A stretch of 64,000 bases of DNA from Pseudomonadota bacterium. Lineage in GTDB: Bacteria; Pseudomonadota; Alphaproteobacteria; Rhizobiales; Beijerinckiaceae. Numbering within the stretch: the first letter of the stretch is position 1; each line of letters begins with the position of its first letter. Shown here piece by piece: positions 1 to 64,000 of the stretch. The DNA lies in the NCBI GenBank assembly GCA_021781815.1, contig JAJXWB010000004.1, positions 62,001-126,000 of the forward strand, written 5' to 3'. Below the pieces are notes generated by a model. The model was given only the letters and a program-made list of their open reading frames with translations, was not told the origin of the DNA and made no database searches. Both the position numbers and the translations under genes were made by a program.

Positions 1-1
1 C

Positions 2-862
2 GAAGTGCAGCGCACGATCCTCAAGCAGCTCGGCGTATCCACATCGCCGACCACGCCCGACACCCTGCTGAACAGCACCTGGGGCGTGCTCACCCAGCAG
101 AACACGTTCGCCCTCAATGGCCAGACCACCGGGGGCGGCCTGACGGTTCCGCTGGGCACCGGCGCGTCCGCGACGCTCCAGGCCTTCGAGCGGTATGGCG
201 TCTCGCGCATCCTCGCCGAGCCGACAGTGACTGCGATCTCCGGAGAAAGCGCGAAATTCACGGTCGGCGGCGAGTTGCCGATCCCGACGAATTCGACCTG
301 TACGCCGAGCATCGTTCCAGGCGTGGCGCCCACCTGCATGATCGGCGTCACCTTCAAGAATTATGGCGTGACGCTCAACATGACGCCGGTCGTCATCGGC
401 GAAGGCCGTATTCTGCTGAGGCTCGCGACCGAGGTGACGGAAGTCGACAAGACGCAGACCGTCACGATCTCGAATATTTCGGTTCCCGGATTCCGCACCC
501 GCAAGAACGAAACATCGGTCGAACTGCCATCCGGCGGGTCGCTCGCCACGGCGGGCCTCATCACCAACGAATCGCGTCACGCGATCAACGGCACGCCCGG
601 CCTCATGAACCTGCCGATTCTCGGCGCCCTGTTCCGGTCCCGCGATTACCAGCGCGATGAAACGGAACTGATGATCATCGTCACGCCATACATCGCCAGA
701 TCTGTCGCTCCTGGCGACGTGGTTCGCCCGGACGACGGCTTCGCCGACGCGAGCGACCCGCAGGCTTGGCTGCTCGGGCGTGTGAACAGGCTCTATTCGA
801 CCCGGTCCAATCCGCAGGCTGTGCAGAACTGGAAAGGCCGTTTCGGGTTCATCCAGGATTGA
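2..862 (+). CDS. cpaC: Pilus assembly secretin CpaC/RcpA (5' partial)
   Basis: This is the C-terminal part of the outer-membrane secretin of a Flp/Tad pilus machine, the ring through which the pilus passes. The frame is open from base 2, so the true start lies outside the window and the GTG at base 5 is internal. The 286 visible residues include the GxxxLNMTP-type core and the secretin ending around residues 200-235 (NLPILGALFRS followed by ETELMIIVTPYI), typical of type II/III secretins. The order cpaC-cpaD-cpaE-cpaF-tadB-tadC on one strand with short gaps is the standard operon order and fixes the identity. Upstream genes such as cpaA, cpaB and the flp pilin are presumably outside the window. 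Confidence 0.93.
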   Translation, partial: EVQRTILKQLGVSTSPTTPDTLLNSTWGVLTQQNTFALNGQTTGGGLTVPLGTGASATLQAFERYGVSRILAEPTVTAISGESAKFTVGGELPIPTNSTCTPSIVPGVAPTCMIGVTFKNYGVTLNMTPVVIGEGRILLRLATEVTEVDKTQTVTISNISVPGFRTRKNETSVELPSGGSLATAGLITNESRHAINGTPGLMNLPILGALFRSRDYQRDETELMIIVTPYIARSVAPGDVVRPDDGFADASDPQAWLLGRVNRLYSTRSNPQAVQNWKGRFGFIQD

Positions 863-883
863 GCGCGCGAGGAATTACGTAAA

Positions 884-1642
884 ATGACAAGTTCGTTCGA
901 TCATGACTCGCTCCACAGGCCCGGCTCCCGCGCACGACGCGGCGCGCTCGCCCTCAGTCTGGCGCTGGCCGCGGCCGCCGCGCTTGCCGGATGCGGCGCC
1001 AACCGCGTCGTCGCCAATGCAGACAACGGTTCTGACGCGCGCCTTCGGCATCCGATCGCGCTGGTCCAACAACCCTATACTCTGGACATTTTCCCAGGAG
1101 AAGATGCGCCGCATCGCCTCGATCTCCACACGAGCAATCAGATCGCCACCTTCGCCGCGCGCTATCGGCAGTCGGGCCAGGGCCAGATCTCGATCCTGGT
1201 TCCGCGCATCGGGCCGCGCCCGCTCGTCGGCGGCGCGACCGTCGATGCGATCCGGCGGGAGCTGGCCCGCAATGGCGCCGCCGCTGCGGTGACGGTCAGT
1301 CAATATCCGGTCGAAAATCCGGCGCTGGCCTCGCCGGTCCGCATGTCGTTCGATGCGCTCAAGGCGGCCGTAACCCACCGCTGCGGCGACTGGCCGAGCG
1401 ATCTTGCATCCGGCTCGTCGACAGGGGGCTGGGAAAACAGGAGTTACTGGAATTTCGGCTGCGCCAGCCAAAACATGATCGCCACCCAGGTCGCCGATCC
1501 GCGCGATATCGCCGAGCCGCAGGGCGACACGCCGCCCGACGCGGCGATCCGGATGCGCGGTATCGCGAAGGTGCGCGCAGGCGCAGATCCCTCGACAGGC
1601 TGGGCGATGAAGAATTCCAACATCGGGGCAGTCGGAAACTGA
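884..1642 (+). CDS. cpaD: Pilus assembly lipoprotein CpaD
   Basis: A 252-residue exported lipoprotein of the Flp/Tad pilus, thought to help place or stabilise the CpaC secretin in the outer membrane. An arginine-containing N-terminus is followed by an Ala/Leu-rich hydrophobic stretch and the lipobox LAGC with the lipidated Cys at residue 37. The remainder fits the CpaD family in length and in the C-terminal MRGIAKVRAG-like region. It starts 21 bases after cpaC, and its TGA overlaps the ATG of cpaE by one base, so the genes are probably translationally coupled. Assignment rests on the lipobox, the length and the conserved position between cpaC and cpaE. Confidence 0.9.
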   Translation: MTSSFDHDSLHRPGSRARRGALALSLALAAAAALAGCGANRVVANADNGSDARLRHPIALVQQPYTLDIFPGEDAPHRLDLHTSNQIATFAARYRQSGQGQISILVPRIGPRPLVGGATVDAIRRELARNGAAAAVTVSQYPVENPALASPVRMSFDALKAAVTHRCGDWPSDLASGSSTGGWENRSYWNFGCASQNMIATQVADPRDIAEPQGDTPPDAAIRMRGIAKVRAGADPSTGWAMKNSNIGAVGN

Positions 1643-2910
1643 TGACAAAAGAATCCGATCCTAATTCCACTCCGCCGGCGGACGTGGTCCAGATCACGCC
1701 GATTCCGCGGATTTCGATGCAGGCTTTCTGCGAAAGCGGGGAGCTTGCAACTCTCGTCTCGGACGCTGCCGCCGATCGCCGCATGGACAAGGCGCATGTC
1801 AAGGTTCACATGGGCGGGGCCCCTGCCGCGATCGAGGCGTACCGGACCGCGCCGACCCCAAATCTCATTCTTCTGGAATCGGGCGAGGACCGTGACAGGC
1901 TGCACGCTCATCTCGACGAACTCGCGCAGTTCTGCGACGCCGGCACGAAAGTGATTGTGGTCGGCCGCACAAATGACATCTCGCTCTATCGCGATCTGAT
2001 GGCGCGCGGCATCAGCGACTATCTCGTGATGCCGTTCGGAGTTCTGGATTTCGTCCGTTCGATTTCGCTCCTGTACACCGGCGAGGGCGCTGATCCTCTT
2101 GGCCGCGTGCTCGCCTTTGTCGGCGCCAAGGGCGGCGTCGGCGCGTCCACGATCGCGCATAACGTCGCCTGGTCGATCGCGCGGGAACAGCAGGTTCAGA
2201 CGGTGATCGTCGACATGGACCTTGCCTATGGCACGGCCGGTCTGGACTTCAACCAGGATCCGCCGCAAGGCATTGCAGATGCTGTGTTTGCGCCGGATCG
2301 CGTCGATGCCAACATGATCGATCGTCTTCTGTCGAAGTGCTCGGATCAACTCAGCATGCTCGCGGCCTCCGCGACGCTCGATCGCATCTATGACTTTGAC
2401 GAAAAGTCATTCGACATGATCTTCGACATCCTGCGCACGACCGTTCCGTGCATCGTCGTCGATGTTCCGCATGTCTGGACCGGATGGTCGAAGCGGATCC
2501 TGACCGGCGCCGACGATGTCGTCGTCGTCGCCTCGCCCGATCTCGCCAATCTAAGAAACTCCAAGAGCCTGCTCGACGTCCTGCGGGCGGCGCGGCCGAA
2601 CGACCACAAGCCGCGGCTGGTGATGAACAATATAGGCGTGCTGAAGCGGCCGGAAATCGAGTTGGCCGATTTCGCCAAAGCCGTCGAGACCGACCCGATC
2701 GGCGTCATTCCGTTTGACGCGAAGCTTTTCGGCGTTGCGACGAACAACGGGCAAATGATCGCAGAGGTCGATCCCGCCAACAGGACGACGGAAATTCTGG
2801 CGGAGATTGGTCGCATCATGATGGGGCGCGCCGAAGTCCGGAAGCAGAAGAAGTCATTGCCGCTGCTCGATCCGATCATGTCCCGGTTCGTGAAGCGGAA
2901 GGCCTCCTAG
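1642..2910 (+). CDS. cpaE: Pilus assembly ATPase-like protein CpaE
   Basis: A 422-residue protein that in Caulobacter-type systems localises the pilus machine. The first ~140 residues resemble a degenerate response-regulator receiver domain (VIVVGRTND, then DYLVMPFGVLDFV). The rest is a ParA/MinD-type P-loop domain with the deviant Walker A KGGVGAS at residues 163-169, the switch region VIVDMDLAYG and a Walker-B-like IVVDVPHVW. It overlaps cpaD by one base and is followed 42 bases later by cpaF. The function is known from the family; the cellular role here is inferred. Confidence 0.93.
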   Translation: MTKESDPNSTPPADVVQITPIPRISMQAFCESGELATLVSDAAADRRMDKAHVKVHMGGAPAAIEAYRTAPTPNLILLESGEDRDRLHAHLDELAQFCDAGTKVIVVGRTNDISLYRDLMARGISDYLVMPFGVLDFVRSISLLYTGEGADPLGRVLAFVGAKGGVGASTIAHNVAWSIAREQQVQTVIVDMDLAYGTAGLDFNQDPPQGIADAVFAPDRVDANMIDRLLSKCSDQLSMLAASATLDRIYDFDEKSFDMIFDILRTTVPCIVVDVPHVWTGWSKRILTGADDVVVVASPDLANLRNSKSLLDVLRAARPNDHKPRLVMNNIGVLKRPEIELADFAKAVETDPIGVIPFDAKLFGVATNNGQMIAEVDPANRTTEILAEIGRIMMGRAEVRKQKKSLPLLDPIMSRFVKRKAS

Positions 2911-2952
2911 AGCAGAAAAAGTCGGGGCCGCGCGCTCCGTGGAGATTGACGC

Positions 2953-4395
2953 ATGTTCGGCAAAAGGCCGACTTTCGGAGGCGCCGCCGCCTCACAGAAA
3001 CCCAGCGCGTCCGGCGCGAACGACGCTCGCCCGGCGGCGGGCGCGTCCGCGCCCCCCGGCGCGAAGGGCTCGGCGCCGGCCCCCGCCCCCGTGCAGCAGG
3101 AAACGCGCAGGTCCGACGAATATTACCTGACCAAGAGCATGATCTTCGGCGCGCTGATCGAAGCGATCGATCTGGCGCAATTGTCGAAGCTCGAACCGGA
3201 CAATGCGCGCGAGGAAATCCGCGACATCGTCAACGAGATCATATCGATCAAGAATGTCGTGATGTCGATCTCCGAGCAGGAGGAACTGCTCGAGGACATC
3301 TGCAACGACGTGCTTGGTTACGGACCGCTCGAACCCTTGCTGGCGCGCGACGACATCGCCGACATCATGGTCAACGGGGCGCTGAAGACCTACATCGAAG
3401 TCGCCGGCAAGATACAACTCACCAGCATCCGGTTCCGTGACAACGCGCAGTTGATGAACATTTGCCAGCGCATCGTCAGCCAGGTGGGTCGCCGCGTCGA
3501 TGAATCCTCGCCGATCTGCGACGCGCGCCTTGCCGACGGTTCGCGTGTCAACGTTATCGCGCCGCCGCTCTCCATCGACGGCCCCGCGCTCACCATCCGC
3601 AAATTTCGCAAGGACAAACTTACGCTCGACCAGTTGATGCGCTACGGATCGATCTCGGACGCGGGCGGCGAACTGCTAAAAATCATTGGCCGCGTCCGCT
3701 GCAATACGCTGATATCCGGCGGCACGGGCTCGGGCAAGACGACCCTGCTGAACTGCCTGACCAATTTCATCGAGGCCGACGAGCGCGTCATAACCTGCGA
3801 GGATGCGGCGGAACTGCAACTTCAGCAGCCGCATGTCGTGCGGCTGGAGACGCGCCCCGCCAATCTCGAAGGCACTGGCGCCGTGACCATGCGCGATCTC
3901 GTGAAGAATTGCCTGCGTATGCGGCCTGAACGGATCATCGTGGGCGAGGTGCGCGGACCCGAGGCGTTCGATCTGCTGCAGGCCATGAACACAGGCCACG
4001 ACGGATCGATGGGAACGTTGCACGCCAACTCGCCGCGCGAGGCGCTCAGCCGCCTTGAATCCATGATCACCATGGGCGGATTTTCCCTGCCCGCCCGTAC
4101 GATCCGCGAGATGATCGTGTCTTCGGTCGATGTCATCGTGCAGGCGGCGCGCCTGCGTGACGGCTCTCGCCGCATAACGCACATCACCGAAGTCATGGGC
4201 CTGGAAGGCGACGTAATCATCACCCAGGATCTGCTCGTCTATCATGTCGTCGGAGAGGACGCGAACGGCCGCCTCATCGGCCGCCACCGTTCGACCGGCG
4301 TCGGCAAACCGCGTTTCTGGGAACGCGCCAAATATTACGGCGACGAGGAAAGGCTTGCGGCGGCGCTCGATGCAGCCGACCCCGAAGTTGACTGA
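2953..4395 (+). CDS. cpaF: Tad/Flp pilus assembly ATPase CpaF (TadA)
   Basis: The hexameric secretion ATPase that powers Flp pilus assembly at the cytoplasmic face of the inner membrane. The protein has 480 residues. The first ~50 are a low-complexity Ala/Pro tail, then the helical N-terminal domain and the RecA-like core with Walker [10 protein letters not shown] at 256-264, an Asp box ([11 protein letters not shown]), Walker B region ([16 protein letters not shown]) and His box ([12 protein letters not shown]). All are signatures of the VirB11/TadA/CpaF family. It is followed 21 bases later by tadB, as in most tad operons. Confidence 0.97.
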
Positions 4396-4416
4396 ACGCG
4401 GAAGGAACGGTTGCGC

Positions 4417-5394
4417 ATGAGCGCCCAGAGCATCATCGTCATCAGCCTCATGATGCTGGCTGTCGGCGGATTGTTCTATGCCTTCGCCTATCCATACCTG
4501 TCCGGGCAGGTCGCGGCGGAAAAGAGGCAGGCGCAGTTCAAGCAGGGCAAGACCAAGCGCGCCGATGGCGAGCGCGTCGTCGATCAGAACAAGCGTCGTC
4601 AGCAAATCATCGAAAGCGTCAAGGACATCGAGGGCGCGAGCAAGAAAAAAACCGCCACGTTGCAGGCCAGGCTGGTCCAGGCGGGCATTCCGATCGACAT
4701 GAGGAAGTTCATCCTGCTTTCCGCAGCGCTCGGCCTGCTGATTGCGCTCGGCGTATTCGCCGTCAATGGCAACCTGCTTGTCGCGCTCGGCGCTGGAATA
4801 GGCGGCGGCGTGGGATTGCCGCGCTGGATCGTCGCATTTCTGATCAAGCGGCGTCTCTCGAAATTTCTGGCGGAGTTTCCGACCGCGGTCGACATCATCA
4901 TTCGCGGCGTCAAGGCTGGCTTGCCGCTGGGCCAGTGCCTTCAGATCATCGCCTCGGAAGCGGCCGAGCCCGTTCGCAGCGAATTCAGACGAATCGTTGA
5001 AGCGCAGTCGATTGGTCTGTCAGTAGGCGAGGCGGTCGAAAGGCTTCCCGAAAGCATGCCGGTTGCGGAGGCGAGCTTTTTCTCGATCGTGATCAATCTT
5101 CAGCAGAAATCGGGCGGCAATCTTGCCGAGGCGCTTGGCAACCTGTCGCGCGTGCTGCGTGACCGGAAGAAGATGCGCCTCAAGGTCAACGCCATGTCGG
5201 CCGAGGCGAAGGCCTCCGCCGTCATTATCGGCGCGTTGCCCTTCGTCGTCGGCGGGCTCGTCTATTTTTCCGCGCCCGACTACCTGATGCTGCTCTTCAC
5301 GACTGGCACCGGCCACATCGTTCTCGGCGTTTCCGCCTGCTGGATGGCGCTCGGCACGTTCATCATGAAACGGATGATCTCCTTCGACTTCTGA
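4417..5394 (+). CDS. tadB: Tad pilus inner-membrane platform protein TadB (CpaG)
   Basis: One of the two polytopic platform proteins of the Tad pilus, a GspF-like (T2SSF) family member. The 325 residues contain an N-terminal membrane helix, a charged cytoplasmic stretch rich in Lys/Arg, a helical pair near 100-145, the T2SSF domain with FLAEFPTAVDIIIRGVKAGLPL, and two C-terminal helices. The ATG at 4417 is preferred because GAAGGAAC lies 8 bases upstream; an in-frame TTG six bases earlier is possible. It sits between cpaF and tadC, with which it forms the platform. Confidence 0.93.
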   Translation: MSAQSIIVISLMMLAVGGLFYAFAYPYLSGQVAAEKRQAQFKQGKTKRADGERVVDQNKRRQQIIESVKDIEGASKKKTATLQARLVQAGIPIDMRKFILLSAALGLLIALGVFAVNGNLLVALGAGIGGGVGLPRWIVAFLIKRRLSKFLAEFPTAVDIIIRGVKAGLPLGQCLQIIASEAAEPVRSEFRRIVEAQSIGLSVGEAVERLPESMPVAEASFFSIVINLQQKSGGNLAEALGNLSRVLRDRKKMRLKVNAMSAEAKASAVIIGALPFVVGGLVYFSAPDYLMLLFTTGTGHIVLGVSACWMALGTFIMKRMISFDF

Positions 5395-5409
5395 CGGCGC
5401 AACGCGCCA

Positions 5410-6402
5410 ATGGATGCGTACATGCTCGATCTGCTCTACGCCAGGCTTGGCGACTCGCATACGATCGTCGCGCTGCTTGTCGCGATAGCAGTCATGGCGA
5501 CGATCTTGACGATCGCCATGCCGATGCTCGAATCCGACACGCTCGCCAAGCGAATGAAATCGGTGGCCACCGAGCGCGAACGCCTTAGGGCGCGCGAGCG
5601 CGAGCGTCTCGCCATGCGAGAAAAGAAAGCGGCGCTGCGCGTCCAGCCCAAGACATACATGAAGCAGCTCGTCGATGGCTTCAGCCTCGAGAAATGGCTC
5701 GGCACGGACCAGGCCAAGGCGCAACTGACAATGGCCGGCTTTCGTGGTCGGCAGGCCGAGGTCGCCTTTCTTTTCTTCCGTGCGGTGGCGCCGCTCGGGC
5801 TGTTCATCATTGCGCTGATCTATACGTTCGTACTCATGGACTCGAGCATGTCGACCTTGCTGAAGATCGGCATTTCGATCATGGCGGCGTATCTCGGCAT
5901 CAAGGCGCCGGAAATCTACCTCCAGAACATGATCAGCAAGCGTCAGGCGTCGATGCGACGCGCCTTTCCCGACGCAATGGATCTTCTCTTGATCTGTGTC
6001 GAATCCGGCATGGCGATCGAACCCGCTTTCCGCAAGGTGAGCGGCGAGATCGGCGTGCAGTCGGTCGAACTGGCGGAGGAATTCGCGCTGACGACGGCGG
6101 AGCTTTCCTATCTGCCGGACCGGCGCACTGCATATGAGAACATCGCGACGCGAACGGGCGTCGAGGGGCTGAAGCAGATTTCAACCGTGTTGATCCAGGC
6201 GGAAAAATACGGAACGCCGCTTGGTCAGGCGATGCGCGTCGTCTCGCAGGAAGGGCGCGACCAGCGCCTTCTCGAAGCGGAGAAGAAAGCGGCCTCGCTG
6301 CCGCCGAAACTGACCGTGCCGATGATCGTTTTCTTTCTGCCAATCCTGTTTGCGGTCATCATCACGCCAGCCGCGATCCAGATGTCGGACAAGTTTAGCT
6401 GA
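5410..6402 (+). CDS. tadC: Tad pilus inner-membrane platform protein TadC (CpaH)
   Basis: The second platform protein of the Tad pilus, paralogous to TadB and also carrying a T2SSF domain (AFPDAMDLLLICVESGMAIEPAF is the conserved first helix pair). The 330 residues include an N-terminal helix, a basic region, two central helices around 125-170 and a C-terminal helix that ends in a short polar tail. It starts 15 bases after tadB and ends the plus-strand pilus operon in this window. The next gene, the tadD-like one, is on the other strand with only 10 bases between the two stops. Confidence 0.93.
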   Translation: MDAYMLDLLYARLGDSHTIVALLVAIAVMATILTIAMPMLESDTLAKRMKSVATERERLRARERERLAMREKKAALRVQPKTYMKQLVDGFSLEKWLGTDQAKAQLTMAGFRGRQAEVAFLFFRAVAPLGLFIIALIYTFVLMDSSMSTLLKIGISIMAAYLGIKAPEIYLQNMISKRQASMRRAFPDAMDLLLICVESGMAIEPAFRKVSGEIGVQSVELAEEFALTTAELSYLPDRRTAYENIATRTGVEGLKQISTVLIQAEKYGTPLGQAMRVVSQEGRDQRLLEAEKKAASLPPKLTVPMIVFFLPILFAVIITPAAIQMSDKFS

Positions 6403-6412
6403 GCCGGGAAGG

Positions 6413-7264
6413 TCAGCCATCCCTGTCGGGCGCGGCCTTCGGGCGTGCGGCGCGGTCGATCTGCTTGATGTCGCGCCATGTATTCGATTGCGAGATCATC
6501 CGGCGGATCGAGGCGACATTGGCGGCCGCATCGATCGACGAAAGGTCATGACGCGATACCTCTTCGGCCTCCGGGAACTTGCCCTGCAGCGCCAGCGCCA
6601 GCGCGAGGTTCTGGCGCACGCGCATGTCGGCGCCCGGCTGCGCTGCCGCCAGACGCAGCGACTGCTCGGCGCGCGGCAGATCGCGCGCCAGCGCATAGGA
6701 CAGGCCGAGGTTCGAGAGCACAGAGGGATCGTTTGGTCGGATCTTCAACGCCGCCGCGTAATAATTCTGGGCCTGCGCATGGTCGCCGAGTTGATCGGCG
6801 ACAGAGCCCTGCGCCGACAGGATCGACCAGTTCGGGCGCTCCGGCGTGTGGGCGTTCGCCAGCACCTTGGCGGCTTCCTGCAGGCGCCCGGCTTCCGCCA
6901 GCGCCTTGCCGTAGGTGCCGAGCACCTCCATGTCGTTGGGGTGGCGGACGGCGAGGCCCTGGAGCACCGCGACGGCCTGCGCGTGCTGCGACAGCCGCCG
7001 CAACGCCCGCGCGTAATTCAAGGCGGTGCGACGATCGTTGCGATCGGCGTCATAACGCCGGCCCCATTCCTCGGCGTACTGGCGCAGCTCGGCGTCTCCC
7101 TTCGGCAATGCGTCCTGTCCGCCGATCGAGCCGGTCACGTCGGACAGCGCGGGTCGGTTGCATCCGCCCAGTCCGAAAGCCAACGCGCCGGTCAGCGCGA
7201 GCGTGGAGACAAGGGACAGGGTTCTGGCGAAGTTCTGTGCGCGGGCTGAATTCACGTGTCTCAT
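6413..7264 (-). CDS. tadD: TadD-like tetratricopeptide-repeat lipoprotein
   Basis: A 283-residue lipoprotein with TPR repeats, related to TadD, the putative pilotin of the Tad secretin. After a basic start comes a hydrophobic segment and the lipobox FGLGGC. TPR-like helices follow from about residue 65 to 255 (for example PNDPSVLSNLGLSYALARDL). The ATG at 7264 was chosen because it begins the signal sequence; the same frame stays open much further upstream, but that part is antisense to the aminopeptidase and has no protein-like character. It lies convergent to the pilus operon, not within it, so it needs its own promoter in the 81-base gap shared with the aminopeptidase gene. Confidence 0.88.
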   Translation of the reverse strand: MRHVNSARAQNFARTLSLVSTLALTGALAFGLGGCNRPALSDVTGSIGGQDALPKGDAELRQYAEEWGRRYDADRNDRRTALNYARALRRLSQHAQAVAVLQGLAVRHPNDMEVLGTYGKALAEAGRLQEAAKVLANAHTPERPNWSILSAQGSVADQLGDHAQAQNYYAAALKIRPNDPSVLSNLGLSYALARDLPRAEQSLRLAAAQPGADMRVRQNLALALALQGKFPEAEEVSRHDLSSIDAAANVASIRRMISQSNTWRDIKQIDRAARPKAAPDRDG

Positions 7265-7345
7265 TCCGGGCTTGCGGTATCGGATGCTGGAGCAATAAAG
7301 CGTTAACCCTAATCGAGCGTTAACGACCTCAGGCTGGAGACAGGA

Positions 7346-8755
7346 ATGGCATTTTCCCTTGGCGACCCGACGAAAGGCGCGACGCCGATTGTGCTGACGA
7401 CCCGTGCGCGCTGGCCGCAGACCCGCGCCGCGCTGTCGGCGGAGGGGCGCGCTTTCGCGGCCGCCGTGGGCTTTGATCCGTCGCCGGGCGCGCATGTTCT
7501 GCTGCCGGACGCCAAGGGCGCCCTTGCCGTTGTGCTGTTCGCGCTGGACGAGCCGGACGCCGCTCGCTCCGATCCCTTCCTGCTCGGAAGGCTCGCCTCG
7601 ATTCTGCCGTGGGGACGCTATCGGATCGAAGGCGACGGTGTGGACCGCGATCTCGCCGCGCTCGGGGTCTTGCTGTCGAGCTACAAATTCGGTCGCTATC
7701 GCAAGTCGCGATCCGGTGAGGCGATTCTGGAGATTCCGCGCAGTCCGGCGCGCGCGCGGGCGGAAACGATCGCAGAGGCGATCACGCTCGGGCGCGATCT
7801 CGTCAACACGCCGGCCAACGACATGGGACCGGGGGCGCTCGAGGCGGCCGCCCTCGCGCTCGCTCGTCGCCACGGCGCGCGTGCGCGCGTCGTGCGCGGA
7901 GAACGCCTGATCCAGGCAAACTTTCCGCTTGTCCACGCGGTCGGCAAGGGCGCCGCCGACGCGCCGCGGATCATCGATTTCAGGTGGGGAGGACGGAAGG
8001 CCGGCCCCAGGGTGACGCTGGTCGGCAAGGGCGTGTGTTTCGACACCGGCGGCCTCGACCTCAAGTCCGACGCCGCGATGCTGCTCATGAAAAAGGACAT
8101 GGGCGGCGCGGCGACCGCGCTCGCCGCCGCCGCGATGATCATGCGCGCCGATCTGCCGGTTCGGTTGCGTGTGATCCTGCCGATCGTCGAAAATTCGGTT
8201 TCCGCGAATTCCTTCCGGCCTGGCGATATCTACAGGAGCCGCGCCGGACTCACGGTCGAGATTGGCAATACCGACGCGGAGGGACGCCTGATTCTGGCCG
8301 ATGCGCTGGCGCTCGCCGACGAGGACGAGCCGGATCTGCTGTTCGATTTCGCCACGCTCACCGGGGCGGCGCGCGTCGCGCTCGGTCCTGATCTGCCAGC
8401 CTTTTTCTGCAACGACGACGCGCTTGCGAAAGAGATAGAGAGCGCCGGCGCCGCGGTTGCCGATCCGGTCTGGCGGCTGCCGCTGTGGGCGCCCTATGAC
8501 GGCCTGATCGAAGGCAAGACCGCCGATCTCAACAACATTTCCGCGGGCTCCTTCGCCGGCGCAATCGTCGCGGCCTTGTTTCTCCAGCGATTCGTGAGCA
8601 GATCGCGCGCGGGCTGGGCGCATTTCGACGTCTACAACTGGAACCCGAGCGCCAAGCCGGGCAGGCCTGAAGGAGGAGACATTCAGGTGGCGCGACTCGT
8701 GTTCGAATTGCTCCAGCGGCGCATCGCCGCACTTGCGCTCACCGGCAAAAAGTAA
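7346..8755 (+). CDS. Leucyl aminopeptidase, M17 family
   Basis: A cytosolic dizinc/manganese aminopeptidase that removes N-terminal residues from peptides. The 469-residue protein shows a variable N-terminal domain and a conserved M17 catalytic domain. The domain has the metal-binding KGVCFDTGGLDLKS (Lys and Asp ligands), the DMGGAA segment and the family signature NTDAEGRLILADAL, followed by LLFDFATLTGAA. It is of PepA/PepB type but shorter than E. coli PepA, so only the family name is given. It is divergent from the tadD-like gene and is followed 41 bases later by a marR-type gene on the same strand. Confidence 0.93.
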   Translation: MAFSLGDPTKGATPIVLTTRARWPQTRAALSAEGRAFAAAVGFDPSPGAHVLLPDAKGALAVVLFALDEPDAARSDPFLLGRLASILPWGRYRIEGDGVDRDLAALGVLLSSYKFGRYRKSRSGEAILEIPRSPARARAETIAEAITLGRDLVNTPANDMGPGALEAAALALARRHGARARVVRGERLIQANFPLVHAVGKGAADAPRIIDFRWGGRKAGPRVTLVGKGVCFDTGGLDLKSDAAMLLMKKDMGGAATALAAAAMIMRADLPVRLRVILPIVENSVSANSFRPGDIYRSRAGLTVEIGNTDAEGRLILADALALADEDEPDLLFDFATLTGAARVALGPDLPAFFCNDDALAKEIESAGAAVADPVWRLPLWAPYDGLIEGKTADLNNISAGSFAGAIVAALFLQRFVSRSRAGWAHFDVYNWNPSAKPGRPEGGDIQVARLVFELLQRRIAALALTGKK

Positions 8756-8796
8756 ATTAATACGGCTACGAAATAATTCTTCCCGGCTGTTTCTCC

Positions 8797-9159
8797 ATGT
8801 CCGTCGCGATCACGCCGCAGCAGGCGCTCAATCTTTTGAACGCCCTTGCGCTCGACGTGGTGCGGGACAAGGGCCCGCAGGATCATCCCGACTTCACCTT
8901 CCGGCAATTGTCCGTGCTGCTCACCATCTATCTCGAAAAGCCGCCGCATACCGTGCGCGGCATCGCAGCCCGCCTCGGCGTGACGAAGCCCGTGGTGACG
9001 CGCGCGCTCGATTCGCTCGGAGCGATCGACCTCGTCACGCGCCGTCGCGACGAGGCCGACCGGCGCAACGTCGTCGTGCAGCGCACGGTCAAGGGCGCGT
9101 TGTTCGTCGAGCAACTCGGCGACCTCGTGGTCCACCGGGCGAGGGAGCTTGCGTCATGA
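8797..9159 (+). CDS. MarR-family winged-helix transcriptional regulator
   Basis: A small 120-residue DNA-binding protein. It has a typical MarR winged helix-turn-helix: the helix RGIAARLGVTKPVVTRALDSL is the recognition region, followed by the wing VTRRRDEADRRNVVV. No ligand or target can be read from sequence. Its TGA overlaps the ATG of the next gene (ATGA), so it is translationally coupled to an NlpC/P60 hydrolase and may control that gene or the preceding aminopeptidase. Confidence 0.88.
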   Translation: MSVAITPQQALNLLNALALDVVRDKGPQDHPDFTFRQLSVLLTIYLEKPPHTVRGIAARLGVTKPVVTRALDSLGAIDLVTRRRDEADRRNVVVQRTVKGALFVEQLGDLVVHRARELAS

Positions 9160-10013
9160 CGGTCGTCGACAGGCGGGTCACGCCGGCCCGGCCCGATCTC
9201 GCCGCAGCGCATCTCAAGGGCGAGGTGCAGGCGGCGCGTTTCGTCGTCGGACGCTCGATGCAGGTCGCCGCGCCCCTCGTCGATGTCAGATCCGCGCCGG
9301 CGCCCGACGCCAGCCTCGACACGCAGGCGCTCTGCGGCGAGCGCGTGACAGTCTATGAGGAAGAGGAGGGATGGGCGTGGGGGCAACTCGCCGACGATGG
9401 TTATGTCGGCTATCTGGCGGCCGCATCGCTTGCGCCTGACGTGATCGCGCCGACGCATCGCGTCGAGACGCGCGCGACCTTCGTCTATCCCGGTCCGGGC
9501 ATGAAATTGCCGCCGCTCGCGACGCTGCCGTTCGGCGCGCGGGTGACGGTTCTCGGCCTATCCGGGGATTTCGCGCGCATTTCGCGCGGCGGCTTCGTCT
9601 TTGCCCGACATCTCGTCGCCGTCGATACCCATGAGCCGGATTTCGTCGCCGTCGCGGAGAGCATGACAGGCGCGCCCTACCTCTGGGGCGGCAGGACGCC
9701 TGCCGGCGTCGACTGTTCCGGCCTCGTGCAGCTTTCCCTCGCCGCTGCGGGCGTCGCCGCGCCGCGCGACACGGACATGCAGGCGCGTGACCTTGGCGCG
9801 CCGCTGCCGGTCACGGACGATCTCGACGCCCTGCGCCGGGGCGACCTCGTTTTCTGGAAGGGGCATGTCGGCATCATGCGCGACGCGACAACGCTGTTGC
9901 ACGCCAACGGCCATCACATGCTGGTCGCGAGCGAAAGGCTCGCCGACGCGCGGGCGCGCATCGCCGCCAACAGTTTTGGCGCGATCACGACGATCAGGCG
10001 GCTGGCTTGGTGA
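9156..10013 (+). CDS. NlpC/P60 peptidoglycan endopeptidase with SH3 domains
   Basis: A 285-residue cysteine peptidase of the C40 (NlpC/P60) family, expected to cut the gamma-D-glutamyl to diaminopimelate bond in peptidoglycan peptides. Two bacterial SH3-like segments (about 36-93 and 100-155) precede the catalytic domain. The nucleophile is Cys187 in VDCSGLV and the general base is His237 in GHVGIM. No signal peptide is evident, so it may be cytoplasmic and act on recycled muropeptides, as in similar dipeptidyl-peptidases. The ATG at 9156 overlaps the stop of the MarR gene; the longer open frame upstream is a shadow. Confidence 0.9.
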   Translation: MTVVDRRVTPARPDLAAAHLKGEVQAARFVVGRSMQVAAPLVDVRSAPAPDASLDTQALCGERVTVYEEEEGWAWGQLADDGYVGYLAAASLAPDVIAPTHRVETRATFVYPGPGMKLPPLATLPFGARVTVLGLSGDFARISRGGFVFARHLVAVDTHEPDFVAVAESMTGAPYLWGGRTPAGVDCSGLVQLSLAAAGVAAPRDTDMQARDLGAPLPVTDDLDALRRGDLVFWKGHVGIMRDATTLLHANGHHMLVASERLADARARIAANSFGAITTIRRLAW

Positions 10014-10055
10014 TTCGGTCTGCCGCGTCCGCTTTCTAGGGGACGACATCCATCC

Positions 10056-11390
10056 TTATGCTGCAGGGGTCGTGAGGCGTTCGATGACGAGGGGCCGCTG
10101 CGCGGGCGGCGCGTCCTCGATGATGAAGACGCGACGGATGGCCTCGCCCGCCGCCTCCGCCTGCGCCTCGTCCCGCGCATGTACGATTGCCAGCGGCCTG
10201 TCGCCGACGGGCGTTCCGATCGGCGCAGTCTCCGAAAACCCGACCGCTCGGTCGATTGCGTCTCCGGCGTTTCGCCGGCCGCCGCCGAGCGCGACGACGG
10301 CCAGGCCGAGCGCGCGCGTGTCGATGCGCGCGACGTAGCCTTTCACCGGCGCGAATATTTCCCGCACGACCGGCGCGGCCGGCAGGCGCGCGCCGCGCGC
10401 CTCCAGCAGATCGCGCGGACCGCCGAGCGCGGCGACCATTCTTGCAAAGCGTTCCGCAGCCGCGCCGCTATCGAGCGCATTCTCGATGTCGCGCGCGGCG
10501 TCATCCAGAGAAGGCGCAAGTCGGCCCAAAGTTAGCATGTCTGCGCCGAGCGCCACGACAATGTCGCGCAGGCGCCGGTCGGCGCGCCGCCCCGCGAGAA
10601 AATCGGTTGCATGCAAGACCTCGATCGCATTGCCGGCGCAGGGCGCAAGCGGCTCGTTCATGTCGGTGATGAGCGCGCGCGTCGGCAATCCGGCGCCGTC
10701 GCCGGTCGCAACCAGCGCATGGGCGAGCGCGCGCGCCGCATCGAGCGAGGGCATGAACGCGCCATTTCCCGTCTTCACGTCCATCGTGAGGGCGTCGAGC
10801 CCGGCGGCGAGTTTCTTGGAGAGGATCGAGGCGGTGATCAGGGGGATCGATTCGACCGTCGCCGTCACGTCCCGCACCGCATAGAGCCGCCGGTCGGCGG
10901 GGGCGAGGTCGGCGCTCTGGCCGACAATGGCGCAACCGGTCTCGCGCACGATTTGCTGGAACGCCGCCAGGTCCGGGTCCGTGCGGTAGCCCGGAATCGA
11001 TTCGAGCTTGTCGACCGTCCCGCCGGTATGGCCGAGGCCGCGGCCGGCGATCATCGGGACGAAGCCGCCGCAGGCTGCCACCGCCGGGGCGAGGATCAGG
11101 CTCACATTGTCGCCGATTCCGCCCGTCGAATGCTTGTCGAGGACCGGGCCGGGCAGATCGTGCGCCCGCCAGTCGAGTCTGCGGCCCGATCCGGCCATGG
11201 CGGCGGTGAGATCGGCCGCCTCGCGCGCGTCCATGCCGCGGAAGAACACCGCCATGGCGAAGGCGGCGACCTGGCCGTCGCCGATCACGCCATTCGTCAG
11301 CCCCTCGACGAAGGAGTTTGTTTCACCCCGAGTGAGCACGGCGCCGTCGCGCTTGCGTCGGATGATTTCCTGGGCGAGTAAAGGGGCCAT
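10056..11390 (-). CDS. deoA: Thymidine phosphorylase
   Basis: Catalyses thymidine + phosphate to thymine + 2-deoxyribose 1-phosphate in pyrimidine nucleoside salvage. The 444-residue protein fits the family in length and has the signature GPVLDKHSTGGIGDNVS, followed by the phosphate-binding region GRGLGHTGGTVDKLE. The ATG at 11390 is preferred; a GTG six bases upstream is in frame. It is the last gene of a three-gene salvage operon (cdd, purine nucleoside phosphorylase, deoA) on the minus strand, 15 bases after the phosphorylase gene. Confidence 0.95.
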   Translation of the reverse strand: MAPLLAQEIIRRKRDGAVLTRGETNSFVEGLTNGVIGDGQVAAFAMAVFFRGMDAREAADLTAAMAGSGRRLDWRAHDLPGPVLDKHSTGGIGDNVSLILAPAVAACGGFVPMIAGRGLGHTGGTVDKLESIPGYRTDPDLAAFQQIVRETGCAIVGQSADLAPADRRLYAVRDVTATVESIPLITASILSKKLAAGLDALTMDVKTGNGAFMPSLDAARALAHALVATGDGAGLPTRALITDMNEPLAPCAGNAIEVLHATDFLAGRRADRRLRDIVVALGADMLTLGRLAPSLDDAARDIENALDSGAAAERFARMVAALGGPRDLLEARGARLPAAPVVREIFAPVKGYVARIDTRALGLAVVALGGGRRNAGDAIDRAVGFSETAPIGTPVGDRPLAIVHARDEAQAEAAGEAIRRVFIIEDAPPAQRPLVIERLTTPAA

Positions 11391-11405
11391 CCGCACGTCC
11401 TGCGC

Positions 11406-12221
11406 CTACGCCCCGGCGAGTTCGCGCGTCCGGGGAAGCGCGCGCAGCAGGCGGCGCATGCCGATGGCGGCGGCCTGCGCCTGTTTCAGCGTGGTCGAGT
11501 GGCTCGGCGCGCCGCCGGAGAATCCCGCGCCGTAATGGGTGACGGCGCCGACGGCGGCCACGTTGACACCGAGCCGGCGCGCCAGAATCACTTCCGGAAC
11601 CATCGACCAGGCGATGACGTCAGCGCCAAGCACGCGGGCCATTTTCACTTCCGCCGGCGTCTCGAACGAAGGGCCGGAGAACCACATCATCACGCCTTCA
11701 TGTGTCTGCGCGCCGCAATGCAGGGTCGCGCGCTTCAGGCGACGGAACAGCTTCGGATCGTAAGCGTCGGTGAGCGACACGAAGCCGCCGTCGGCGGACA
11801 TGCCGATCAGCGGATTGATGCCGCCGAAATTGATGTGGTCGGTGATGAGCACGAGATTGCTCGGATGCATGTCGGCGCGCACCGAGCCGACTCCGGCGGT
11901 GAGAATGAGGTTCTGTGCGCCGAGCATGGCGAGCGTCTCGAGCGGGACGGCCATCGCCGCGGCGTCCGCATTGCGATGGAATTCGGCGCGCCCGCGCATG
12001 TAGGCGACGCTGAGCCCGTCGTGCGCGGCCACCGTCAGTACGCCGTCCGGCGCGGTATGCCCCTCGGGGAAGCCCGGCAGATCGGCGTAGGGAATGACGA
12101 TGGCGTCGTCGAGGCCGTCGGCGACGCTGCCGAGCCCCTCGCCAAGCACGATCGCGAGGTCGACCGACTGGACGCCGCGCGAATTGATGATGTCTGTCGC
12201 CTGTTCGACGGCTTCCGTCAT
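11406..12221 (-). CDS. Purine nucleoside phosphorylase (trimeric PNP family)
   Basis: A 271-residue nucleoside phosphorylase of the PNP/MTAP family that splits purine nucleosides with phosphate. Visible family features include VLGEGLGSVAD, the loop LILTAGVGSVRADMHPSNLVLITDHINF and the C-terminal MVPEVILARRLGVNVAAVGAVT with an Asn/Glu specificity region. It resembles the trimeric XapA/PunA type more than hexameric DeoD, so no symbol is given. Its ATG overlaps the cdd stop by four bases (ATGA), which indicates coupling to cytidine deaminase. Confidence 0.9.
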   Translation of the reverse strand: MTEAVEQATDIINSRGVQSVDLAIVLGEGLGSVADGLDDAIVIPYADLPGFPEGHTAPDGVLTVAAHDGLSVAYMRGRAEFHRNADAAAMAVPLETLAMLGAQNLILTAGVGSVRADMHPSNLVLITDHINFGGINPLIGMSADGGFVSLTDAYDPKLFRRLKRATLHCGAQTHEGVMMWFSGPSFETPAEVKMARVLGADVIAWSMVPEVILARRLGVNVAAVGAVTHYGAGFSGGAPSHSTTLKQAQAAAIGMRRLLRALPRTRELAGA

Positions 12222-12643
12222 GTGCGTGACTCTGGGCTGGTGGTGGCGAGATGGCGCGGGCCGAAGGAATGCGGCAGCAACGCGCCGAGCGAGAACGTCG
12301 CCTTCACGCCGGATCCGTCCGCCGCGAACACGGCTGTTTCGTCGCCGCCGAATTCGCGCAGCCGCTGGCGACAGGCGCCGCAGGGAGTGACGGGTTCGGC
12401 GGTGTCCGCGGCGACGAGCGCCTCGGTGATTCCGGTCTCGCCGGCGGCCACGGCGGCGGAGAGAGCGGCGGCTTCCGCACAGGTTCCGACAGGGTAGGCG
12501 GCGTTCTCGACATTGCAGCCGGCGTAAATGGCGCCCGAGGCGCCGCGCACCGCCGCGCCGACCGCAAATCCGGAATACGGCGCATAGGCATGCGCCCGCG
12601 CCGCCCAGGCGGCGGCGAACAGATCGCCCTTGCCCTTGTTCAT
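12218..12643 (-). CDS. cdd: Cytidine deaminase
   Basis: A 141-residue homotetrameric-type zinc deaminase converting cytidine and deoxycytidine to uridine and deoxyuridine. Zinc ligands and catalytic Glu are in TCAEAAAL (Cys-Ala-Glu) and PCGACRQRL, with the substrate motif GCNVENAAYP. The start at 12643 was chosen because it begins the conserved N-terminus (AWAARAHAYAPYSGFAVGAA); the longer open frame upstream overlaps the divergent gamma-glutamyltransferase gene. It is the first gene of the salvage operon. Confidence 0.94.
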   Translation of the reverse strand: MNKGKGDLFAAAWAARAHAYAPYSGFAVGAAVRGASGAIYAGCNVENAAYPVGTCAEAAALSAAVAAGETGITEALVAADTAEPVTPCGACRQRLREFGGDETAVFAADGSGVKATFSLGALLPHSFGPRHLATTSPESRT

Positions 12644-12713
12644 GCCCCGCGCCTTTGGTTGTTTGCGGCCGAACCGTCTAGAAGTTCGTTCGACATGCAA
12701 GGATGCCCGGAAA

Positions 12714-14465
12714 ATGACGAAGGATTTGCAAACGTGGCTGCATAGACTCACGGTCGCATTCTGCTGCGCCTTGGTCGCGCCGCTCGGATCGGCGCGGGCC
12801 GACGACATGCCGCCGATCATCGCCGGCGCGGCGCGCGTGCTGCCGGTTCTCGCCCGCAACGGCATGGTCGTCGCACAGGAAAAGACCGCCGCGCGCATTG
12901 GCCTCGATGTGCTGAGGCGCGGCGGCAATGCGGTGGACGCAGCCGTCGCGACCGGATTCGCGCTGGCCGTTACCCTGCCGCGCGCCGGAAATATCGGCGG
13001 CGGCGGGTTCATGCTGGCGCATCTGGCCAAGGAAAACCGCGACGTAGCTCTCGATTATCGCGAGATCGCGCCGGGCGCGGCGACCGGCGACATGTTTCTG
13101 AACGCCGCCGGCGAAGCCGATCCTGCCAAATCCCGCGACAGCGGCCTCGGCGTCGGCGTTCCCGGCACTGTCGCCGGCCTCTCCTATGCGCTGGCGCATT
13201 GGGGCAGCGGCAAATTCTCGCTCGCCGAGATCGTGGCGCCGGCGATCCGGCTGGCGCGCGAGGGCGTGGAGGTCGCCGACGATCTGGCCGATTCGCTGCC
13301 GCAGGCCGCGCGCCGGCTCGGACGGTGGGATTCGAGCCGGCGCATCTTCCTCCATGCGGACGGTTCGGCGCTGGTCGCCGGCGACAGGCTCGTGCAGACT
13401 GAGCTTGCCGCGACGCTGGAGCGGATCGCGCAGGAGGGCCCGCAAGGCTTCTACAAGGGAGAAACGGCGCAAAAGATTGTCGCCGCTGTTCAGGGGGCCG
13501 GCGGGCGGATGACCGCCGAAGACCTCGCCAGCTATGCGCCGCAGGAGCGCGCGCCCGTCCGCGGAACCTATCGCGGTCACGACGTCGTCTCGATGCCGCC
13601 GCCCTCCTCCGGCGGCGTGCACCTGATCGAACTCCTGAACATCATGGAGCATTTCCCGATCGCCCGGACCGGGCCGCAGACGGCCGACACCATCCACGTC
13701 ATGGCGGAAGCGATGAAGCTCGCCTTCGCCGACCGGGCGAATTGGCTCGCTGATCCCGATTTCGTCAAAATCCCGGTCGCCGGTCTGCTTTCCAAAAGAT
13801 ACGCGGCGACGCTCGCCGCCGAAATTTCGCTGGATCGCGCGCGCCCGGCGGCCGAGATCAGGAAAGTCGATCCCGCGCCGTTCGAGGGCGACCAGACCAC
13901 GCATTTTTCGGTCGTCGACAAGGATGGCGACGCTGTCGCCAATACCTACACGCTGAATTTCTCCTATGGGCTGGGAATGGTAGCCGACGGCACGGGCGTT
14001 CTCCTGAACAACGAACTCGATGATTTCGCCGCCAAACCCGGCGCGCCCAACGCCTTTGGCCTCGTTGGCGGGACAGCCAACGCGCCCGGACCGCGCAAGC
14101 GCCCATTGTCGTCGATGACGCCGACCATCGTGCTGAAGGACGGCAAGGTGGAGATCGTCACAGGTTCGCCCGGCGGCCCGCGCATCATAACGACTGTGCT
14201 CGAACAGATCAGCGACATGCTCGACCATGGCATGAACGCGGCCGAAGCGGTGGACGCCCCGCGTTTTCACAACCAGTGGTTGCCCGATCTGGTGCTGGTC
14301 GAACGCGGCCTGTCGGCTGACACGATCGCGCTGCTTCGCGCGAAAGGCCAGAATGTCGTCGTCGGCGGCGCGATGGGCTCGGTCTGCACGATCCAGATCG
14401 TCGACGGGCAGATGATGGGCGCAGCGGATTCACGCCAGAGGGGGACAGCGGCGGCGGGGTGGTGA
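12714..14465 (+). CDS. ggt: Gamma-glutamyltransferase (periplasmic, self-processing)
   Basis: Hydrolyses or transfers the gamma-glutamyl group of glutathione in the periplasm. The 583-residue precursor starts with a Sec signal peptide ending near ARA-DD. It then has the large-subunit features GGNAVDAAVATGFAL and GGGGFML, and the autocleavage site at the first or second Thr of DQTTHFSVVD. The small subunit follows with PLSSMTPTIVL and GSPGGPRI. The ATG at 12714 is chosen because the signal peptide begins there; the 28 residues upstream in frame overlap the divergent cdd start. Convergent with the GST gene downstream. Confidence 0.94.
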   Translation: MTKDLQTWLHRLTVAFCCALVAPLGSARADDMPPIIAGAARVLPVLARNGMVVAQEKTAARIGLDVLRRGGNAVDAAVATGFALAVTLPRAGNIGGGGFMLAHLAKENRDVALDYREIAPGAATGDMFLNAAGEADPAKSRDSGLGVGVPGTVAGLSYALAHWGSGKFSLAEIVAPAIRLAREGVEVADDLADSLPQAARRLGRWDSSRRIFLHADGSALVAGDRLVQTELAATLERIAQEGPQGFYKGETAQKIVAAVQGAGGRMTAEDLASYAPQERAPVRGTYRGHDVVSMPPPSSGGVHLIELLNIMEHFPIARTGPQTADTIHVMAEAMKLAFADRANWLADPDFVKIPVAGLLSKRYAATLAAEISLDRARPAAEIRKVDPAPFEGDQTTHFSVVDKDGDAVANTYTLNFSYGLGMVADGTGVLLNNELDDFAAKPGAPNAFGLVGGTANAPGPRKRPLSSMTPTIVLKDGKVEIVTGSPGGPRIITTVLEQISDMLDHGMNAAEAVDAPRFHNQWLPDLVLVERGLSADTIALLRAKGQNVVVGGAMGSVCTIQIVDGQMMGAADSRQRGTAAAGW

Positions 14466-14483
14466 TGCGTCTGGGTTCGAACG

Positions 14484-14505
14484 GAGGCGCGTAATTCCGC
14501 GCCTC
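14484..14505. terminator. Hairpin between convergent ggt and GST genes
   Basis: A perfect 8-bp inverted repeat (GAGGCGCG with CGCGCCTC) around a 6-base loop lies in the 50-base gap between two convergent stops. There is no T-run on either strand, so a bidirectional terminator is an inference from position. Confidence 0.5.
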
Positions 14506-14515
14506 GCCGGATGCC

Positions 14516-15172
14516 TCAGAATTCCACGTCGAGTTCTTCCAGTTCCTCCGGCTCTTCCATGGCCGCGGCGGTCCATTCCTGAACAGAGCGGGCGCTCAGC
14601 ATCTTGTCGCGATAGGCGGCGCATGGCGCGTCGAGCTTCACGTCGTAGGTCCTGAAACGCGAGCAGACCGGCGTGTACATGGCGTCGGCGATGGTGGGGC
14701 GCTCGCCGAACAGGAAAGGGCCGCCATAGGCCTGCAGGCATCCCCGCCAGATCGACAGGACGCGGTCGATGTCGGTCTGGGCGCCGGCCCAGACCTTGAA
14801 GCCGGGATAATGGCCCTTGATGTTCATCGGCAACGCCGACCGCAGATTGACGAACCCCTGATGCATTTCGCCGCAAATGGCGCGGCAGTGGGCGCGTGTG
14901 GCTCGATCCGTTGGCAGCAGGTTCGATTTCGGTTTGATTTCGTTGAGGAATTCGGCGATCGCGAGCACATCCCAAACCTCGACCCCGTCATATTCCAGCT
15001 TTGGCACCAGAAACGACGGCGACAAGTGGAGCAGCTCGGCGCGGGCGTTCGGATCTCCGGCCGGCAGCGTCTTTACGGCAAAATCAATTCCTGCGCCTTT
15101 GCAGATCATCCAGCCGCGCAGCGACCAGGACGAATAATTGCGGCTAGAAATCGTCAGTACGCCCTTCGGCAT
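14516..15172 (-). CDS. Glutathione S-transferase family protein
   Basis: A 218-residue GST-fold protein. The N-terminal thioredoxin-like half has the active-site region ISSRNYSSWSLRGW, and the glutathione-binding loop VPKLEYDGVEVWDVLAIAEFL contains the usual cis-Pro. The C-terminal half is all-helical and ends in an acidic EEPEELEELDVEF tail. The substrate is unknown. It is convergent with ggt and divergent from the PHB depolymerase gene, with about 265 bases of possible promoter DNA between. Confidence 0.88.
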   Translation of the reverse strand: MPKGVLTISSRNYSSWSLRGWMICKGAGIDFAVKTLPAGDPNARAELLHLSPSFLVPKLEYDGVEVWDVLAIAEFLNEIKPKSNLLPTDRATRAHCRAICGEMHQGFVNLRSALPMNIKGHYPGFKVWAGAQTDIDRVLSIWRGCLQAYGGPFLFGERPTIADAMYTPVCSRFRTYDVKLDAPCAAYRDKMLSARSVQEWTAAAMEEPEELEELDVEF

Positions 15173-15437
15173 TGCCTTTTCTCCCCATTGGCGAGCAGGT
15201 TAGCACGCCCTTCCGCACAGCGAAACAATACGCTTTCGCACCCGATGATCGAACGGGGCGCTGGGCGCCTCATCCACAGGCAGGCAGTGTCTTTTTACCG
15301 CCTGTTGGCCGCATTGTTCCAAAACACGTGCCAATTAGGGCCAAAAGTCGTATCGCGCGTTGATTGGCGCCAACTTAGCATGGCAGCATGAGCGACGGCC
15401 CCGCTGTGGGTCCGCGGATTGGTCGAGGCTCGAATAA
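15173..15437. other. Divergent intergenic region, GST / PHB depolymerase
   Basis: 265 bases without a convincing gene. It should hold the promoters of both divergent genes. A 10-bp palindrome TTGGCGCCAA is at 15364-15373, about 65 bases before the depolymerase start, with a related GCCAATTAGG further upstream. An operator role is only a guess. Confidence 0.4.
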
Positions 15438-16658
15438 ATGCTCTATTACGCGTACCAGGCGCAGGACGATCTGATGGACCCTTTCCGGATCCTCGCCCGT
15501 TCGGCTTTGGAGGCGATGGAGAATTCCTGGATCTCCAGGTCCGGCGTCCCCTTTGTAGGCAATGTCTCGGCCGCCTACGAACTGATCGCGCGCGCGCATC
15601 TCACCCATAGCCGGCCGCCCTTCGACATCGCCTCGGTCAGGGTGGGCAAGCGCGACGTGTCCGTGACCGAGGAGGTGGCGTATTCGACCGCGTTCGGGTC
15701 GCTCCTGCATTTCAAGAAAGACGTCAGCGGCGCCGCCCAGCCGCGCGTATTGGTTGTGGCGCCCCTGTCTGGCCATTTTGCAACGCTGCTGCGCTCGACG
15801 GTCCGCACACTGCTCGCTGACAATGACGTTTACATTACGGACTGGCACAACGCGCGCGAAGCGCCGCTGGCGGACGGCGAGTTCGGCATGGAGGGCTATA
15901 TCCGCCATATCATGACCTTCCTGGAAAAGCTCGGGCCCGGCGCGCATATGGTGGCGGTCTGCCAGCCATGCGTACAGGCGCTGGCGGCGACCGCGATCAT
16001 GGCGGAGGACGACAATCCGTGCACGCCCGCCAGTCTGACGCTGATGGCCGGCCCCATCGATTGTCGGCTCAATCCGACCAAGGTCAATGAACTCGCCACC
16101 ACGCGGCCGATCAGTTGGTTCGAGAACAATCTGATCGCCACGGTGCCCCACCGGTTCAAGGGCGGCGGCCGGCGTGTCTATCCGGGCTTCATGCAGCTTG
16201 CCGCCTTCATGTCGATGAACCTCGACCGCCATGTGAAGGCGCATGTCGAACTCTACAACAATCTCGCAGCCGGCGAGATGGAGAAGGCGCGGCAGACGAA
16301 GGCCTTCTATGACGAATATTTCGCGGTGCTCGACCTGACAGCGGAATTCTATCTGGAGACGGTCAAGCTGGTGTTCCAGGATTATGCGCTTGCCAAGGGT
16401 GAACTGACATTCGATGGCCGCACGGTCGATCCCAGGGCGATCCGCAAGACGACGCTGCTGACAGTCGAGGGCGAGCGCGACGATATCTGCTCGGTTGGCC
16501 AGACGCTGGCCGCTCACGACCTGACGCCTTCGCTCCGGCCCTATCGCAAGCGCCACCATCTGCAGGCCGGCGTGGGTCACTATGGCGTGTTTTCCGGCAA
16601 GAAGTGGGACACGCAAATCTATCCGCTCGTGCGCAACGCTATCCTGTCGAGCGAATAG
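15438..16658 (+). CDS. phaZ: Intracellular polyhydroxybutyrate depolymerase
   Basis: Mobilises native intracellular PHB granules to 3-hydroxybutyrate oligomers. The 406-residue alpha/beta-hydrolase has no signal peptide, as expected. The nucleophile region MVAVCQPCVQAL (Cys175/Cys178) replaces the usual lipase-box Ser, as in Ralstonia-type PhaZ1 enzymes where a Cys is the nucleophile. Other family segments are VYITDWHNAR and the C-terminal KRHHLQAGVGHYGVFSGKKW with the catalytic His. It implies that the organism stores PHB. It is followed by the malonate genes on the same strand after 65 bases. Confidence 0.94.
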   Translation: MLYYAYQAQDDLMDPFRILARSALEAMENSWISRSGVPFVGNVSAAYELIARAHLTHSRPPFDIASVRVGKRDVSVTEEVAYSTAFGSLLHFKKDVSGAAQPRVLVVAPLSGHFATLLRSTVRTLLADNDVYITDWHNAREAPLADGEFGMEGYIRHIMTFLEKLGPGAHMVAVCQPCVQALAATAIMAEDDNPCTPASLTLMAGPIDCRLNPTKVNELATTRPISWFENNLIATVPHRFKGGGRRVYPGFMQLAAFMSMNLDRHVKAHVELYNNLAAGEMEKARQTKAFYDEYFAVLDLTAEFYLETVKLVFQDYALAKGELTFDGRTVDPRAIRKTTLLTVEGERDDICSVGQTLAAHDLTPSLRPYRKRHHLQAGVGHYGVFSGKKWDTQIYPLVRNAILSSE

Positions 16659-16723
16659 CGCACGCCAACCTTTCTGCGCCGCAATCGCCTGTATGATGGC
16701 GTTGCTTTCGCCGGGGGTGGTCC

Positions 16724-18091
16724 ATGAACAGCGCGTTTTTCTCAGATTTGCTGTCGACGATTTCCGAGCGCGGGCGCACGCTTCTGCGGCTCAAGACCTG
16801 GCCGCAGGATGCAGCGGGCCGCGCGGGCAGCCTGATCGATTTGTGCCGCGCGCTCCTGTCGGGCCGCGGCGAAGCCTCGGGCTTGGCCATGGCGGCGGAA
16901 GTGTTCGCCCGTTACCGCACGCTCGACGATGCGGGTCGCGCCGCCTTCTTCGCAGCCCTCGCCGACGAGTTCGGACCGGACCATGACCGGCTGATCGCAG
17001 CGATGGAGAAATGGCGCGCAGATCCCTGCGATGCGGTCGCAGCCTCCGTGCATTACGCCTCCGAGCCGCGTCGGCTCGAATTGTTCCGTCGTCTCAACCG
17101 CGCGCCTGGCGGCACCGCTGCGCTGGTCGAGATGCGCGCCGACCTGGTGGATGAATTGCGAATCAACCGCGGGCTGACGTTGGTCGACCGGGATTTCACG
17201 CATCTGTTCGCCTCCTGGTTCAACCGCGGCTTTCTTGTGTTGCGGCGGATCGACTGGTCGACGCCGGCGAACATTCTCGAACGGATCATCCGTTACGAAG
17301 CCGTGCATGAAATTCGCGACTGGAACGATCTGCGGCGGCGCATCGATCCGCCGGACCGGCGTTGTTACGCCTTTTTCCATCCGGCCCTCGTCGATGAGCC
17401 GCTGATCTTCGTCGAGGTGGCGCTGGTCGAAGCCATACCCGGCGCCATCGCGCCGCTGCTCGCGGGCGAACGCGTTCAGGTCTCGCCCGAGCGTGCGCGC
17501 ACGGCCGTGTTCTATTCCATCTCCAACTGTCAGCGGGGGCTCGCTGGCGTCACGTTCGGAAATTTCCTTATCAAGCAGGTGGTCGAAGAGTTGCGGCGCG
17601 AACTGCCGCGCGTCGAAACCTTCGTCACGCTCTCGCCCGTCCCCGGTTTTCGCGCCTGGCTGGCCAGGGCGGAGGATGCGCCGGTCGAAGCCGACGCGCT
17701 GGCGCAGCTCGCGGCGCTCGACGATTCCGCCTGGACAAGCGATCCGGAGGCCGCCGAACGTCTGCGGCGCATTGTCGAGCCGCTCGCCGCGCATTATTTC
17801 CTCAAGGCGCGCACGCCCGACGGGCGCGTCGTCGATCCTGTGGCCCGCTTCCATCTCGGCAACGGCGCCCGGCTTGAGCGCATAGACTGGATGGGCGATC
17901 TGTCAGGCAAGGGCCTCAAGGAATCGGCCGGCGTGATGGTCAATTATCTCTATGACCTCGACGATATCGAGAAGAACCACGAAGCTTTCGCCAACCAAGG
18001 CGAAGTCGTCGCCTCCGGCGCCGTCAAGCGCCTGTTGAAGGGCGAACGCGCGATTTTCGGCATTGCCGCGCCGAGTTTCTCGCAAGGGTGA
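16724..18091 (+). CDS. matA: Malonyl-CoA decarboxylase
   Basis: Catalyses malonyl-CoA to acetyl-CoA + CO2. The 455-residue protein has the N-terminal helical domain and the GNAT-like catalytic domain of the MCD family, including YAFFHPALVDEPLIFVEVAL and FYSISNCQRGLAGVTFG, with the C-terminal GVMVNYLYDL. It lies directly before a malonyl-CoA synthetase gene (matB), the same pairing as in the rhizobial mat operon, so together they turn malonate into acetyl-CoA. No matR regulator or matC carrier is adjacent. Confidence 0.94.
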   Translation: MNSAFFSDLLSTISERGRTLLRLKTWPQDAAGRAGSLIDLCRALLSGRGEASGLAMAAEVFARYRTLDDAGRAAFFAALADEFGPDHDRLIAAMEKWRADPCDAVAASVHYASEPRRLELFRRLNRAPGGTAALVEMRADLVDELRINRGLTLVDRDFTHLFASWFNRGFLVLRRIDWSTPANILERIIRYEAVHEIRDWNDLRRRIDPPDRRCYAFFHPALVDEPLIFVEVALVEAIPGAIAPLLAGERVQVSPERARTAVFYSISNCQRGLAGVTFGNFLIKQVVEELRRELPRVETFVTLSPVPGFRAWLARAEDAPVEADALAQLAALDDSAWTSDPEAAERLRRIVEPLAAHYFLKARTPDGRVVDPVARFHLGNGARLERIDWMGDLSGKGLKESAGVMVNYLYDLDDIEKNHEAFANQGEVVASGAVKRLLKGERAIFGIAAPSFSQG

Positions 18092-18129
18092 TAAAGCAAG
18101 AAACGCAACAATGGGAAGGCTCACGTCGT

Positions 18130-19647
18130 ATGGCCGCGCATCTCTACTCTGAAATTTCGTCGCGATTTCCGGAGCGTTCGAAAACCGCCTTCGAAACGCA
18201 GGACGGCGGCAAGCACGCCTATGCCGACGTCGACGCCGGCGCGGCGCGCATGGCCGGCGCGCTGGCGGCGCTGGGCGTGCAGCCGGGCGACCGCGTCGCC
18301 GTGCAGGTCGAAAAGTCGTTGCAGGCCGTCCTGCTGTATCTCGGATGCGTGCGCGCCGGGGCTGTGTTCCTGCCCCTCAACACCGCCTATACCGCGGCGG
18401 AAATCGAATATTTTCTGAGCGACGCCGAGCCGCGCGTCTTCGTATGCGATCCGGCGCGCAAGGACGAACTGGCGGGCGCGACGAATGCTGCGAAGGTCGC
18501 GCATGTCGAGACGCTCGATGCGAACGGGCGCGGCTCGATCGCCGAACGCGCGCGCTTTCTGCCGCCGACATTCGACGATGTTGCGCGCGGCCCCGACGAT
18601 CTGGCTGGCATTCTCTATACGTCTGGCACGACCGGGCGCTCAAAGGGCGCGATGATCACGCATGAAAACCTCGCCTCCAACGCGCGCGCGCTGGTAGAGG
18701 GCTGGCGCTTCACGCGCGACGACGTGCTGATCCACGCGCTGCCGATCTATCACACGCATGGCCTGTTCGTGGCGATCAACACCTTGCTGATGGCCGGCGG
18801 GTCGATGATCTTCCTGCCGAAATTCGACGCAGGACAGGTCCTGTCCCACATGCCGCGAGCGACCAGCATGATGGGCGTGCCGACTTTCTATACGCGCCTG
18901 TTGCAGCATGCGGGCCTGACGCAGGAGGCGACGGCGCATATGCGGCTGTTCATCTCCGGCTCCGCGCCGCTGCTCGCCGAGACGCATCGCGAATGGCGCG
19001 CGCGCACTGGCCACGCCATACTCGAACGCTACGGCATGACTGAAACGAACATGATCACGTCGAATCCCTATGACGGCGATCGTCGGCCCGGAACGGTCGG
19101 CTTTCCTTTGCCCGGCGTTTCGTTGCGCATCGCCGACCCCGAGAGCGGAGCTGTTCTGCCGGCCGGCGAGATCGGCATGATCGAGGTGAAGGGCCCGAAT
19201 GTGTTCAAGGGTTATTGGCGGATGCCTGAAAAGACGGCCGCCGAATTTCGGCCCGATGGCTTTTTCATCACCGGCGATCTCGGCATGATCGACAGGCGCG
19301 ATTACGTGCATATCGTCGGGCGCGGCAAGGATCTTGTCATTAGCGGCGGGTTCAACGTCTATCCAAAGGAAATCGAGACCGAGATCGACGCTCTGCCCGG
19401 CGTCGTGGAGAGCGCCGTGATCGGCGCGCCGCATCGCGATTTCGGCGAGAGCGTGATGGCGGTCGTCGTGCGCACGAAGGACTCGACGCTCGACGAGGCG
19501 ACGATCGCCCGCGCGCTCTATGGCCGGCTCGCCAAATTCAAATTGCCGAAGAAGATCGTGTTTGTCGACGATTTGCCGCGCAACACGATGGGCAAGGTGC
19601 AGAAGAACGTGCTGCGCGAGAAATACGGGACGATTTTCAGCGACTGA
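18130..19647 (+). CDS. matB: Malonyl-CoA synthetase
   Basis: An AMP-forming acyl-CoA synthetase that activates malonate to malonyl-CoA. The 505-residue protein has the P-loop-like motif LYTSGTTGRSKGAM, the A5 motif ERYGMTETNM, the hinge GRGKDLVISGG and the C-terminal catalytic Lys in RNTMGKVQKN. Malonate specificity is inferred from similarity to MatB and from the adjacent matA. The ATG at 18130 has a good GGGAAGG site 9 bases upstream; a GTG at 18088 overlapping the matA stop is the alternative. Confidence 0.92.
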   Translation: MAAHLYSEISSRFPERSKTAFETQDGGKHAYADVDAGAARMAGALAALGVQPGDRVAVQVEKSLQAVLLYLGCVRAGAVFLPLNTAYTAAEIEYFLSDAEPRVFVCDPARKDELAGATNAAKVAHVETLDANGRGSIAERARFLPPTFDDVARGPDDLAGILYTSGTTGRSKGAMITHENLASNARALVEGWRFTRDDVLIHALPIYHTHGLFVAINTLLMAGGSMIFLPKFDAGQVLSHMPRATSMMGVPTFYTRLLQHAGLTQEATAHMRLFISGSAPLLAETHREWRARTGHAILERYGMTETNMITSNPYDGDRRPGTVGFPLPGVSLRIADPESGAVLPAGEIGMIEVKGPNVFKGYWRMPEKTAAEFRPDGFFITGDLGMIDRRDYVHIVGRGKDLVISGGFNVYPKEIETEIDALPGVVESAVIGAPHRDFGESVMAVVVRTKDSTLDEATIARALYGRLAKFKLPKKIVFVDDLPRNTMGKVQKNVLREKYGTIFSD

Positions 19648-19780
19648 CTCGACTGCGATCCTGCGGCCGCGCAGGGACGCGCCCGCCGCCCGCCCGGCGC
19701 CTCGCGGTCGATGACTGAACCGCCTTGCATCCCAGCACGCTGGCCGATAGCCTTCGGCCAAACGTGAGGGAGAGAACGAA

Positions 19781-21037
19781 ATGAACCACGCGCTCGTCGC
19801 GCTCGGCGCTCTGGCTTCGGCGGCGCTTTGCCCGGTCCCGGTTGCGTGCGCAGCCGACGCTCCGTCCGAAATCAGGATTGGCCACCTCTATGCGTCCGCC
19901 GGCCGGTTCGCGTCGATCTCCATGCCCGTGCATTATGCACTGAAGCTATGGATCGATCAGAAAAACGCCGACGGCGGCGTGTTCGTGAAGGGCTTTGGCA
20001 AGAAGATCCCGATCAAGCTCGTCGATTACGACGACCAGAGCAACACGTCGACGGCCGCGACGCTCTACAACCAGCTCATCACGCAGGACAAGGTCGACAT
20101 CCTGATCGCCGATTCCGGCTCCGTGCTGACTTCTGTCGCCGTGCCGATCGCGCGGGACCACAAGGTCATGCTGGTCGACCCGACCGGCACCGGCGCGGCC
20201 TTCTTTTCGCCGGATAATCCGTGGATCGCGCTGATGGCCGATCCGGTCTCGACCGTGTGGCCGAAGCCCGTCGCCGACTGGGTGTCGCAGGAAGGCCCCA
20301 GGCTCGGGATCAAGAAGCTCGCGATCCTCTATTCCACCAATGAATTCACGGGAACGCAGGCGAACGCGGCGCGCAAGTTCATCAAGGAGTCCGGCGCGCC
20401 GATCGAGATCGTGTTCGACCAGGGCGTGCCGACGGAAACGTCGAACTACACGGTGCTGATCAACAACATCAGGGCCGCCAATCCCGACATGGTGCTGCAT
20501 TTTGGCTATGCGCCGAACGATATCGCCTTCCTGCGCAACCTTGCGGATTCCGGCGTGAAGTTCAAAGGGCTGTTCTGTATCTACCCCGGGCTGGAGACCG
20601 ATCTGATCGAGAAGAACGTCGGCGAGAAGGGACTGCAATACGTGATGACCTATGTCACGTCGAACGATCTCGCCTACAAGGTGGACTTCGGCATGGACCT
20701 GCCCCGGTTCAGGGACGCCTGGAGCAAGAAATACCCGGACGGCAAGGTCGAGTTCGGCTTCAATTCGATCGCCGGATACACGACCGGTCTCGTGCTGGAA
20801 AAGGCGCTCGGCGACATGGCCAGCCTCGATCAGGGCGAATTGCGCCGGGCTATCTTCGCGCAGTCCGGCAAACTGAAGACTCTCGACGGAACGTTCGGGC
20901 TGGACGAGACGGGCGGCCAGATCGGCGAATTGACGCCGCTCGGCCAGTTCACGCCGGACGAGCACGGCCATCTCAAGTTGAATGCGATCTATCCGCAGGA
21001 TACGGCGACCGGCAAACCCGTCTATCCCCGGCCATGA
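19781..21037 (+). CDS. ABC transporter substrate-binding protein (Liv type)
   Basis: A 418-residue periplasmic binding protein of the branched-chain amino acid (HAAT) family. The signal peptide ends near CAADAPSE, and the mature protein begins with IRIGHLYASAGRF. The type I fold carries DYDDQSNTSTAATLYNQLI and later DMVLHFGYAPND. A strong GAGGGAGA site precedes the ATG. It opens a full five-gene importer and follows matA-matB on the same strand after 133 bases, so malonate or a related carboxylate is a plausible ligand. That is an inference; amino acids or amides are also possible. Confidence 0.9.
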   Translation: MNHALVALGALASAALCPVPVACAADAPSEIRIGHLYASAGRFASISMPVHYALKLWIDQKNADGGVFVKGFGKKIPIKLVDYDDQSNTSTAATLYNQLITQDKVDILIADSGSVLTSVAVPIARDHKVMLVDPTGTGAAFFSPDNPWIALMADPVSTVWPKPVADWVSQEGPRLGIKKLAILYSTNEFTGTQANAARKFIKESGAPIEIVFDQGVPTETSNYTVLINNIRAANPDMVLHFGYAPNDIAFLRNLADSGVKFKGLFCIYPGLETDLIEKNVGEKGLQYVMTYVTSNDLAYKVDFGMDLPRFRDAWSKKYPDGKVEFGFNSIAGYTTGLVLEKALGDMASLDQGELRRAIFAQSGKLKTLDGTFGLDETGGQIGELTPLGQFTPDEHGHLKLNAIYPQDTATGKPVYPRP

Positions 21038-21074
21038 GAAAAGAGCGACGGCGCCGATAGCGACCGCCCCGACG

Positions 21075-21998
21075 ATGCTGATCTATTCACTCCTCTCCGG
21101 CGTGCTGTTCGGGCTCTATTTCAGCCTGATCGGGCTCGGCCTCAATCTTGTCTTCGGCGTCATGCGCATCGTCAACCTCGCGCATGGCGACTTTCTTATG
21201 CTGGGCGCCTATTGCGCGTTCTGGATGTACACGTTGTTCGGCGTCGATCCGGTCTATGCAATTCCCGTCGCCTTCGTCCTGTTCGCGCTCATCGGTCTGC
21301 CGCTCTATTATGCGCTTGTGCCGCGTCTGCTCGCCGCGCGCGACCCCGAGATGCTGTCGATCATCCTGTTCTTCGGTCTTTCCCAGGTGATCGAGGCGCT
21401 GTCGACAATCGCCTTCGGCACATCCGAACAATCTATTCCCGGCAGCGAACTCGGGCGCTCGCTGCGTGCGTTCGTGGGCTGGCTCGCGGGCCACGACATC
21501 GAAAGCGGCCCGATCGAAGTCTTCGGCCAGAGCTTCCCTTCCGCATGGGTCATGTCCGCAATAGCCAGCCTCGTCGCGGTGGCGTTCGTCTATTTCTATC
21601 TCTACCGCACGCGCACCGGCTATCTGACGCGCGCCGTGATGTCGCGGCGCGACGAGGCGCTGGCGACGGGCATAGACGTACATCGCATCTCCGCGATCGC
21701 ATTTGGAATCGGCATCGCGCTCGCCTCGATCGGCGGCGTGTTCGCGCCGTTCATGCTGGGCTCGATCACGCCGGCGATGGGCGTCGATGCAACTGTCACA
21801 TCCTTCGCGGTCATCGTCGTCGGCTCGCTTGGAAGCCCGCTTGGCACGGTGCTCGGCGGCCTGGTCTACGGCGTCTCCTACATGCTGGTGCAGACCTACC
21901 TGTCGAGCTGGGCGAACCTGCTGCCCTATCTGCTGCTGATCGGGATTTTGCTCGTGCGGCCGAGCGGATTGCTGGGAAAGCGGGTGCGCCTTGCCTAG
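21075..21998 (+). CDS. ABC transporter permease, LivH type
   Basis: A 307-residue inner-membrane permease with about eight hydrophobic helices. The family signature FGVMRIVNLAHGDFLMLGAY lies near the N-terminus, and the EAA-like loop region around ATGIDVHRISAIAFGIG contacts the ATPase. The ATG at 21075 is used because the LivH N-terminus starts there; the open frame upstream overlaps the binding-protein gene. It overlaps the next permease gene by eight bases. Confidence 0.92.
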   Translation: MLIYSLLSGVLFGLYFSLIGLGLNLVFGVMRIVNLAHGDFLMLGAYCAFWMYTLFGVDPVYAIPVAFVLFALIGLPLYYALVPRLLAARDPEMLSIILFFGLSQVIEALSTIAFGTSEQSIPGSELGRSLRAFVGWLAGHDIESGPIEVFGQSFPSAWVMSAIASLVAVAFVYFYLYRTRTGYLTRAVMSRRDEALATGIDVHRISAIAFGIGIALASIGGVFAPFMLGSITPAMGVDATVTSFAVIVVGSLGSPLGTVLGGLVYGVSYMLVQTYLSSWANLLPYLLLIGILLVRPSGLLGKRVRLA

Positions 21999-22923
21999 AT
22001 CGTTCCCGCGCTGGCTCCAGCACGTCCTTTTCATCGTGGCGCCTGTCACGGCGGCATTCGCGATATTGCCGTCGGTCTATAGCAATCACCTGCTTCTTTT
22101 CAATTTCGTGGTGTTTCTGACCCTCGCGCAGGGCGTCAACGTCATCTACGGGTTCACTGGCTATCTGCCGTTCGGCTATGTCGGCTTCTTCGGCGCCGGC
22201 GCCTATGGCTTCTCGCTGCTGGTGATGCACCTGCATGCGCCTCCGGTTCTGGCGCTCGGCGCCGCCGGCGTCAGCGCGGTCGCGCTCGGACTGCTTCTGA
22301 CGCCGCTGCTGCGGCTCTCCGGCGCCTATTTCTCGATCGCCAATCTCGCGGCATCGCTCGCCGTGCTGCATTTCATCTCCAACCCCAATCTTGAGCCGAT
22401 CACGCGCGGGCCCTACGGCGTCAGCCTCAGCGGCGTCTTCAATCCAGATCTCGCCTACAGCATCGCAGTCGCAGTCATGGCCTTTGCGCTGATTGTCGTG
22501 GTCTATCTCCGCAACTCGCGTTTCGGACTGGCGCTGCAGGCCGTGCGCGAGGACGCGGTCAGCGCGGCCAGCGCGGGCGTCGATGTCGTGCGTGTTCGTG
22601 TCTACGCATGGCTGATCTCGTCCGTCATCGCCGGGTTCGCTGGCGGCGTCTACGCCTGGTACGTATCGGTATTCTACCCGGAGACCGTCTTCGGCTCGGA
22701 CTATTCGATCTTCGCGATCGTCTTCGCCTTGTTCGGCGGGGTCTCGACGATCATCGGTCCGATCGTCGGCGTCGTGCTGCTCTATGGCGTCTACAATTTC
22801 ATCGGCTTCTCGACGCCGCAATATTTCCAGCTCATCTATGGCGCGCTCATCATCCTGCTCGTCCTGTTCCTGCCGCAAGGCCTGATCTCGTTCGTCAAGC
22901 GCAGAGGCGTCGATGTCCCCTGA
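21991..22923 (+). CDS. ABC transporter permease, LivM type
   Basis: A 310-residue membrane permease, partner of the LivH-type protein. It shows the family features NVIYGFTGYLPFGYVGFFGAGAY in the N-terminal third and the cytoplasmic loop AVREDAVSAASAGVDVVRVRVYAW. The start is a TTG at 21991 inside the end of the previous gene; no better start is seen close by. It overlaps the following ATPase gene by 11 bases. Confidence 0.9.
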   Translation: MPRSFPRWLQHVLFIVAPVTAAFAILPSVYSNHLLLFNFVVFLTLAQGVNVIYGFTGYLPFGYVGFFGAGAYGFSLLVMHLHAPPVLALGAAGVSAVALGLLLTPLLRLSGAYFSIANLAASLAVLHFISNPNLEPITRGPYGVSLSGVFNPDLAYSIAVAVMAFALIVVVYLRNSRFGLALQAVREDAVSAASAGVDVVRVRVYAWLISSVIAGFAGGVYAWYVSVFYPETVFGSDYSIFAIVFALFGGVSTIIGPIVGVVLLYGVYNFIGFSTPQYFQLIYGALIILLVLFLPQGLISFVKRRGVDVP

Positions 22924-23638
22924 CGCGATCCTGCGCATCGATGCGCTGACAAAACTGTTCTTTGGCTTTCGTGCGCTCGACAGCCTGTCGTTGCACGTCG
23001 CGCGCGGCGAAATTCTGGGGCTCGTCGGCCCCAACGGATCCGGCAAGACGACCTGCATCAACGTCGTCTCCGGCCTTTATGCGCCGGAGGCGGGCTCGGT
23101 CGTGTTCGACGGCGAGGAAGTCGCGGGGCTTTCGACGCACAAGCTCGTGCATCGCGGGATCAATCGCACCTTTCAGGTGCCCAAGCCCTTCATGCATCTC
23201 ACGGCGCGCGAGAATGTCGACGTTGCGATCGCCTACGGCCGCAATCCACAGGGCGAGGTCGACGCCGGCGCGCTGCTCGCATCGCTCAATCTCGATGCCC
23301 TGGCGTCGCGACCGGCCGCCGAACTCAACAGCGCGCAGCAGAAAATGCTCGATCTCGCCCGCGCCCTCGCAACCGGCCCGAAGCTCCTGCTCGTCGATGA
23401 ACTCGCAGCCGGTCTCAATCCGGCCGAACTCGACTGGGTCGCGGCGAAGCTGAAAGACTTTGCGCGGGCGGGCATGTCGATCATCGTCGTGGAGCATCTC
23501 ATGGGCTTCATCGAACAGGTCACCGACCGCGTGGTGGTGATGAACGCCGGCCACGAAATATTTGGCGGCACGCTGGCCGAAGCCGTGCAGGACGGGAAGG
23601 TCGTCGAGGTGTTCCTGGGAGGCGGTCATGCTGGCTGA
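22913..23638 (+). CDS. ABC transporter ATP-binding protein, LivG type
   Basis: A 241-residue ATPase of a Liv-type importer. Walker A is GPNGSGKTT, the LivG-specific RTFQVPKPFMHLTARENV follows, and Walker B is LLLVDELAAGLNP with the H-loop IIVVEHLM. The ABC signature is degenerate: LNSAQQKMLDLARAL in place of the usual LSxGxQ, which is worth noting though the other motifs are intact. It overlaps both neighbours by about 11 bases, indicating tight translational coupling. Confidence 0.92.
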   Translation: MSPDAILRIDALTKLFFGFRALDSLSLHVARGEILGLVGPNGSGKTTCINVVSGLYAPEAGSVVFDGEEVAGLSTHKLVHRGINRTFQVPKPFMHLTARENVDVAIAYGRNPQGEVDAGALLASLNLDALASRPAAELNSAQQKMLDLARALATGPKLLLVDELAAGLNPAELDWVAAKLKDFARAGMSIIVVEHLMGFIEQVTDRVVVMNAGHEIFGGTLAEAVQDGKVVEVFLGGGHAG

Positions 23639-24344
23639 GGCGCCGCTTCTTTCCACCCGCGGAATCGAGGCGCGTTACGGGCGCATGCAGGTGTTGTGGG
23701 GCGTCGACATCGACGTGCAGCCGAGGGAAACGATCCTGCTGCTCGGCGCCAACGGCGCGGGCAAGACGACCTTCCTGAAGACACTCGTCGGCCTGATGCC
23801 CGCAAGCGCCGGGTCAATCAACTTCGCCGGCGAGGATATCGCGCATCTGCGCGCGGACAGGCGCATGCGGCGGGGTATCGCTTACATGTCCGAACTCGGC
23901 GTCTTTCCCGATCTCACAATCGAGGAGAACATCCGTATCGGCGCGCAGGCGCTCTCAACGACTGCGGCCCGCGAAAAAGCCGATGAGATGTATGGGTTGT
24001 TTCCCGTGTTGCGTGAAAAGCGCGACGGGCTTGCGTCGAGCCTGTCGGGCGGCCAGCGCAAGATGCTCGGCATCGCCAAGGCGCTCGCCGCCGATCCGCG
24101 CCTGCTGGTGATGGACGAACCCTCGGCCGGTCTCTCGCCATTGTTCGTTGGCGAGGTCGTCCGCACGCTCGGGGCATTGCGCGTGGGCGGCCTATCGCTG
24201 CTGATCGCCGAGCAGAACATCGGCTTTCTCGACATAGCCACGCGCGTTTATGTCCTCGAAGGCGGTCGCATCCGCTTCTCTGGCACGGTCGCCGACATGA
24301 GCGGCGACGAAGATTTGCGGAGGGCCTATTTCGGGCTGAAGTGA
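23628..24344 (+). CDS. ABC transporter ATP-binding protein, LivF type
   Basis: A 238-residue ATPase, the second of the pair in the importer. Walker A is GANGAGKTT, the ABC signature LSGGQRKMLGIAKAL is intact, and Walker B is LLVMDEPSAGLSP. The LivF hallmark YMSELGVFPDLTIEENI is present. The ATG at 23628 lies within the end of the LivG gene. It ends the importer operon 12 bases before the convergent M20 hydrolase gene. Confidence 0.92.
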   Translation: MLAEAPLLSTRGIEARYGRMQVLWGVDIDVQPRETILLLGANGAGKTTFLKTLVGLMPASAGSINFAGEDIAHLRADRRMRRGIAYMSELGVFPDLTIEENIRIGAQALSTTAAREKADEMYGLFPVLREKRDGLASSLSGGQRKMLGIAKALAADPRLLVMDEPSAGLSPLFVGEVVRTLGALRVGGLSLLIAEQNIGFLDIATRVYVLEGGRIRFSGTVADMSGDEDLRRAYFGLK

Positions 24345-24356
24345 AGGGCTGTCCGC

Positions 24357-25514
24357 TCAGGCCAGCCTTTTCTCCGCGACGCGCGCCAGCAAGGCCGCGC
24401 CGATCGGCAGAATCTCGTCGTTGAACGTGTAGCCCGGGTTGTGCACAGCCGGCCCCGGCCCCATACCGATCCAGACATAGGCGCCCGGCGCCACCATCGA
24501 CATGTCCGCGAAATCCTCCGAGCCCATTTTCGGCTCCGCGTCCGTCACGACCATGTCCGCGCCGAACAGTTCAGCCGCCGTCTCGGCCATCGCGTTCGTC
24601 TGCTCCTCGGCGTTGCGCAGAACGGAGAAGATGTCGCGGATCTCGACGTCGATCTTCGCGCCGTAGGCCGCCGCCATGCCGGCGGCGAGTTCGCGCATGC
24701 GGCGCGCGACCAGCGCGCGCACCTTGTCGTCGAAAATACGGATGGTGCCGGCCAGATGCGCCGTCTCGGGAATGATGTTGTAGGCCGTGCCGGCGTTGAA
24801 TTTCGTGATCGACACGACGGCGCCCTGCAACGGGGGCGCGTTGCGGCTGACGATCGTCTGGATTGATTGCGCCAGCGCCGCGCCGACCATGATCGGATCG
24901 CAGGATTGTTCGGGCATGGCGCCGTGCGCGCCCTTGCCGGTGATCCGGATGTCGAAGAAATCCGAGCCCGCCATGGCCGGTCCGGTCCGCATGCTGATCG
25001 TGCCGAGCGGGCCGCCCGGCCAATTGTGCAGGCCGTATACTTCATCGCAGGGGAACCGCTGGAACAGGCCATCGGCGATCATGGCGCGCGCGCCCCCGAG
25101 TCCTTCCTCGGCCGGCTGGAAAATCAGCGCGACCGAGCCCGCGAAATCGCGGGTCTCCGCCAGATAGCGCGCCGCGCCGAGCAGGATGGTCGTGTGCCCG
25201 TCGTGGCCGCAGCCGTGGAACTTGCCAGCCCGCGTCGATTTCCAGGGCAGATCGGTCAGTTCGTCCATTGGCAGCGCGTCCATGTCGGCGCGAAGGCCAA
25301 CGCGCCTGTTGCCCGGTCGCTTGCCGTGGACGATGCCGACGACGCCGGTCTTGCCTATGCCAGCGTGCACCTCGATTCCGTAGCTTTGCAGTTCGCGCGC
25401 AACGACGCCTGCGGTGCGCGTCTCCTCGAAACCGATCTCTGGATGGGCGTGCAGATCGCGCCGAATCGATGTGAGTGTGTCGGCATATCCCTTGATCCTG
25501 TCGAACGCGCTCAT
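24357..25514 (-). CDS. M20 family amidohydrolase (hippurate hydrolase-like)
   Basis: A 385-residue zinc hydrolase of the M20D group (hippurate, N-acyl-amino acid or indole-acetyl-amino acid hydrolases). Metal ligands are visible in HGCGHDGHTT, the catalytic Glu pair in FQPAEEGLGGA, and later GSEDFADM. The dimerisation domain lies between. The ATG at 25514 has GGAG about 6 bases upstream. It is convergent with the Liv-type importer, which raises the possibility that the importer brings in an amide or N-acyl compound, but strand and operon do not prove a link. Confidence 0.9.
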   Translation of the reverse strand: MSAFDRIKGYADTLTSIRRDLHAHPEIGFEETRTAGVVARELQSYGIEVHAGIGKTGVVGIVHGKRPGNRRVGLRADMDALPMDELTDLPWKSTRAGKFHGCGHDGHTTILLGAARYLAETRDFAGSVALIFQPAEEGLGGARAMIADGLFQRFPCDEVYGLHNWPGGPLGTISMRTGPAMAGSDFFDIRITGKGAHGAMPEQSCDPIMVGAALAQSIQTIVSRNAPPLQGAVVSITKFNAGTAYNIIPETAHLAGTIRIFDDKVRALVARRMRELAAGMAAAYGAKIDVEIRDIFSVLRNAEEQTNAMAETAAELFGADMVVTDAEPKMGSEDFADMSMVAPGAYVWIGMGPGPAVHNPGYTFNDEILPIGAALLARVAEKRLA

Positions 25515-25661
25515 CTGATGCTCCGCTGCCGCCATGCCGAAATGGGATGTTACGTGCGCCGCTATGCGCTGGGCAAGCCGGCGCCTTGACGCGACGCGGC
25601 GATGCCGCCGAAAATCGGACCATCTGAACAAGGGCCGCGAAGGCTGCACGAGGAAACGCGC

Positions 25662-27536
25662 ATGAACCAGACAGCAACGCTTGCGGCGCCTGCGGCGCCG
25701 TTCAGGCATATCGATTTTCTGAAGCGCGACATCGAGATGGAGCGCCGGCCGGATGGCGTCATCATTCTGCGCCAGCGCATTCCGCTCGATCGGATCGAGC
25801 GGTGCATTCCAGCCTATCTCGCGCGCTGGGCGAGGGAGCGCCCGGACCATGTGTGGCTTGCGCAACGGCGCGGTCCTGACCGCGCATGGAAGAAGGTCAC
25901 ATACAGCGAGGCGAAGCATGCGGTCGACGCCCTGACGCAGGCTTTGCTCGACATGAATTTGACGCCGGAACGGCCGGTGGCGATTCTCTCGGGAAATTCG
26001 ATCGAACATGCGCTGCTAACACAGGCGGCCATGCAGGCCGGCGTGCCGGCCGCGCCCGTGTCGCCGGCCTATTCGCTTATGAGTCAGGACCACGCAAAAC
26101 TGCGCTACATCTTCGACCTGATCCGGCCTGGCGTGGTGATGGTGCAGGATGGCGTCGCATTTGCGCGCGCGCTGCAGGCGCTCGATCTGACCGGCGTGAC
26201 GCTGATCCATGTCGAACGTCCTGCCGAAGGCATTGTGAGTCTCGCCTGGAACGATCTCGTCGCGACACAGCCGACCGAGGCCGTCGAGAAGGCGATTGCG
26301 GCGGTGGGCCCCAAGACCGTCGGCAAGCTGCTCTTTACCTCCGGCTCCACCGGCATGCCCAAGGCGGTCATCAATACGCAGGAGATGATGTGCGCAAACG
26401 TCGTCATGGGCCAGATGACGCGCAGGCGCAGCCCCGACGACCCGCGCATGGTCGTGCTGGACTGGCTGCCATGGAACCATACGATGGGCGGTAACGCCGG
26501 CTTCCATGCCCTGCTGGCGGAAGGTGGGACTCTCTATATCGACGACGGTCGCCCCGTTCCGGGCATGTTCGAAGAGACCTTGCGCAATTTGCGGGAGGTG
26601 TCGCCGACATATTACACCAACGTGCCGGCAGGGTTCGCCGTACTCGCCACCGCGCTTGAAAATGACGACGCTCTTGCGCGCAACTTCTTCAAGGATTTGG
26701 CCATCCTTGGCTACGGCGGCGCCACGCTGCCGGATGACCTTTACGTGCGCATGCAGCGGCTCGCCGTGAAATACACGGGCAATCGCATCGTCTTCTTCAC
26801 GGGCTGGGGTTCGACCGAAACGGCGCCGACGGCGACCTCGACCTATTGGGCGACAGAGCGGGTCGGCCTGATCGGGCTTCCGCATCCCGGCGTCGAGTTG
26901 AAAATGGTTCCAGCCGGGTCGAAATATGAAATGCGCATCCGCTCCATCATTGTGACGCCGGGTTATTATCGCCAGCCCGAACTCACGGCCAGCGCGTTCG
27001 ACGAGGAGGGGTTCTACAAGATCGGAGACGCCGGGACCTTCGTTGATCCAGACGATCCGAAGCAGGGGCTGATCTTCGCCGGCCGCGTGGTGGAGGATTT
27101 CAAACTGTCCTCCGGCACGTTCGTGCATGTCGGCTCTTTGCGCGTCGCCGCAATAGCCGCAGCGAGCCCCGTCATCCAGGATGCGCTTGTCGCTGGCCAG
27201 GACAAGGACTTCATCGGCCTGCTCGCCTGGCCCAATCTTGAAGCGTGCCGCCTCCTTGCAGGCAGGGCGACCGCCGTCGCCGACGAACTCGTGCGCGATC
27301 CGAACGTGATCGAGCATGTGCGGACGTCGCTGCACGCCTACAATCGGGCAAGTCAGGGCTCGTCGATGCGCATCTCGCGCGCGATTCTGATGACCGAGCC
27401 GCCCTCGATCGATGGCAACGAACTCACCGACAAGGGCTATATCAACCAGCGCGCGGCGCTGGAACGACGCAATGACCTTGTCGAACGTTTGTACGCGCCG
27501 GCCCCGGACGCAGACGTGATTGTGATCGAGGGATGA
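25662..27536 (+). CDS. Feruloyl-CoA synthetase-like AMP-dependent ligase
   Basis: A 624-residue adenylate-forming acyl-CoA ligase closest in layout to feruloyl-CoA synthases: a long N-terminal part with IPLDRIERCIPAYLARWA, the AMP motif LLFTSGSTGMPKAV, LDWLPWNHTMGGN, GWGSTETAPT and a long C-terminal region. The substrate may be an aromatic or other carboxylate; ferulate is a family-level guess. It is divergent from the M20 gene and overlaps the following oxidoreductase by four bases (ATGA). No enoyl-CoA hydratase/aldolase follows, so a complete ferulate route is not shown. Confidence 0.85.
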   Translation: MNQTATLAAPAAPFRHIDFLKRDIEMERRPDGVIILRQRIPLDRIERCIPAYLARWARERPDHVWLAQRRGPDRAWKKVTYSEAKHAVDALTQALLDMNLTPERPVAILSGNSIEHALLTQAAMQAGVPAAPVSPAYSLMSQDHAKLRYIFDLIRPGVVMVQDGVAFARALQALDLTGVTLIHVERPAEGIVSLAWNDLVATQPTEAVEKAIAAVGPKTVGKLLFTSGSTGMPKAVINTQEMMCANVVMGQMTRRRSPDDPRMVVLDWLPWNHTMGGNAGFHALLAEGGTLYIDDGRPVPGMFEETLRNLREVSPTYYTNVPAGFAVLATALENDDALARNFFKDLAILGYGGATLPDDLYVRMQRLAVKYTGNRIVFFTGWGSTETAPTATSTYWATERVGLIGLPHPGVELKMVPAGSKYEMRIRSIIVTPGYYRQPELTASAFDEEGFYKIGDAGTFVDPDDPKQGLIFAGRVVEDFKLSSGTFVHVGSLRVAAIAAASPVIQDALVAGQDKDFIGLLAWPNLEACRLLAGRATAVADELVRDPNVIEHVRTSLHAYNRASQGSSMRISRAILMTEPPSIDGNELTDKGYINQRAALERRNDLVERLYAPAPDADVIVIEG

Positions 27537-28528
27537 AATATCGCGCTGTTGTCTGCCGCGAACTCGGTCCGCCGGACGTGCTTCGGATCGAGGAGATCGA
27601 AGCGCGCCCGCTGCGCGAGGGCGAGGCGCGCGTGCGCCTGCATTCCTGCGGCGTGAATTTCCCGGACCTGTTGATGGTGGCGGGAAAGTACCAGTTCAAG
27701 CCGGAGCTGCCGTTTGTTCCGGGGTTCGAATCGGCGGGCGACGTGATCGAAGTTGCGCCGGGCGCGCAAGCGAAGGTCGGCGACCGCGTGATCTACAAGC
27801 GCAAGACCGGCGGTTTCGCCGAGCAGGCGATCGCCGGGCCGGGTGAACTGTCGCCCGCGCCGGACGGATATAGCTACGACGAAGCGGCGACGTTCACGGT
27901 GGGGTTTCTGACCGCCTACCACGCGCTCGTCACGCGCGGGCGCGTACAGCCGGGCGAGCGCGTGCTGATCACAGGCGCGGCCGGCGGCGTCGGACTGGCG
28001 GCGGTGGCGATTGCAAGGCATATCGGCGCCGAAGTCGTCGCCGCCGCCTCGTCGACGGAAAAATGTCTCGCCACCGCCGGGGCTGGCGCGGCGCACACGA
28101 TCGATACGTCGCGCCGCCGGATCGACGAGGCCGTGAAGGACATCACGGACGGGCGCGGCGTCGACTGCGTTTACGATCCGGTCGGCATCCCGGCCGAGAT
28201 TGCGCTGCGCGTCCTGTCCTGGGGCGGGCGAATCCTGCTGATCGGCTTCGCCGGCGACATCCCGACCTATCCCGCCAATCGCATCCTGATGAAGGGCGCG
28301 ACGGTCATCGGCGTGCGTGCGGGCGAGCATGCGCGCCATTTCCCGGAGGCGCGCGTGGCGGAGGCGCCGGAAATCCAGAAGCTGACGAAGGTCATCAGGC
28401 CCTATGTCAGCAAGACCTATCCGCTCGAACAGGCCGCTCGCGCGCTGATGGACATAGCCGAGCGCAAGGCGATCGGGCGGATCGTGTTGCGCCCCGCGCC
28501 CCTTTCCTTCAAGCGCGGGCAGGCCTAA
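27533..28528 (+). CDS. NADPH:quinone oxidoreductase family protein (zinc-free MDR)
   Basis: A 331-residue medium-chain dehydrogenase/reductase of the quinone oxidoreductase/enoyl reductase type. The N-terminal GroES-like domain has [20 protein letters not shown] and lacks zinc-binding Cys clusters. The Rossmann domain has [18 protein letters not shown]. It overlaps the end of the acyl-CoA ligase gene by four bases, so the two are co-expressed and may act on the same acyl-CoA or carbonyl compound. The true substrate is unknown. Confidence 0.88.
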
Positions 28529-28566
28529 TAAGCCGCCAGATTTGCAGAGAGATCAGGCCGCACCCC

Positions 28567-30183
<1,617 letters not shown>

Positions 30184-30318
30184 CAAAAGAGAGATGACGC
30201 GTCACAAGGCGCGGGCGCGATCTGGCGAATTCGGCGGATTGAATCAGGTGAACGACATGCGCATTGGCGAGCCGCATTTATCAGGCGCGGCCGCCATCGC
30301 TGATGCGCACGCTCCATC

Positions 30319-30696
30319 CTATCGTCGCCTGATCTCGATCGTCGTCCTGACGCGACCGCCATCGCGGCGCAGAACGATGACGCCGCCCTGGCGACGGATG
30401 CTCGAAGGCCTGGCGGCGCTGCGATCGCGCCGTCCGCGTCGGCGCGCTCCATATTGTCCGGCGGGCGCGACGATCGCCTCCCGTCCGCTTGCCGCCGGCG
30501 ATTCGCCCACGGTCGGGCCGATGTGCGCGACGGGGCCGAAGGAGGCGAGGCAGGCGTTGTAGGCGTCGGCGTCCCGGATCGCCTCGCAGTCGCCGATCGA
30601 GCGTGGAGCAGCCAGGACGGGCGGCGCGAGACAGGCGACGAGAACGGCGCCGGCGAGCGTCAGACGGAAGAACTCAAGCGGCATATGAACCATCAT
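30319..30696 (-). CDS. Small secreted protein of unknown function
   Basis: I do not recognise this 125-residue protein with certainty. It starts with a clear Sec signal (hydrophobic AGAVLVACLAPPVLA with a cut near Ala-Ala-Pro). Then comes a short CEAIRDADAYNACLASFGPVAH segment with two Cys that could form a disulfide, and a basic Arg-rich C-terminal half ending in repeated Arg. Two adjacent ATGs (30696, 30693) follow an AAGG. It stands alone on the minus strand between class I fumarase (plus) and pyrF. The basic tail could bind nucleic acid or envelope polyanions, but that is speculation. Confidence 0.7.
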   Translation of the reverse strand: MMVHMPLEFFRLTLAGAVLVACLAPPVLAAPRSIGDCEAIRDADAYNACLASFGPVAHIGPTVGESPAASGREAIVAPAGQYGARRRGRRDRSAARPSSIRRQGGVIVLRRDGGRVRTTIEIRRR

Positions 30697-30813
30697 ATCC
30701 TTGGACCGCGATGATGGCGACAACCGTCAATTCGCACCCTTCATGATTTGGTCACGTTCTCCCGCTATATGACTTGCATCCGCTGGCGGCGTATGTATCG
30801 CGAGCGGGTTGCG

Positions 30814-30842
30814 CGCCGGGCCGGATGTACGCCCGGCGTTTT
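30814..30842 (+). terminator. Intrinsic-terminator-like hairpin with T-run on plus strand
   Basis: An 8-bp perfect stem (CGCCGGGC with GCCCGGCG) around a 9-base loop is followed by TTTT on the plus strand. It lies between two minus-strand genes, just beyond the pyrF stop. No plus-strand gene ends here; the nearest, fumarase, stops 630 bases upstream. It may serve pyrF in the reverse sense, or end an unannotated plus-strand transcript. Confidence 0.5.
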
Positions 30843-30855
30843 GCGTTATGGCGTC

Positions 30856-31575
30856 TCAACGCCGCGTCGCCAGACCGCTTTCGATCTCGGCGACGATTGC
30901 GTTCGCCGCGGCTTTCGGATCTGCGGCCTCCGTCACCGGACGCCCGATCACCAGGTAATCCGCGCCGGAAGCGATCGCCCGCGCCGGCGTCGTCACGCGC
31001 TTCTGGTCCCCGGCGGCGGCCCCAGCCGGCCGCACGCCCGGGGTCACGAGGACCATGTTCGGACCGAGCGCCGCGCGCATGTCCGCGGCCTCCTCCGGCG
31101 ACAGCACGAGACCGTCGATTCCGGCGTCGGCCGCCTGCCGCGCTCGCCGCGCGATCAGGTCGCGCACGTTGAAGGCATAGCCCGCCGCAGCGAGGTCGTC
31201 GTCGTCGCAGGAAGTCATCACGGTCACGGCGAGCAGTTTCAGGTTCGAATGCGCCGCCCCGCGTTTGGCCGCCGCCATCGTCTGCGGATAGGCGTGAATG
31301 GTGGCGAAAGTCGCGCCAAGCGTGGCAAGCTGGCGGGTCGCGCGTTCGACCGTGTTCGGAATGTCATGCAGCTTGAGGTCGATGAAGACCTTCTTGCCGT
31401 CGCGTGCGAGCGCGCGCGCAAGATCAAGCCCGGCGCCCGAATAGGCGAGCTCCATTCCGATTTTGTAGAATGCGACGCTGTCGCCGAGCGCGGCGATCAT
31501 GGCGCGCGCCTCCGGCTCCCCCGGCAGGTCGAGCGCGACGATGAGTCGGTCCCGTGGCGTGATTGAGTCGGTCAT
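30856..31575 (-). CDS. pyrF: Orotidine 5'-phosphate decarboxylase
   Basis: Last step of de novo UMP synthesis: OMP to UMP + CO2. The 239-residue protein has the class I signature [17 protein letters not shown], containing the catalytic Asp-Lys-Asp network, the N-terminal [13 protein letters not shown] and the phosphate-gripping VTPGVRPAG and [12 protein letters not shown] loops. It follows pmtA on the minus strand after about 97 bases. Confidence 0.96.
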
Positions 31576-31672
31576 GGGGTCTGCTCCGGCCTGCTTTGCG
31601 CGTCAGCCCATCGCAAATTGCGCGGCCGGCGGCAATATGCAGGAGCGTAAAACGCGGTCGCGCGGCGGGTCT

Positions 31673-32458
31673 TCAGCGCCGGTCGGGACGCGGGCCGTCG
31701 GCGATCTTGCGCAACAGCGCAAGGGCGGGCGCGACCTGCTTCTGACGGAACGTCTCGAATGCGGGCGTCCGCTCGTCGCGGCGGCGAAGCGGCGCCACGA
31801 CGTGCGCGGCCTTTGCGTCGGCATGCGTGTAACGCCATACGCGCGCCGGCGGCAGATTGAGCCATACCGGATTGGAGACCTCGCCGCGATAGTCGATCGC
31901 GGTCCGGCGCGTGGACTTGAGCGGCATCGGCGAGACGAGGCCGTAGGTGAACTGGATGAACGCGCCGTCCGGTCCCATCAGCGCGAAGGCGTCGTCGAGC
32001 AGCGCGAGACGCTGGCGTTCCGGCCGGGTCAGCAGAGGCAGGCTGGAAACGACCGACGAAATCTTCTGGCCGGCGAGGTGGTCGAGCGTATGGTTCAGAC
32101 GATAGGCGTCGCCGCGCAGGATGTGCGCGCCGGGAAAGCGCCGCTCCAGCAATTTGCAGAAGGATGCGTCGTATTCGACCAGGACCAGCCGGTCGACAGG
32201 CACGCCGCGCGCGATCAAGGCGTCGGTGACGGGTCCGGTGCCGGGCCCCAGTTCAACGATGAGCCCGGACGCCGCCGGATCGACGCAACGCGCCATGGCG
32301 CGCGCCAAAAAGCGGCCGGAAGGCGAAACCGCTCCGGCGGTCAGCGGCGAGTCGAACCAGGACCGGATGAAGCGCGCCTCGTCGACGAGGCGCTCCTCGA
32401 ACTTGCTGCGGGGAGGCGCGGAGCGCGGATTACGCGCACGCAACGATTTGGTGCTCAA
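31673..32458 (-). CDS. pmtA: Phosphatidylethanolamine N-methyltransferase, PmtA type
   Basis: A 261-residue SAM-dependent methyltransferase resembling rhizobial/Rhodobacter PmtA, which methylates phosphatidylethanolamine toward phosphatidylcholine. The N-terminal FIRSWFDSPLTAGAVSPSGR is characteristic, followed by the SAM-binding VELGPGTGPVT and LVLVEYDASFC. Members of this group are often annotated as rRNA adenine dimethylases because of the shared motif I, but the N-terminal signature favours a lipid methyltransferase. It lies 94 bases after dnaJ. Confidence 0.82.
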   Translation of the reverse strand: MSTKSLRARNPRSAPPRSKFEERLVDEARFIRSWFDSPLTAGAVSPSGRFLARAMARCVDPAASGLIVELGPGTGPVTDALIARGVPVDRLVLVEYDASFCKLLERRFPGAHILRGDAYRLNHTLDHLAGQKISSVVSSLPLLTRPERQRLALLDDAFALMGPDGAFIQFTYGLVSPMPLKSTRRTAIDYRGEVSNPVWLNLPPARVWRYTHADAKAAHVVAPLRRRDERTPAFETFRQKQVAPALALLRKIADGPRPDRR

Positions 32459-32552
32459 GACCCGTCCCTGTTCCCAGCCCGCGCATTACGCGCTCGATGG
32501 TTCTCTTACGCACACTTATCCGTCAATAAACCGTCGCAAACAAGCGCCGGCC

Positions 32553-33677
32553 TCATTGACCGCCGATATTGTCGAGGAAGTCCTTCATTTTCGCGAAGAA
32601 ACCGGCCGATTCCGGCTGCGTGCGATGCGAGGATTCCTGGTCGAATTCCGCCAGCAGTTCGCGCTGGCGTTTGGTGAGGTTTTGCGGCGTTTCTACGACC
32701 GCCTGGACATACAGATCGCCGAAATCGCGCGACCGCAGGACCGGCATGCCCTTTCCGCGGATCTTGAACTGACGGCCGGTCTGGGTGCCCTCCGGCACTT
32801 TGACCCTGGTCTCGCCGCCGTCGATCGTACCGAGCGGAAACTCCCCGCCGAGCGTCGCCTGCACCATGGAGATCGGCACCCGGCAATAGAGATCCGCGCC
32901 ATCGCGATGAAACATGGGATGGGGCTTGATGGACAGGAATATGTAGAGATCGCCCGAGGGGCCGCCGCGCAGCCCGGCTTCGCCTTCGCCGGCGAGGCGG
33001 ATGCGCGTCCCGTCCTCGACGCCTTGCGGAATGTTGACGGAGAGCGTCCGCTCGCGCGCGACGCGGCCGGCGCCGGAACAGGCCGGGCAGGGATCGTCGA
33101 TCTTTTCGCCGCGGCCATGGCAGGTCGGGCAGGTGCGCTCGACCGCGAAAAAGCCTTGCTGGGCGCGCACGCGGCCATGGCCGGCGCAGGTCGGGCAGGT
33201 CTTGGGCTTGGAGCCGCTCCTGGCGCCGGAACCGCTGCAGGCCTCGCAGGTGACGGAGGTCGGCGCCTTGATCTGCGCGGTCTTGCCGGCAAAGGCCTCG
33301 TCCAGCGTGATCTCCAGGTCGTAGCGCAGGTCCGAGCCGCGCTCGCGCCCGCCGCCCCGGCCGCCGCGCCGACCCATCACATCGCCGAACAGGTCATCGA
33401 ATATGTCCGCCATCGACGAGGCGAAGCCCTCGCCCATGCCGCTGCCGCCCTGCTCGAACGCCTGATGCCCGAACCGGTCGTAGGCGGCGCGCTTCTGGCC
33501 ATCCGAAAGAACCTGATAGGCCTCGTTCACTTCCTTGAAGAGCGCCTCCGCGGCCGTGTCGCCGGGATTGCGATCGGGATGACATTGCATCGCCTGCTTG
33601 CGGAACGCCGATTTCAGTTCGACTTCCGTCACAGTGCGCGAAACACCGAGAATTTCGTAATAGTCGCGCTTCGCCAT
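32553..33677 (-). CDS. dnaJ: Co-chaperone DnaJ
   Basis: Hsp40 partner of DnaK. The 374-residue type I protein has an N-terminal J domain with HPD ([10 protein letters not shown]), a Gly/Phe/Met-rich linker, four CxxCxGxG zinc-finger repeats ([32 protein letters not shown]) and the C-terminal substrate-binding domain. The ATG at 33677 overlaps by one base the stop of a small secreted-protein gene that separates it from dnaK. This coupling suggests dnaJ is translated from a message that also carries the unknown gene. Confidence 0.97.
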
Positions 33678-34267
33678 CACCGCGCCCGATTGAGTGTCGC
33701 GAGGCTGATCACGAAGAAGGCCGGCGATCCCAGTCCCTTGTCGTTCAACGGGAAAACCCAGAACGGATCGGCGGACGGATCAATCACGACAAACGTCAGC
33801 GCCTCGCCGCCGTCGGCGACCAGCTCAAGCTTCTTCAGCGGCTTGCCGGTGAGGATCTTGGCCGAAATCGGATCGACACTGAGAATCCGCTGGAGTTCCG
33901 CGTCGGACAGCGGCTGGTATGTGATCGCGGAAAAATACGAATCCGCGCCGGACGAACCGGTCTTGTTGTCCAACTGGCCGGCGCCGAAAGTGGCGCGCAC
34001 GCCGCTGTCGGGAAAGGCGCCGAAGAACTTGTCGTTCGCGTTGAATATCTGGCCGAATTTCGTGCAGTAGACGGCCGCCCACGCCGCAAGGTCGGGCTGA
34101 AGCCGCGTCACCGCGTCTTTCGGCGCCTTGTCGCAGGGGACGAGAATGTCGGCCGGAGGGCGCAATTCGTTGGGGTTGGCCGGCTTCATGCCGGATTGGG
34201 CCGCGGCCGGGCTGCAAGCGAGCGCCGCAAGGACAAGCGCGCGCGCGGCGCGAGACGCAATGTTCAT
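33677..34267 (-). CDS. Secreted protein of unknown function between dnaK and dnaJ
   Basis: I do not recognise this 196-residue protein. It has a signal peptide ([15 protein letters not shown]) and a mature part with two Cys about 20 residues apart (VPCDKAPKD, then VYCTKFGQ). The C-terminus has [17 protein letters not shown] and ends in [16 protein letters not shown]. The ATG at 34267 is used because AGGGA lies 9 bases upstream; a closer ATG at 34276 leaves no spacing. It lies between the dnaK terminator and dnaJ and overlaps dnaJ by one base. An exported protein in a cytosolic chaperone locus is unexpected. Confidence 0.78.
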
Positions 34268-34289
34268 GTCGACCATTCCCTGGAATGCG

Positions 34290-34317
34290 AAAAGGGGCGT
34301 CCCCGAAGGGGCGCCCC
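34290..34317 (-). terminator. Rho-independent terminator after dnaK
   Basis: Read on the minus strand, a 10-bp GC-rich stem (GGGGCGCCCC with GGGGACGCCCC, one G-U pair) is closed by a TTCG tetraloop and followed by TTTT. It starts 9 bases after the dnaK stop, so most dnaK messages should end here before the secreted-protein/dnaJ pair. Confidence 0.85.
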
Positions 34318-34325
34318 GGCTCATA

Positions 34326-36236
<1,911 letters not shown>

Positions 36237-36386
36237 AACACATTCCTTTCTGCGGCGAGACCGCCGGACCCCGAAGCGATCCGGTCTCACGGACATTGGC
36301 CTGCGCTTGCGCGCCGGCTCCGGTCCGGTCCCCGTTTGACGGCCCTGAGATTGTGTGCGGCGGGGCGCGCCGCAAGAGCCAGCGGC

Positions 36387-36415
36387 ATATAGGCGCGAGG
36401 ATTTTGTGACGCAAG
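36387..36415 (-). promoter_or_regulatory. RpoH (sigma-32) type promoter of dnaK
   Basis: On the minus strand CTTG and CCTATAT are separated by 18 bases. This matches the alphaproteobacterial heat-shock consensus CTTG-N17/18-CYTATNT. It lies about 150 bases before the dnaK start codon, in the 293-base gap between dnaK and the divergent hydrolase. No CIRCE element was seen. Confidence 0.8.
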
Positions 36416-36529
36416 CGTCGCTGGCGCATCCACCGGGGGCGCCTGACCTGCGCGAAGCGGTCTTGGCCAGGCCGACGAAATCGGGAAGATGGCGCCGGAT
36501 TGCCTTCAGACGCAACTCAGGAGCAAGCG

Positions 36530-37207
36530 ATGGGAAGCCGAATCACGTTCAAGCGTCCGGACGGCAAGGACGCAGCCGGTTATCACGTCGCGGCCGCGAC
36601 CGCCGGCGCGCCCGGCCTCGTGGTCATTCAGGAATGGTGGGGCCTCAACGACCAGATCAAGGGCGTCTGCGACAGGTTCGCCGGCGTCGGGTTCAATGTG
36701 ATTGCGCCCGATCTCTACGCCGGCCGGGTGGTTCCCTACCACGACAGCGAATCGGCCACCAAGGAAATGACCTCGCTGAATTTCCTCGACGCGGTCGACC
36801 AGGTTCTGCGCGGCGCGGCGTTGAAACTGAAGGCCGACGGCGCAGGAAAGGTCGGCGTGACCGGCTTCTGCATGGGCGGCGCCATGACCATCCTGGCTGC
36901 GGCCCGCGTGCCGGATTTCTCGGCTGCCGTCTGTTTCTATGGTCTGCCGCCGGCGGCTGCCGCCGGTCCGGCCGACGTGAAAATCCCGCTCGAAGGCCAT
37001 TTCGCCCTGCATGACGACTGGTGCACGCCGCAGATGGTGATGGAATTCGCCGCCGGGCTGCGAAAAGCGCACAAGCCGGCAGAATTTTTCAGCTACGAGG
37101 CCCACCATGGCTTCATGAACGAGGCCCGCCCGGACGTGCATCAGGCCAAGGCGGCGCAAGAGGCCTGGGCGCGCACGATCGTATTCCTGAACAAGCATCT
37201 GGGCTGA
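36530..37207 (+). CDS. Dienelactone hydrolase family protein
   Basis: A 225-residue alpha/beta-hydrolase. The nucleophile elbow [10 protein letters not shown] carries a Cys, as in dienelactone hydrolase (Cys-Asp-His triad). The Asp is in HDDWCTP and the His in [10 protein letters not shown], and the conserved [10 protein letters not shown] follows the N-terminus. Real substrates of most homologues are unknown, and no chlorocatechol genes are nearby. The ATG at 36530 has AGGAG 6 bases upstream. It is divergent from dnaK and convergent with ppc. Confidence 0.9.
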
Positions 37208-37225
37208 GCGGGCGGGCGAAGCCGC

Positions 37226-39961
37226 TCAGCCGGTGTTCCGGATCCCGGCGGCGATCCCGTTGATCGACAGGAGAATGCCGCGCTGGGCGTTCTCGTCGTC
37301 GCGGTGGTCGCGCCAGCGTCGCAGCAACTCGACCTGCAGGTGGTTGAGCGGCGCGATGTAGGGGAAGCGATGGGCGATCGAACGCGCCAGAGCCGGATTG
37401 TCGCGCAGACGCTGCGTCGAGCCGGTGATCAGGGCGAGCGCGCGATCGACCCGTGTCCATTCCGCTTCGATCGCCGCCAATATCTGTGCGGCGAGCGCGC
37501 GGTCTGGCACGAGCGCGGCATAGCGGCGCGCCACACCCATGTCGGTCTTGGACATGACCATGTCGAGATTGGACAAGGTGGCGCGGAAGAACGGCCAGCC
37601 CTCGTTCATCCGCCTGAGCAGCCCAAGCCGCGCGGCTTCCTCCTCGCGCAGGAAGGTCTCGACCGCCGATCCGAAGCCGAACCAGCCGGGCAGCGCGACA
37701 CGGCTCTGGCCCCAGGAAAAGCTCCAGGGAATTGCGCGGAGATCCTCGATCCTGCGCGTCGCCGTCCGGGAGGCCGGCCGCGATCCGATATTGAGCTCGG
37801 CGATTTCCGCGATCGGGGTCGCCGCGAAAAAGTAGTCGGTGAACCCCGGAGTTTCGTAGACGAGCTTGCGGTAGGTCGCCATGCTGTGCGCCGACAGGCT
37901 GTCGGCCGCATCAAGGAAAGCGTGTTCGGGCGGCTCGGTCGGCGCGCAGAGAGTCGTCTCCAGAGCGGCCGCCATCAGCGTTTCGAGGTTTCTGCGGCCG
38001 ATTTCGGGATTGGCGTATTTCGCGTTGATGACCTCGCCTTGCTCCGTCAGCCTGATCTGGCCGTTCACCGTCCCTGGCGGCTGCGCGAGAATCGCCTCGT
38101 AGCTCGGGCCGCCGCCGCGCCCGACCGCGCCGCCGCGCCCATGAAACAGGCGCAACTGGATTCCCGGCTTTTCTTCGAACAGCCGCGCAAGTGCTGTCGA
38201 GGCGCGGTACAGTTCCCAGTTGGACGTGAAATACCCTCCGTCCTTGTTGCTGTCGGAATAGCCGAGCATCACGTCCTGAACGCCGCCCGAGTTCCGCCTG
38301 AGCGCCTCCATCCCCGGCAGGTCATAAAAGGCGCGCATGATCGATTCGGCCGAGCGCAGATCCTCGATTGTCTCGAATAGCGGCGCGATGATCAGATCCG
38401 CGCGGGCGACGTCGCCGTCCTGCGGCGCGAGCGTGCCGCGCATCAGGCCGAATTCCTTGAGCAGCAGCAAGGCTTCGAGCAGATCGCTGACGCTTTCGGT
38501 GTGGCTTACGATGTAATGGCGGATCGTATCTGGCCCGAACAGCGCGCGCAGATCGCGGGCGCGCTCGAATATGGCGAACTCCTTCTGCGCTTCCGCGCTG
38601 TAGGAATGGCCACCGATGCGCAGCGGCCGGGGATCGGCGAGCAGCGCCATGAGCACACGCCGCCGCTGGTCTTCGCCGAGCCCGCGATAGTCCGGCTCAA
38701 CGCGCGCGCCTGCCAGAAGCTCGGAGAGCGTCGCCTCGTGCCGGTCGGAGCTCTGCCGCAGGTCGGTCGTCGCCAGATGAAAGCCGAAAACCTCGACCGC
38801 GCGGATCAGGGGCGCGAGCCGGGCGGGAACGAGCGCGCCGCCATGGTTGGCCACGAGCGAGGCCCGGATGGTCTGCAGATCAGCGAGCAGGTCCAGCGGC
38901 GATGCGTAGGGCGCCGCTGGCGCAAGCGCATGGCGCAGCGCTTCCGTTCCCGTCAGCGCCCGCAGCGTGCCCGCAAGCCTTGCGTAAATGCCCGACAGCG
39001 TCCTCCGGTAGGGTTCATCGACGCGATGCGGATTGTCGTCGCCCGAGCGGTCGGCGAGCGCCGCGAGGTCAGGCGAGACAGTCACATGTTCCAGCGACAG
39101 CGACAGTTCGGAGCCGAGTTCGTGGACCTGCGTGAGGTAATGACGCAGCGCCGTCTCGGCATGCCGCCGCACCGCAAAATCGAGCGTCTCGGCATCGACG
39201 TTCGGATTGCCGTCCCGATCGCCGCCGATCCAGTTCCCCATGCGGAAGAAAGTTGGGACGTCCTGCCCGGCCAGACGCTCGATCTCGGCGTAAAGGCGCG
39301 GAATCTCCGTCAGAAAGGTCGAACGGTAATAGCCGAGCGCATTCTCGATTTCGTCGCGCACCGCCAGGCGGGCGGACCGCAGGACGCGCGTCTGCCACAA
39401 CTGCACGATCCTGGCGCGGAGCTGGGATTCGTTTTCGTCGCGTTCGCGGGACGTCGTCAACCGGTCCCGCGCGCCGATGAGTTCGGCGATCGCGCGCTCG
39501 GCGTCCAGCGTGCTCTTGCGCTGCACCTCGGTCGGGTGCGCGGTCAGGACTGGCGACACGTAGAAATGGCGCAGCGCGTCCGCGGTCTGCTGCGCGCTCA
39601 GCCCGGCCTGCGCGAGGCGGGAAAACGTCTTTGCGAGACTGCCGTTCTGGAGCGCGCCTTCCGCCTGATAGGCGTCGCGACGGCGCAAATGATGCCGGTC
39701 CTCCGCGATATTGGCGAGATGAGAGAAATAGCTGAAGGCGCGGATGACGGCGACGGCGTCGCTGGACGGCAGCCGGCCGATCAGCGCATCGAGTTCGCGC
39801 CCCGTCTCGCCATCGGCCGTGCGTTGAAAGGCGACGGACAGGCGACGGATCGATTCGACCGTGTCAAAGGTTCGCTCGCCGTCCTGTTCGCGCACGGTGT
39901 CGCCGAGCAGTTCGCCGAGCAAACGGATGTCGTCGATTTCAGTGGGGTCGCTGCTGTGCAT
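37226..39961 (-). CDS. ppc: Phosphoenolpyruvate carboxylase
   Basis: Anaplerotic enzyme: PEP + bicarbonate to oxaloacetate + phosphate. The protein has about 911 residues. Key motifs are [12 protein letters not shown] (catalytic His), [14 protein letters not shown], the glycine-rich [18 protein letters not shown] with the PEP-handling Arg/Lys, [14 protein letters not shown], and the C-terminal NTG that ends all active PEPCs. The ATG at 39961 gives a normal N-terminus; the ATG at 39997 adds 12 residues and is equally possible. It is convergent with the dienelactone hydrolase gene and divergent from an MBL-fold hydrolase gene. Confidence 0.96.
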
Positions 39962-40086
39962 CGACGCATGTTGCAGGATCGCAAACGATCGCGCCATCCC
40001 CGGCGTTGCCCGGCGCGTCGCTTGTCTTGTATGCGCCGCAGGATTGCGCGACGATTGGCCGCATCGGCTCGGGCGGAGGGCGAGGA

Positions 40087-40965
40087 ATGACGTTGTTTGC
40101 GATCGGCGAATCGACGATCGACCGGATCGAGGAGGCGCACGGGCCGGCGTTCGATCCGGCCTATCTGCTGCCGGACTGGGATCCTGCAATCGTCGGCGAG
40201 CACGCAGACTGGCTGATGCCGCGTCATTTTCACCAGCGCACCGGGCGTTTCATCACCTCGCTGCATTCCTGGCTGGTGCGAACGAAACATCACACGATCC
40301 TGATTGACGCCTGCGCCGGCAACCACAAGCAGCGACCGCATTCGCCGCTGTTCCACATGAAGAACACACCCTATCTGGAGCGTCTCGCAGCCGCGGGCGT
40401 CGCGCCGGAGGACATCGACTTCGTGATGTGCACGCACCTGCATGTCGACCACGTCGGCTGGAACACACAGCTCGACGGCGACCGCTGGATCCCGACCTTT
40501 CCGAACGCGCAATACGTGTTCTCGAAGGCCGATCGTGATCATTGGGATCCAGAAAAAAATCCTGCGCTCGACGAGGAGGCGCGCCAGATATTCGCTGATT
40601 CGGTCCATCCGGTGATCGCCGCCGGGCAGGGCAGGCTGGTCGAGATGGAGGACCAGATCGACGACAACCTGTTCATCAAGGGCGCGCCCGGCCATACGCC
40701 CGGCCAGATCATGCTGTCGCTGACCGGCGGCGGCGAGGAGGGCCTGTTTACTGGCGACGCCATGCACCATCCGATTCAGGTCTATCGTCCGCGCTGGTCG
40801 AGCCGGTTCTGCACGGACCCCGTTCAGTCCGCCGATACGCGCGAGAAAATCCTCGGACATTGCGCCGATTGCAACGCGCTGATGCTGCCGGCCCATTTCG
40901 GCGCACCGCACGCCGGCCGGGTCCGGCGCAGGGGCGACGGCTTTTTCTTCGCCTTCGAGGAGTGA
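40087..40965 (+). CDS. MBL-fold metallohydrolase
   Basis: A 292-residue metallo-beta-lactamase-fold hydrolase without a signal peptide. Metal ligands appear in [11 protein letters not shown] (HxHxDH), GAPGHTPGQ (His), FTGDAMHH (Asp) and PAHFG (His). The subgroup includes quorum-quenching lactonases and other hydrolases, and the substrate cannot be told from sequence. GAGGA lies right before the ATG at 40087; the upstream open frame overlaps the start region of the divergent ppc. Confidence 0.88.
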
Positions 40966-41075
40966 CGTCGCAAGAAACCGCGCCAGAACAGTCTTGCGCC
41001 GACGCAATCTCATTTCGCGAGAATTTGCAGGAACGCGAACCTATCTGACGGTCAACGTTCATCTGGAGGCAAGAT

Positions 41076-41780
41076 ATGCTCACCCTGCGCAAGGCCGAGG
41101 AGCGCGGACGCGCCGACTTCGGCTGGCTCGACAGCCGCCACACCTTTTCGTTTGGCGAATACTACGATCCTGACCACATGGGCTTTTCCGTTCTGCGCGT
41201 GATCAACGACGATCGTGTCGCGCCGGGCGCGGGCTTTCCGACCCATCCGCACCGCGACATGGAAATCGTCACCTATGTGCTCGACGGCGCGCTGGCGCAC
41301 AAGGATTCGCTCGGCAACGGCTCGACGATCCGCCCGGGCGAGGTGCAGCGGATGTCGGCTGGCTCGGGCATTCGCCATAGCGAATACAACGCGTCGAAAA
41401 CCGCGCCCGCGCATTTTCTGCAGATCTGGCTGCTGCCGCAGCGATCGGGCATTGCGCCGGGCTACGAGCAGAAGGCGTTCGATGCGGTGGAAAAGCGCAA
41501 TGTCCTGCGGCTGGTCGCCTCGCCCGACGGGCGCGATGGCTCGGTGACGATCCACAGCGATGCGGCGCTATATGCGTCAAACCTCGCCGGGGATGCGACC
41601 GTGGAGCACACGCATGGCCCGGGCCGTGCGGCGTGGCTGCACGTCGCCCGCGGTTCCGTGGCGCTTGGCGCCGCCGTGCTGAAGGAGGGGGACGGCGCAG
41701 CGATCCTCGGCCCCGAGCCGCTCGCCATCCGTGGAGTCGCCGCGGAATCGGAGATCCTGCTGTTCGACCTTCCGGCATGA
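41076..41780 (+). CDS. Pirin family protein
   Basis: A 234-residue bicupin. The N-terminal cupin has the metal-binding pattern PTHPHRDMEIVTYVLDGAL and RMSAGSGIRHSEYN typical of pirins (quercetinase-like YhhW type). The C-terminal part carries WLHVARGSV. Some pirins have quercetin dioxygenase activity; others are regulators. The start has GGAGGC about 5 bases upstream. It follows the MBL-fold hydrolase gene by 110 bases. Confidence 0.9.
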   Translation: MLTLRKAEERGRADFGWLDSRHTFSFGEYYDPDHMGFSVLRVINDDRVAPGAGFPTHPHRDMEIVTYVLDGALAHKDSLGNGSTIRPGEVQRMSAGSGIRHSEYNASKTAPAHFLQIWLLPQRSGIAPGYEQKAFDAVEKRNVLRLVASPDGRDGSVTIHSDAALYASNLAGDATVEHTHGPGRAAWLHVARGSVALGAAVLKEGDGAAILGPEPLAIRGVAAESEILLFDLPA

Positions 41781-41864
41781 TCCAGCCCGCCGCCTGCCTC
41801 GCTCCGGAATTGCGAGGCGGGCGCCTCCCGGTCCATAAAGGGCGCGACATATGGACCGCATGAG

Positions 41865-42527
41865 ATGACCGACGAGAATCTGCAGGCGCGGCGCGACATC
41901 GTCGCGCAATGCCGTGCGATGAACGCCAGCGGTCTCAATCAGGGGACATCGGGCAATATTTCCGTGCGATCGGGCGACCTCATGCTGATCACGCCCGCCT
42001 CGACTCCCTACGACAGGATGACGCCGGACATGATCGCGTCCATGCCGGTGTCCGGCGACTACGGCGCCTGGGAAGGTCCGCTGAAGCCATCGAGCGAATG
42101 GCGCTTCCATCTGGACATCCTGCGGGCGCGGCCGGAGGTGGGCGCGGTCGTGCATGCGCATTCGCCCTTTTGCACCGTCCTCGCGATTGCGCGAAAGCCG
42201 ATCCCGCCGGTTCACTACATGATCGCGGCCTTCGGCGGCGCAGACATCCGCTGCGCCGAATATGCCCTGTTCGGATCGCCGGAATTGTCGGCCAATGCCC
42301 TCGCCGCGCTCGAAGGACGAATGGGATGTCTGCTCGCCAATCACGGGATGATCGCGGTCGGACCGGATCTCGATCGGGCGATGTGGCTGGCGGTCGAGCT
42401 TGAAACCCTCGCGAGCCAATACTGGCGCGCGCTGCAGATCGGCGGGCCGGTGCTGCTCAGCGCGGCGCAGATCGCTGAAGCCGACGCGAAATTCGCCGGT
42501 TCCGGCTATGGATTGGCGAAGACCTGA
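41865..42527 (+). CDS. Class II aldolase/adducin family protein (FucA-like)
   Basis: A 220-residue zinc-dependent aldolase-fold protein resembling L-fuculose-1-phosphate aldolase. The phosphate-binding NQGTSGNISVRSGD and STPYDRM, the Zn ligands in VHAHSPFCT and LLANHGMIAVG, and the length all fit. The substrate is unknown; no sugar-degradation genes are adjacent. It ends one base before the stop of a convergent membrane-protein gene. Confidence 0.88.
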   Translation: MTDENLQARRDIVAQCRAMNASGLNQGTSGNISVRSGDLMLITPASTPYDRMTPDMIASMPVSGDYGAWEGPLKPSSEWRFHLDILRARPEVGAVVHAHSPFCTVLAIARKPIPPVHYMIAAFGGADIRCAEYALFGSPELSANALAALEGRMGCLLANHGMIAVGPDLDRAMWLAVELETLASQYWRALQIGGPVLLSAAQIAEADAKFAGSGYGLAKT

Positions 42528-42908
42528 TCAAGTCCGCGCGACACGGACTGCAACGCGCGCCGGGGCGAGCCCGGGCTGGCGTCGCGGCGCTTTTTCACGC
42601 CGTCCTCCGGATGGAGGCCCATCGTCGTCGTCGTCCTTTTTCTGGAACATGACCGCGGTCGCTGCGACAACGCCGCCGAAAGTCGTGCCGAACCCGACGA
42701 ACAGCATGACAAGACCAGGCACGAGCGCGTCAGAACGGACGAGCAGCGCGCGCAGCCCGATCGGATCGAAGATGAGCAGGGCGCCGGCGCAGGCCATGCC
42801 GAGCAGGCCGCCCAGCGCCCAGTGCAGAACGATCATCCGCAGGATCGGATTGCCTTTCGGCTCGGTCGGCGAAATTTCGCTCGGGGGGTCGTCGGGCGAG
42901 ATCATCAT
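42528..42908 (-). CDS. Small integral membrane protein of unknown function
   Basis: A 126-residue protein with two clear membrane helices (MIVLHWALGGLLGMACAGALL and ALVPGLVMLFVGFGTTFGGVVAATAVMF), a short polar N-terminus, and a charged tail with a DDDDD stretch and many Arg. Such proteins are common as conserved hypotheticals in Hyphomicrobiales. GGAG precedes the tandem ATGs at 42908/42905. The stop abuts the stop of the aldolase gene. Confidence 0.75.
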   Translation of the reverse strand: MMISPDDPPSEISPTEPKGNPILRMIVLHWALGGLLGMACAGALLIFDPIGLRALLVRSDALVPGLVMLFVGFGTTFGGVVAATAVMFQKKDDDDDGPPSGGRREKAPRRQPGLAPARVAVRVART

Positions 42909-43031
42909 GACGTGCTCCGAGCATGGATAACGAGAATTCCAAAATACTAACTGCGGCGCGGATCGATAAGTTCCGAAAGGGATGCGTGCGCCGCGACAAA
43001 TTCGCGCGGGCGCAAGCGTGGGCGACCGCTC

Positions 43032-43400
43032 CTAGTCAAGATCGAGACGCACCGCGGCGATCGCGTGCCGCGGAAAGCGGCGCGGCGCGACGTAGATTGC
43101 GTCGCCGCGCAAGGTGCAGTTCGCCGCCCAGGGGTGCGTCGCGAGCCAGTGGCGCGCGGCGCGCGACAGGCGTCGCCGCTTCTCGAAAGAAATCGCGGTT
43201 GCGGCTTCATCCAGTGTCGGGCGCGCCTTCACCTCGACGAAGGCGATCACGTCGCCTCGCTGCGCGACGATGTCGACCTCGCCTTCGCGAATGCGATAGC
43301 GGCGCGCGAGGATCGAATAGAATTTGAAGCGCAGCAGCGCGGCGGCGAGCGTCTCGGCGCGCAGGCCGAAGGCGAGCGCCCGAGCGCGCCGGTCGCTCAT
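43032..43400 (-). CDS. yraN: YraN family (UPF0102) endonuclease-like protein
   Basis: A 122-residue protein with a restriction-endonuclease-like core: ARRYRIREGEVDIVAQRGDVIAFVEVKAR carries the E-x(n)-D...E-x-K pattern of the PD-(D/E)XK nucleases. Its physiological role is not settled. The start at 43400 overlaps the rsmI stop by four bases, the usual arrangement with rsmI. Confidence 0.9.
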   Translation of the reverse strand: MSDRRARALAFGLRAETLAAALLRFKFYSILARRYRIREGEVDIVAQRGDVIAFVEVKARPTLDEAATAISFEKRRRLSRAARHWLATHPWAANCTLRGDAIYVAPRRFPRHAIAAVRLDLD

Positions 43401-44317
43401 TCGCGGCGGCCCGCCGCCAGCTGCAGGGCGCGCGCGTAGACGCGCCGGCGCGGCTCGCCGGTTTCGCCCGCCACGATGCTCGCCGCGTCCTTGACGCTGT
43501 TGGTCGCAAGCGCCTCGACAATGCGCGCGTCGACATCGAGGTCGCGCGTCTCGCGCGCGTTCTCGGACGGCGGGCCGACGAGCAGGACGATTTCGCCGCG
43601 CAACTGTTCGTCTGCGATGTCGCGCGCGAGTTCGGACAGCGGGCCGCGTCGTACGGTCTCGAAATGTTTCGTCAGTTCGCGCGCGACCGCCGCTTCGCGC
43701 GCGCCGAGAGTCGCCGCGCAATCCGCGAGCGTTTCGGCGATGCGGCGCGGAGATTCGAAAAAGACGAGCGTTCCAGGCACGATCGCGAGTTCGGCGAGCC
43801 GCGCGCGCCGCGCCGCGGATTTCGGCGGCAGGAATCCCTCGAAGAAGAAGCGGTCGGTCGGCAGGCCCGCCACGACGAGCGCCGCCAGAACCGCCGACGC
43901 GCCGGGTACGGACGTCACGGGGACGCCGCCGGCGACGGCTTCCGAGACGAGCTTGAAACCTGGGTCGGAGACGAGCGGCGTGCCCGCGTCGGACACCAGG
44001 GCCAGCGCGGCGCCGGCCGCGAGCCGCGCGATGATCTGCGGCCTGACCAGATGGGCATTGTGCTCGTGATAGGCGATCAGCGGGGTTGCGATCCCGTAGT
44101 GCGCGAGCAGCGTCTTGGTGACGCGCGTGTCCTCGGCGATTACGGCTTCCGCGGCCGCCAGCGTCGCCAGCGCGCGCAATGAAATGTCGCGAAGATTGCC
44201 GATCGGCGTCGCCACGACATGCAGTCCCGGCGCGATCGGCTCGGCTTCGGCGCGCAGGCCGAAAGCCGTGAAGGCGGAAGGGGCCTTGCCGTGTTTTGTC
44301 TGCTCGTCGCGCGTCAC
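43397..44317 (-). CDS. rsmI: 16S rRNA (cytidine-1402-2'-O)-methyltransferase RsmI
   Basis: Methylates the ribose of C1402 in 16S rRNA. The tetrapyrrole-methylase fold shows LHVVATPIGNLRDISLRAL at the N-terminus, EDTRVTKTLL, the SDAGTPLVSDPG signature and FFFEGFLPPK. I place the start at GTG 44317 (306 residues). An ATG at 44413 would add 32 residues without family character and would lie upstream of a good sigma-70-type promoter at 44352-44380. The other E. coli neighbour lpoA is divergent next door. Confidence 0.92.
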   Translation of the reverse strand: MTRDEQTKHGKAPSAFTAFGLRAEAEPIAPGLHVVATPIGNLRDISLRALATLAAAEAVIAEDTRVTKTLLAHYGIATPLIAYHEHNAHLVRPQIIARLAAGAALALVSDAGTPLVSDPGFKLVSEAVAGGVPVTSVPGASAVLAALVVAGLPTDRFFFEGFLPPKSAARRARLAELAIVPGTLVFFESPRRIAETLADCAATLGAREAAVARELTKHFETVRRGPLSELARDIADEQLRGEIVLLVGPPSENARETRDLDVDARIVEALATNSVKDAASIVAGETGEPRRRVYARALQLAAGRRE

Positions 44318-44351
44318 GGCGTCTCGTTCGATAATAAGATCGTCTGTTCTC

Positions 44352-44380
44352 TTTATAGAACGATCTGGCTTATAGCTCAA
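44352..44380 (-). promoter_or_regulatory. Sigma-70-type promoter for rsmI-yraN
   Basis: On the minus strand TTGAGC and TATAAA are spaced by exactly 17 bases, with TATAAA about 35 bases upstream of the GTG at 44317. A nested inverted repeat (AGATCG/CGATCT at 44337-44342 and 44361-44366, TTCT/AGAA inside) overlaps the -10 and start region and could be an operator. Confidence 0.55.
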
Positions 44381-44501
44381 GTCGGCAAAAATCGGCCGGA
44401 TTTCGGATATCATTAACTTCGGGTTGCAAGAGCCAAATTATTATGGCCTGAAAGCCGGCGAAAACCCGAATCCGGAGCGGCGGTCCCGGCTGGAGGTCGA
44501 A

Positions 44502-45710
44502 GTGAAGCGTTTCCAAGATTTCGAACCCGCGTTGCGGTCCGGCGGCGCGCGGTTGGCGGCGGCGTTCACGCTCGCGCTGGCGCTCGGCGGCTGCAGCCCG
44601 ACCCTTGGGCCGCGCGGCGACCTGAGTCCGGCGGCGCCCCAGACGGTTTCTGCCGCCACGGGCGGGTCCACGATCGGAACCGGCCCGGTGAAGGTCGCGC
44701 TCATCGCGCCGCTGACCCAGAATGGAAATGCGAGCGTCGTTGGCGTCTCGCTGCGCAACGCGGTCGATCTCGCCGTGTCCGAGACCGGCGCCAATGACAT
44801 CACCGTGCTGGTGAAGGACGACATGTCGACGCCCGATGGAGCGCGCGCGGCGACGCAGGCGGCGCTCGGCGAGGGCGCTGAACTTATCATCGGGCCGCTG
44901 TTCGCCAATGGCGTGCGCGAAGCCGGCCGCGCGGCGCGCGCTGCGGGCCGTCCCGTCATCGCCTTTTCGACCGACAGTTCTGTCGCTTCGCGCGGCGTCT
45001 ATCTGCTGTCCTTCCTGGTCGAGAGTTATGTCGACCGCATCATCGAATTCGCCGCGCAGCGCGGCAAGAAATCGGTGGCCGCGCTCGTGCCGGAAAACGA
45101 CTACGGCAATGTCGCGCTCGGTGAACTTCAGTCGGCCGCCGCGCGCGCCGGCATGCGCGTCATGGCGATCGAACGTTACAAACCCGGCAATGCGCAGGGC
45201 GCGATCCAGCGCATCGCCGCGCTCGGCGACCAGATCGACTGTCTGTTCATCCCCGAGCAGGCCGACGCCATGCCGGCCATCGGCAAACAGATCGAGCAGG
45301 CGAAGATCGATCCGCGTCGTGTGCAGATTCTCGGCACCGGCCTGTGGAACGACACGCGCGCGCTCGGCGTGCCCGCGCTGCAGGGCGCATGGTTCTCAGC
45401 GCCGGACAACGGCGGGTTCAACGCCTTCGCCGCGCGTTACCGCACGAAGTTCAATTCCGATCCGACGCGCCTCGCCACGCTCGCCTACGACGCGACCACA
45501 CTCGCAGTCGCGCTGGCGCGCAGCCAGGGCCCGGCCCGCTATACCGACGCGGTTCTGACCAGTCCGTCCGGCTTCAACGGCGCCGACGGCGTCTTCCGTT
45601 TCCGCGCCGACGGGTTGAACGAGCGCGGTCTGTCCGTGCTGCAGATCGGCGCCGGTTCGACGACGGTCGTCAGCCCCGCGCCGCACAGTTTCTCCGGCGC
45701 GCCATCGTAG
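44502..45710 (+). CDS. LpoA/YraM-like penicillin-binding protein activator lipoprotein
   Basis: A 402-residue lipoprotein with a periplasmic-binding-protein (type I) fold, equivalent to the C-terminal domain of E. coli LpoA, which stimulates PBP1a. The signal has lipobox LALGGC. The mature part has VKVALIAPLTQNGNAS, IIGPLFANGVREAG and VAALVPENDYG. The GTG at 44502 is chosen because GGAGG lies about 7 bases upstream and the lipoprotein signal begins there. The N-terminal TPR domain of the enterobacterial protein is missing, as usual in alphaproteobacteria. It is divergent from rsmI. Confidence 0.85.
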   Translation: MKRFQDFEPALRSGGARLAAAFTLALALGGCSPTLGPRGDLSPAAPQTVSAATGGSTIGTGPVKVALIAPLTQNGNASVVGVSLRNAVDLAVSETGANDITVLVKDDMSTPDGARAATQAALGEGAELIIGPLFANGVREAGRAARAAGRPVIAFSTDSSVASRGVYLLSFLVESYVDRIIEFAAQRGKKSVAALVPENDYGNVALGELQSAAARAGMRVMAIERYKPGNAQGAIQRIAALGDQIDCLFIPEQADAMPAIGKQIEQAKIDPRRVQILGTGLWNDTRALGVPALQGAWFSAPDNGGFNAFAARYRTKFNSDPTRLATLAYDATTLAVALARSQGPARYTDAVLTSPSGFNGADGVFRFRADGLNERGLSVLQIGAGSTTVVSPAPHSFSGAPS

Positions 45711-45777
45711 GCGGGCCAGGCGGTCCCTGACAGCTTCTCAAGCGGGACGCCTGCGAAGCTGGGCTGGGCGCCCTGTT

Positions 45778-46836
45778 TCAACCCGCACGATTCGGGTGCG
45801 GGGCGACGCCTAATCCTGCGCCTGCCGGCAAGCTCAGCGCTCCATCGGCCAGCGGCGGCCGCGGCGCAACGTCCTCCCGCAGCCATTCAAGCGTGGCGAG
45901 GCCGTGGGTCTGCTCCGCAGCCAGCGCCGCCGCAAGATGTGCGGCGGCGACGACGCCGATCGCGCTGTCGACGACCGAGGTCAGCACCAGCTCCATGCCC
46001 GCGGCGCGCGCCCGGTCCGCCAGCCGCAGCGTCGCGGATACGCCTCCCGCGCGCGCGGGCTTCAGCACGAGGCGCTGAACGGCTCGCGCGCGGAACAGGG
46101 CGTCGGGCCCAAGCACGGACAGGGATTCGTCGACCGCCAGCGCGCAGGTCGCCAGCGCCTGCAATTGCGCCAGCAGGCCAAGCGTCGGTTCGGCGAGCGG
46201 CTCCTCGACGCATTCAACCGGCAGATCCCTGATCCCAAGCAGGAAGCGTCGGGCGTCGGAAGCGGACCATGCGCAATTGGCGTCGAGCCGCAATCGCAAC
46301 CGCCCGCCAGTCTGGGCGGCCAGCTCATGCACTAGCCCGATCTCCACATCCACGCCGCCGACCCCGACTTTGATCTTGCCGGTCGAATAGCCGCTGGCGA
46401 GCGCCGCTTGCGCGCGGGCGCCGACTCCGGCGTCGAGCGCGCCCAATGCCGCATTGACCTTGATCGCGCTGCCAGCCCGGGAGTTCAGCAACCGAGCCAG
46501 AGGAATATCGAGCGCGCGGGCGCGCAGATCGTAAAGCGCCGTTTCCAGCGCCCACGTCGCCTCGGGGAATTCGCCGCCGCCAGTTTCAGCGAACGCGGTC
46601 GCCACCGATCGTCCGCGCAGATCGCCAACAATTGCGCGCAGGGCGCCGATCACGAGCGACCGCCGGGCCTCCCCGGAACTGGGCAACGGCGCGCAATCGC
46701 CGTAGCCGATGAGCCCGTCGTCGGCGCGCAGCGCCAGCAGGACGCCGTGCCGCACGCCAATGGTCTCGCGCGCGCCGGCCCACGGTCGCACAAGCGGGAG
46801 GGAATAGGGTTGAAGCCAGGCCTCGACGATTTTCAC
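45778..46836 (-). CDS. menC: o-Succinylbenzoate synthase
   Basis: Dehydrates SHCHC to o-succinylbenzoate in menaquinone biosynthesis. The 352-residue enolase-superfamily protein has the KxK catalytic motif (TGKIKVGVGG), metal ligands in LRLDANCAWS, VECVEEPL and LAVDESL, and the second Lys in LVLKPARAGG. Related enzymes epimerise dipeptides or racemise amino acids, but the position right after menF-menD-menB makes the menC assignment firm. It is the last gene of the operon and convergent with the lipoprotein gene. Confidence 0.9.
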   Translation of the reverse strand: MKIVEAWLQPYSLPLVRPWAGARETIGVRHGVLLALRADDGLIGYGDCAPLPSSGEARRSLVIGALRAIVGDLRGRSVATAFAETGGGEFPEATWALETALYDLRARALDIPLARLLNSRAGSAIKVNAALGALDAGVGARAQAALASGYSTGKIKVGVGGVDVEIGLVHELAAQTGGRLRLRLDANCAWSASDARRFLLGIRDLPVECVEEPLAEPTLGLLAQLQALATCALAVDESLSVLGPDALFRARAVQRLVLKPARAGGVSATLRLADRARAAGMELVLTSVVDSAIGVVAAAHLAAALAAEQTHGLATLEWLREDVAPRPPLADGALSLPAGAGLGVAPHPNRAG

Positions 46837-46845
46837 CGCGCGCGC

Positions 46846-47706
46846 TCAGGGCCGAGGCGGGAAGTTGTGGAAATCGGGCGGCCGCTTGTCGTTGAAAGCA
46901 TTGCGGCCTTCCTGCCCCTCCTCGGTCATGTAGAACAAGGCCGTCGCGTTGCCGGCCAATTCCTGCACGCCGGAAAGTCCGTCGGTGTCGGCGTTGAACC
47001 CCGCTTTAAGCACCCGCAGGGCGGTCGGCGAGTGCTGCAGCATTTCGCGACACCAGCTCAAGGTTTCTTCCTCCAGGCGCTCCAACGGAACAACCGCATT
47101 GACGAGCCCCATGTCGAGCGCCTGCCGTGCGTCGTACTGGCGGCAAAGGAACCAGATTTCCTTGGCCTTCTTCAGCCCGACAGCGCGCGCCATCAAGCCG
47201 CTGCCAAAACCCGCGTCAAAGCTGCCGACGCGCGGGCCGGTCTGCCCGAAGCGGGCGTTATCCGCCGCAATGGTCAGATCGCAGACCAGATGCAGCACAT
47301 TGCCGCCGCCGATCGCCCATCCCGCCACCATCGCCACCACGGGTTTCGGCAAGGTGCGGATCATACGTTGCAGATCGAGCGCATTCAGGTGGTTGACGCC
47401 GGACTGATCCTTGTAACCTCCATTTTCGCCACGTATTTTCTGATCCCCGCCCGCGCAGAAGGCTTCTGTTCCGGTCCCGGTCAGGATGATCACGCCAACC
47501 TGCTGATCCTGCCGCGCCATGTGCAGCGCGGTCATGATTTCCTCCAGAGTCTCAGGGCGAAACGCATTGTGCACATGCGGGCGATTGATGGCGATGCGGG
47601 CTATGCCAGGCATGACATCGAAGGTGATGTCGTGAAAGTCGGCGCCTGGAGCCTTCGTCCAGGAATGTGAATCGTCGTGGGTCAATTTCAGTGTCCTTGT
47701 TTGCAT
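46846..47706 (-). CDS. menB: 1,4-Dihydroxy-2-naphthoyl-CoA synthase
   Basis: Ring-closing crotonase-fold enzyme of menaquinone synthesis. The 286 residues show [35 protein letters not shown], and [11 protein letters not shown], the MenB-specific pattern with Asp at the catalytic position. The C-terminus [13 protein letters not shown] is the typical MenB ending. The ATG at 47706 lies inside the end of menD (19-base overlap), so translation is likely coupled. menC follows after 9 bases. Confidence 0.96.
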
Positions 47707-49382
47707 GAGGCATGAAAGGCGCGGCATCGCGCCAAACTCGTCGCGCGGTCGACGCGGATGCGGATGACCGCGGTTTTCGGCGTCTCCAGCGCCTTCAGCA
47801 CGGCGTCGACGGCTTCGTCGACACTCCCGGTGTCGAAGCTGGCAAGGCCGAATGCTTGCGCCGCCTTGCCCGGGTCCAGAGCTTGCGGCGTGAGCCAGCC
47901 GCGTTCGAATTCCGGCAGGCCGGCCTGCGGCAGATGGTCGAAAATTCCGCCGCCGCCGTTGTCGAAGACCAGCGCGACCAGAGGCAGATCGCGGCCAAAC
48001 GCCAGGGCGTTCAGGTCATGCAGGAAGGCGAGGTCGCCGACGGCCGCCACCGCGCGCCCGTGCGCTGCCGCGAGGCCGAACGCGGTCGAGATATTCCCGT
48101 CAATCCCGCTGACGCCGCGGTTTCCGTAGACACGAAGCGAATGCCGTGTGCGGCCGGCGAACCATTCCGCTGCGCGAATCGTGAGCGAATTTCCCAGAAA
48201 TAATGGCGTTGCCTCCGGCAGGGACTGAACGAGCGCGCGCAACACGCTTCCCTCGAACGCCTGATCGCCGCGACATGCCTGAGCCGCCGCGTCTGCCGCT
48301 GCGCGATCCAGCGCCAGAAATCGATCGAGCCAGGCATGCTCCGCCGGAGGTCCAGTCAAGTCCCCGCACAATGTTTCGGGATCCGCTGAGATCACGTGCG
48401 TGGCCGCGCCAAAAGGGTCGGCAAGACGCTGATGATCGGCGATGACGGCCTGCGGACATCCCGCGCTGAGTTCCAGCCATTCGGCCGTCGCGCGCGACAC
48501 GGGAGCGCCGCCAAAACGCAGGATCCAACTGGCCTTCGGCGCGGTCCGGGCGACCTGATCTGGATGCGTGAGGACGGTCTCGGCGCCGAAGGGGCCAAAA
48601 CGGAGGCCTGAAAGCGCATCGGCGAAGATCGGCGCGCCCAGGCGCAGGGCCAATTCACCGACAGCAAGTCGGAAGCCCGGGCCGAGATCATCCGGTCCGC
48701 AGACGATCGCCCCGGGGCCGGACGAGACAAACGCGGACAATGCCGCCAGCGCTGCTTTGCCGGGTTGCGCGTGCGCAGGAAACCAGCGCGGCGGCTCTCC
48801 CCTGGCGGGGGGAGGGACCGGCCCGCTTCCGCCGACCAGAGGCTCGCGCAACGGAATGTTGATATGAACGGGGCCGGCAAGCGGACCGAGACTCTCGGCG
48901 ACGCATTGCGCGGCGAGCCTCCCCAGCCAGGCGTTCTCCCGCTCGGCCGGCGGAAGCTGGTGAAAGGCGCGGACATGCCCGCTGAACAAGCCAAGCTGAT
49001 CCATGGTCTGATTGGCGCCGCATCCATGCAGTTCAGGCGGGCGATCTGCGGAAAGCAGAATGAGCGGCGCCCGCGCCATGTCGGCTTCGACGACCGCAGG
49101 AAGCCAGTTTGCGACTGCGGAACCCGATGTCGCGACGAGCACGGTCGGCGTCTTGGTCGCCTTGGCCTGTCCCAGGGCGAAAAATGCGGCTGAACGCTCG
49201 TCCACGACCACCTGGACTTTCAGACGGGGGTGGCGAAACGCCGCAAGCGCCAACGGCGTGGAGCGCGCGCCGGGAGAAATGACTGCACGCTGGACGCCGG
49301 CCGCGGCGAACCCGTCCATGAGGCGCGTCGCCCACAGTAATGTAACATCGGCATGTGCGCTCAGACGCGAACTGACGGTCAT
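47688..49382 (-). CDS. menD: 2-Succinyl-5-enolpyruvyl-6-hydroxy-3-cyclohexene-1-carboxylate synthase
   Basis: ThDP-dependent enzyme joining isochorismate and 2-oxoglutarate, the first committed step of menaquinone synthesis. The 564-residue protein has [19 protein letters not shown] at the N-terminus, the catalytic-Glu region [13 protein letters not shown] and the ThDP-binding [17 protein letters not shown] followed by [14 protein letters not shown]. All are MenD hallmarks. It overlaps menF by four bases and menB by 19. Confidence 0.97.
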
Positions 49383-50728
49383 GTCGCTTGCAACGCCTCC
49401 AGCATGGTGGTCGATTTCAGTCGTGTTTCAGCCAGTTCGTCGTCCGCATCCGAATCCGCCGTGATGCCGGCGCCGGCCCACAGAGCCACGGATCGTCCTT
49501 CGATATAGGCCGCGCGCAAAACGACAGCGGCGTCTCCATCGCCGTCGCGGTCGATCCAGCCAACCACGCCGGTATACAGGCCGTCGCGTTTTTCGCCCAT
49601 GTGCGCGAGCAGATCGCGGGCGGCCTTGCGCGGCGCGCCGAGCACGGCCGGTGTCGGATGCAGGCGCATAGCCGCATCGATCAACCCGACGCCTTCCGAC
49701 AGGCGTGCTGTCACCAACGTCCAGAGGTGGCGGACGCGACGCAACGAAAGCAATGACGGCTCGGCCGGGTGGCTCAGTTCATCGCAGACGCCGGCAAGCG
49801 AGTCGACAATGCCCTCGACGACCAGCTCGTGCTCTCGACGTTCTTTCTTCGAGGCCATCAGGGCGCGCGCCGCCTCGGCGTCGGCGACGGCGTCAGCCCG
49901 CCGGCCAATTGTGCCGGCGACCGCGTGGCTGGTCAGCCGGCGTCCGCGCTTGACAACCAGCCGTTCCGGGCTCGCGGCGATTACGTGGCCAGTTCCATGC
50001 GGCACGCAAAACACGCAGCATTCGGGATTGGCCTGCGCCAGCCGGCGCACCAGTCGCACGGTATCGACCGGGCGCGACATCAGCAGGCTTATTCGGCGCG
50101 CCAGCACGATCTTGGTTAAGGATCCGCTGACGATCGCTTTTTTCGCCGCCTCGACGAACCCGCGCCAAATCGCGTCATCCGGCTTTGATACGATCGCCAG
50201 CGCGTCCGAATGAACGGGCCTCGAAGGCGCCACAAGCATCAAACACAATTGTCGCATCCAGTCGTCGGCGATCGCGGCCGCCGATTCCTGGTTACGACGC
50301 GCCGTCAACGTCACCATCGCGTGTCCCTGTCCTTGTTCGACAAGAATCGCCGGAACCCAAAGATCGGGCGCCTGCGGCTCCGTCGCGGGCGGCAAGGTGA
50401 AAAAGGCGCGCGGCGCGCGCGACCCGGCGGTCAGCAAAACCCAGCGGGCGCATTCCGACGAGAACGATTTGGCTTCGGTCTGGCTGAAACGCGTCGCTTC
50501 GCCGCGCCCGAAGAATGTCAGATGTTCGCTCGGCGCCGTCCAGCAGCAATCCCAGCCGGCGATTTGGTCGAGCGCGAGCGAGACTGGAACGCAAATGCTC
50601 GCCAGACGTCCCTGCTCGATTTTGTCCAGACGCGGGATTGCCTGGTGGATTGCTGTTTCAACGGCGCGGCGCGCTGCTTCAACACCTTCATTTGCGCATT
50701 TCGCAGGCGTCTCAGTCACACAGTTCAA
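49379..50728 (-). CDS. menF: Isochorismate synthase (menaquinone-type)
   Basis: Converts chorismate to isochorismate. The 449-residue protein has the chorismate-binding domain of the MenF/EntC family (IVLARRISLL, FCVPHGTGHVIAASPERLV, ERREHELVVEGIV, PTPAVLGAPRKAA, YTGVVGWIDRDGDGDAAVVLRAA). The start is a TTG at 50728 with a GAGG about 10 bases upstream; a GTG at 50719 is the alternative. It heads the menFDBC operon. A perfect FNR-type site lies centred about 70 bases upstream, where it could act at -41.5 of a promoter just ahead of the gene. Confidence 0.93.
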   Translation of the reverse strand: MNCVTETPAKCANEGVEAARRAVETAIHQAIPRLDKIEQGRLASICVPVSLALDQIAGWDCCWTAPSEHLTFFGRGEATRFSQTEAKSFSSECARWVLLTAGSRAPRAFFTLPPATEPQAPDLWVPAILVEQGQGHAMVTLTARRNQESAAAIADDWMRQLCLMLVAPSRPVHSDALAIVSKPDDAIWRGFVEAAKKAIVSGSLTKIVLARRISLLMSRPVDTVRLVRRLAQANPECCVFCVPHGTGHVIAASPERLVVKRGRRLTSHAVAGTIGRRADAVADAEAARALMASKKERREHELVVEGIVDSLAGVCDELSHPAEPSLLSLRRVRHLWTLVTARLSEGVGLIDAAMRLHPTPAVLGAPRKAARDLLAHMGEKRDGLYTGVVGWIDRDGDGDAAVVLRAAYIEGRSVALWAGAGITADSDADDELAETRLKSTTMLEALQAT

Positions 50729-50790
50729 ATTCGAGCGCCTCGCCGCTGTGAAATCTGGCCGGACTTTTGCCGCTGCACGCCGGCGTCGCC

Positions 50791-50804
50791 TTGATGAGGA
50801 TCAA
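50791..50804. promoter_or_regulatory. FNR/FixK/NnrR-type binding site (TTGAT-N4-ATCAA)
   Basis: A perfect 5-4-5 palindrome, TTGATGAGGATCAA, lies in the 272-base divergent gap between menF (minus) and the Sco1-type gene (plus). This is the exact consensus of the FNR/Anr/FixK/NNR family. Its centre is about 70 bases from the menF start and about 203 bases from the sco gene start. The menF side fits a classical activating position best. The rest of the gap holds no gene I can support. Confidence 0.75.
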
Positions 50805-51000
50805 GCATCGAGTCTTCAGTCGGTTCAAACAGTTGACCTCGTCGTCGGTCAGGATAACGTTTCGCCATCAAGAGCCGCCGCTACGACTCTCCTTGCGATC
50901 GGCGGGTCTCTTTCGCTTGCGTGTGAACGCTTATCCGATGTCAACGACATCGGACGTTCGCGCGCCCATCACGGGCGCAATGACGCCACAAGGATTTCGC

Positions 51001-51603
51001 ATGACACGAATTGGCGCGACGCTCCTGTGCGCGGCGATGCTTGCGACTTCAACGGCCGCGATCCATGCGCAGGACTCGACCGCGCGCAAAGCGCCAAGCG
51101 AGTTCGCGCAATCGGGTCCGATCGGCGGAACGTTCATTCTCGTCGATCAGAACGGCAAGACTGTCACCGACGAAACGTATCAAGGCTCGTTTCTTCTGAT
51201 CGCCTTCGGTTACACGAATTGTCCGGATATCTGTCCGACGACCCTGTTCAATATGGAGCGGGCGCTCGATTTTCTCGGGGCCGACGCGGCAAAGGTGCGG
51301 CCCTTGTTCATCAGCGTCGATCCGGAACGCGACACGCCTGCTCACCTCAAGGAATATATGAGTTCGTTCGGGCCGACATTCGTCGGCCTCACCGGACCAG
51401 CCGCCCATATTGCGAGCGTCGCCGCCAAATACGGAATCAAATATGAAAAGGTCGCCAATTCGACAGGCTACAGCGTAGATCATACCGCCGCCATTTTTCT
51501 GATGGGGCCGGACGGGGCGTTTATCGAACGCTTTCCTCATGACCTCGACCCGGCGGAGCTTGCCGCGCGCGTGCGTCGACATCTTCATGCAAACGGCGGA
51601 TAG
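51001..51603 (+). CDS. SCO1/SenC/PrrC family thiol-copper protein
   Basis: A 200-residue exported thioredoxin-fold protein. The signal peptide ends near IHAQDS. The copper-binding CxxxC is Cys74/Cys78 in NCPDICPT, the conserved DPERDTP follows, and the copper-ligand His161 is in SVDHTAAIFL. Sco proteins deliver copper to, or reduce, the CuA site of cytochrome oxidase. NosZ has a CuA site, so a role in NosZ maturation is a reasonable inference from its place between the men and nos genes. The ATG at 51001 begins the signal; the long frame upstream is intergenic. Confidence 0.92.
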   Translation: MTRIGATLLCAAMLATSTAAIHAQDSTARKAPSEFAQSGPIGGTFILVDQNGKTVTDETYQGSFLLIAFGYTNCPDICPTTLFNMERALDFLGADAAKVRPLFISVDPERDTPAHLKEYMSSFGPTFVGLTGPAAHIASVAAKYGIKYEKVANSTGYSVDHTAAIFLMGPDGAFIERFPHDLDPAELAARVRRHLHANGG

Positions 51604-51624
51604 GCCGTCGGCGCGTTACACCTT

Positions 51625-52986
51625 CTACTGAGCGTCGAACCACGCATCAGGGCGGTCCGCTCGCGCCGCCAGCCGGCGCAGGGCGAGGCGGTCGGGTTTT
51701 CCTGAGGCCAGAGCGGGCAAGGCAGGGACACGGACAGCAGCGCGAGGGCGGATGGAGGGCGCAACATGCGCCTGTGCCCAATCCAGCAGGGCGGCTTCGG
51801 AAATCGCGCCGCAAAAGACCGCAGTAACGATTTCACCCCAGACGGGATCATTCCGGCCGACGATGCTGACGGCGGTCAGGCCGGGGCATGCCGCCAGCGC
51901 CTCCTCGACCAGTCCGGGCAGGATCTTCTTTCCGCCGCTGACGATCACATCGTCGATGCGCCCCTGCACCAACAAACTTCCATCAGGGCCAATGTGCGCG
52001 ACATCGTTGGTGACGAACCAACCGTCGGTCAGACCATCGCCCGCACGCCACGCGGGATTTGCGTAACCCGCCATCAGCATCGGTCCACGAACCTTCAATC
52101 TGCCGTCGCTGCTCAGGGCGATCTCGATGCCTGGCAGGGGCTGGCCCACCATCCCCATCCGCCAGGTCTGCGCGGTCGAGCGCGACAATGGCGCGAGCGT
52201 GGCGACCTGCGACGCCATCTCGCTCATGCCGTATGTCGGCTGGATCGGCCAGCCGGACATCGTCGCGCGCGCGGCGAGGTCCGTGTCCAGCGCAGCGCCT
52301 CCGACAAGGACATGGCGCAGCCATGTCGGCGGCGGCGCGGCGGCGCGATCGAGCAGGAGCACCAGCATCGCCGGGACCAGCGACAGATGGGTGATTCGTT
52401 CGCTCGCCAGCGCGGCGAGAACGCGATCCGGATCGAATCCCTCGTGAACCACGGCATCGGCGCCGGCCAGCGCGCAGCGGCTTAGAATCGAATAGCCGCC
52501 GATGTGAAAGAGCGGAAGGCAAACAAGCCATGTGTCGCCGCGCCCCAGGGGGCAGCGCGCCTGGGACGCCGTTGCCGCGGCGCGCAGGGCCCCGGACCTG
52601 AGCATGACGGCCCTGGGGCGGCCGGTCGAACCACTGGTGGCGACAAGCAGCGCGATATCGTCCAGATCACGGGACGTGCGGGCGACTGGGTCGCGCGCGT
52701 CCTTGAAAAGATCGCGCTCCGATATAGCGATGCAACCGGACATCGCCCTGTCGCCGACCAGATATTGAATATTCGCCTGACGCAGCAGGTCGGTGATCGC
52801 GCTGTCGGGCAAGCCGGGATCGAGCGGCATGAAAGGCGACCCGAGCATGCCCGTCGCATGAATCAGGATCTGCAGAATCCGGCTCGATGAGGTCAGCGCC
52901 GCGATCGCATCGCGTCCGCGGCATCCTGCCCGCTGAAGCGCGGCTGCGGCATTGGCCGCTTCTGTCGAGATGTCGATTTCAGGCAT
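51625..52986 (-). CDS. menE: o-Succinylbenzoate-CoA ligase
   Basis: AMP-forming ligase that makes o-succinylbenzoyl-CoA, the substrate of MenB. The 453-residue protein is short for the superfamily, as MenE is. It shows LLVATSGSTGRPRAV, WLVCLPLFHIGGYSIL, QPTYGMSEMASQVATL, VQGRIDDVIVSGGKKI and the C-terminal catalytic Lys in LASGKPDRLAL. The ATG at 52986 is used; a GTG six bases upstream is possible. It is apart from menFDBC, separated by the convergent Sco1-type gene, and has its own upstream region. Confidence 0.9.
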   Translation of the reverse strand: MPEIDISTEAANAAAALQRAGCRGRDAIAALTSSSRILQILIHATGMLGSPFMPLDPGLPDSAITDLLRQANIQYLVGDRAMSGCIAISERDLFKDARDPVARTSRDLDDIALLVATSGSTGRPRAVMLRSGALRAAATASQARCPLGRGDTWLVCLPLFHIGGYSILSRCALAGADAVVHEGFDPDRVLAALASERITHLSLVPAMLVLLLDRAAAPPPTWLRHVLVGGAALDTDLAARATMSGWPIQPTYGMSEMASQVATLAPLSRSTAQTWRMGMVGQPLPGIEIALSSDGRLKVRGPMLMAGYANPAWRAGDGLTDGWFVTNDVAHIGPDGSLLVQGRIDDVIVSGGKKILPGLVEEALAACPGLTAVSIVGRNDPVWGEIVTAVFCGAISEAALLDWAQAHVAPSIRPRAAVRVPALPALASGKPDRLALRRLAARADRPDAWFDAQ

Positions 52987-53310
52987 GATCACTCGCTTTG
53001 GCGCGGCGCAGGGCTTGTCGCGTCTCGTTGACCCCCGGACCTAATTCAGCAGACCTGTGCGCCATCTTCGTGATTTTTTTCAAGCGATTGCATGAGTCGC
53101 AGCTTATCCGAAATCAAAGACGTTCATCAAAAGACTGCGCATTTTCGATCAGGGTGGAGTTTCGCGGCAATCCGGGCCACTGGCTCGCTCCGATGCAAGT
53201 TGTGTCGCTTTCCGCGCGATGACTCGCGCTGACGAACCGCCGAAGCGTCCCGTCCGCAGCGCGTCCTGCCTCGCGGGCAATGTGACGCGAACCTGAACCG
53301 GGAGCATGAA
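52987..53310. other. Intergenic region menE / pentapeptide gene
   Basis: 324 bases without a supportable gene, between two divergent genes. It holds a degenerate FNR-type palindrome (GTGAT-TTTT-TTCAA, 53070-53083, two mismatches to consensus) about 90 bases upstream of menE. I see no clear -35/-10 pair or other structure. Confidence 0.5.
53070..53083. promoter_or_regulatory. Degenerate FNR-type site upstream of menE
   Basis: GTGATTTTTTTCAA has 8 of 10 consensus bases of TTGAT-N4-ATCAA. On its own this is weak, but two better sites stand in the neighbouring men and nos intergenic regions. Confidence 0.35.
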
Positions 53311-53811
53311 ATGATCAGTATGAAAATCGCGGCGGCGCCGATCCTCGTCCTGTTTGCTGTTGCTGGCGCCAACGCCGGCGAGCGCAACGATTTCAACCCG
53401 CCGTGCGAAGTCGCGCAGGCCGGCGCATGCGCGTGGGGCAATCTTGAACGCCGCAATCTCGACGGCAGGGATCTGTCTGATTCGAATTACAAGGCCGTTC
53501 ATATGCACGGAGCCAGCCTCCGCCGCGCCATGCTCGCAAGACTCGATCTCCAGACAGCCGATGTATCGGACGCCGATTTCACCGACGCGGATCTGAACCA
53601 CGCGAGCTTCTTCGCGGCCAATGCTGGAAAGACAGTGTTCGCGGGCGCAGATCTGTCCGGGGCAAGTTTCACGCGCGCCAATCTGGTCGGCGCCGATTTC
53701 AGGGGCGCGAAGATCGATCGGATGACCCTGTTCATTGGTTCGCGGCTCGCCGGCGCCATCTGGATCGATGGACGAATCTGCTCGCCGGATTCGATCGGCG
53801 CTTGCAACTGA
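53311..53811 (+). CDS. Exported pentapeptide-repeat protein
   Basis: A 166-residue protein with a Sec signal (VLFAVAGANAGE) and a mature domain of about 16 pentapeptide repeats of the A(D/N)LXX type (LDGRDLSDSN, ADFTDADLNHASF, ADLSGASFTRANLVGADFRGA). These predict a right-handed quadrilateral beta-helix. Four Cys (two near the start, two in the C-terminal RICSPDSIGACN) may form disulfides. The function is unknown. It lies on the same strand as, and 167 bases before, nosZ. Confidence 0.88.
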   Translation: MISMKIAAAPILVLFAVAGANAGERNDFNPPCEVAQAGACAWGNLERRNLDGRDLSDSNYKAVHMHGASLRRAMLARLDLQTADVSDADFTDADLNHASFFAANAGKTVFAGADLSGASFTRANLVGADFRGAKIDRMTLFIGSRLAGAIWIDGRICSPDSIGACN

Positions 53812-53843
53812 GGCGAACGGTCGCAGCGAGTCGCCGCAAGGTG

Positions 53844-53857
53844 TTGAGAATTATCAA
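53844..53857. promoter_or_regulatory. FNR/NnrR-type binding site upstream of nosZ
   Basis: TTGAGAATTATCAA matches TTGAT-N4-ATCAA at 9 of 10 positions. It is centred about 128 bases before the nosZ ATG. If it acts at -41.5, transcription would start near 53892, directly before a hairpin at 53895-53921. It is the expected kind of site for a low-oxygen or nitrogen-oxide-responsive nos promoter. Confidence 0.7.
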
Positions 53858-53894
53858 GGCGATAGCCACCAGCATGGATGTACGTATCCCCCCT

Positions 53895-53921
53895 CTAAGT
53901 TTCCTTGAAAATGGAACTTAG
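53895..53921 (+). promoter_or_regulatory. Inverted repeat in the nosZ leader
   Basis: CTAAGTTTCC and GGAACTTAG form a 9-bp stem with one bulged T around an 8-base loop. There is no T-run, so it is not a standard terminator. It sits at the predicted 5' end of the nosZ message and could protect it or serve as an operator. Confidence 0.5.
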
Positions 53922-53978
53922 CAGGCGCGCTACGAGACGGTCGCCATTCCGACGTCCGTCATGCCTACGGGGGCAGTG

Positions 53979-56273
53979 ATGAGGCTAGAGCTTTCCAGAA
54001 CGACCGCGATTGCAACGATACTCGCGCTGAGCGGGGCGTTCGCCAATTCCGCGTCCGCCGCAGAATCGTTGCAGGACGTGATGAAGCGACGCAATCTGAG
54101 CGAGAAAGACATGCTCGCGGCGGCAAAGACCTACACGCCGTCGGGCGGTCGCGACGAATTTCTCACTTTCAGTTCGAGCGGCCATGCCGGCTCCATCATC
54201 GTCTACGGCATCCCCTCGATGCGCATCTACAAGTACATCGCCGTTTTCACGCCGGAGCCCTGGCAGGGCTATGGCTTCGATGACGAGTCCAAGGCGCTGC
54301 TCAAGGCAGGTTCGCCTCAGGGCCAGACAATCAACTGGGGCGATACGCATCATCCCAATCTCTCCAAGACCAACGGCGATTACGATGGCCAGTGGCTGTT
54401 CATCAACGACAAGTCGACGCCGCGCATCGCGGTCATCAGCCTCAAGGATTTCGAAACGCGGCAGATCGTCGTCAATCCGGTGCTGACCAACGAGCATGGC
54501 GGCGCCTTCGTCACCAACAATACCGAATATGTGATGGAAGCCTCGCAGCTCCCCTCGCCGCTCGGCCATAAATATGCGCCGCTGGACAAGTTCAACGACG
54601 AGTTTCGTGGCGGCATCACCTATTGGAAGTTCAACAAGGACGCCGGCAAGATCGAGCAGGAAAATTCCTTCACGCTCGAGTTGCCGCCCTATAGTCAGGA
54701 TCTCGTTTCCTCCGGCAAGGGGCCGTCGGAGGATTGGGCGTTCCTCAATTCCTTCTGCTCGGAACGCTACGTCGGCGGAATCGAATCCGGCAAGCCGCCG
54801 TTCGAGGCGGGCTGCTCGGCTAACGACACCGACTTCATGCACATCATCAACTGGAAGAAGGCCGAAGCGGTCTTCAAGGCCGGCAAATTCACGAAGATCA
54901 ACGGCATGGCTGTCATCCCGCTAAAAACCGTGATTGACGAAGGTCTGGTCTATCTCGTTCCGGAGCCCAAGAGCCCGCACGGCGTGGACGTGTCTCCTGA
55001 CGGAAAGTTCGTGATCGTCGGCGGCAAGCTCGACAGCCATGGATCGGTCTTCGATTTCGCCAAGATGAAAGCGCAGATCGACGCCAAGAAATTCGTCGGC
55101 AAGGATGCTTACGGCTTCCCGATCCTCGACATGAAGGAATCGCTGCACACGCAGGTGGCGCTCGGCCTTGGCCCGTTGCACAACCAGTACGATAGCAAGC
55201 CCTGCGTCGTTTACACGTCGCTGTATGTCGACAGCCAGATCGTGAAGTGGGATTATTGCCAGGGTAAGGTTCTCGACAAGATCGCGATCCAGTACAACGT
55301 TGGCCATCTTCTGACGATGGGCGGCGACACGATGCACCCGGATGGGCATTATCTGGTCGCTCTCAACAAATTGTCGATCGACCGTTTCAATCCGGTCGGC
55401 CCCCTGCATCCCCAGAACCATCAGTTGATCGATATCAGCGGCGACAAGATGGAGTTGCTGTACGATCTTCCGATTGGCCTCGGCGAACCGCATCAGGCGG
55501 TCGCGATCAGGGCCGACAAGCTCAAGCCGACCATCCGTTACAAATACGGCACGGATAGCCGCACCGAAGAAGAGTCGAAATTCGCGGTGCGTCCGGGCAG
55601 TGAAAAGATCGTGCGGACACCGGGAAAAGTGGAGGTCTTCGGGACGGTCATCCGTTCACACTACAATCCGGAAATCGTCGAAGCCGAGGAAGGCGATCAG
55701 GTCACGTTCCATTGGACGAATTCGGAGCGCGCCGAGGACGAGACGCATGGTTTCGCCATCAGCCAGAACGACGTCAATCTTTCGCTTGAACCTGGCAAGA
55801 CAGCCTCGGCGACCATCGAGCATGCGAAAGCGGGCGTCTATCCGTATTACTGCACGGAATTCTGTTCGGCGCTGCACCTTGAAATGGAAGGCTATCTGAT
55901 GGTGCGCCCGAAGGGCTCGGCGATCGAGAAGGCGTCCACCAATGTCGGGACGGTATATACCAAGGCCGATTTCGACAAGCAGTATAAGGCCTGCCTCGAT
56001 ACGCAGTCCGTGATCGACAAGGTCGTGGCCTACATCACGTCGACCAATTTCAAGGACTTCCCGACAGCGGTCGGACAGGTCGAAGACGCCACCGACCAGC
56101 TCAAGTTCGGAACGGAAGCGCGAGCCAAGGCTGACGACTACGCCAAGAAGGAAGATTGGCAGAACGCCACGCTCTGGGCGGGCCAATGGTGGCAATATCA
56201 GGTCAAGGCCGCCGACATTGGCCTGCGCACGAAGACTTATCTTGAGCAGAACGGCGCCAGGACGGTCAAGTAA
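53979..56273 (+). CDS. nosZ: Nitrous oxide reductase, clade II (Sec-type) NosZ
   Basis: Periplasmic copper enzyme reducing N2O to N2. The 764-residue precursor has a Sec signal without a twin Arg, a mark of the atypical clade II enzymes. The beta-propeller carries CuZ ligands (DTHHPNLS His124/125, later HGVDVSPDGK, GPLHNQYD and GLGEPHQA). The cupredoxin domain has the CuA site YCTEFCSALHLEME (Cys625, Cys629, His633, Met636). About 120 residues follow CuA without a CxxCH heme motif. ATG 53979 is preferred over 53961 because of the G-rich site just upstream. It heads a full nos cluster. Confidence 0.97.
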   Translation: MRLELSRTTAIATILALSGAFANSASAAESLQDVMKRRNLSEKDMLAAAKTYTPSGGRDEFLTFSSSGHAGSIIVYGIPSMRIYKYIAVFTPEPWQGYGFDDESKALLKAGSPQGQTINWGDTHHPNLSKTNGDYDGQWLFINDKSTPRIAVISLKDFETRQIVVNPVLTNEHGGAFVTNNTEYVMEASQLPSPLGHKYAPLDKFNDEFRGGITYWKFNKDAGKIEQENSFTLELPPYSQDLVSSGKGPSEDWAFLNSFCSERYVGGIESGKPPFEAGCSANDTDFMHIINWKKAEAVFKAGKFTKINGMAVIPLKTVIDEGLVYLVPEPKSPHGVDVSPDGKFVIVGGKLDSHGSVFDFAKMKAQIDAKKFVGKDAYGFPILDMKESLHTQVALGLGPLHNQYDSKPCVVYTSLYVDSQIVKWDYCQGKVLDKIAIQYNVGHLLTMGGDTMHPDGHYLVALNKLSIDRFNPVGPLHPQNHQLIDISGDKMELLYDLPIGLGEPHQAVAIRADKLKPTIRYKYGTDSRTEEESKFAVRPGSEKIVRTPGKVEVFGTVIRSHYNPEIVEAEEGDQVTFHWTNSERAEDETHGFAISQNDVNLSLEPGKTASATIEHAKAGVYPYYCTEFCSALHLEMEGYLMVRPKGSAIEKASTNVGTVYTKADFDKQYKACLDTQSVIDKVVAYITSTNFKDFPTAVGQVEDATDQLKFGTEARAKADDYAKKEDWQNATLWAGQWWQYQVKAADIGLRTKTYLEQNGARTVK

Positions 56274-56287
56274 ACCCTTTGAGAACA

Positions 56288-56315
56288 GGGAGGCGCGCCT
56301 GCGCCTCCCCTTTTT
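56288..56315 (+). terminator. Intrinsic terminator between nosZ and the cytochrome gene
   Basis: A 9-bp perfect GC stem (GGGAGGCGC with GCGCCTCCC) and a 4-base loop are followed by CTTTTT, 14 bases after the nosZ stop. It is a canonical rho-independent terminator inside the cluster, probably partial, giving more nosZ than downstream message. Confidence 0.85.
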
Positions 56316-56332
56316 GTCCAGAAGGGCCTGAA

Positions 56333-56983
56333 ATGTCGAATACACTGAATATCGCACTGGCTTGCGCGAGTTTGCTGGCAATTCTTGCAGGCGCGCCGAA
56401 CCGTTCCAGCGCTGAGGACGCGCCGGGCGGCAAGCAGCTCTACATGACCCGCACCTGTATTGCATGTCACGGCAAGGACGGGGCCAAGGCTATCCAAGTA
56501 TACCCCAATCTTGCCGGGCTGGATAAAGGTTACCTCTACGCGGAAATGAAGGATATCGCGTCCGGCGCGCGCGTGTCCGGTCCCGACGCGCGCGGCTATC
56601 CGCGCACACAGGCCATGAAGGATGTGATGGGGATCGTGACGGACGATGAGCTCAAGACCATCGCCGCCTGGCTGAGCGAAAATCCGCCGCCGCCTGTCAA
56701 GCCAGGCGACCCGGCGAAGGTGACGGAAGGCGAAGAAGCTTACGCCAAATCCGGCTGCGTCGGCTGTCACGGCAAGGATGGCGTCAAGCCCATTTCGGGC
56801 TACCCGATGATCGGCGGACAGAAAAAGGAATATCTGGCTTTGCAGATCAAGGAAATCCGCGACGGCGTGCGCGCCAACGGACGCTCCAGAATGATGACGG
56901 CCATGGTCAAACGAGTGACCGATCCGCAAATCGACGCCATCGCGGAATATCTTTCCCAGATCAATCGCGCTGCGTCGAAATAG
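56333..56983 (+). CDS. Diheme cytochrome c of the nos cluster (NosC-like)
   Basis: A 216-residue exported c-type cytochrome with two CxxCH motifs (CIACH at 42-46 and CVGCH at 142-146) in two similar halves, as in cytochrome c4/c553 pairs. A signal peptide covers about residues 1-28. It most likely carries electrons from the membrane quinol dehydrogenase to NosZ. Wolinella-type clusters have two nosC genes; the matching of this one to NosC1 or NosC2 is not determined. AAGGG precedes the ATG at 56333. Confidence 0.92.
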   Translation: MSNTLNIALACASLLAILAGAPNRSSAEDAPGGKQLYMTRTCIACHGKDGAKAIQVYPNLAGLDKGYLYAEMKDIASGARVSGPDARGYPRTQAMKDVMGIVTDDELKTIAAWLSENPPPPVKPGDPAKVTEGEEAYAKSGCVGCHGKDGVKPISGYPMIGGQKKEYLALQIKEIRDGVRANGRSRMMTAMVKRVTDPQIDAIAEYLSQINRAASK

Positions 56984-57009
56984 ATTCCGCGTCAGAAGGA
57001 TAGATAGAG

Positions 57010-57765
57010 ATGAAGAAGATAGCGATAGCCCTGACGTCTCTGGCGGCTTTGGGCCTTGGCGCGGCTTGGGCCGGGGACGCCGTCCCGAAGGCGGACGCCG
57101 GCAAGGTCACCGTCGACTCTGAAGGAAAGACGCACCAGTGGATGAAGACCGGCGGCGAGCGCGAGAAGGCGCTGGAACTCAAGCCCGATCTCGCGCATGG
57201 CAAGGATGTCTACGAGGTCTGTTCAGCCTGTCATATGCCGGAAGGCTGGGGACGCGTCGACGGGACGTTCCCGGAAATCGCTGGCCAGCATCGCTCGGTT
57301 CTGATCAAGCAACTGACCGATATTCGTGAAGGCAACCGCGACAACCCGACCATGTATCCGTTTGCTTTGCCCTCGGAGATCGGCGGCGAGCAATCGGTGG
57401 CCGACGTCACCGCCTATATCCAGAAGTTGCCGATGAACCCCGAGAACGGGGTCGGGCCGGGAACCGATCTGGCGCATGGCGAGAAACTCTACAAGGATAA
57501 TTGCGTGCGCTGCCACGGCGCGACCGGCGAGGGCGACGCCGACAAATATTACCCGCGCATCCAGGGGCAGCATTACGAATACCTGCTGCGTCAGTACAAA
57601 TGGATCAAGGAAGGAAAGCGGCGGAACGCCAATCCCGACATGATGGCTCAGATCAAGGACTTTTCCGACAAGGATACGATAGATGTCCTTGATTACGTTT
57701 CTCGCCTGAAGCCGCCCAAGGAGCTGGTCGGCGCCAAAGGCTGGCACAACCCGGATTTCGAATGA
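57010..57765 (+). CDS. Second diheme cytochrome c of the nos cluster (NosC-like)
   Basis: A 251-residue exported cytochrome with a signal peptide ending near AWAGD. It has heme sites CSACH (71-75) and CVRCH (165-169), each followed by a cytochrome-c-like fold with distal Met candidates. The halves are less alike than in the first cytochrome. It lies 26 bases after the first and ends 60 bases before nosB, so it is in the same transcript. A soluble periplasmic electron carrier for NosZ is the likely role. Confidence 0.92.
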   Translation: MKKIAIALTSLAALGLGAAWAGDAVPKADAGKVTVDSEGKTHQWMKTGGEREKALELKPDLAHGKDVYEVCSACHMPEGWGRVDGTFPEIAGQHRSVLIKQLTDIREGNRDNPTMYPFALPSEIGGEQSVADVTAYIQKLPMNPENGVGPGTDLAHGEKLYKDNCVRCHGATGEGDADKYYPRIQGQHYEYLLRQYKWIKEGKRRNANPDMMAQIKDFSDKDTIDVLDYVSRLKPPKELVGAKGWHNPDFE

Positions 57766-57825
57766 CAGGTAGCCGGCGGCGCATTCCGCGTCGCCGCGCA
57801 ATCGTCCGATGACGGGAGCAGGACA

Positions 57826-58473
57826 TTGACCGAATTACAAAAACCCAGCGCAGCGCCGTTCCGCCTGTTGACGCTGGCCGGTATGGCCATCCTGGCGGCC
57901 GCGTTCTTCTCGCCGATCTGGTGGGTCAGCCTCAAGGCGCCGAATTATCCGCCCGAGACCTTTCCCGATGGGGTGCGCATCGTCTTTCAGTTCAACGGAG
58001 TCAAAAACGGCTGCCAGTTACGTCAAAGCAAGGAAGTAGAAGAAGACGAGCCGCTCGACTGCGTCCATGAGATGAATACGATCAATCATTATATCGGGAT
58101 GCATCCGATCGCCGACGGCGCCAAATACGAGATCGCCGCGGCGCCTTATCTCTTTGCCGGCGTAGGTGTGATGCTGCTGGCTTTCATGTTCTATTCGGGC
58201 CCCTTCTGGTGGCTTCTGGCGCTGCCGGCGATCTTCGTTCCGATCGGGTTCGTCGCCGATTATTCCGGGTGGCTTTGGTATTATGGCCATACTCTCAGTC
58301 CGATGGGCGCGTTCACTGTAAAGCCATTCATGCCGACAGTGTTCGGTGAGGGTAAAGTCGCGCAGTTTTCGACATATTCCTATCCGGACTACGGCTTCGG
58401 TCTTCTGGTCGTCGCTTCCTTCGCTGTCTTGCTGGCGTTACTGCTGCGCAGGAAGCAATTGCGCCAAAGGTAG
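57826..58473 (+). CDS. nosB: NosB-like membrane protein of clade II nos clusters
   Basis: A 215-residue protein with about four membrane helices (around residues 15-36, 105-123, 127-147 and 190-208) and a periplasmic loop between the first two. A gene like this is found in clade II clusters of Wolinella, Anaeromyxobacter and others and is named nosB; its function is not established. The start is a TTG at 57826 with GGGAGCAGGA just upstream. Assignment rests on topology and position between the cytochromes and nosD. Confidence 0.78.
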   Translation: MTELQKPSAAPFRLLTLAGMAILAAAFFSPIWWVSLKAPNYPPETFPDGVRIVFQFNGVKNGCQLRQSKEVEEDEPLDCVHEMNTINHYIGMHPIADGAKYEIAAAPYLFAGVGVMLLAFMFYSGPFWWLLALPAIFVPIGFVADYSGWLWYYGHTLSPMGAFTVKPFMPTVFGEGKVAQFSTYSYPDYGFGLLVVASFAVLLALLLRRKQLRQR

Positions 58474-58481
58474 ATCCGGAT

Positions 58482-59729
58482 ATGCGTCTGGCCCACGCCT
58501 TGTTGATTGTCGGCGCGTTCTGGTCCGGGCAGGCGAGCGCGCAAAACCCGCCGCCGTTTCAGCCATTGGTCGATGCGGCGCCGGAGGGCGGCGTATTGCG
58601 GCCGGCGCCTGGCGTTTACGCTGGGCCGGCGACCATCGGCAAGGCGATGACCATCGACGGCGGCGGCTCGGTAACGATCACTGGAAACGGCCTTGGCACG
58701 GTCGTGACCTTGACCGGCCGGCAAATTGTGCTGCAGGGCCTCAAGATCCGCGACAGCGGCCATCGGCATGAGAATCAGGATGCGTGCATTCGGCTCGAAG
58801 GCGCCAGCTTCAATGTTGTGAAAGACAATGACCTCGCGGGTTGCCTCGTCGGCATCGACGTGAACCGCGCCGATCGAAATATTTTCAGAAGGAATCGGAT
58901 CCAGGGACTCGAACCTGCATCCGACATGCGCGGCGACGGGGTGCGTGTCTGGTATTCGAATGACAATCTTTTTGAGCGCAATTCGATTGCCGATCATCGC
59001 GACTTCATCCTGGAATACTCGACGCGAAATGCTCTGATCGGCAATAAAATAACCAATGGGCGCTATGGCACGCATTTCATGTATGCGAGCGGCAATGTCG
59101 CCAAAGACAATGTCTATGAAAATAATGAGGTCGGCATCTTCTCGATGTATGCCAGCCACCTCTGTCTGGTCGGCAACAGCGTCCTCAACAGCAATGGCCC
59201 GTCTGGCTTTGGGCTCGGCTTCAAGGAGGCCGGCAATCTGACCGTGGAGAATAATCGGGTTCTTGGCAACGCCATAGGCATTTACCTCGACGATTCGCCT
59301 TCGGACACCGATCAGATCAACGCCTTCCGCGATAACAGGATCGGATTCAACGGCGTGGCGATCCAGTTTCACAGCAGCGGCGAAGGCAATAAATTCAGGG
59401 GAAATTCGTTTTACGGAAATTATACGGATGTCGCGGCGCATGGCGGCGCCGCCGCCGCGTCGGCGGTTTGGGACGGCAATTCCTGGGACGCCTATCAGGG
59501 GTTCGATCGCTCGGGTCGCGGCGTCGGCGACACACCGTTCGAAGTCTACGCTTATGCGGACCGCATCTGGGCGGATCTCCCGATGGCCAGCTTTTTTCGA
59601 GGATCGCCTCTGTTCGAAAGCATCGATTTCCTGACGAGACTTGCTCCCTTCTCGAAGCCGCAGCTCATCCTGCGTGACGAACGCCCGGCGACGCGACCGA
59701 TAGTCGATGCGCCCGCAACTTGCGGATGA
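58482..59729 (+). CDS. nosD: NosD, periplasmic copper-site maturation protein
   Basis: A 415-residue exported parallel beta-helix (CASH repeat) protein needed with NosF and NosY to assemble the CuZ centre. The signal peptide ends near QASAQN. Right-handed helix repeats follow (NVVKDNDLAG, NIFRRNRIQG, NLFERNSIADH, NVAKDNVYENNEVG), with the conserved ending DRIWADLPMASFFRGSPLFESIDFL. It starts 9 bases after nosB and is followed by nosG four bases later. Confidence 0.95.
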   Translation: MRLAHALLIVGAFWSGQASAQNPPPFQPLVDAAPEGGVLRPAPGVYAGPATIGKAMTIDGGGSVTITGNGLGTVVTLTGRQIVLQGLKIRDSGHRHENQDACIRLEGASFNVVKDNDLAGCLVGIDVNRADRNIFRRNRIQGLEPASDMRGDGVRVWYSNDNLFERNSIADHRDFILEYSTRNALIGNKITNGRYGTHFMYASGNVAKDNVYENNEVGIFSMYASHLCLVGNSVLNSNGPSGFGLGFKEAGNLTVENNRVLGNAIGIYLDDSPSDTDQINAFRDNRIGFNGVAIQFHSSGEGNKFRGNSFYGNYTDVAAHGGAAAASAVWDGNSWDAYQGFDRSGRGVGDTPFEVYAYADRIWADLPMASFFRGSPLFESIDFLTRLAPFSKPQLILRDERPATRPIVDAPATCG

Positions 59730-59733
59730 TGCA

Positions 59734-60510
59734 ATGACCAAATGGCTCAGCAATCTGTTCCAGCCGGACGCGCGGCCGAAACATCGCGAGGACCGGCGGC
59801 GCTTGCTGCGGTCGGCTGCTTTCGCCGGTGCGTTAGTTGGCGCCTCACTGCTGGGCTTTATCCCGATCGTCAAACGCTGGCGTGTGCGATTGCGGCCGCC
59901 TGGCGCGATCGAAGAGAATGAATTCTTGTCGGCCTGCATCAAATGCGGACAATGTGTCCAGGTCTGCCCGGTGAAGGCCATTCGTCTGGCGGATATCGAG
60001 GACGGCTTCGGCTTGGGCGTTCCGCATATCGATGCGCGCGTGCAGGCCTGCGACTTTTCCTGCGACGCCGTCCAATGCATTCTTGCGTGCCCGACGGGCG
60101 CCCTGTCGCACGACCTCTCGAAGAAGGAGGAAGTGCGAATGGGCGTCGCGCGTCTTTCCAGTCCGGGCAATTGCCTGGCGCGGAGAGGCGAGGGATTCAG
60201 GGGCGCGGCGCGCGGCGCCGCCTTCCCCGGCCTGCATCGCTATCTTGCTGTGGACCGATGGAAGCCGGTCCTGATCGCCGAACATCCCTACGATGTCGAG
60301 ATCTGCGATCTGTGTGTTCGCGAATGCCCGATCGAAGGCGCCATTTCGCTCGCGCCTGTGAGCGACGACCCGTCCGATAAACGACGCACCCCCGTCGTCC
60401 ACAAGTCCTGCGTGGGGTGCGGCATGTGCGAAATGATCTGCCCGGCGGAACCCGCAGCAATCACGGTCGACAGTCGCGCCACGTGGAGTGCGGGGGAGGG
60501 CCGGGCATGA
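59734..60510 (+). CDS. nosG: NosG (NapG-like) periplasmic 4Fe-4S ferredoxin protein
   Basis: A 258-residue iron-sulfur protein like NapG, proposed to form with NosH a menaquinol dehydrogenase feeding NosZ. Near the N-terminus, RRRLLRSAAFAGA precedes a hydrophobic stretch and is compatible with a Tat signal or anchor. Four [4Fe-4S] clusters are predicted: CIKCGQCVQVCP (68-79), a CDFSC...CILACP group, CDLCVRECP and CVGCGMCEMICP. It overlaps nosH by four bases (ATGA), which implies coupled synthesis of the two subunits. Confidence 0.93.
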   Translation: MTKWLSNLFQPDARPKHREDRRRLLRSAAFAGALVGASLLGFIPIVKRWRVRLRPPGAIEENEFLSACIKCGQCVQVCPVKAIRLADIEDGFGLGVPHIDARVQACDFSCDAVQCILACPTGALSHDLSKKEEVRMGVARLSSPGNCLARRGEGFRGAARGAAFPGLHRYLAVDRWKPVLIAEHPYDVEICDLCVRECPIEGAISLAPVSDDPSDKRRTPVVHKSCVGCGMCEMICPAEPAAITVDSRATWSAGEGRA

Positions 60511-61478
60511 GTCGGTTCGTTGAAGGCTTTCTCGTCATGCTCGGACGCGAGCCGGAGAAGCCGACGCATTTGACGCCAGCGGCGCGGATTGTCGTGGACG
60601 CGCAAGGCAGCCGCGAAGGTAAGGCGCGACGCAAGAAACTGATCGCGGAAGAACGCGAGTCGAATTATCGGAGCCACTTCTGGCGCAACTGGCGCTGGGT
60701 TTCGATCATCGTCGTCAATCTCCTGTTCGTCCTGTCCTACAGGGCGGACGTGCAACTGGTCGAGGGAGCGCTGACTGCGTCGAGGTTTGTCGGATTTCAT
60801 ATGGCCGACCTGAATTCCGCCTTGCAGGTCATGCTGGCGTACAAGCATCTGCTGATCAATCTGGTGATCGGAACGGGAACTGTCCTGTTCGCTTGGTGGC
60901 TGCTGGGCGGCCGCAGCTTCTGTTCATGGGTATGCCCCTATCACCTGCTGGCCGAAATCGCCGAGATGCTTCATCTGAAACTCGCCGGTCGCGGCCTCGT
61001 CAGCGATCACACGCTGCATCGCGGGACTCGAACGGCGCTGTATGCAAGCTTCGTCGTGCTGGCGCTCGCCACTGGCTATACGGTGTTCGAATTCATCTCT
61101 CCGGTAGGCATCCTGTCGCGCGCCTTCATCTATGGCGCAAGCCTGGCGCTGATCTGGGTTCTGGCGCTGCTGCTGATCGAGATTTTCTATTCGCGTCGCT
61201 TCTGGTGTCGTTACGTATGCCCGATCGGCCTGACTTACGGCTTCGTCGGCGCATTTTCGCCAGTGAAGGTCGTCTACAATCTTGAGCCGTGCCTGCACGA
61301 AGGCAAGTGCCGCCAGGTCTGCATGGTGCCGCATGTTCTGAGCATGACGCGCATTGGTTATGCTGATGACGTCAAGATCGACATCGGGGCCGACTGCACG
61401 CGCTGCGGAATGTGCGTGGAGGTCTGCCCGACCAAGGCTTTGAGCTTCGACATCAAGGGATTAAACAAGCTGCTCTAG
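60507..61478 (+). CDS. nosH: NosH (NapH-like) membrane quinol dehydrogenase subunit
   Basis: A 323-residue membrane protein of the NapH/NosR-C-terminal family. It has four predicted helices (around 67-85, 115-135, 180-200 and 208-228), the two Cys-rich cytoplasmic CxxxCP motifs (CSWVCP and CRYVCP), and a C-terminal ferredoxin-like region with CLHEGKCRQVC and CTRCGMCVEVCP. NapH interacts with menaquinol in known systems, so use of menaquinol is inferred here. GGGGGAGGG lies just before the ATG, which overlaps the nosG stop. Confidence 0.92.
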   Translation: MSRFVEGFLVMLGREPEKPTHLTPAARIVVDAQGSREGKARRKKLIAEERESNYRSHFWRNWRWVSIIVVNLLFVLSYRADVQLVEGALTASRFVGFHMADLNSALQVMLAYKHLLINLVIGTGTVLFAWWLLGGRSFCSWVCPYHLLAEIAEMLHLKLAGRGLVSDHTLHRGTRTALYASFVVLALATGYTVFEFISPVGILSRAFIYGASLALIWVLALLLIEIFYSRRFWCRYVCPIGLTYGFVGAFSPVKVVYNLEPCLHEGKCRQVCMVPHVLSMTRIGYADDVKIDIGADCTRCGMCVEVCPTKALSFDIKGLNKLL

Positions 61479-61608
61479 ACGCCGCCTTGCGCCCGATCTT
61501 CCCCTCGATGGCCGGACGGGATCGTTTGGCGACCAGGCGCACCTAATCATGTGTTGTCCACGTGCGATTCGGAATCAGGTCTGTGTGAGAACGCATCAGG
61601 AGCCCGGA

Positions 61609-62496
61609 ATGATCTGCCTCGAAGGCCTCGTCAAATCGTTTCAGAAGATCAGGGTTCTGGACTCGCTCGACCTGACGATCGAGGCTGGGGAGCGCATTGC
61701 GCTTGTCGGATCGAACGGAGCTGGCAAGACCACGCTGATACGATGCCTGCTCGGGGAATATACGCATGATGGCCGGGTTTTCGTCGACGGGCTGGCCCCT
61801 CGCCGCGATCGCGCCGAAGTTCTGAAGCGGGTGGGCTTCGTCCCGCAATTGCCCCCGCCGTTGAAAATGCCGGTCGAAGATTTGATCGCTTTCGCTGCTG
61901 GCGTCAGCGGCGCCGATGGCGCAAGGATTGTGCGCGTGGCCGGCGAACTTGGCCTTGACGCGCAGGAGGTAGGCAAGCGGCCGTTCATGAAGCTCTCCGG
62001 CGGCCAGAAGCAGAAGTTGCTGATCGCCATTGCGCTCGGCCGCGACGCGCGTCTGCTCATTCTGGACGAGCCCGCCGCCAATCTCGATCCGGCGGCGCGG
62101 CGGGCGCTCTTCGACATGCTCGCGCAGAGAACGAACGACACCATGATCGTTTCGAGCCACCGCGTCGATGAAGTGGCGTCGCTCGTGACGCGCGTCGTCG
62201 AAATGGAGCGGGGCAGGGTGGTGTTCGATGATCGTCTGGTCCAGGGACCGGCGATGGCGCCTTTGTCTGCGCAATTGCGCATCGCGAAAGCGGAGCCCGA
62301 ATTTATGGCGGCGATGGAGGAATGGGGGCTCGCCGCGGAGGGAGGCGGTCTCGTCTGGCGCGGCGTCATCGCCGGTCCCGACAGACTGCGTTTCATGCAT
62401 TTTCTGTCGCGCTACAGCGGGCTTCTGGCGAGCGCGGCGTTCGAAACCCGGATTGCGGAAGGGTGTCACAATGAAACGATCGACATTTGCGCTTAG
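61609..62496 (+). CDS. nosF: NosF, ABC transporter ATPase
   Basis: The ATPase of the NosDFY complex that matures NosZ. The 295-residue protein has Walker A GSNGAGKTT (34-42), the Q-loop GFVPQLPPP, signature LSGGQKQKLLIAIAL, Walker B LLILDEPAANLDP and the H-loop SSHRVDEV. The start at 61609 has AGGAG about 7 bases upstream. A 130-base gap separates it from nosH, the largest inside the downstream nos genes, and may hold a secondary promoter that I could not define. It overlaps nosL by 26 bases. Confidence 0.93.
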   Translation: MICLEGLVKSFQKIRVLDSLDLTIEAGERIALVGSNGAGKTTLIRCLLGEYTHDGRVFVDGLAPRRDRAEVLKRVGFVPQLPPPLKMPVEDLIAFAAGVSGADGARIVRVAGELGLDAQEVGKRPFMKLSGGQKQKLLIAIALGRDARLLILDEPAANLDPAARRALFDMLAQRTNDTMIVSSHRVDEVASLVTRVVEMERGRVVFDDRLVQGPAMAPLSAQLRIAKAEPEFMAAMEEWGLAAEGGGLVWRGVIAGPDRLRFMHFLSRYSGLLASAAFETRIAEGCHNETIDICA

Positions 62497-62962
62497 CGCG
62501 GGGCTCTTTGCAATGATGCTTCTGGCGGCTGGTTGCGACCGGGAGTCCGGGCCTGTGGAGATAAAATACGGACGCGATGTTTGCGAATTGTGCAGCATGA
62601 TCATCTCGCAGTCGCGCCATGCGGCCGAGCTGCGCCTGGCCGCCGACGACAAGATTCACAAGTTCGACGACATTGGCGACGCGCTCAACTGGCTGTCGGT
62701 CAATTGCAAGTCGGACGCAGACGTCAAGGAACTGTGGATTATGGACAGTTCCGACGGAAAGACATGGCTGGACGCGCGCAAGGCCTTTTATCGGCGCGGC
62801 GACACGCCGATGCATTACGGGTTCGTCGCGGTCTCTGCATCAACGCCCGATAGCGTGGATTTTTCGGACATGCGCACGCGCGTCCTGCGCCCGAAATACA
62901 CCTGCAAGAACGCTGCCGCGCTTCCCACGTCCGGGGCGCCGGGGCAACACGAGAATCATTGA
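62471..62962 (+). CDS. nosL: NosL, copper chaperone lipoprotein
   Basis: A 163-residue outer-periplasmic lipoprotein that delivers Cu(I) for CuZ assembly. The lipobox LAAGC has its Cys at 22, and the Cu-binding motif CELCSMIIS contains Cys38, Cys41 and Met43. The later FDDIGDALNWL is typical of the family. Its ATG lies inside the end of nosF, and it ends one base before the nosY start. Confidence 0.95.
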   Translation: MKRSTFALSAGLFAMMLLAAGCDRESGPVEIKYGRDVCELCSMIISQSRHAAELRLAADDKIHKFDDIGDALNWLSVNCKSDADVKELWIMDSSDGKTWLDARKAFYRRGDTPMHYGFVAVSASTPDSVDFSDMRTRVLRPKYTCKNAAALPTSGAPGQHENH

Positions 62963-62963
62963 C

Positions 62964-63791
62964 ATGAACAAGTTGCCGCTCGCCGCGGGTCTCGATGTCG
63001 CCGAATCGCTGCGGTCGCGCTGGTTCCTGCTGTACGCTTCTGTATTTGGAGGGATCGTCGCGCTGCTGATGATTTTCGGCGTCACCGAAAGCCGTGTAAT
63101 GGGTTTCACGGGGCTTTCGCGGCTGCTGGTGACTTATATCCAGCTCTGCATGGCCATCTTGCCGATCTTCATCCTCATCAGCACGGTGCGTTCGGTCGCC
63201 AGCGACCGTGAAGCGGGCGTGTTCGAATACATGCTGTCGCTCCCGATCCCGCTTGGCGCATGGTATTGGGGACGGCTGCTGGGACGATTTGTCGTCGTTC
63301 TTCTTCCGGTCGTTTCAGCCATGGCGCTGGCCTTTGCATGGGGCGTCGCCCGTGGCGCCGAGCCACCCTGGCGGTTGTTTCTGATCTACTCCGGGCTCCT
63401 GTTTTCGCTGTCTGTGTGCTTTCTTGGACTGGGGTTTCTGATTTCGACGCTGGTGCGTTCGTCCGATGTCGCACAGAGCGCCGCTTTCCTGCTTTGGCTC
63501 GCGCTGCTGGTATTCATCGACCTTATCCTGCTCGGCGTGATGATGCGCGAACAGGTGTCGCCAGAGATCCTGATCGGGATCAGTCTGGCCAATCCGCTGC
63601 AGGTGTTCAGAACGGCCGCGATGGCCTTGTTCGATCCTCAACTGGTCCTGCTTGGACCAGCGGCCTTCGTGATTCTCGACCGGTTCGGCCAGGGCGGCTA
63701 TCTCGCGTGGGCGATGCTCTACCCGACGCTGATGGGCGTCGGGGCGGCCGCGTTGGGTTATTGGCGCTTCCGCAGCGGCGATCTGGTCTGA
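62964..63791 (+). CDS. nosY: NosY, ABC transporter permease
   Basis: The membrane partner of NosF in NosDFY. The 275-residue protein has six predicted helices with the family segment SDREAGVFEYMLSLPIPLGAWYWGRLLGR after the second helix and FLGLGFLISTLVRSSDVAQS later. It starts one base after nosL and its TGA overlaps the ATG of the next gene. In most clusters nosY precedes nosL; here the order is F-L-Y. Confidence 0.94.
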   Translation: MNKLPLAAGLDVAESLRSRWFLLYASVFGGIVALLMIFGVTESRVMGFTGLSRLLVTYIQLCMAILPIFILISTVRSVASDREAGVFEYMLSLPIPLGAWYWGRLLGRFVVVLLPVVSAMALAFAWGVARGAEPPWRLFLIYSGLLFSLSVCFLGLGFLISTLVRSSDVAQSAAFLLWLALLVFIDLILLGVMMREQVSPEILIGISLANPLQVFRTAAMALFDPQLVLLGPAAFVILDRFGQGGYLAWAMLYPTLMGVGAAALGYWRFRSGDLV

Positions 63792-64000
63792 TGTCTGCGC
63801 AGATCGTTTCACGTCGATGGGATATATATTTTCCATGCAGCGTGGAGCGACTGTTTGCGACTGTCGCCGATATCGAACGGTATCCGGACTTCATGCCCGG
63901 CTGCATCGAGGCCCGCATCGTCCAGCGGGGCGAGCATGTCTGGCGCGTCGACAACCGCTTCGCCCTCGGGTTGGCGCGCGTCGGCTTTATCAGCACGGCG
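63791..64000 (+). CDS. START/COQ10-like (SRPBCC) protein, 3' truncated by window
   Basis: The first 70 residues of a protein of the polyketide-cyclase/COQ10/RatA group. VERLFATVADIERYPDFMPGCIEARIV is the characteristic start of this fold, which holds a hydrophobic ligand; COQ10 members bind quinones. Its ATG overlaps the nosY stop by one base, so it is co-translated with the nos genes. The end is outside the window. Quinone binding is a family-level possibility, not shown. Confidence 0.8.
   Translation, partial: MSAQIVSRRWDIYFPCSVERLFATVADIERYPDFMPGCIEARIVQRGEHVWRVDNRFALGLARVGFISTA

What the first reader, a model, noticed from the sequence alone, without database searches (positions are those of the whole stretch)
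50791..50804. Perfect FNR/FixK/NnrR box between menF and the Sco1-type gene
TTGAT-GAGG-ATCAA is an exact match to the consensus. Its centre is about 70 bases before menF, which would place a transcription start about 28 bases before the start codon if the site acts at -41.5. This would make menaquinone synthesis inducible by low oxygen or nitrogen oxides, unlike the usual constitutive men genes.
Basis: partly seen in the sequence, partly recalled or inferred. Interest (0 to 1): 0.8.

Follow-up and report, generated by a model that had tools for sequence, protein, structure and literature searches.

The report
FNR-type switch before menaquinone genes
A DNA sequence that oxygen- and nitric-oxide-sensing regulators recognise sits just where it could switch on vitamin-K-type quinone genes, which lie beside genes for breathing nitrous oxide, suggesting that this bacterium makes that quinone for low-oxygen respiration.

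Summary
The box TTGAT-GAGG-ATCAA at 50791-50804 is real, exact and non-coding, centred 69.5 bp before menF of a menFDBC gene row. Exactness alone is weak evidence: the genome holds 4 such boxes, against a mean of 1.75 at twelve other spacings. Position and conservation are stronger. Of 17 other menF upstream regions (15 distinct), 5 carry a two-mismatch box 62-74 bp before menF, where shuffles predict about 0.04; four of these are one group (Rhodoblastus acidophilus and relatives), where box and a -10-like hexamer form a conserved block. Twelve lack it.

The setting is the larger finding: men genes stand 3 kb from a Sec-type (clade II) nos cluster with NapG/NapH-like genes, and a DNR-like regulator and nirS lie just beyond the window. 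Two MAGs carry nos, menA, menG and menFDBC on one contig. Likeliest reading: an FNR/FixK- or DNR-type protein activates menFDBC at low oxygen or with nitrogen oxides, supplying menaquinol for anaerobic, notably N2O, respiration. The site call holds; regulator, induction and use of menaquinol are untested, and the control looks lineage-specific.

The parts
50791..50804 (.). Exact FNR-type box TTGAT-GAGG-ATCAA, centre 50797.5
50763..50768 (-). Weak candidate -10 hexamer AAAAGT (3 of 6 to TATAAT) 30 bases after the box centre; predicted start near 50756
   Evidence: inference
49379..50728 (-). menF, isochorismate synthase
   Evidence: TIGR00543 265.6 bits, above cut-off 224.75; MenF-specific NF011588 below its cut-off
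47688..49382 (-). menD
   Evidence: TIGR00173 410.7 bits, above cut-off
46846..47727 (-). menB
   Evidence: NF005637 and TIGR01929 above cut-offs
45778..46836 (-). menC
   Evidence: TIGR01927 123.4 bits, just below cut-off 130.55; position in the men row
51625..52992 (-). menE
   Evidence: TIGR01923 274.9 bits, below cut-off 330.15
53070..53083 (-). Two-mismatch box TTGAA-AAAA-ATCAC, 84.5 bp before menE (GTG 52992)
   Evidence: chance 2.6% for any such box at 55-125 bp
51001..51603 (+). sco, SCO1/SenC family
   Evidence: PF02630 164.6 bits
53844..53857 (+). One-mismatch box TTGAG-AATT-ATCAA, 110.5 bp before nosZ
53961..56273 (+). nosZ, Sec-type (clade II)
   Evidence: TIGR04246 839.4 bits, above cut-off 625; TAT-type TIGR04244 below its cut-off
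56279..56983 (+). c-type cytochrome in the nosC1 position
   Evidence: cytochrome c families below cut-offs; name by position
57010..57765 (+). c-type cytochrome in the nosC2 position
   Evidence: cytochrome c families below cut-offs; name by position
57826..58473 (+). nosB-like membrane protein
   Evidence: no Pfam match; name by position, recalled
58482..59729 (+). nosD
   Evidence: TIGR04247 346.7 bits, above cut-off
59707..60510 (+). nosG, NapG-like ferredoxin-type protein
   Evidence: NapG/MauM families below cut-offs; position
60417..61478 (+). nosH, NapH-like
   Evidence: TIGR02163 232.9 bits, above cut-off 213.05
61549..63791 (+). nosF (ABC ATPase), nosL- and nosY-like genes
   Evidence: ABC ATPase matches for nosF; nosL and nosY by position and homology to relatives' clusters

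Best explanation
The box is a working operator at which an FNR/FixK- or DNR-type regulator activates menFDBC from a class-II promoter (site near -41.5) at low oxygen or with nitrogen oxides. The operon makes a menaquinone precursor; with MenE and a MenA coded elsewhere it would supply menaquinol for anaerobic respiration, in this genome most plausibly through NosG/NosH and the c-type cytochromes to the Sec-type N2O reductase next door. Shown: sequence, position, gene content, linkage, conservation in part of the relatives. Inferred: one transcript, binding, activation, the signal, and use of menaquinol by NosGH.
For: Exact box with centre 69.5 bp before menF. Two-mismatch boxes at 62.5-73.5 bp in 5 of 17 other menF upstream regions, shuffle expectation about 0.04 in sum. 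In four R. acidophilus-group loci the box-to-minus-10 block has 41 of 55 positions invariant, the next 18 positions 4 (counted), with CA[CG]AAT exactly 30 bases after the box centre in all four. Another exact box 67.5 bp before an OmpW-family gene. Boxes before nosZ in own genome and three MAGs and before sco in two. 10 of 11 regulators read in full have E..SR; two DNR-like regulators lie on the same contig. Nos and men genes are linked in own genome, L084 and L085.
Against: Exact boxes are hardly in excess genome-wide, and one of the four lies in a dnaG-like ORF. The own -10 candidate is 3 of 6; those at OmpW and L085 menF are poorer. 12 of 17 other menF regions have no box within two mismatches at 60-75 bp, nor anywhere in their 250 bp. 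The nirS-nosR region and the DNR gene's upstream region have no such box. G056 has the nos cluster without MenD; four R. acidophilus-group genomes have men without NosZ.
Confidence: 0.55

Rival explanations
1. The box is a chance match in the menF-sco gap and does nothing; menF is expressed by an ordinary promoter.
For: 4 exact boxes against a mean of 1.75 at other spacings, Poisson P 0.10; one exact box lies in a dnaG-like ORF; own -10 is weak; most other men operons examined lack the box.
Against: Position shared with two other lineages, conserved box and -10 block in the R. acidophilus group, and 0.025-0.035 exact boxes expected per window.
Confidence: 0.25
2. The box serves sco (for copper delivery to NosZ) rather than menF.
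For: In L215 and L085 sco has its own two-mismatch box at 61.5 and 60.5 bp; sco stands beside nos genes in own genome, L085, L215 and L212.
Against: The own box is 203.5 bp from sco but 69.5 bp from menF; in L080 and L083 no sco match was found between menG and menF, yet the menF box is there.
Confidence: 0.08
3. The box is bound, but the protein represses menF or answers another signal, so low oxygen or nitrogen oxides do not induce menF.
For: 14 HTH_Crp_2 matches in the genome, 12 over the cut-off, so signals are many; PMC11539149 (passages) infers negative control of a clade II nosZ by a Crp/Fnr protein.
Against: The spacing to a -10-like hexamer in the R. acidophilus group is that of activated class-II promoters (class-II rule recalled).
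Confidence: 0.12

Closest known systems
FNR sites before ubiTUV (O2-independent ubiquinone pathway) in Pseudomonadota, PMC11707229
   Same: FNR-type palindromes before quinone-synthesis genes; candidate sites for 1362 of 1566 ubiTUV triplets (passages)
   Different: Here the target is the Men operon; in what I read of that paper (passages, sections 23 and 26) the site scan was for ubiT, ubiU and ubiV
Clade II N2O respiration of Wolinella succinogenes (NosG, C1, C2, H module)
   Same: Sec-type NosZ, two c-type cytochromes, NosB-, NosD-, NosG- and NosH-like genes; PMC11102522 (passages) says NosC1/C2 were predicted to carry electrons from menaquinol
   Different: Here in an alphaproteobacterium (class that mainly uses ubiquinone, recalled), with men genes beside the cluster
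Menaquinone synthesis in E. coli
   Same: Classical Men pathway; high naphthoquinone levels only without oxygen (PMC6257245, passages)
   Different: There described as regulated differently from FNR-controlled enzymes
Microaerobic MK-7 in Mesorhizobium huakuii 7653R (PMC3237581, abstract and passages)
   Same: Alphaproteobacterium that makes menaquinone under microaerobic conditions and ubiquinone under aerobic ones
   Different: [quoted passage not shown] no FNR-type site appears in the passages seen

Membership tests
FNR/FixK/DNR-type operator | TTGAT-N4-ATCAA palindrome | tested here: met
   exact match; enrichment of exact boxes genome-wide weak
FNR/FixK/DNR-type operator | class-II spacing to a -10 element and gene start | tested here: inconclusive
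   distance fits; own -10 only 3 of 6, 4 of 6 in four relatives
FNR/FixK/DNR-type operator | conserved in orthologous promoters | tested here: inconclusive
   5 of 17 menF regions (two of about seven lineages) with two-mismatch boxes, 12 without
FNR/FixK/DNR-type operator | a cognate regulator in the genome | tested here: met
   10 of 11 full regulators with E..SR; FixK2/FNR-like L053, L054, DNR-like L048, L049
FNR/FixK/DNR-type operator | binding and oxygen- or NO-dependent transcription | not testable with these tools
   needs footprinting and transcript mapping
Clade II (Sec-type) nos cluster | Sec-type NosZ by curated model | tested here: met
   TIGR04246 839.4 bits versus cut-off 625
Clade II (Sec-type) nos cluster | NosG/NosH-type quinol dehydrogenase genes | tested here: met
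   NapH family above cut-off, NapG families below; positions conserved in L084, L085, L212, L215
Classical Men pathway | menF, D, C, E, B, A present | tested here: met
   F, D, B above cut-offs; C and E best to the right family but below cut-offs; menA on contig C33 above TIGR00751 cut-off. menH, menI and own menG/ubiE not looked for

The most novel reading that the evidence does not exclude
Some relatives of Rhodoblastus carry a respiratory module in which clade II N2O reduction comes with its own quinone: nosZ to nosY with menA, menG, sco and menFDBC/menE, and with menaquinone synthesis switched on by the same class of low-oxygen or nitrogen-oxide regulators as denitrification. Menaquinone would then be an inducible, respiration-specific carrier added to a ubiquinone-based cell.
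Probability: 0.4. Interest if true: 0.75.

Novelty: new variant of a known kind. Interest (0 to 1): 0.55.

Why it matters
Clade II N2O reducers are an important sink of a greenhouse gas, and how far they depend on menaquinol is open. An alphaproteobacterium with menaquinone genes beside a clade II nos cluster, under an FNR-type box, makes that testable: delete menD and ask whether N2O respiration stops while oxygen respiration continues. It would also extend FNR-type control of quinone synthesis from ubiTUV to the Men pathway.

Tried and rejected
Led nowhere: a futalosine-type menaquinone route (PF02621) in 10 genomes, 0 found. An NnrR-like pattern TTGCG-N4-CGCAA (recalled) at up to two mismatches in the island gave many hits and was not used. 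An island-wide regulon with this consensus was looked for and not found: a norC-like gene has a two-mismatch box 75.5 bp upstream (my arithmetic), but the nirS-nosR region and the DNR gene's upstream region have none.

Rejected: exactness of the box as proof. The program's inside/intergenic label (1 of 20 controls intergenic) was not taken at face value, since ORFs drawn to their farthest start swallow promoters, the OmpW box included; I re-read the 20 controls by eye from the printed ORFs (about 3 intergenic, perhaps 5). 20 of 21 controls were fetched; the one on contig C60 was left out. The site as coding sequence of a longer sco was considered and judged unlikely.

The 60-75 bp window was set after seeing the own site, and start codons in relatives were chosen by eye.

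Literature: ten searches; from titles and openings of abstracts I recognised no paper reporting an FNR-type box before a men operon or a nos-men cluster. Only open-licence PMC papers are held. Seen: PMC11707229 (outline, passages, sections 23 and 26); PMC11539149, PMC11102522, PMC6257245, PMC3237581 and PMC6682613 (passages only). Everything else is recalled where so marked.

Full report
The observation. TTGATGAGGATCAA stands at 50791-50804, between menF (minus strand, TTG start 50728) and sco (plus strand, ATG 51001). Its centre is 69.5 bp from menF and 203.5 bp from sco. It is the only exact match in the window; Markov models expect 0.025-0.035 per 64 kb.

How special is an exact box? In the own genome (3.79 Mb, 60 contigs) TTGAT-Nn-ATCAA occurs 25 times for n = 0 to 12: 1, 1, 2, 2, 4, 0, 1, 4, 2, 3, 1, 1, 3 (counted). 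The functional spacing n = 4 gives 4, against a mean of 1.75 for the others (Poisson P 0.10); n = 7 also gives 4. Exactness alone therefore proves little. The four are: this site; one 67.5 bp before the ATG (L051:2296) of an OmpW-family gene (PF03922 147.8 bits); one 117.5 bp before hyaE (PF07449); and one inside an ORF that looks like dnaG (by eye). By eye 3 of 4 are intergenic, against about 3 of 20 controls at other spacings (Fisher P 0.035; 0.09 if 5 of 20). This comparison is small and partly subjective.

The gene neighbourhood. menD and menB pass NCBIfam cut-offs, menF passes that of the isochorismate synthase family, and menC and menE have the right best family but stay below cut-offs. 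A menA on contig C33 passes TIGR00751. sco is SCO1/SenC. 3.2 kb to the right of the box begins a Sec-type nosZ (TIGR04246 839.4 bits), followed by two c-type cytochromes, a nosB-like gene, nosD, and NapG/NapH-like genes in the nosG/nosH positions. Just past the window lie a tlpA-like gene (by eye), a DNR-like regulator, nir genes with nirS (Cytochrom_D1 468 bits; the others by eye), nosR-, nosX-, norC- and norB-like genes (by eye; norC had no NCBIfam match and norB only weak oxidase-family matches), and a second DNR-like regulator.

Who else has it. In 248 genomes drawn from the GTDB family, the own genome and seven of one other genus have MenF matches at E below 1e-80; the next best is 4.6e-52. 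That genus holds Rhodoblastus acidophilus (equal contig lengths); NCBI places Rhodoblastus in Rhodoblastaceae, GTDB in Beijerinckiaceae (recalled). MenD was found in 7 of 11 genomes of that genus and in 0 of 5 other genomes of the own genus. NosZ matched in 5 of 13 genomes: own, G056 of the own genus, and G209, G033 and G196 of the Rhodoblastus genus; four R. acidophilus-group genomes had none. With the MenF alignment at E below 1e-90, 1 of 385 sampled class genomes (the own) and 8 of 397 sampled order genomes (own included) matched.

Nos-men clusters. In MAG SKS5.bin75 (L084): nosZ, C1, C2, B, D, G, H, F, L, Y, menG, menA, menFDBC, with menE opposite. In MAG BP7.bin16 (L085): nosC2, B, D, G, H, F, L, Y, menA, tlpA, then menG and sco opposite, then menFDBC, menE opposite; its nosZ is further along the same contig. 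In G033, menG and sco sit at the nos cluster while menFDBC/menE and menA are on two other contigs. In G056, menA, tlpA, menG and sco adjoin nos, yet no MenD and no PF02621 protein was found. The order varies but the association recurs. In L080 and L083 (R. acidophilus) menA, menG and menFDBC are linked, with no nos match in the locus.

Conservation of the box. Among 17 other menF upstream regions, a box with at most two mismatches lies 60-75 bp before the chosen start in 5: L080 72.5, L083 71.5, L022 73.5, L024 70.5, L085 62.5. It is absent in 12: L081, L020, L084, L082, L086 and L181-L187. L082, L184 and L186 are identical there, so 15 are distinct. Per-locus chance from first-order Markov resampling is 0 to 0.8%, 0.044 summed over the 17. 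Four of the five are one group of relatives, so this is two of about seven lineages. The window was set after seeing the own site, and starts were chosen by eye. In the R. acidophilus group 41 of 55 positions from just before the box through the -10 are invariant, against 4 of the next 18 (counted), and CA[CG]AAT stands exactly 30 bases after the box centre in all four. L085 menF and the own OmpW promoter have no good -10 there.

Other boxes. Before nosZ the own genome has TTGAGAATTATCAA at 110.5 bp, and G033, G209 and G196 have TTGACAAAAGTCAA, TTGACCAAAGTCAA and TTAACAAAAATCAA at 103.5-104.5 bp; G056 has none. Before sco, L215 and L085 have boxes at 61.5 and 60.5 bp; before own menE there is a two-mismatch box at 84.5 bp.

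Regulators. PF13545 matches 14 places, 12 over the cut-off. Of 11 regulators read in full, 10 have E..SR in the recognition helix, and L053, L054, L055 and L057 also have clustered N-terminal cysteines. L053 and L054 match FixK2 (4i2o) best and FNR structures next. L048 and L049 match 3fx3/3h3z best and DNR (3dkw) next; the best NCBIfam match of L048 is FtrB, below cut-off. TTGAT/ATCAA suits FNR/FixK and TTGAC/GTCAA suits NNR-like proteins (recalled), but cross-recognition is common, so the regulator cannot be named.

Mechanism. Most likely a class-II promoter: an active FNR/FixK or DNR dimer near -41.5 recruits polymerase to a start near 50756 and turns on menFDBC when oxygen falls or NO appears. 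Menaquinol would be made beside ubiquinone and used by NosG/NosH and the cytochromes for N2O reduction, as predicted for Wolinella (PMC11102522, passages). In the R. acidophilus group, without NosZ, the box would serve another anaerobic use.

Against. Genome-wide excess is weak, the own -10 is poor, most other men operons examined lack the box, G056 has the nos cluster without MenD, and the nirS-nosR and DNR-gene upstream regions lack such a box.

Known context. FNR-type sites before quinone genes are published for ubiTUV (PMC11707229, passages). E. coli menaquinone synthesis is described as regulated differently from FNR-controlled enzymes (PMC6257245, passages). A Mesorhizobium makes MK-7 under microaerobic conditions (PMC3237581, passages). 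In ten literature searches I recognised no report of an FNR-type box before a men operon or of a nos-men cluster.

Verdict. A real and probably functional site; an ordinary kind of operator on an unusual target, in a gene neighbourhood that is the more interesting discovery.

Noticed in passing
L212 (G056:C27:293000-312999): A genome of the own genus has a clade II nos cluster with menA, tlpA, menG and sco beside it, yet no MenD match and no PF02621 protein: end-of-pathway menaquinone genes without the usual start of the pathway.
   Followed up: partly
L077 (G000:C1:8945-10036): A second, partial NosZ match (39% identity, residues 287-652) elsewhere in the own genome.
   Followed up: no
L160 (G000:C46:132000-150000): nosR- and nosX-like genes (by eye), usual with clade I NosZ (PMC11102522, passages), stand near nirS on the contig of the Sec-type nos cluster with nosG/nosH.
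   Followed up: no
L177 and L178 (own genome): One-mismatch FNR-type boxes lie at genes that look, by eye, like anaerobic benzoate-degradation genes: between a zinc dehydrogenase-like and an oxidoreductase-like ORF in L177, and inside a BadI-like ORF in L178.
   Followed up: no
L051 (G000:C47:23000-28000): An exact box stands 67.5 bp before an OmpW-family gene, almost the menF distance; E. coli ompW is FNR-controlled (recalled).
   Followed up: partly
window 52001-64000: G+C falls to 0.59-0.615 over the nos cluster, against 0.63-0.68 in most of the window, which would fit later acquisition.
   Followed up: no
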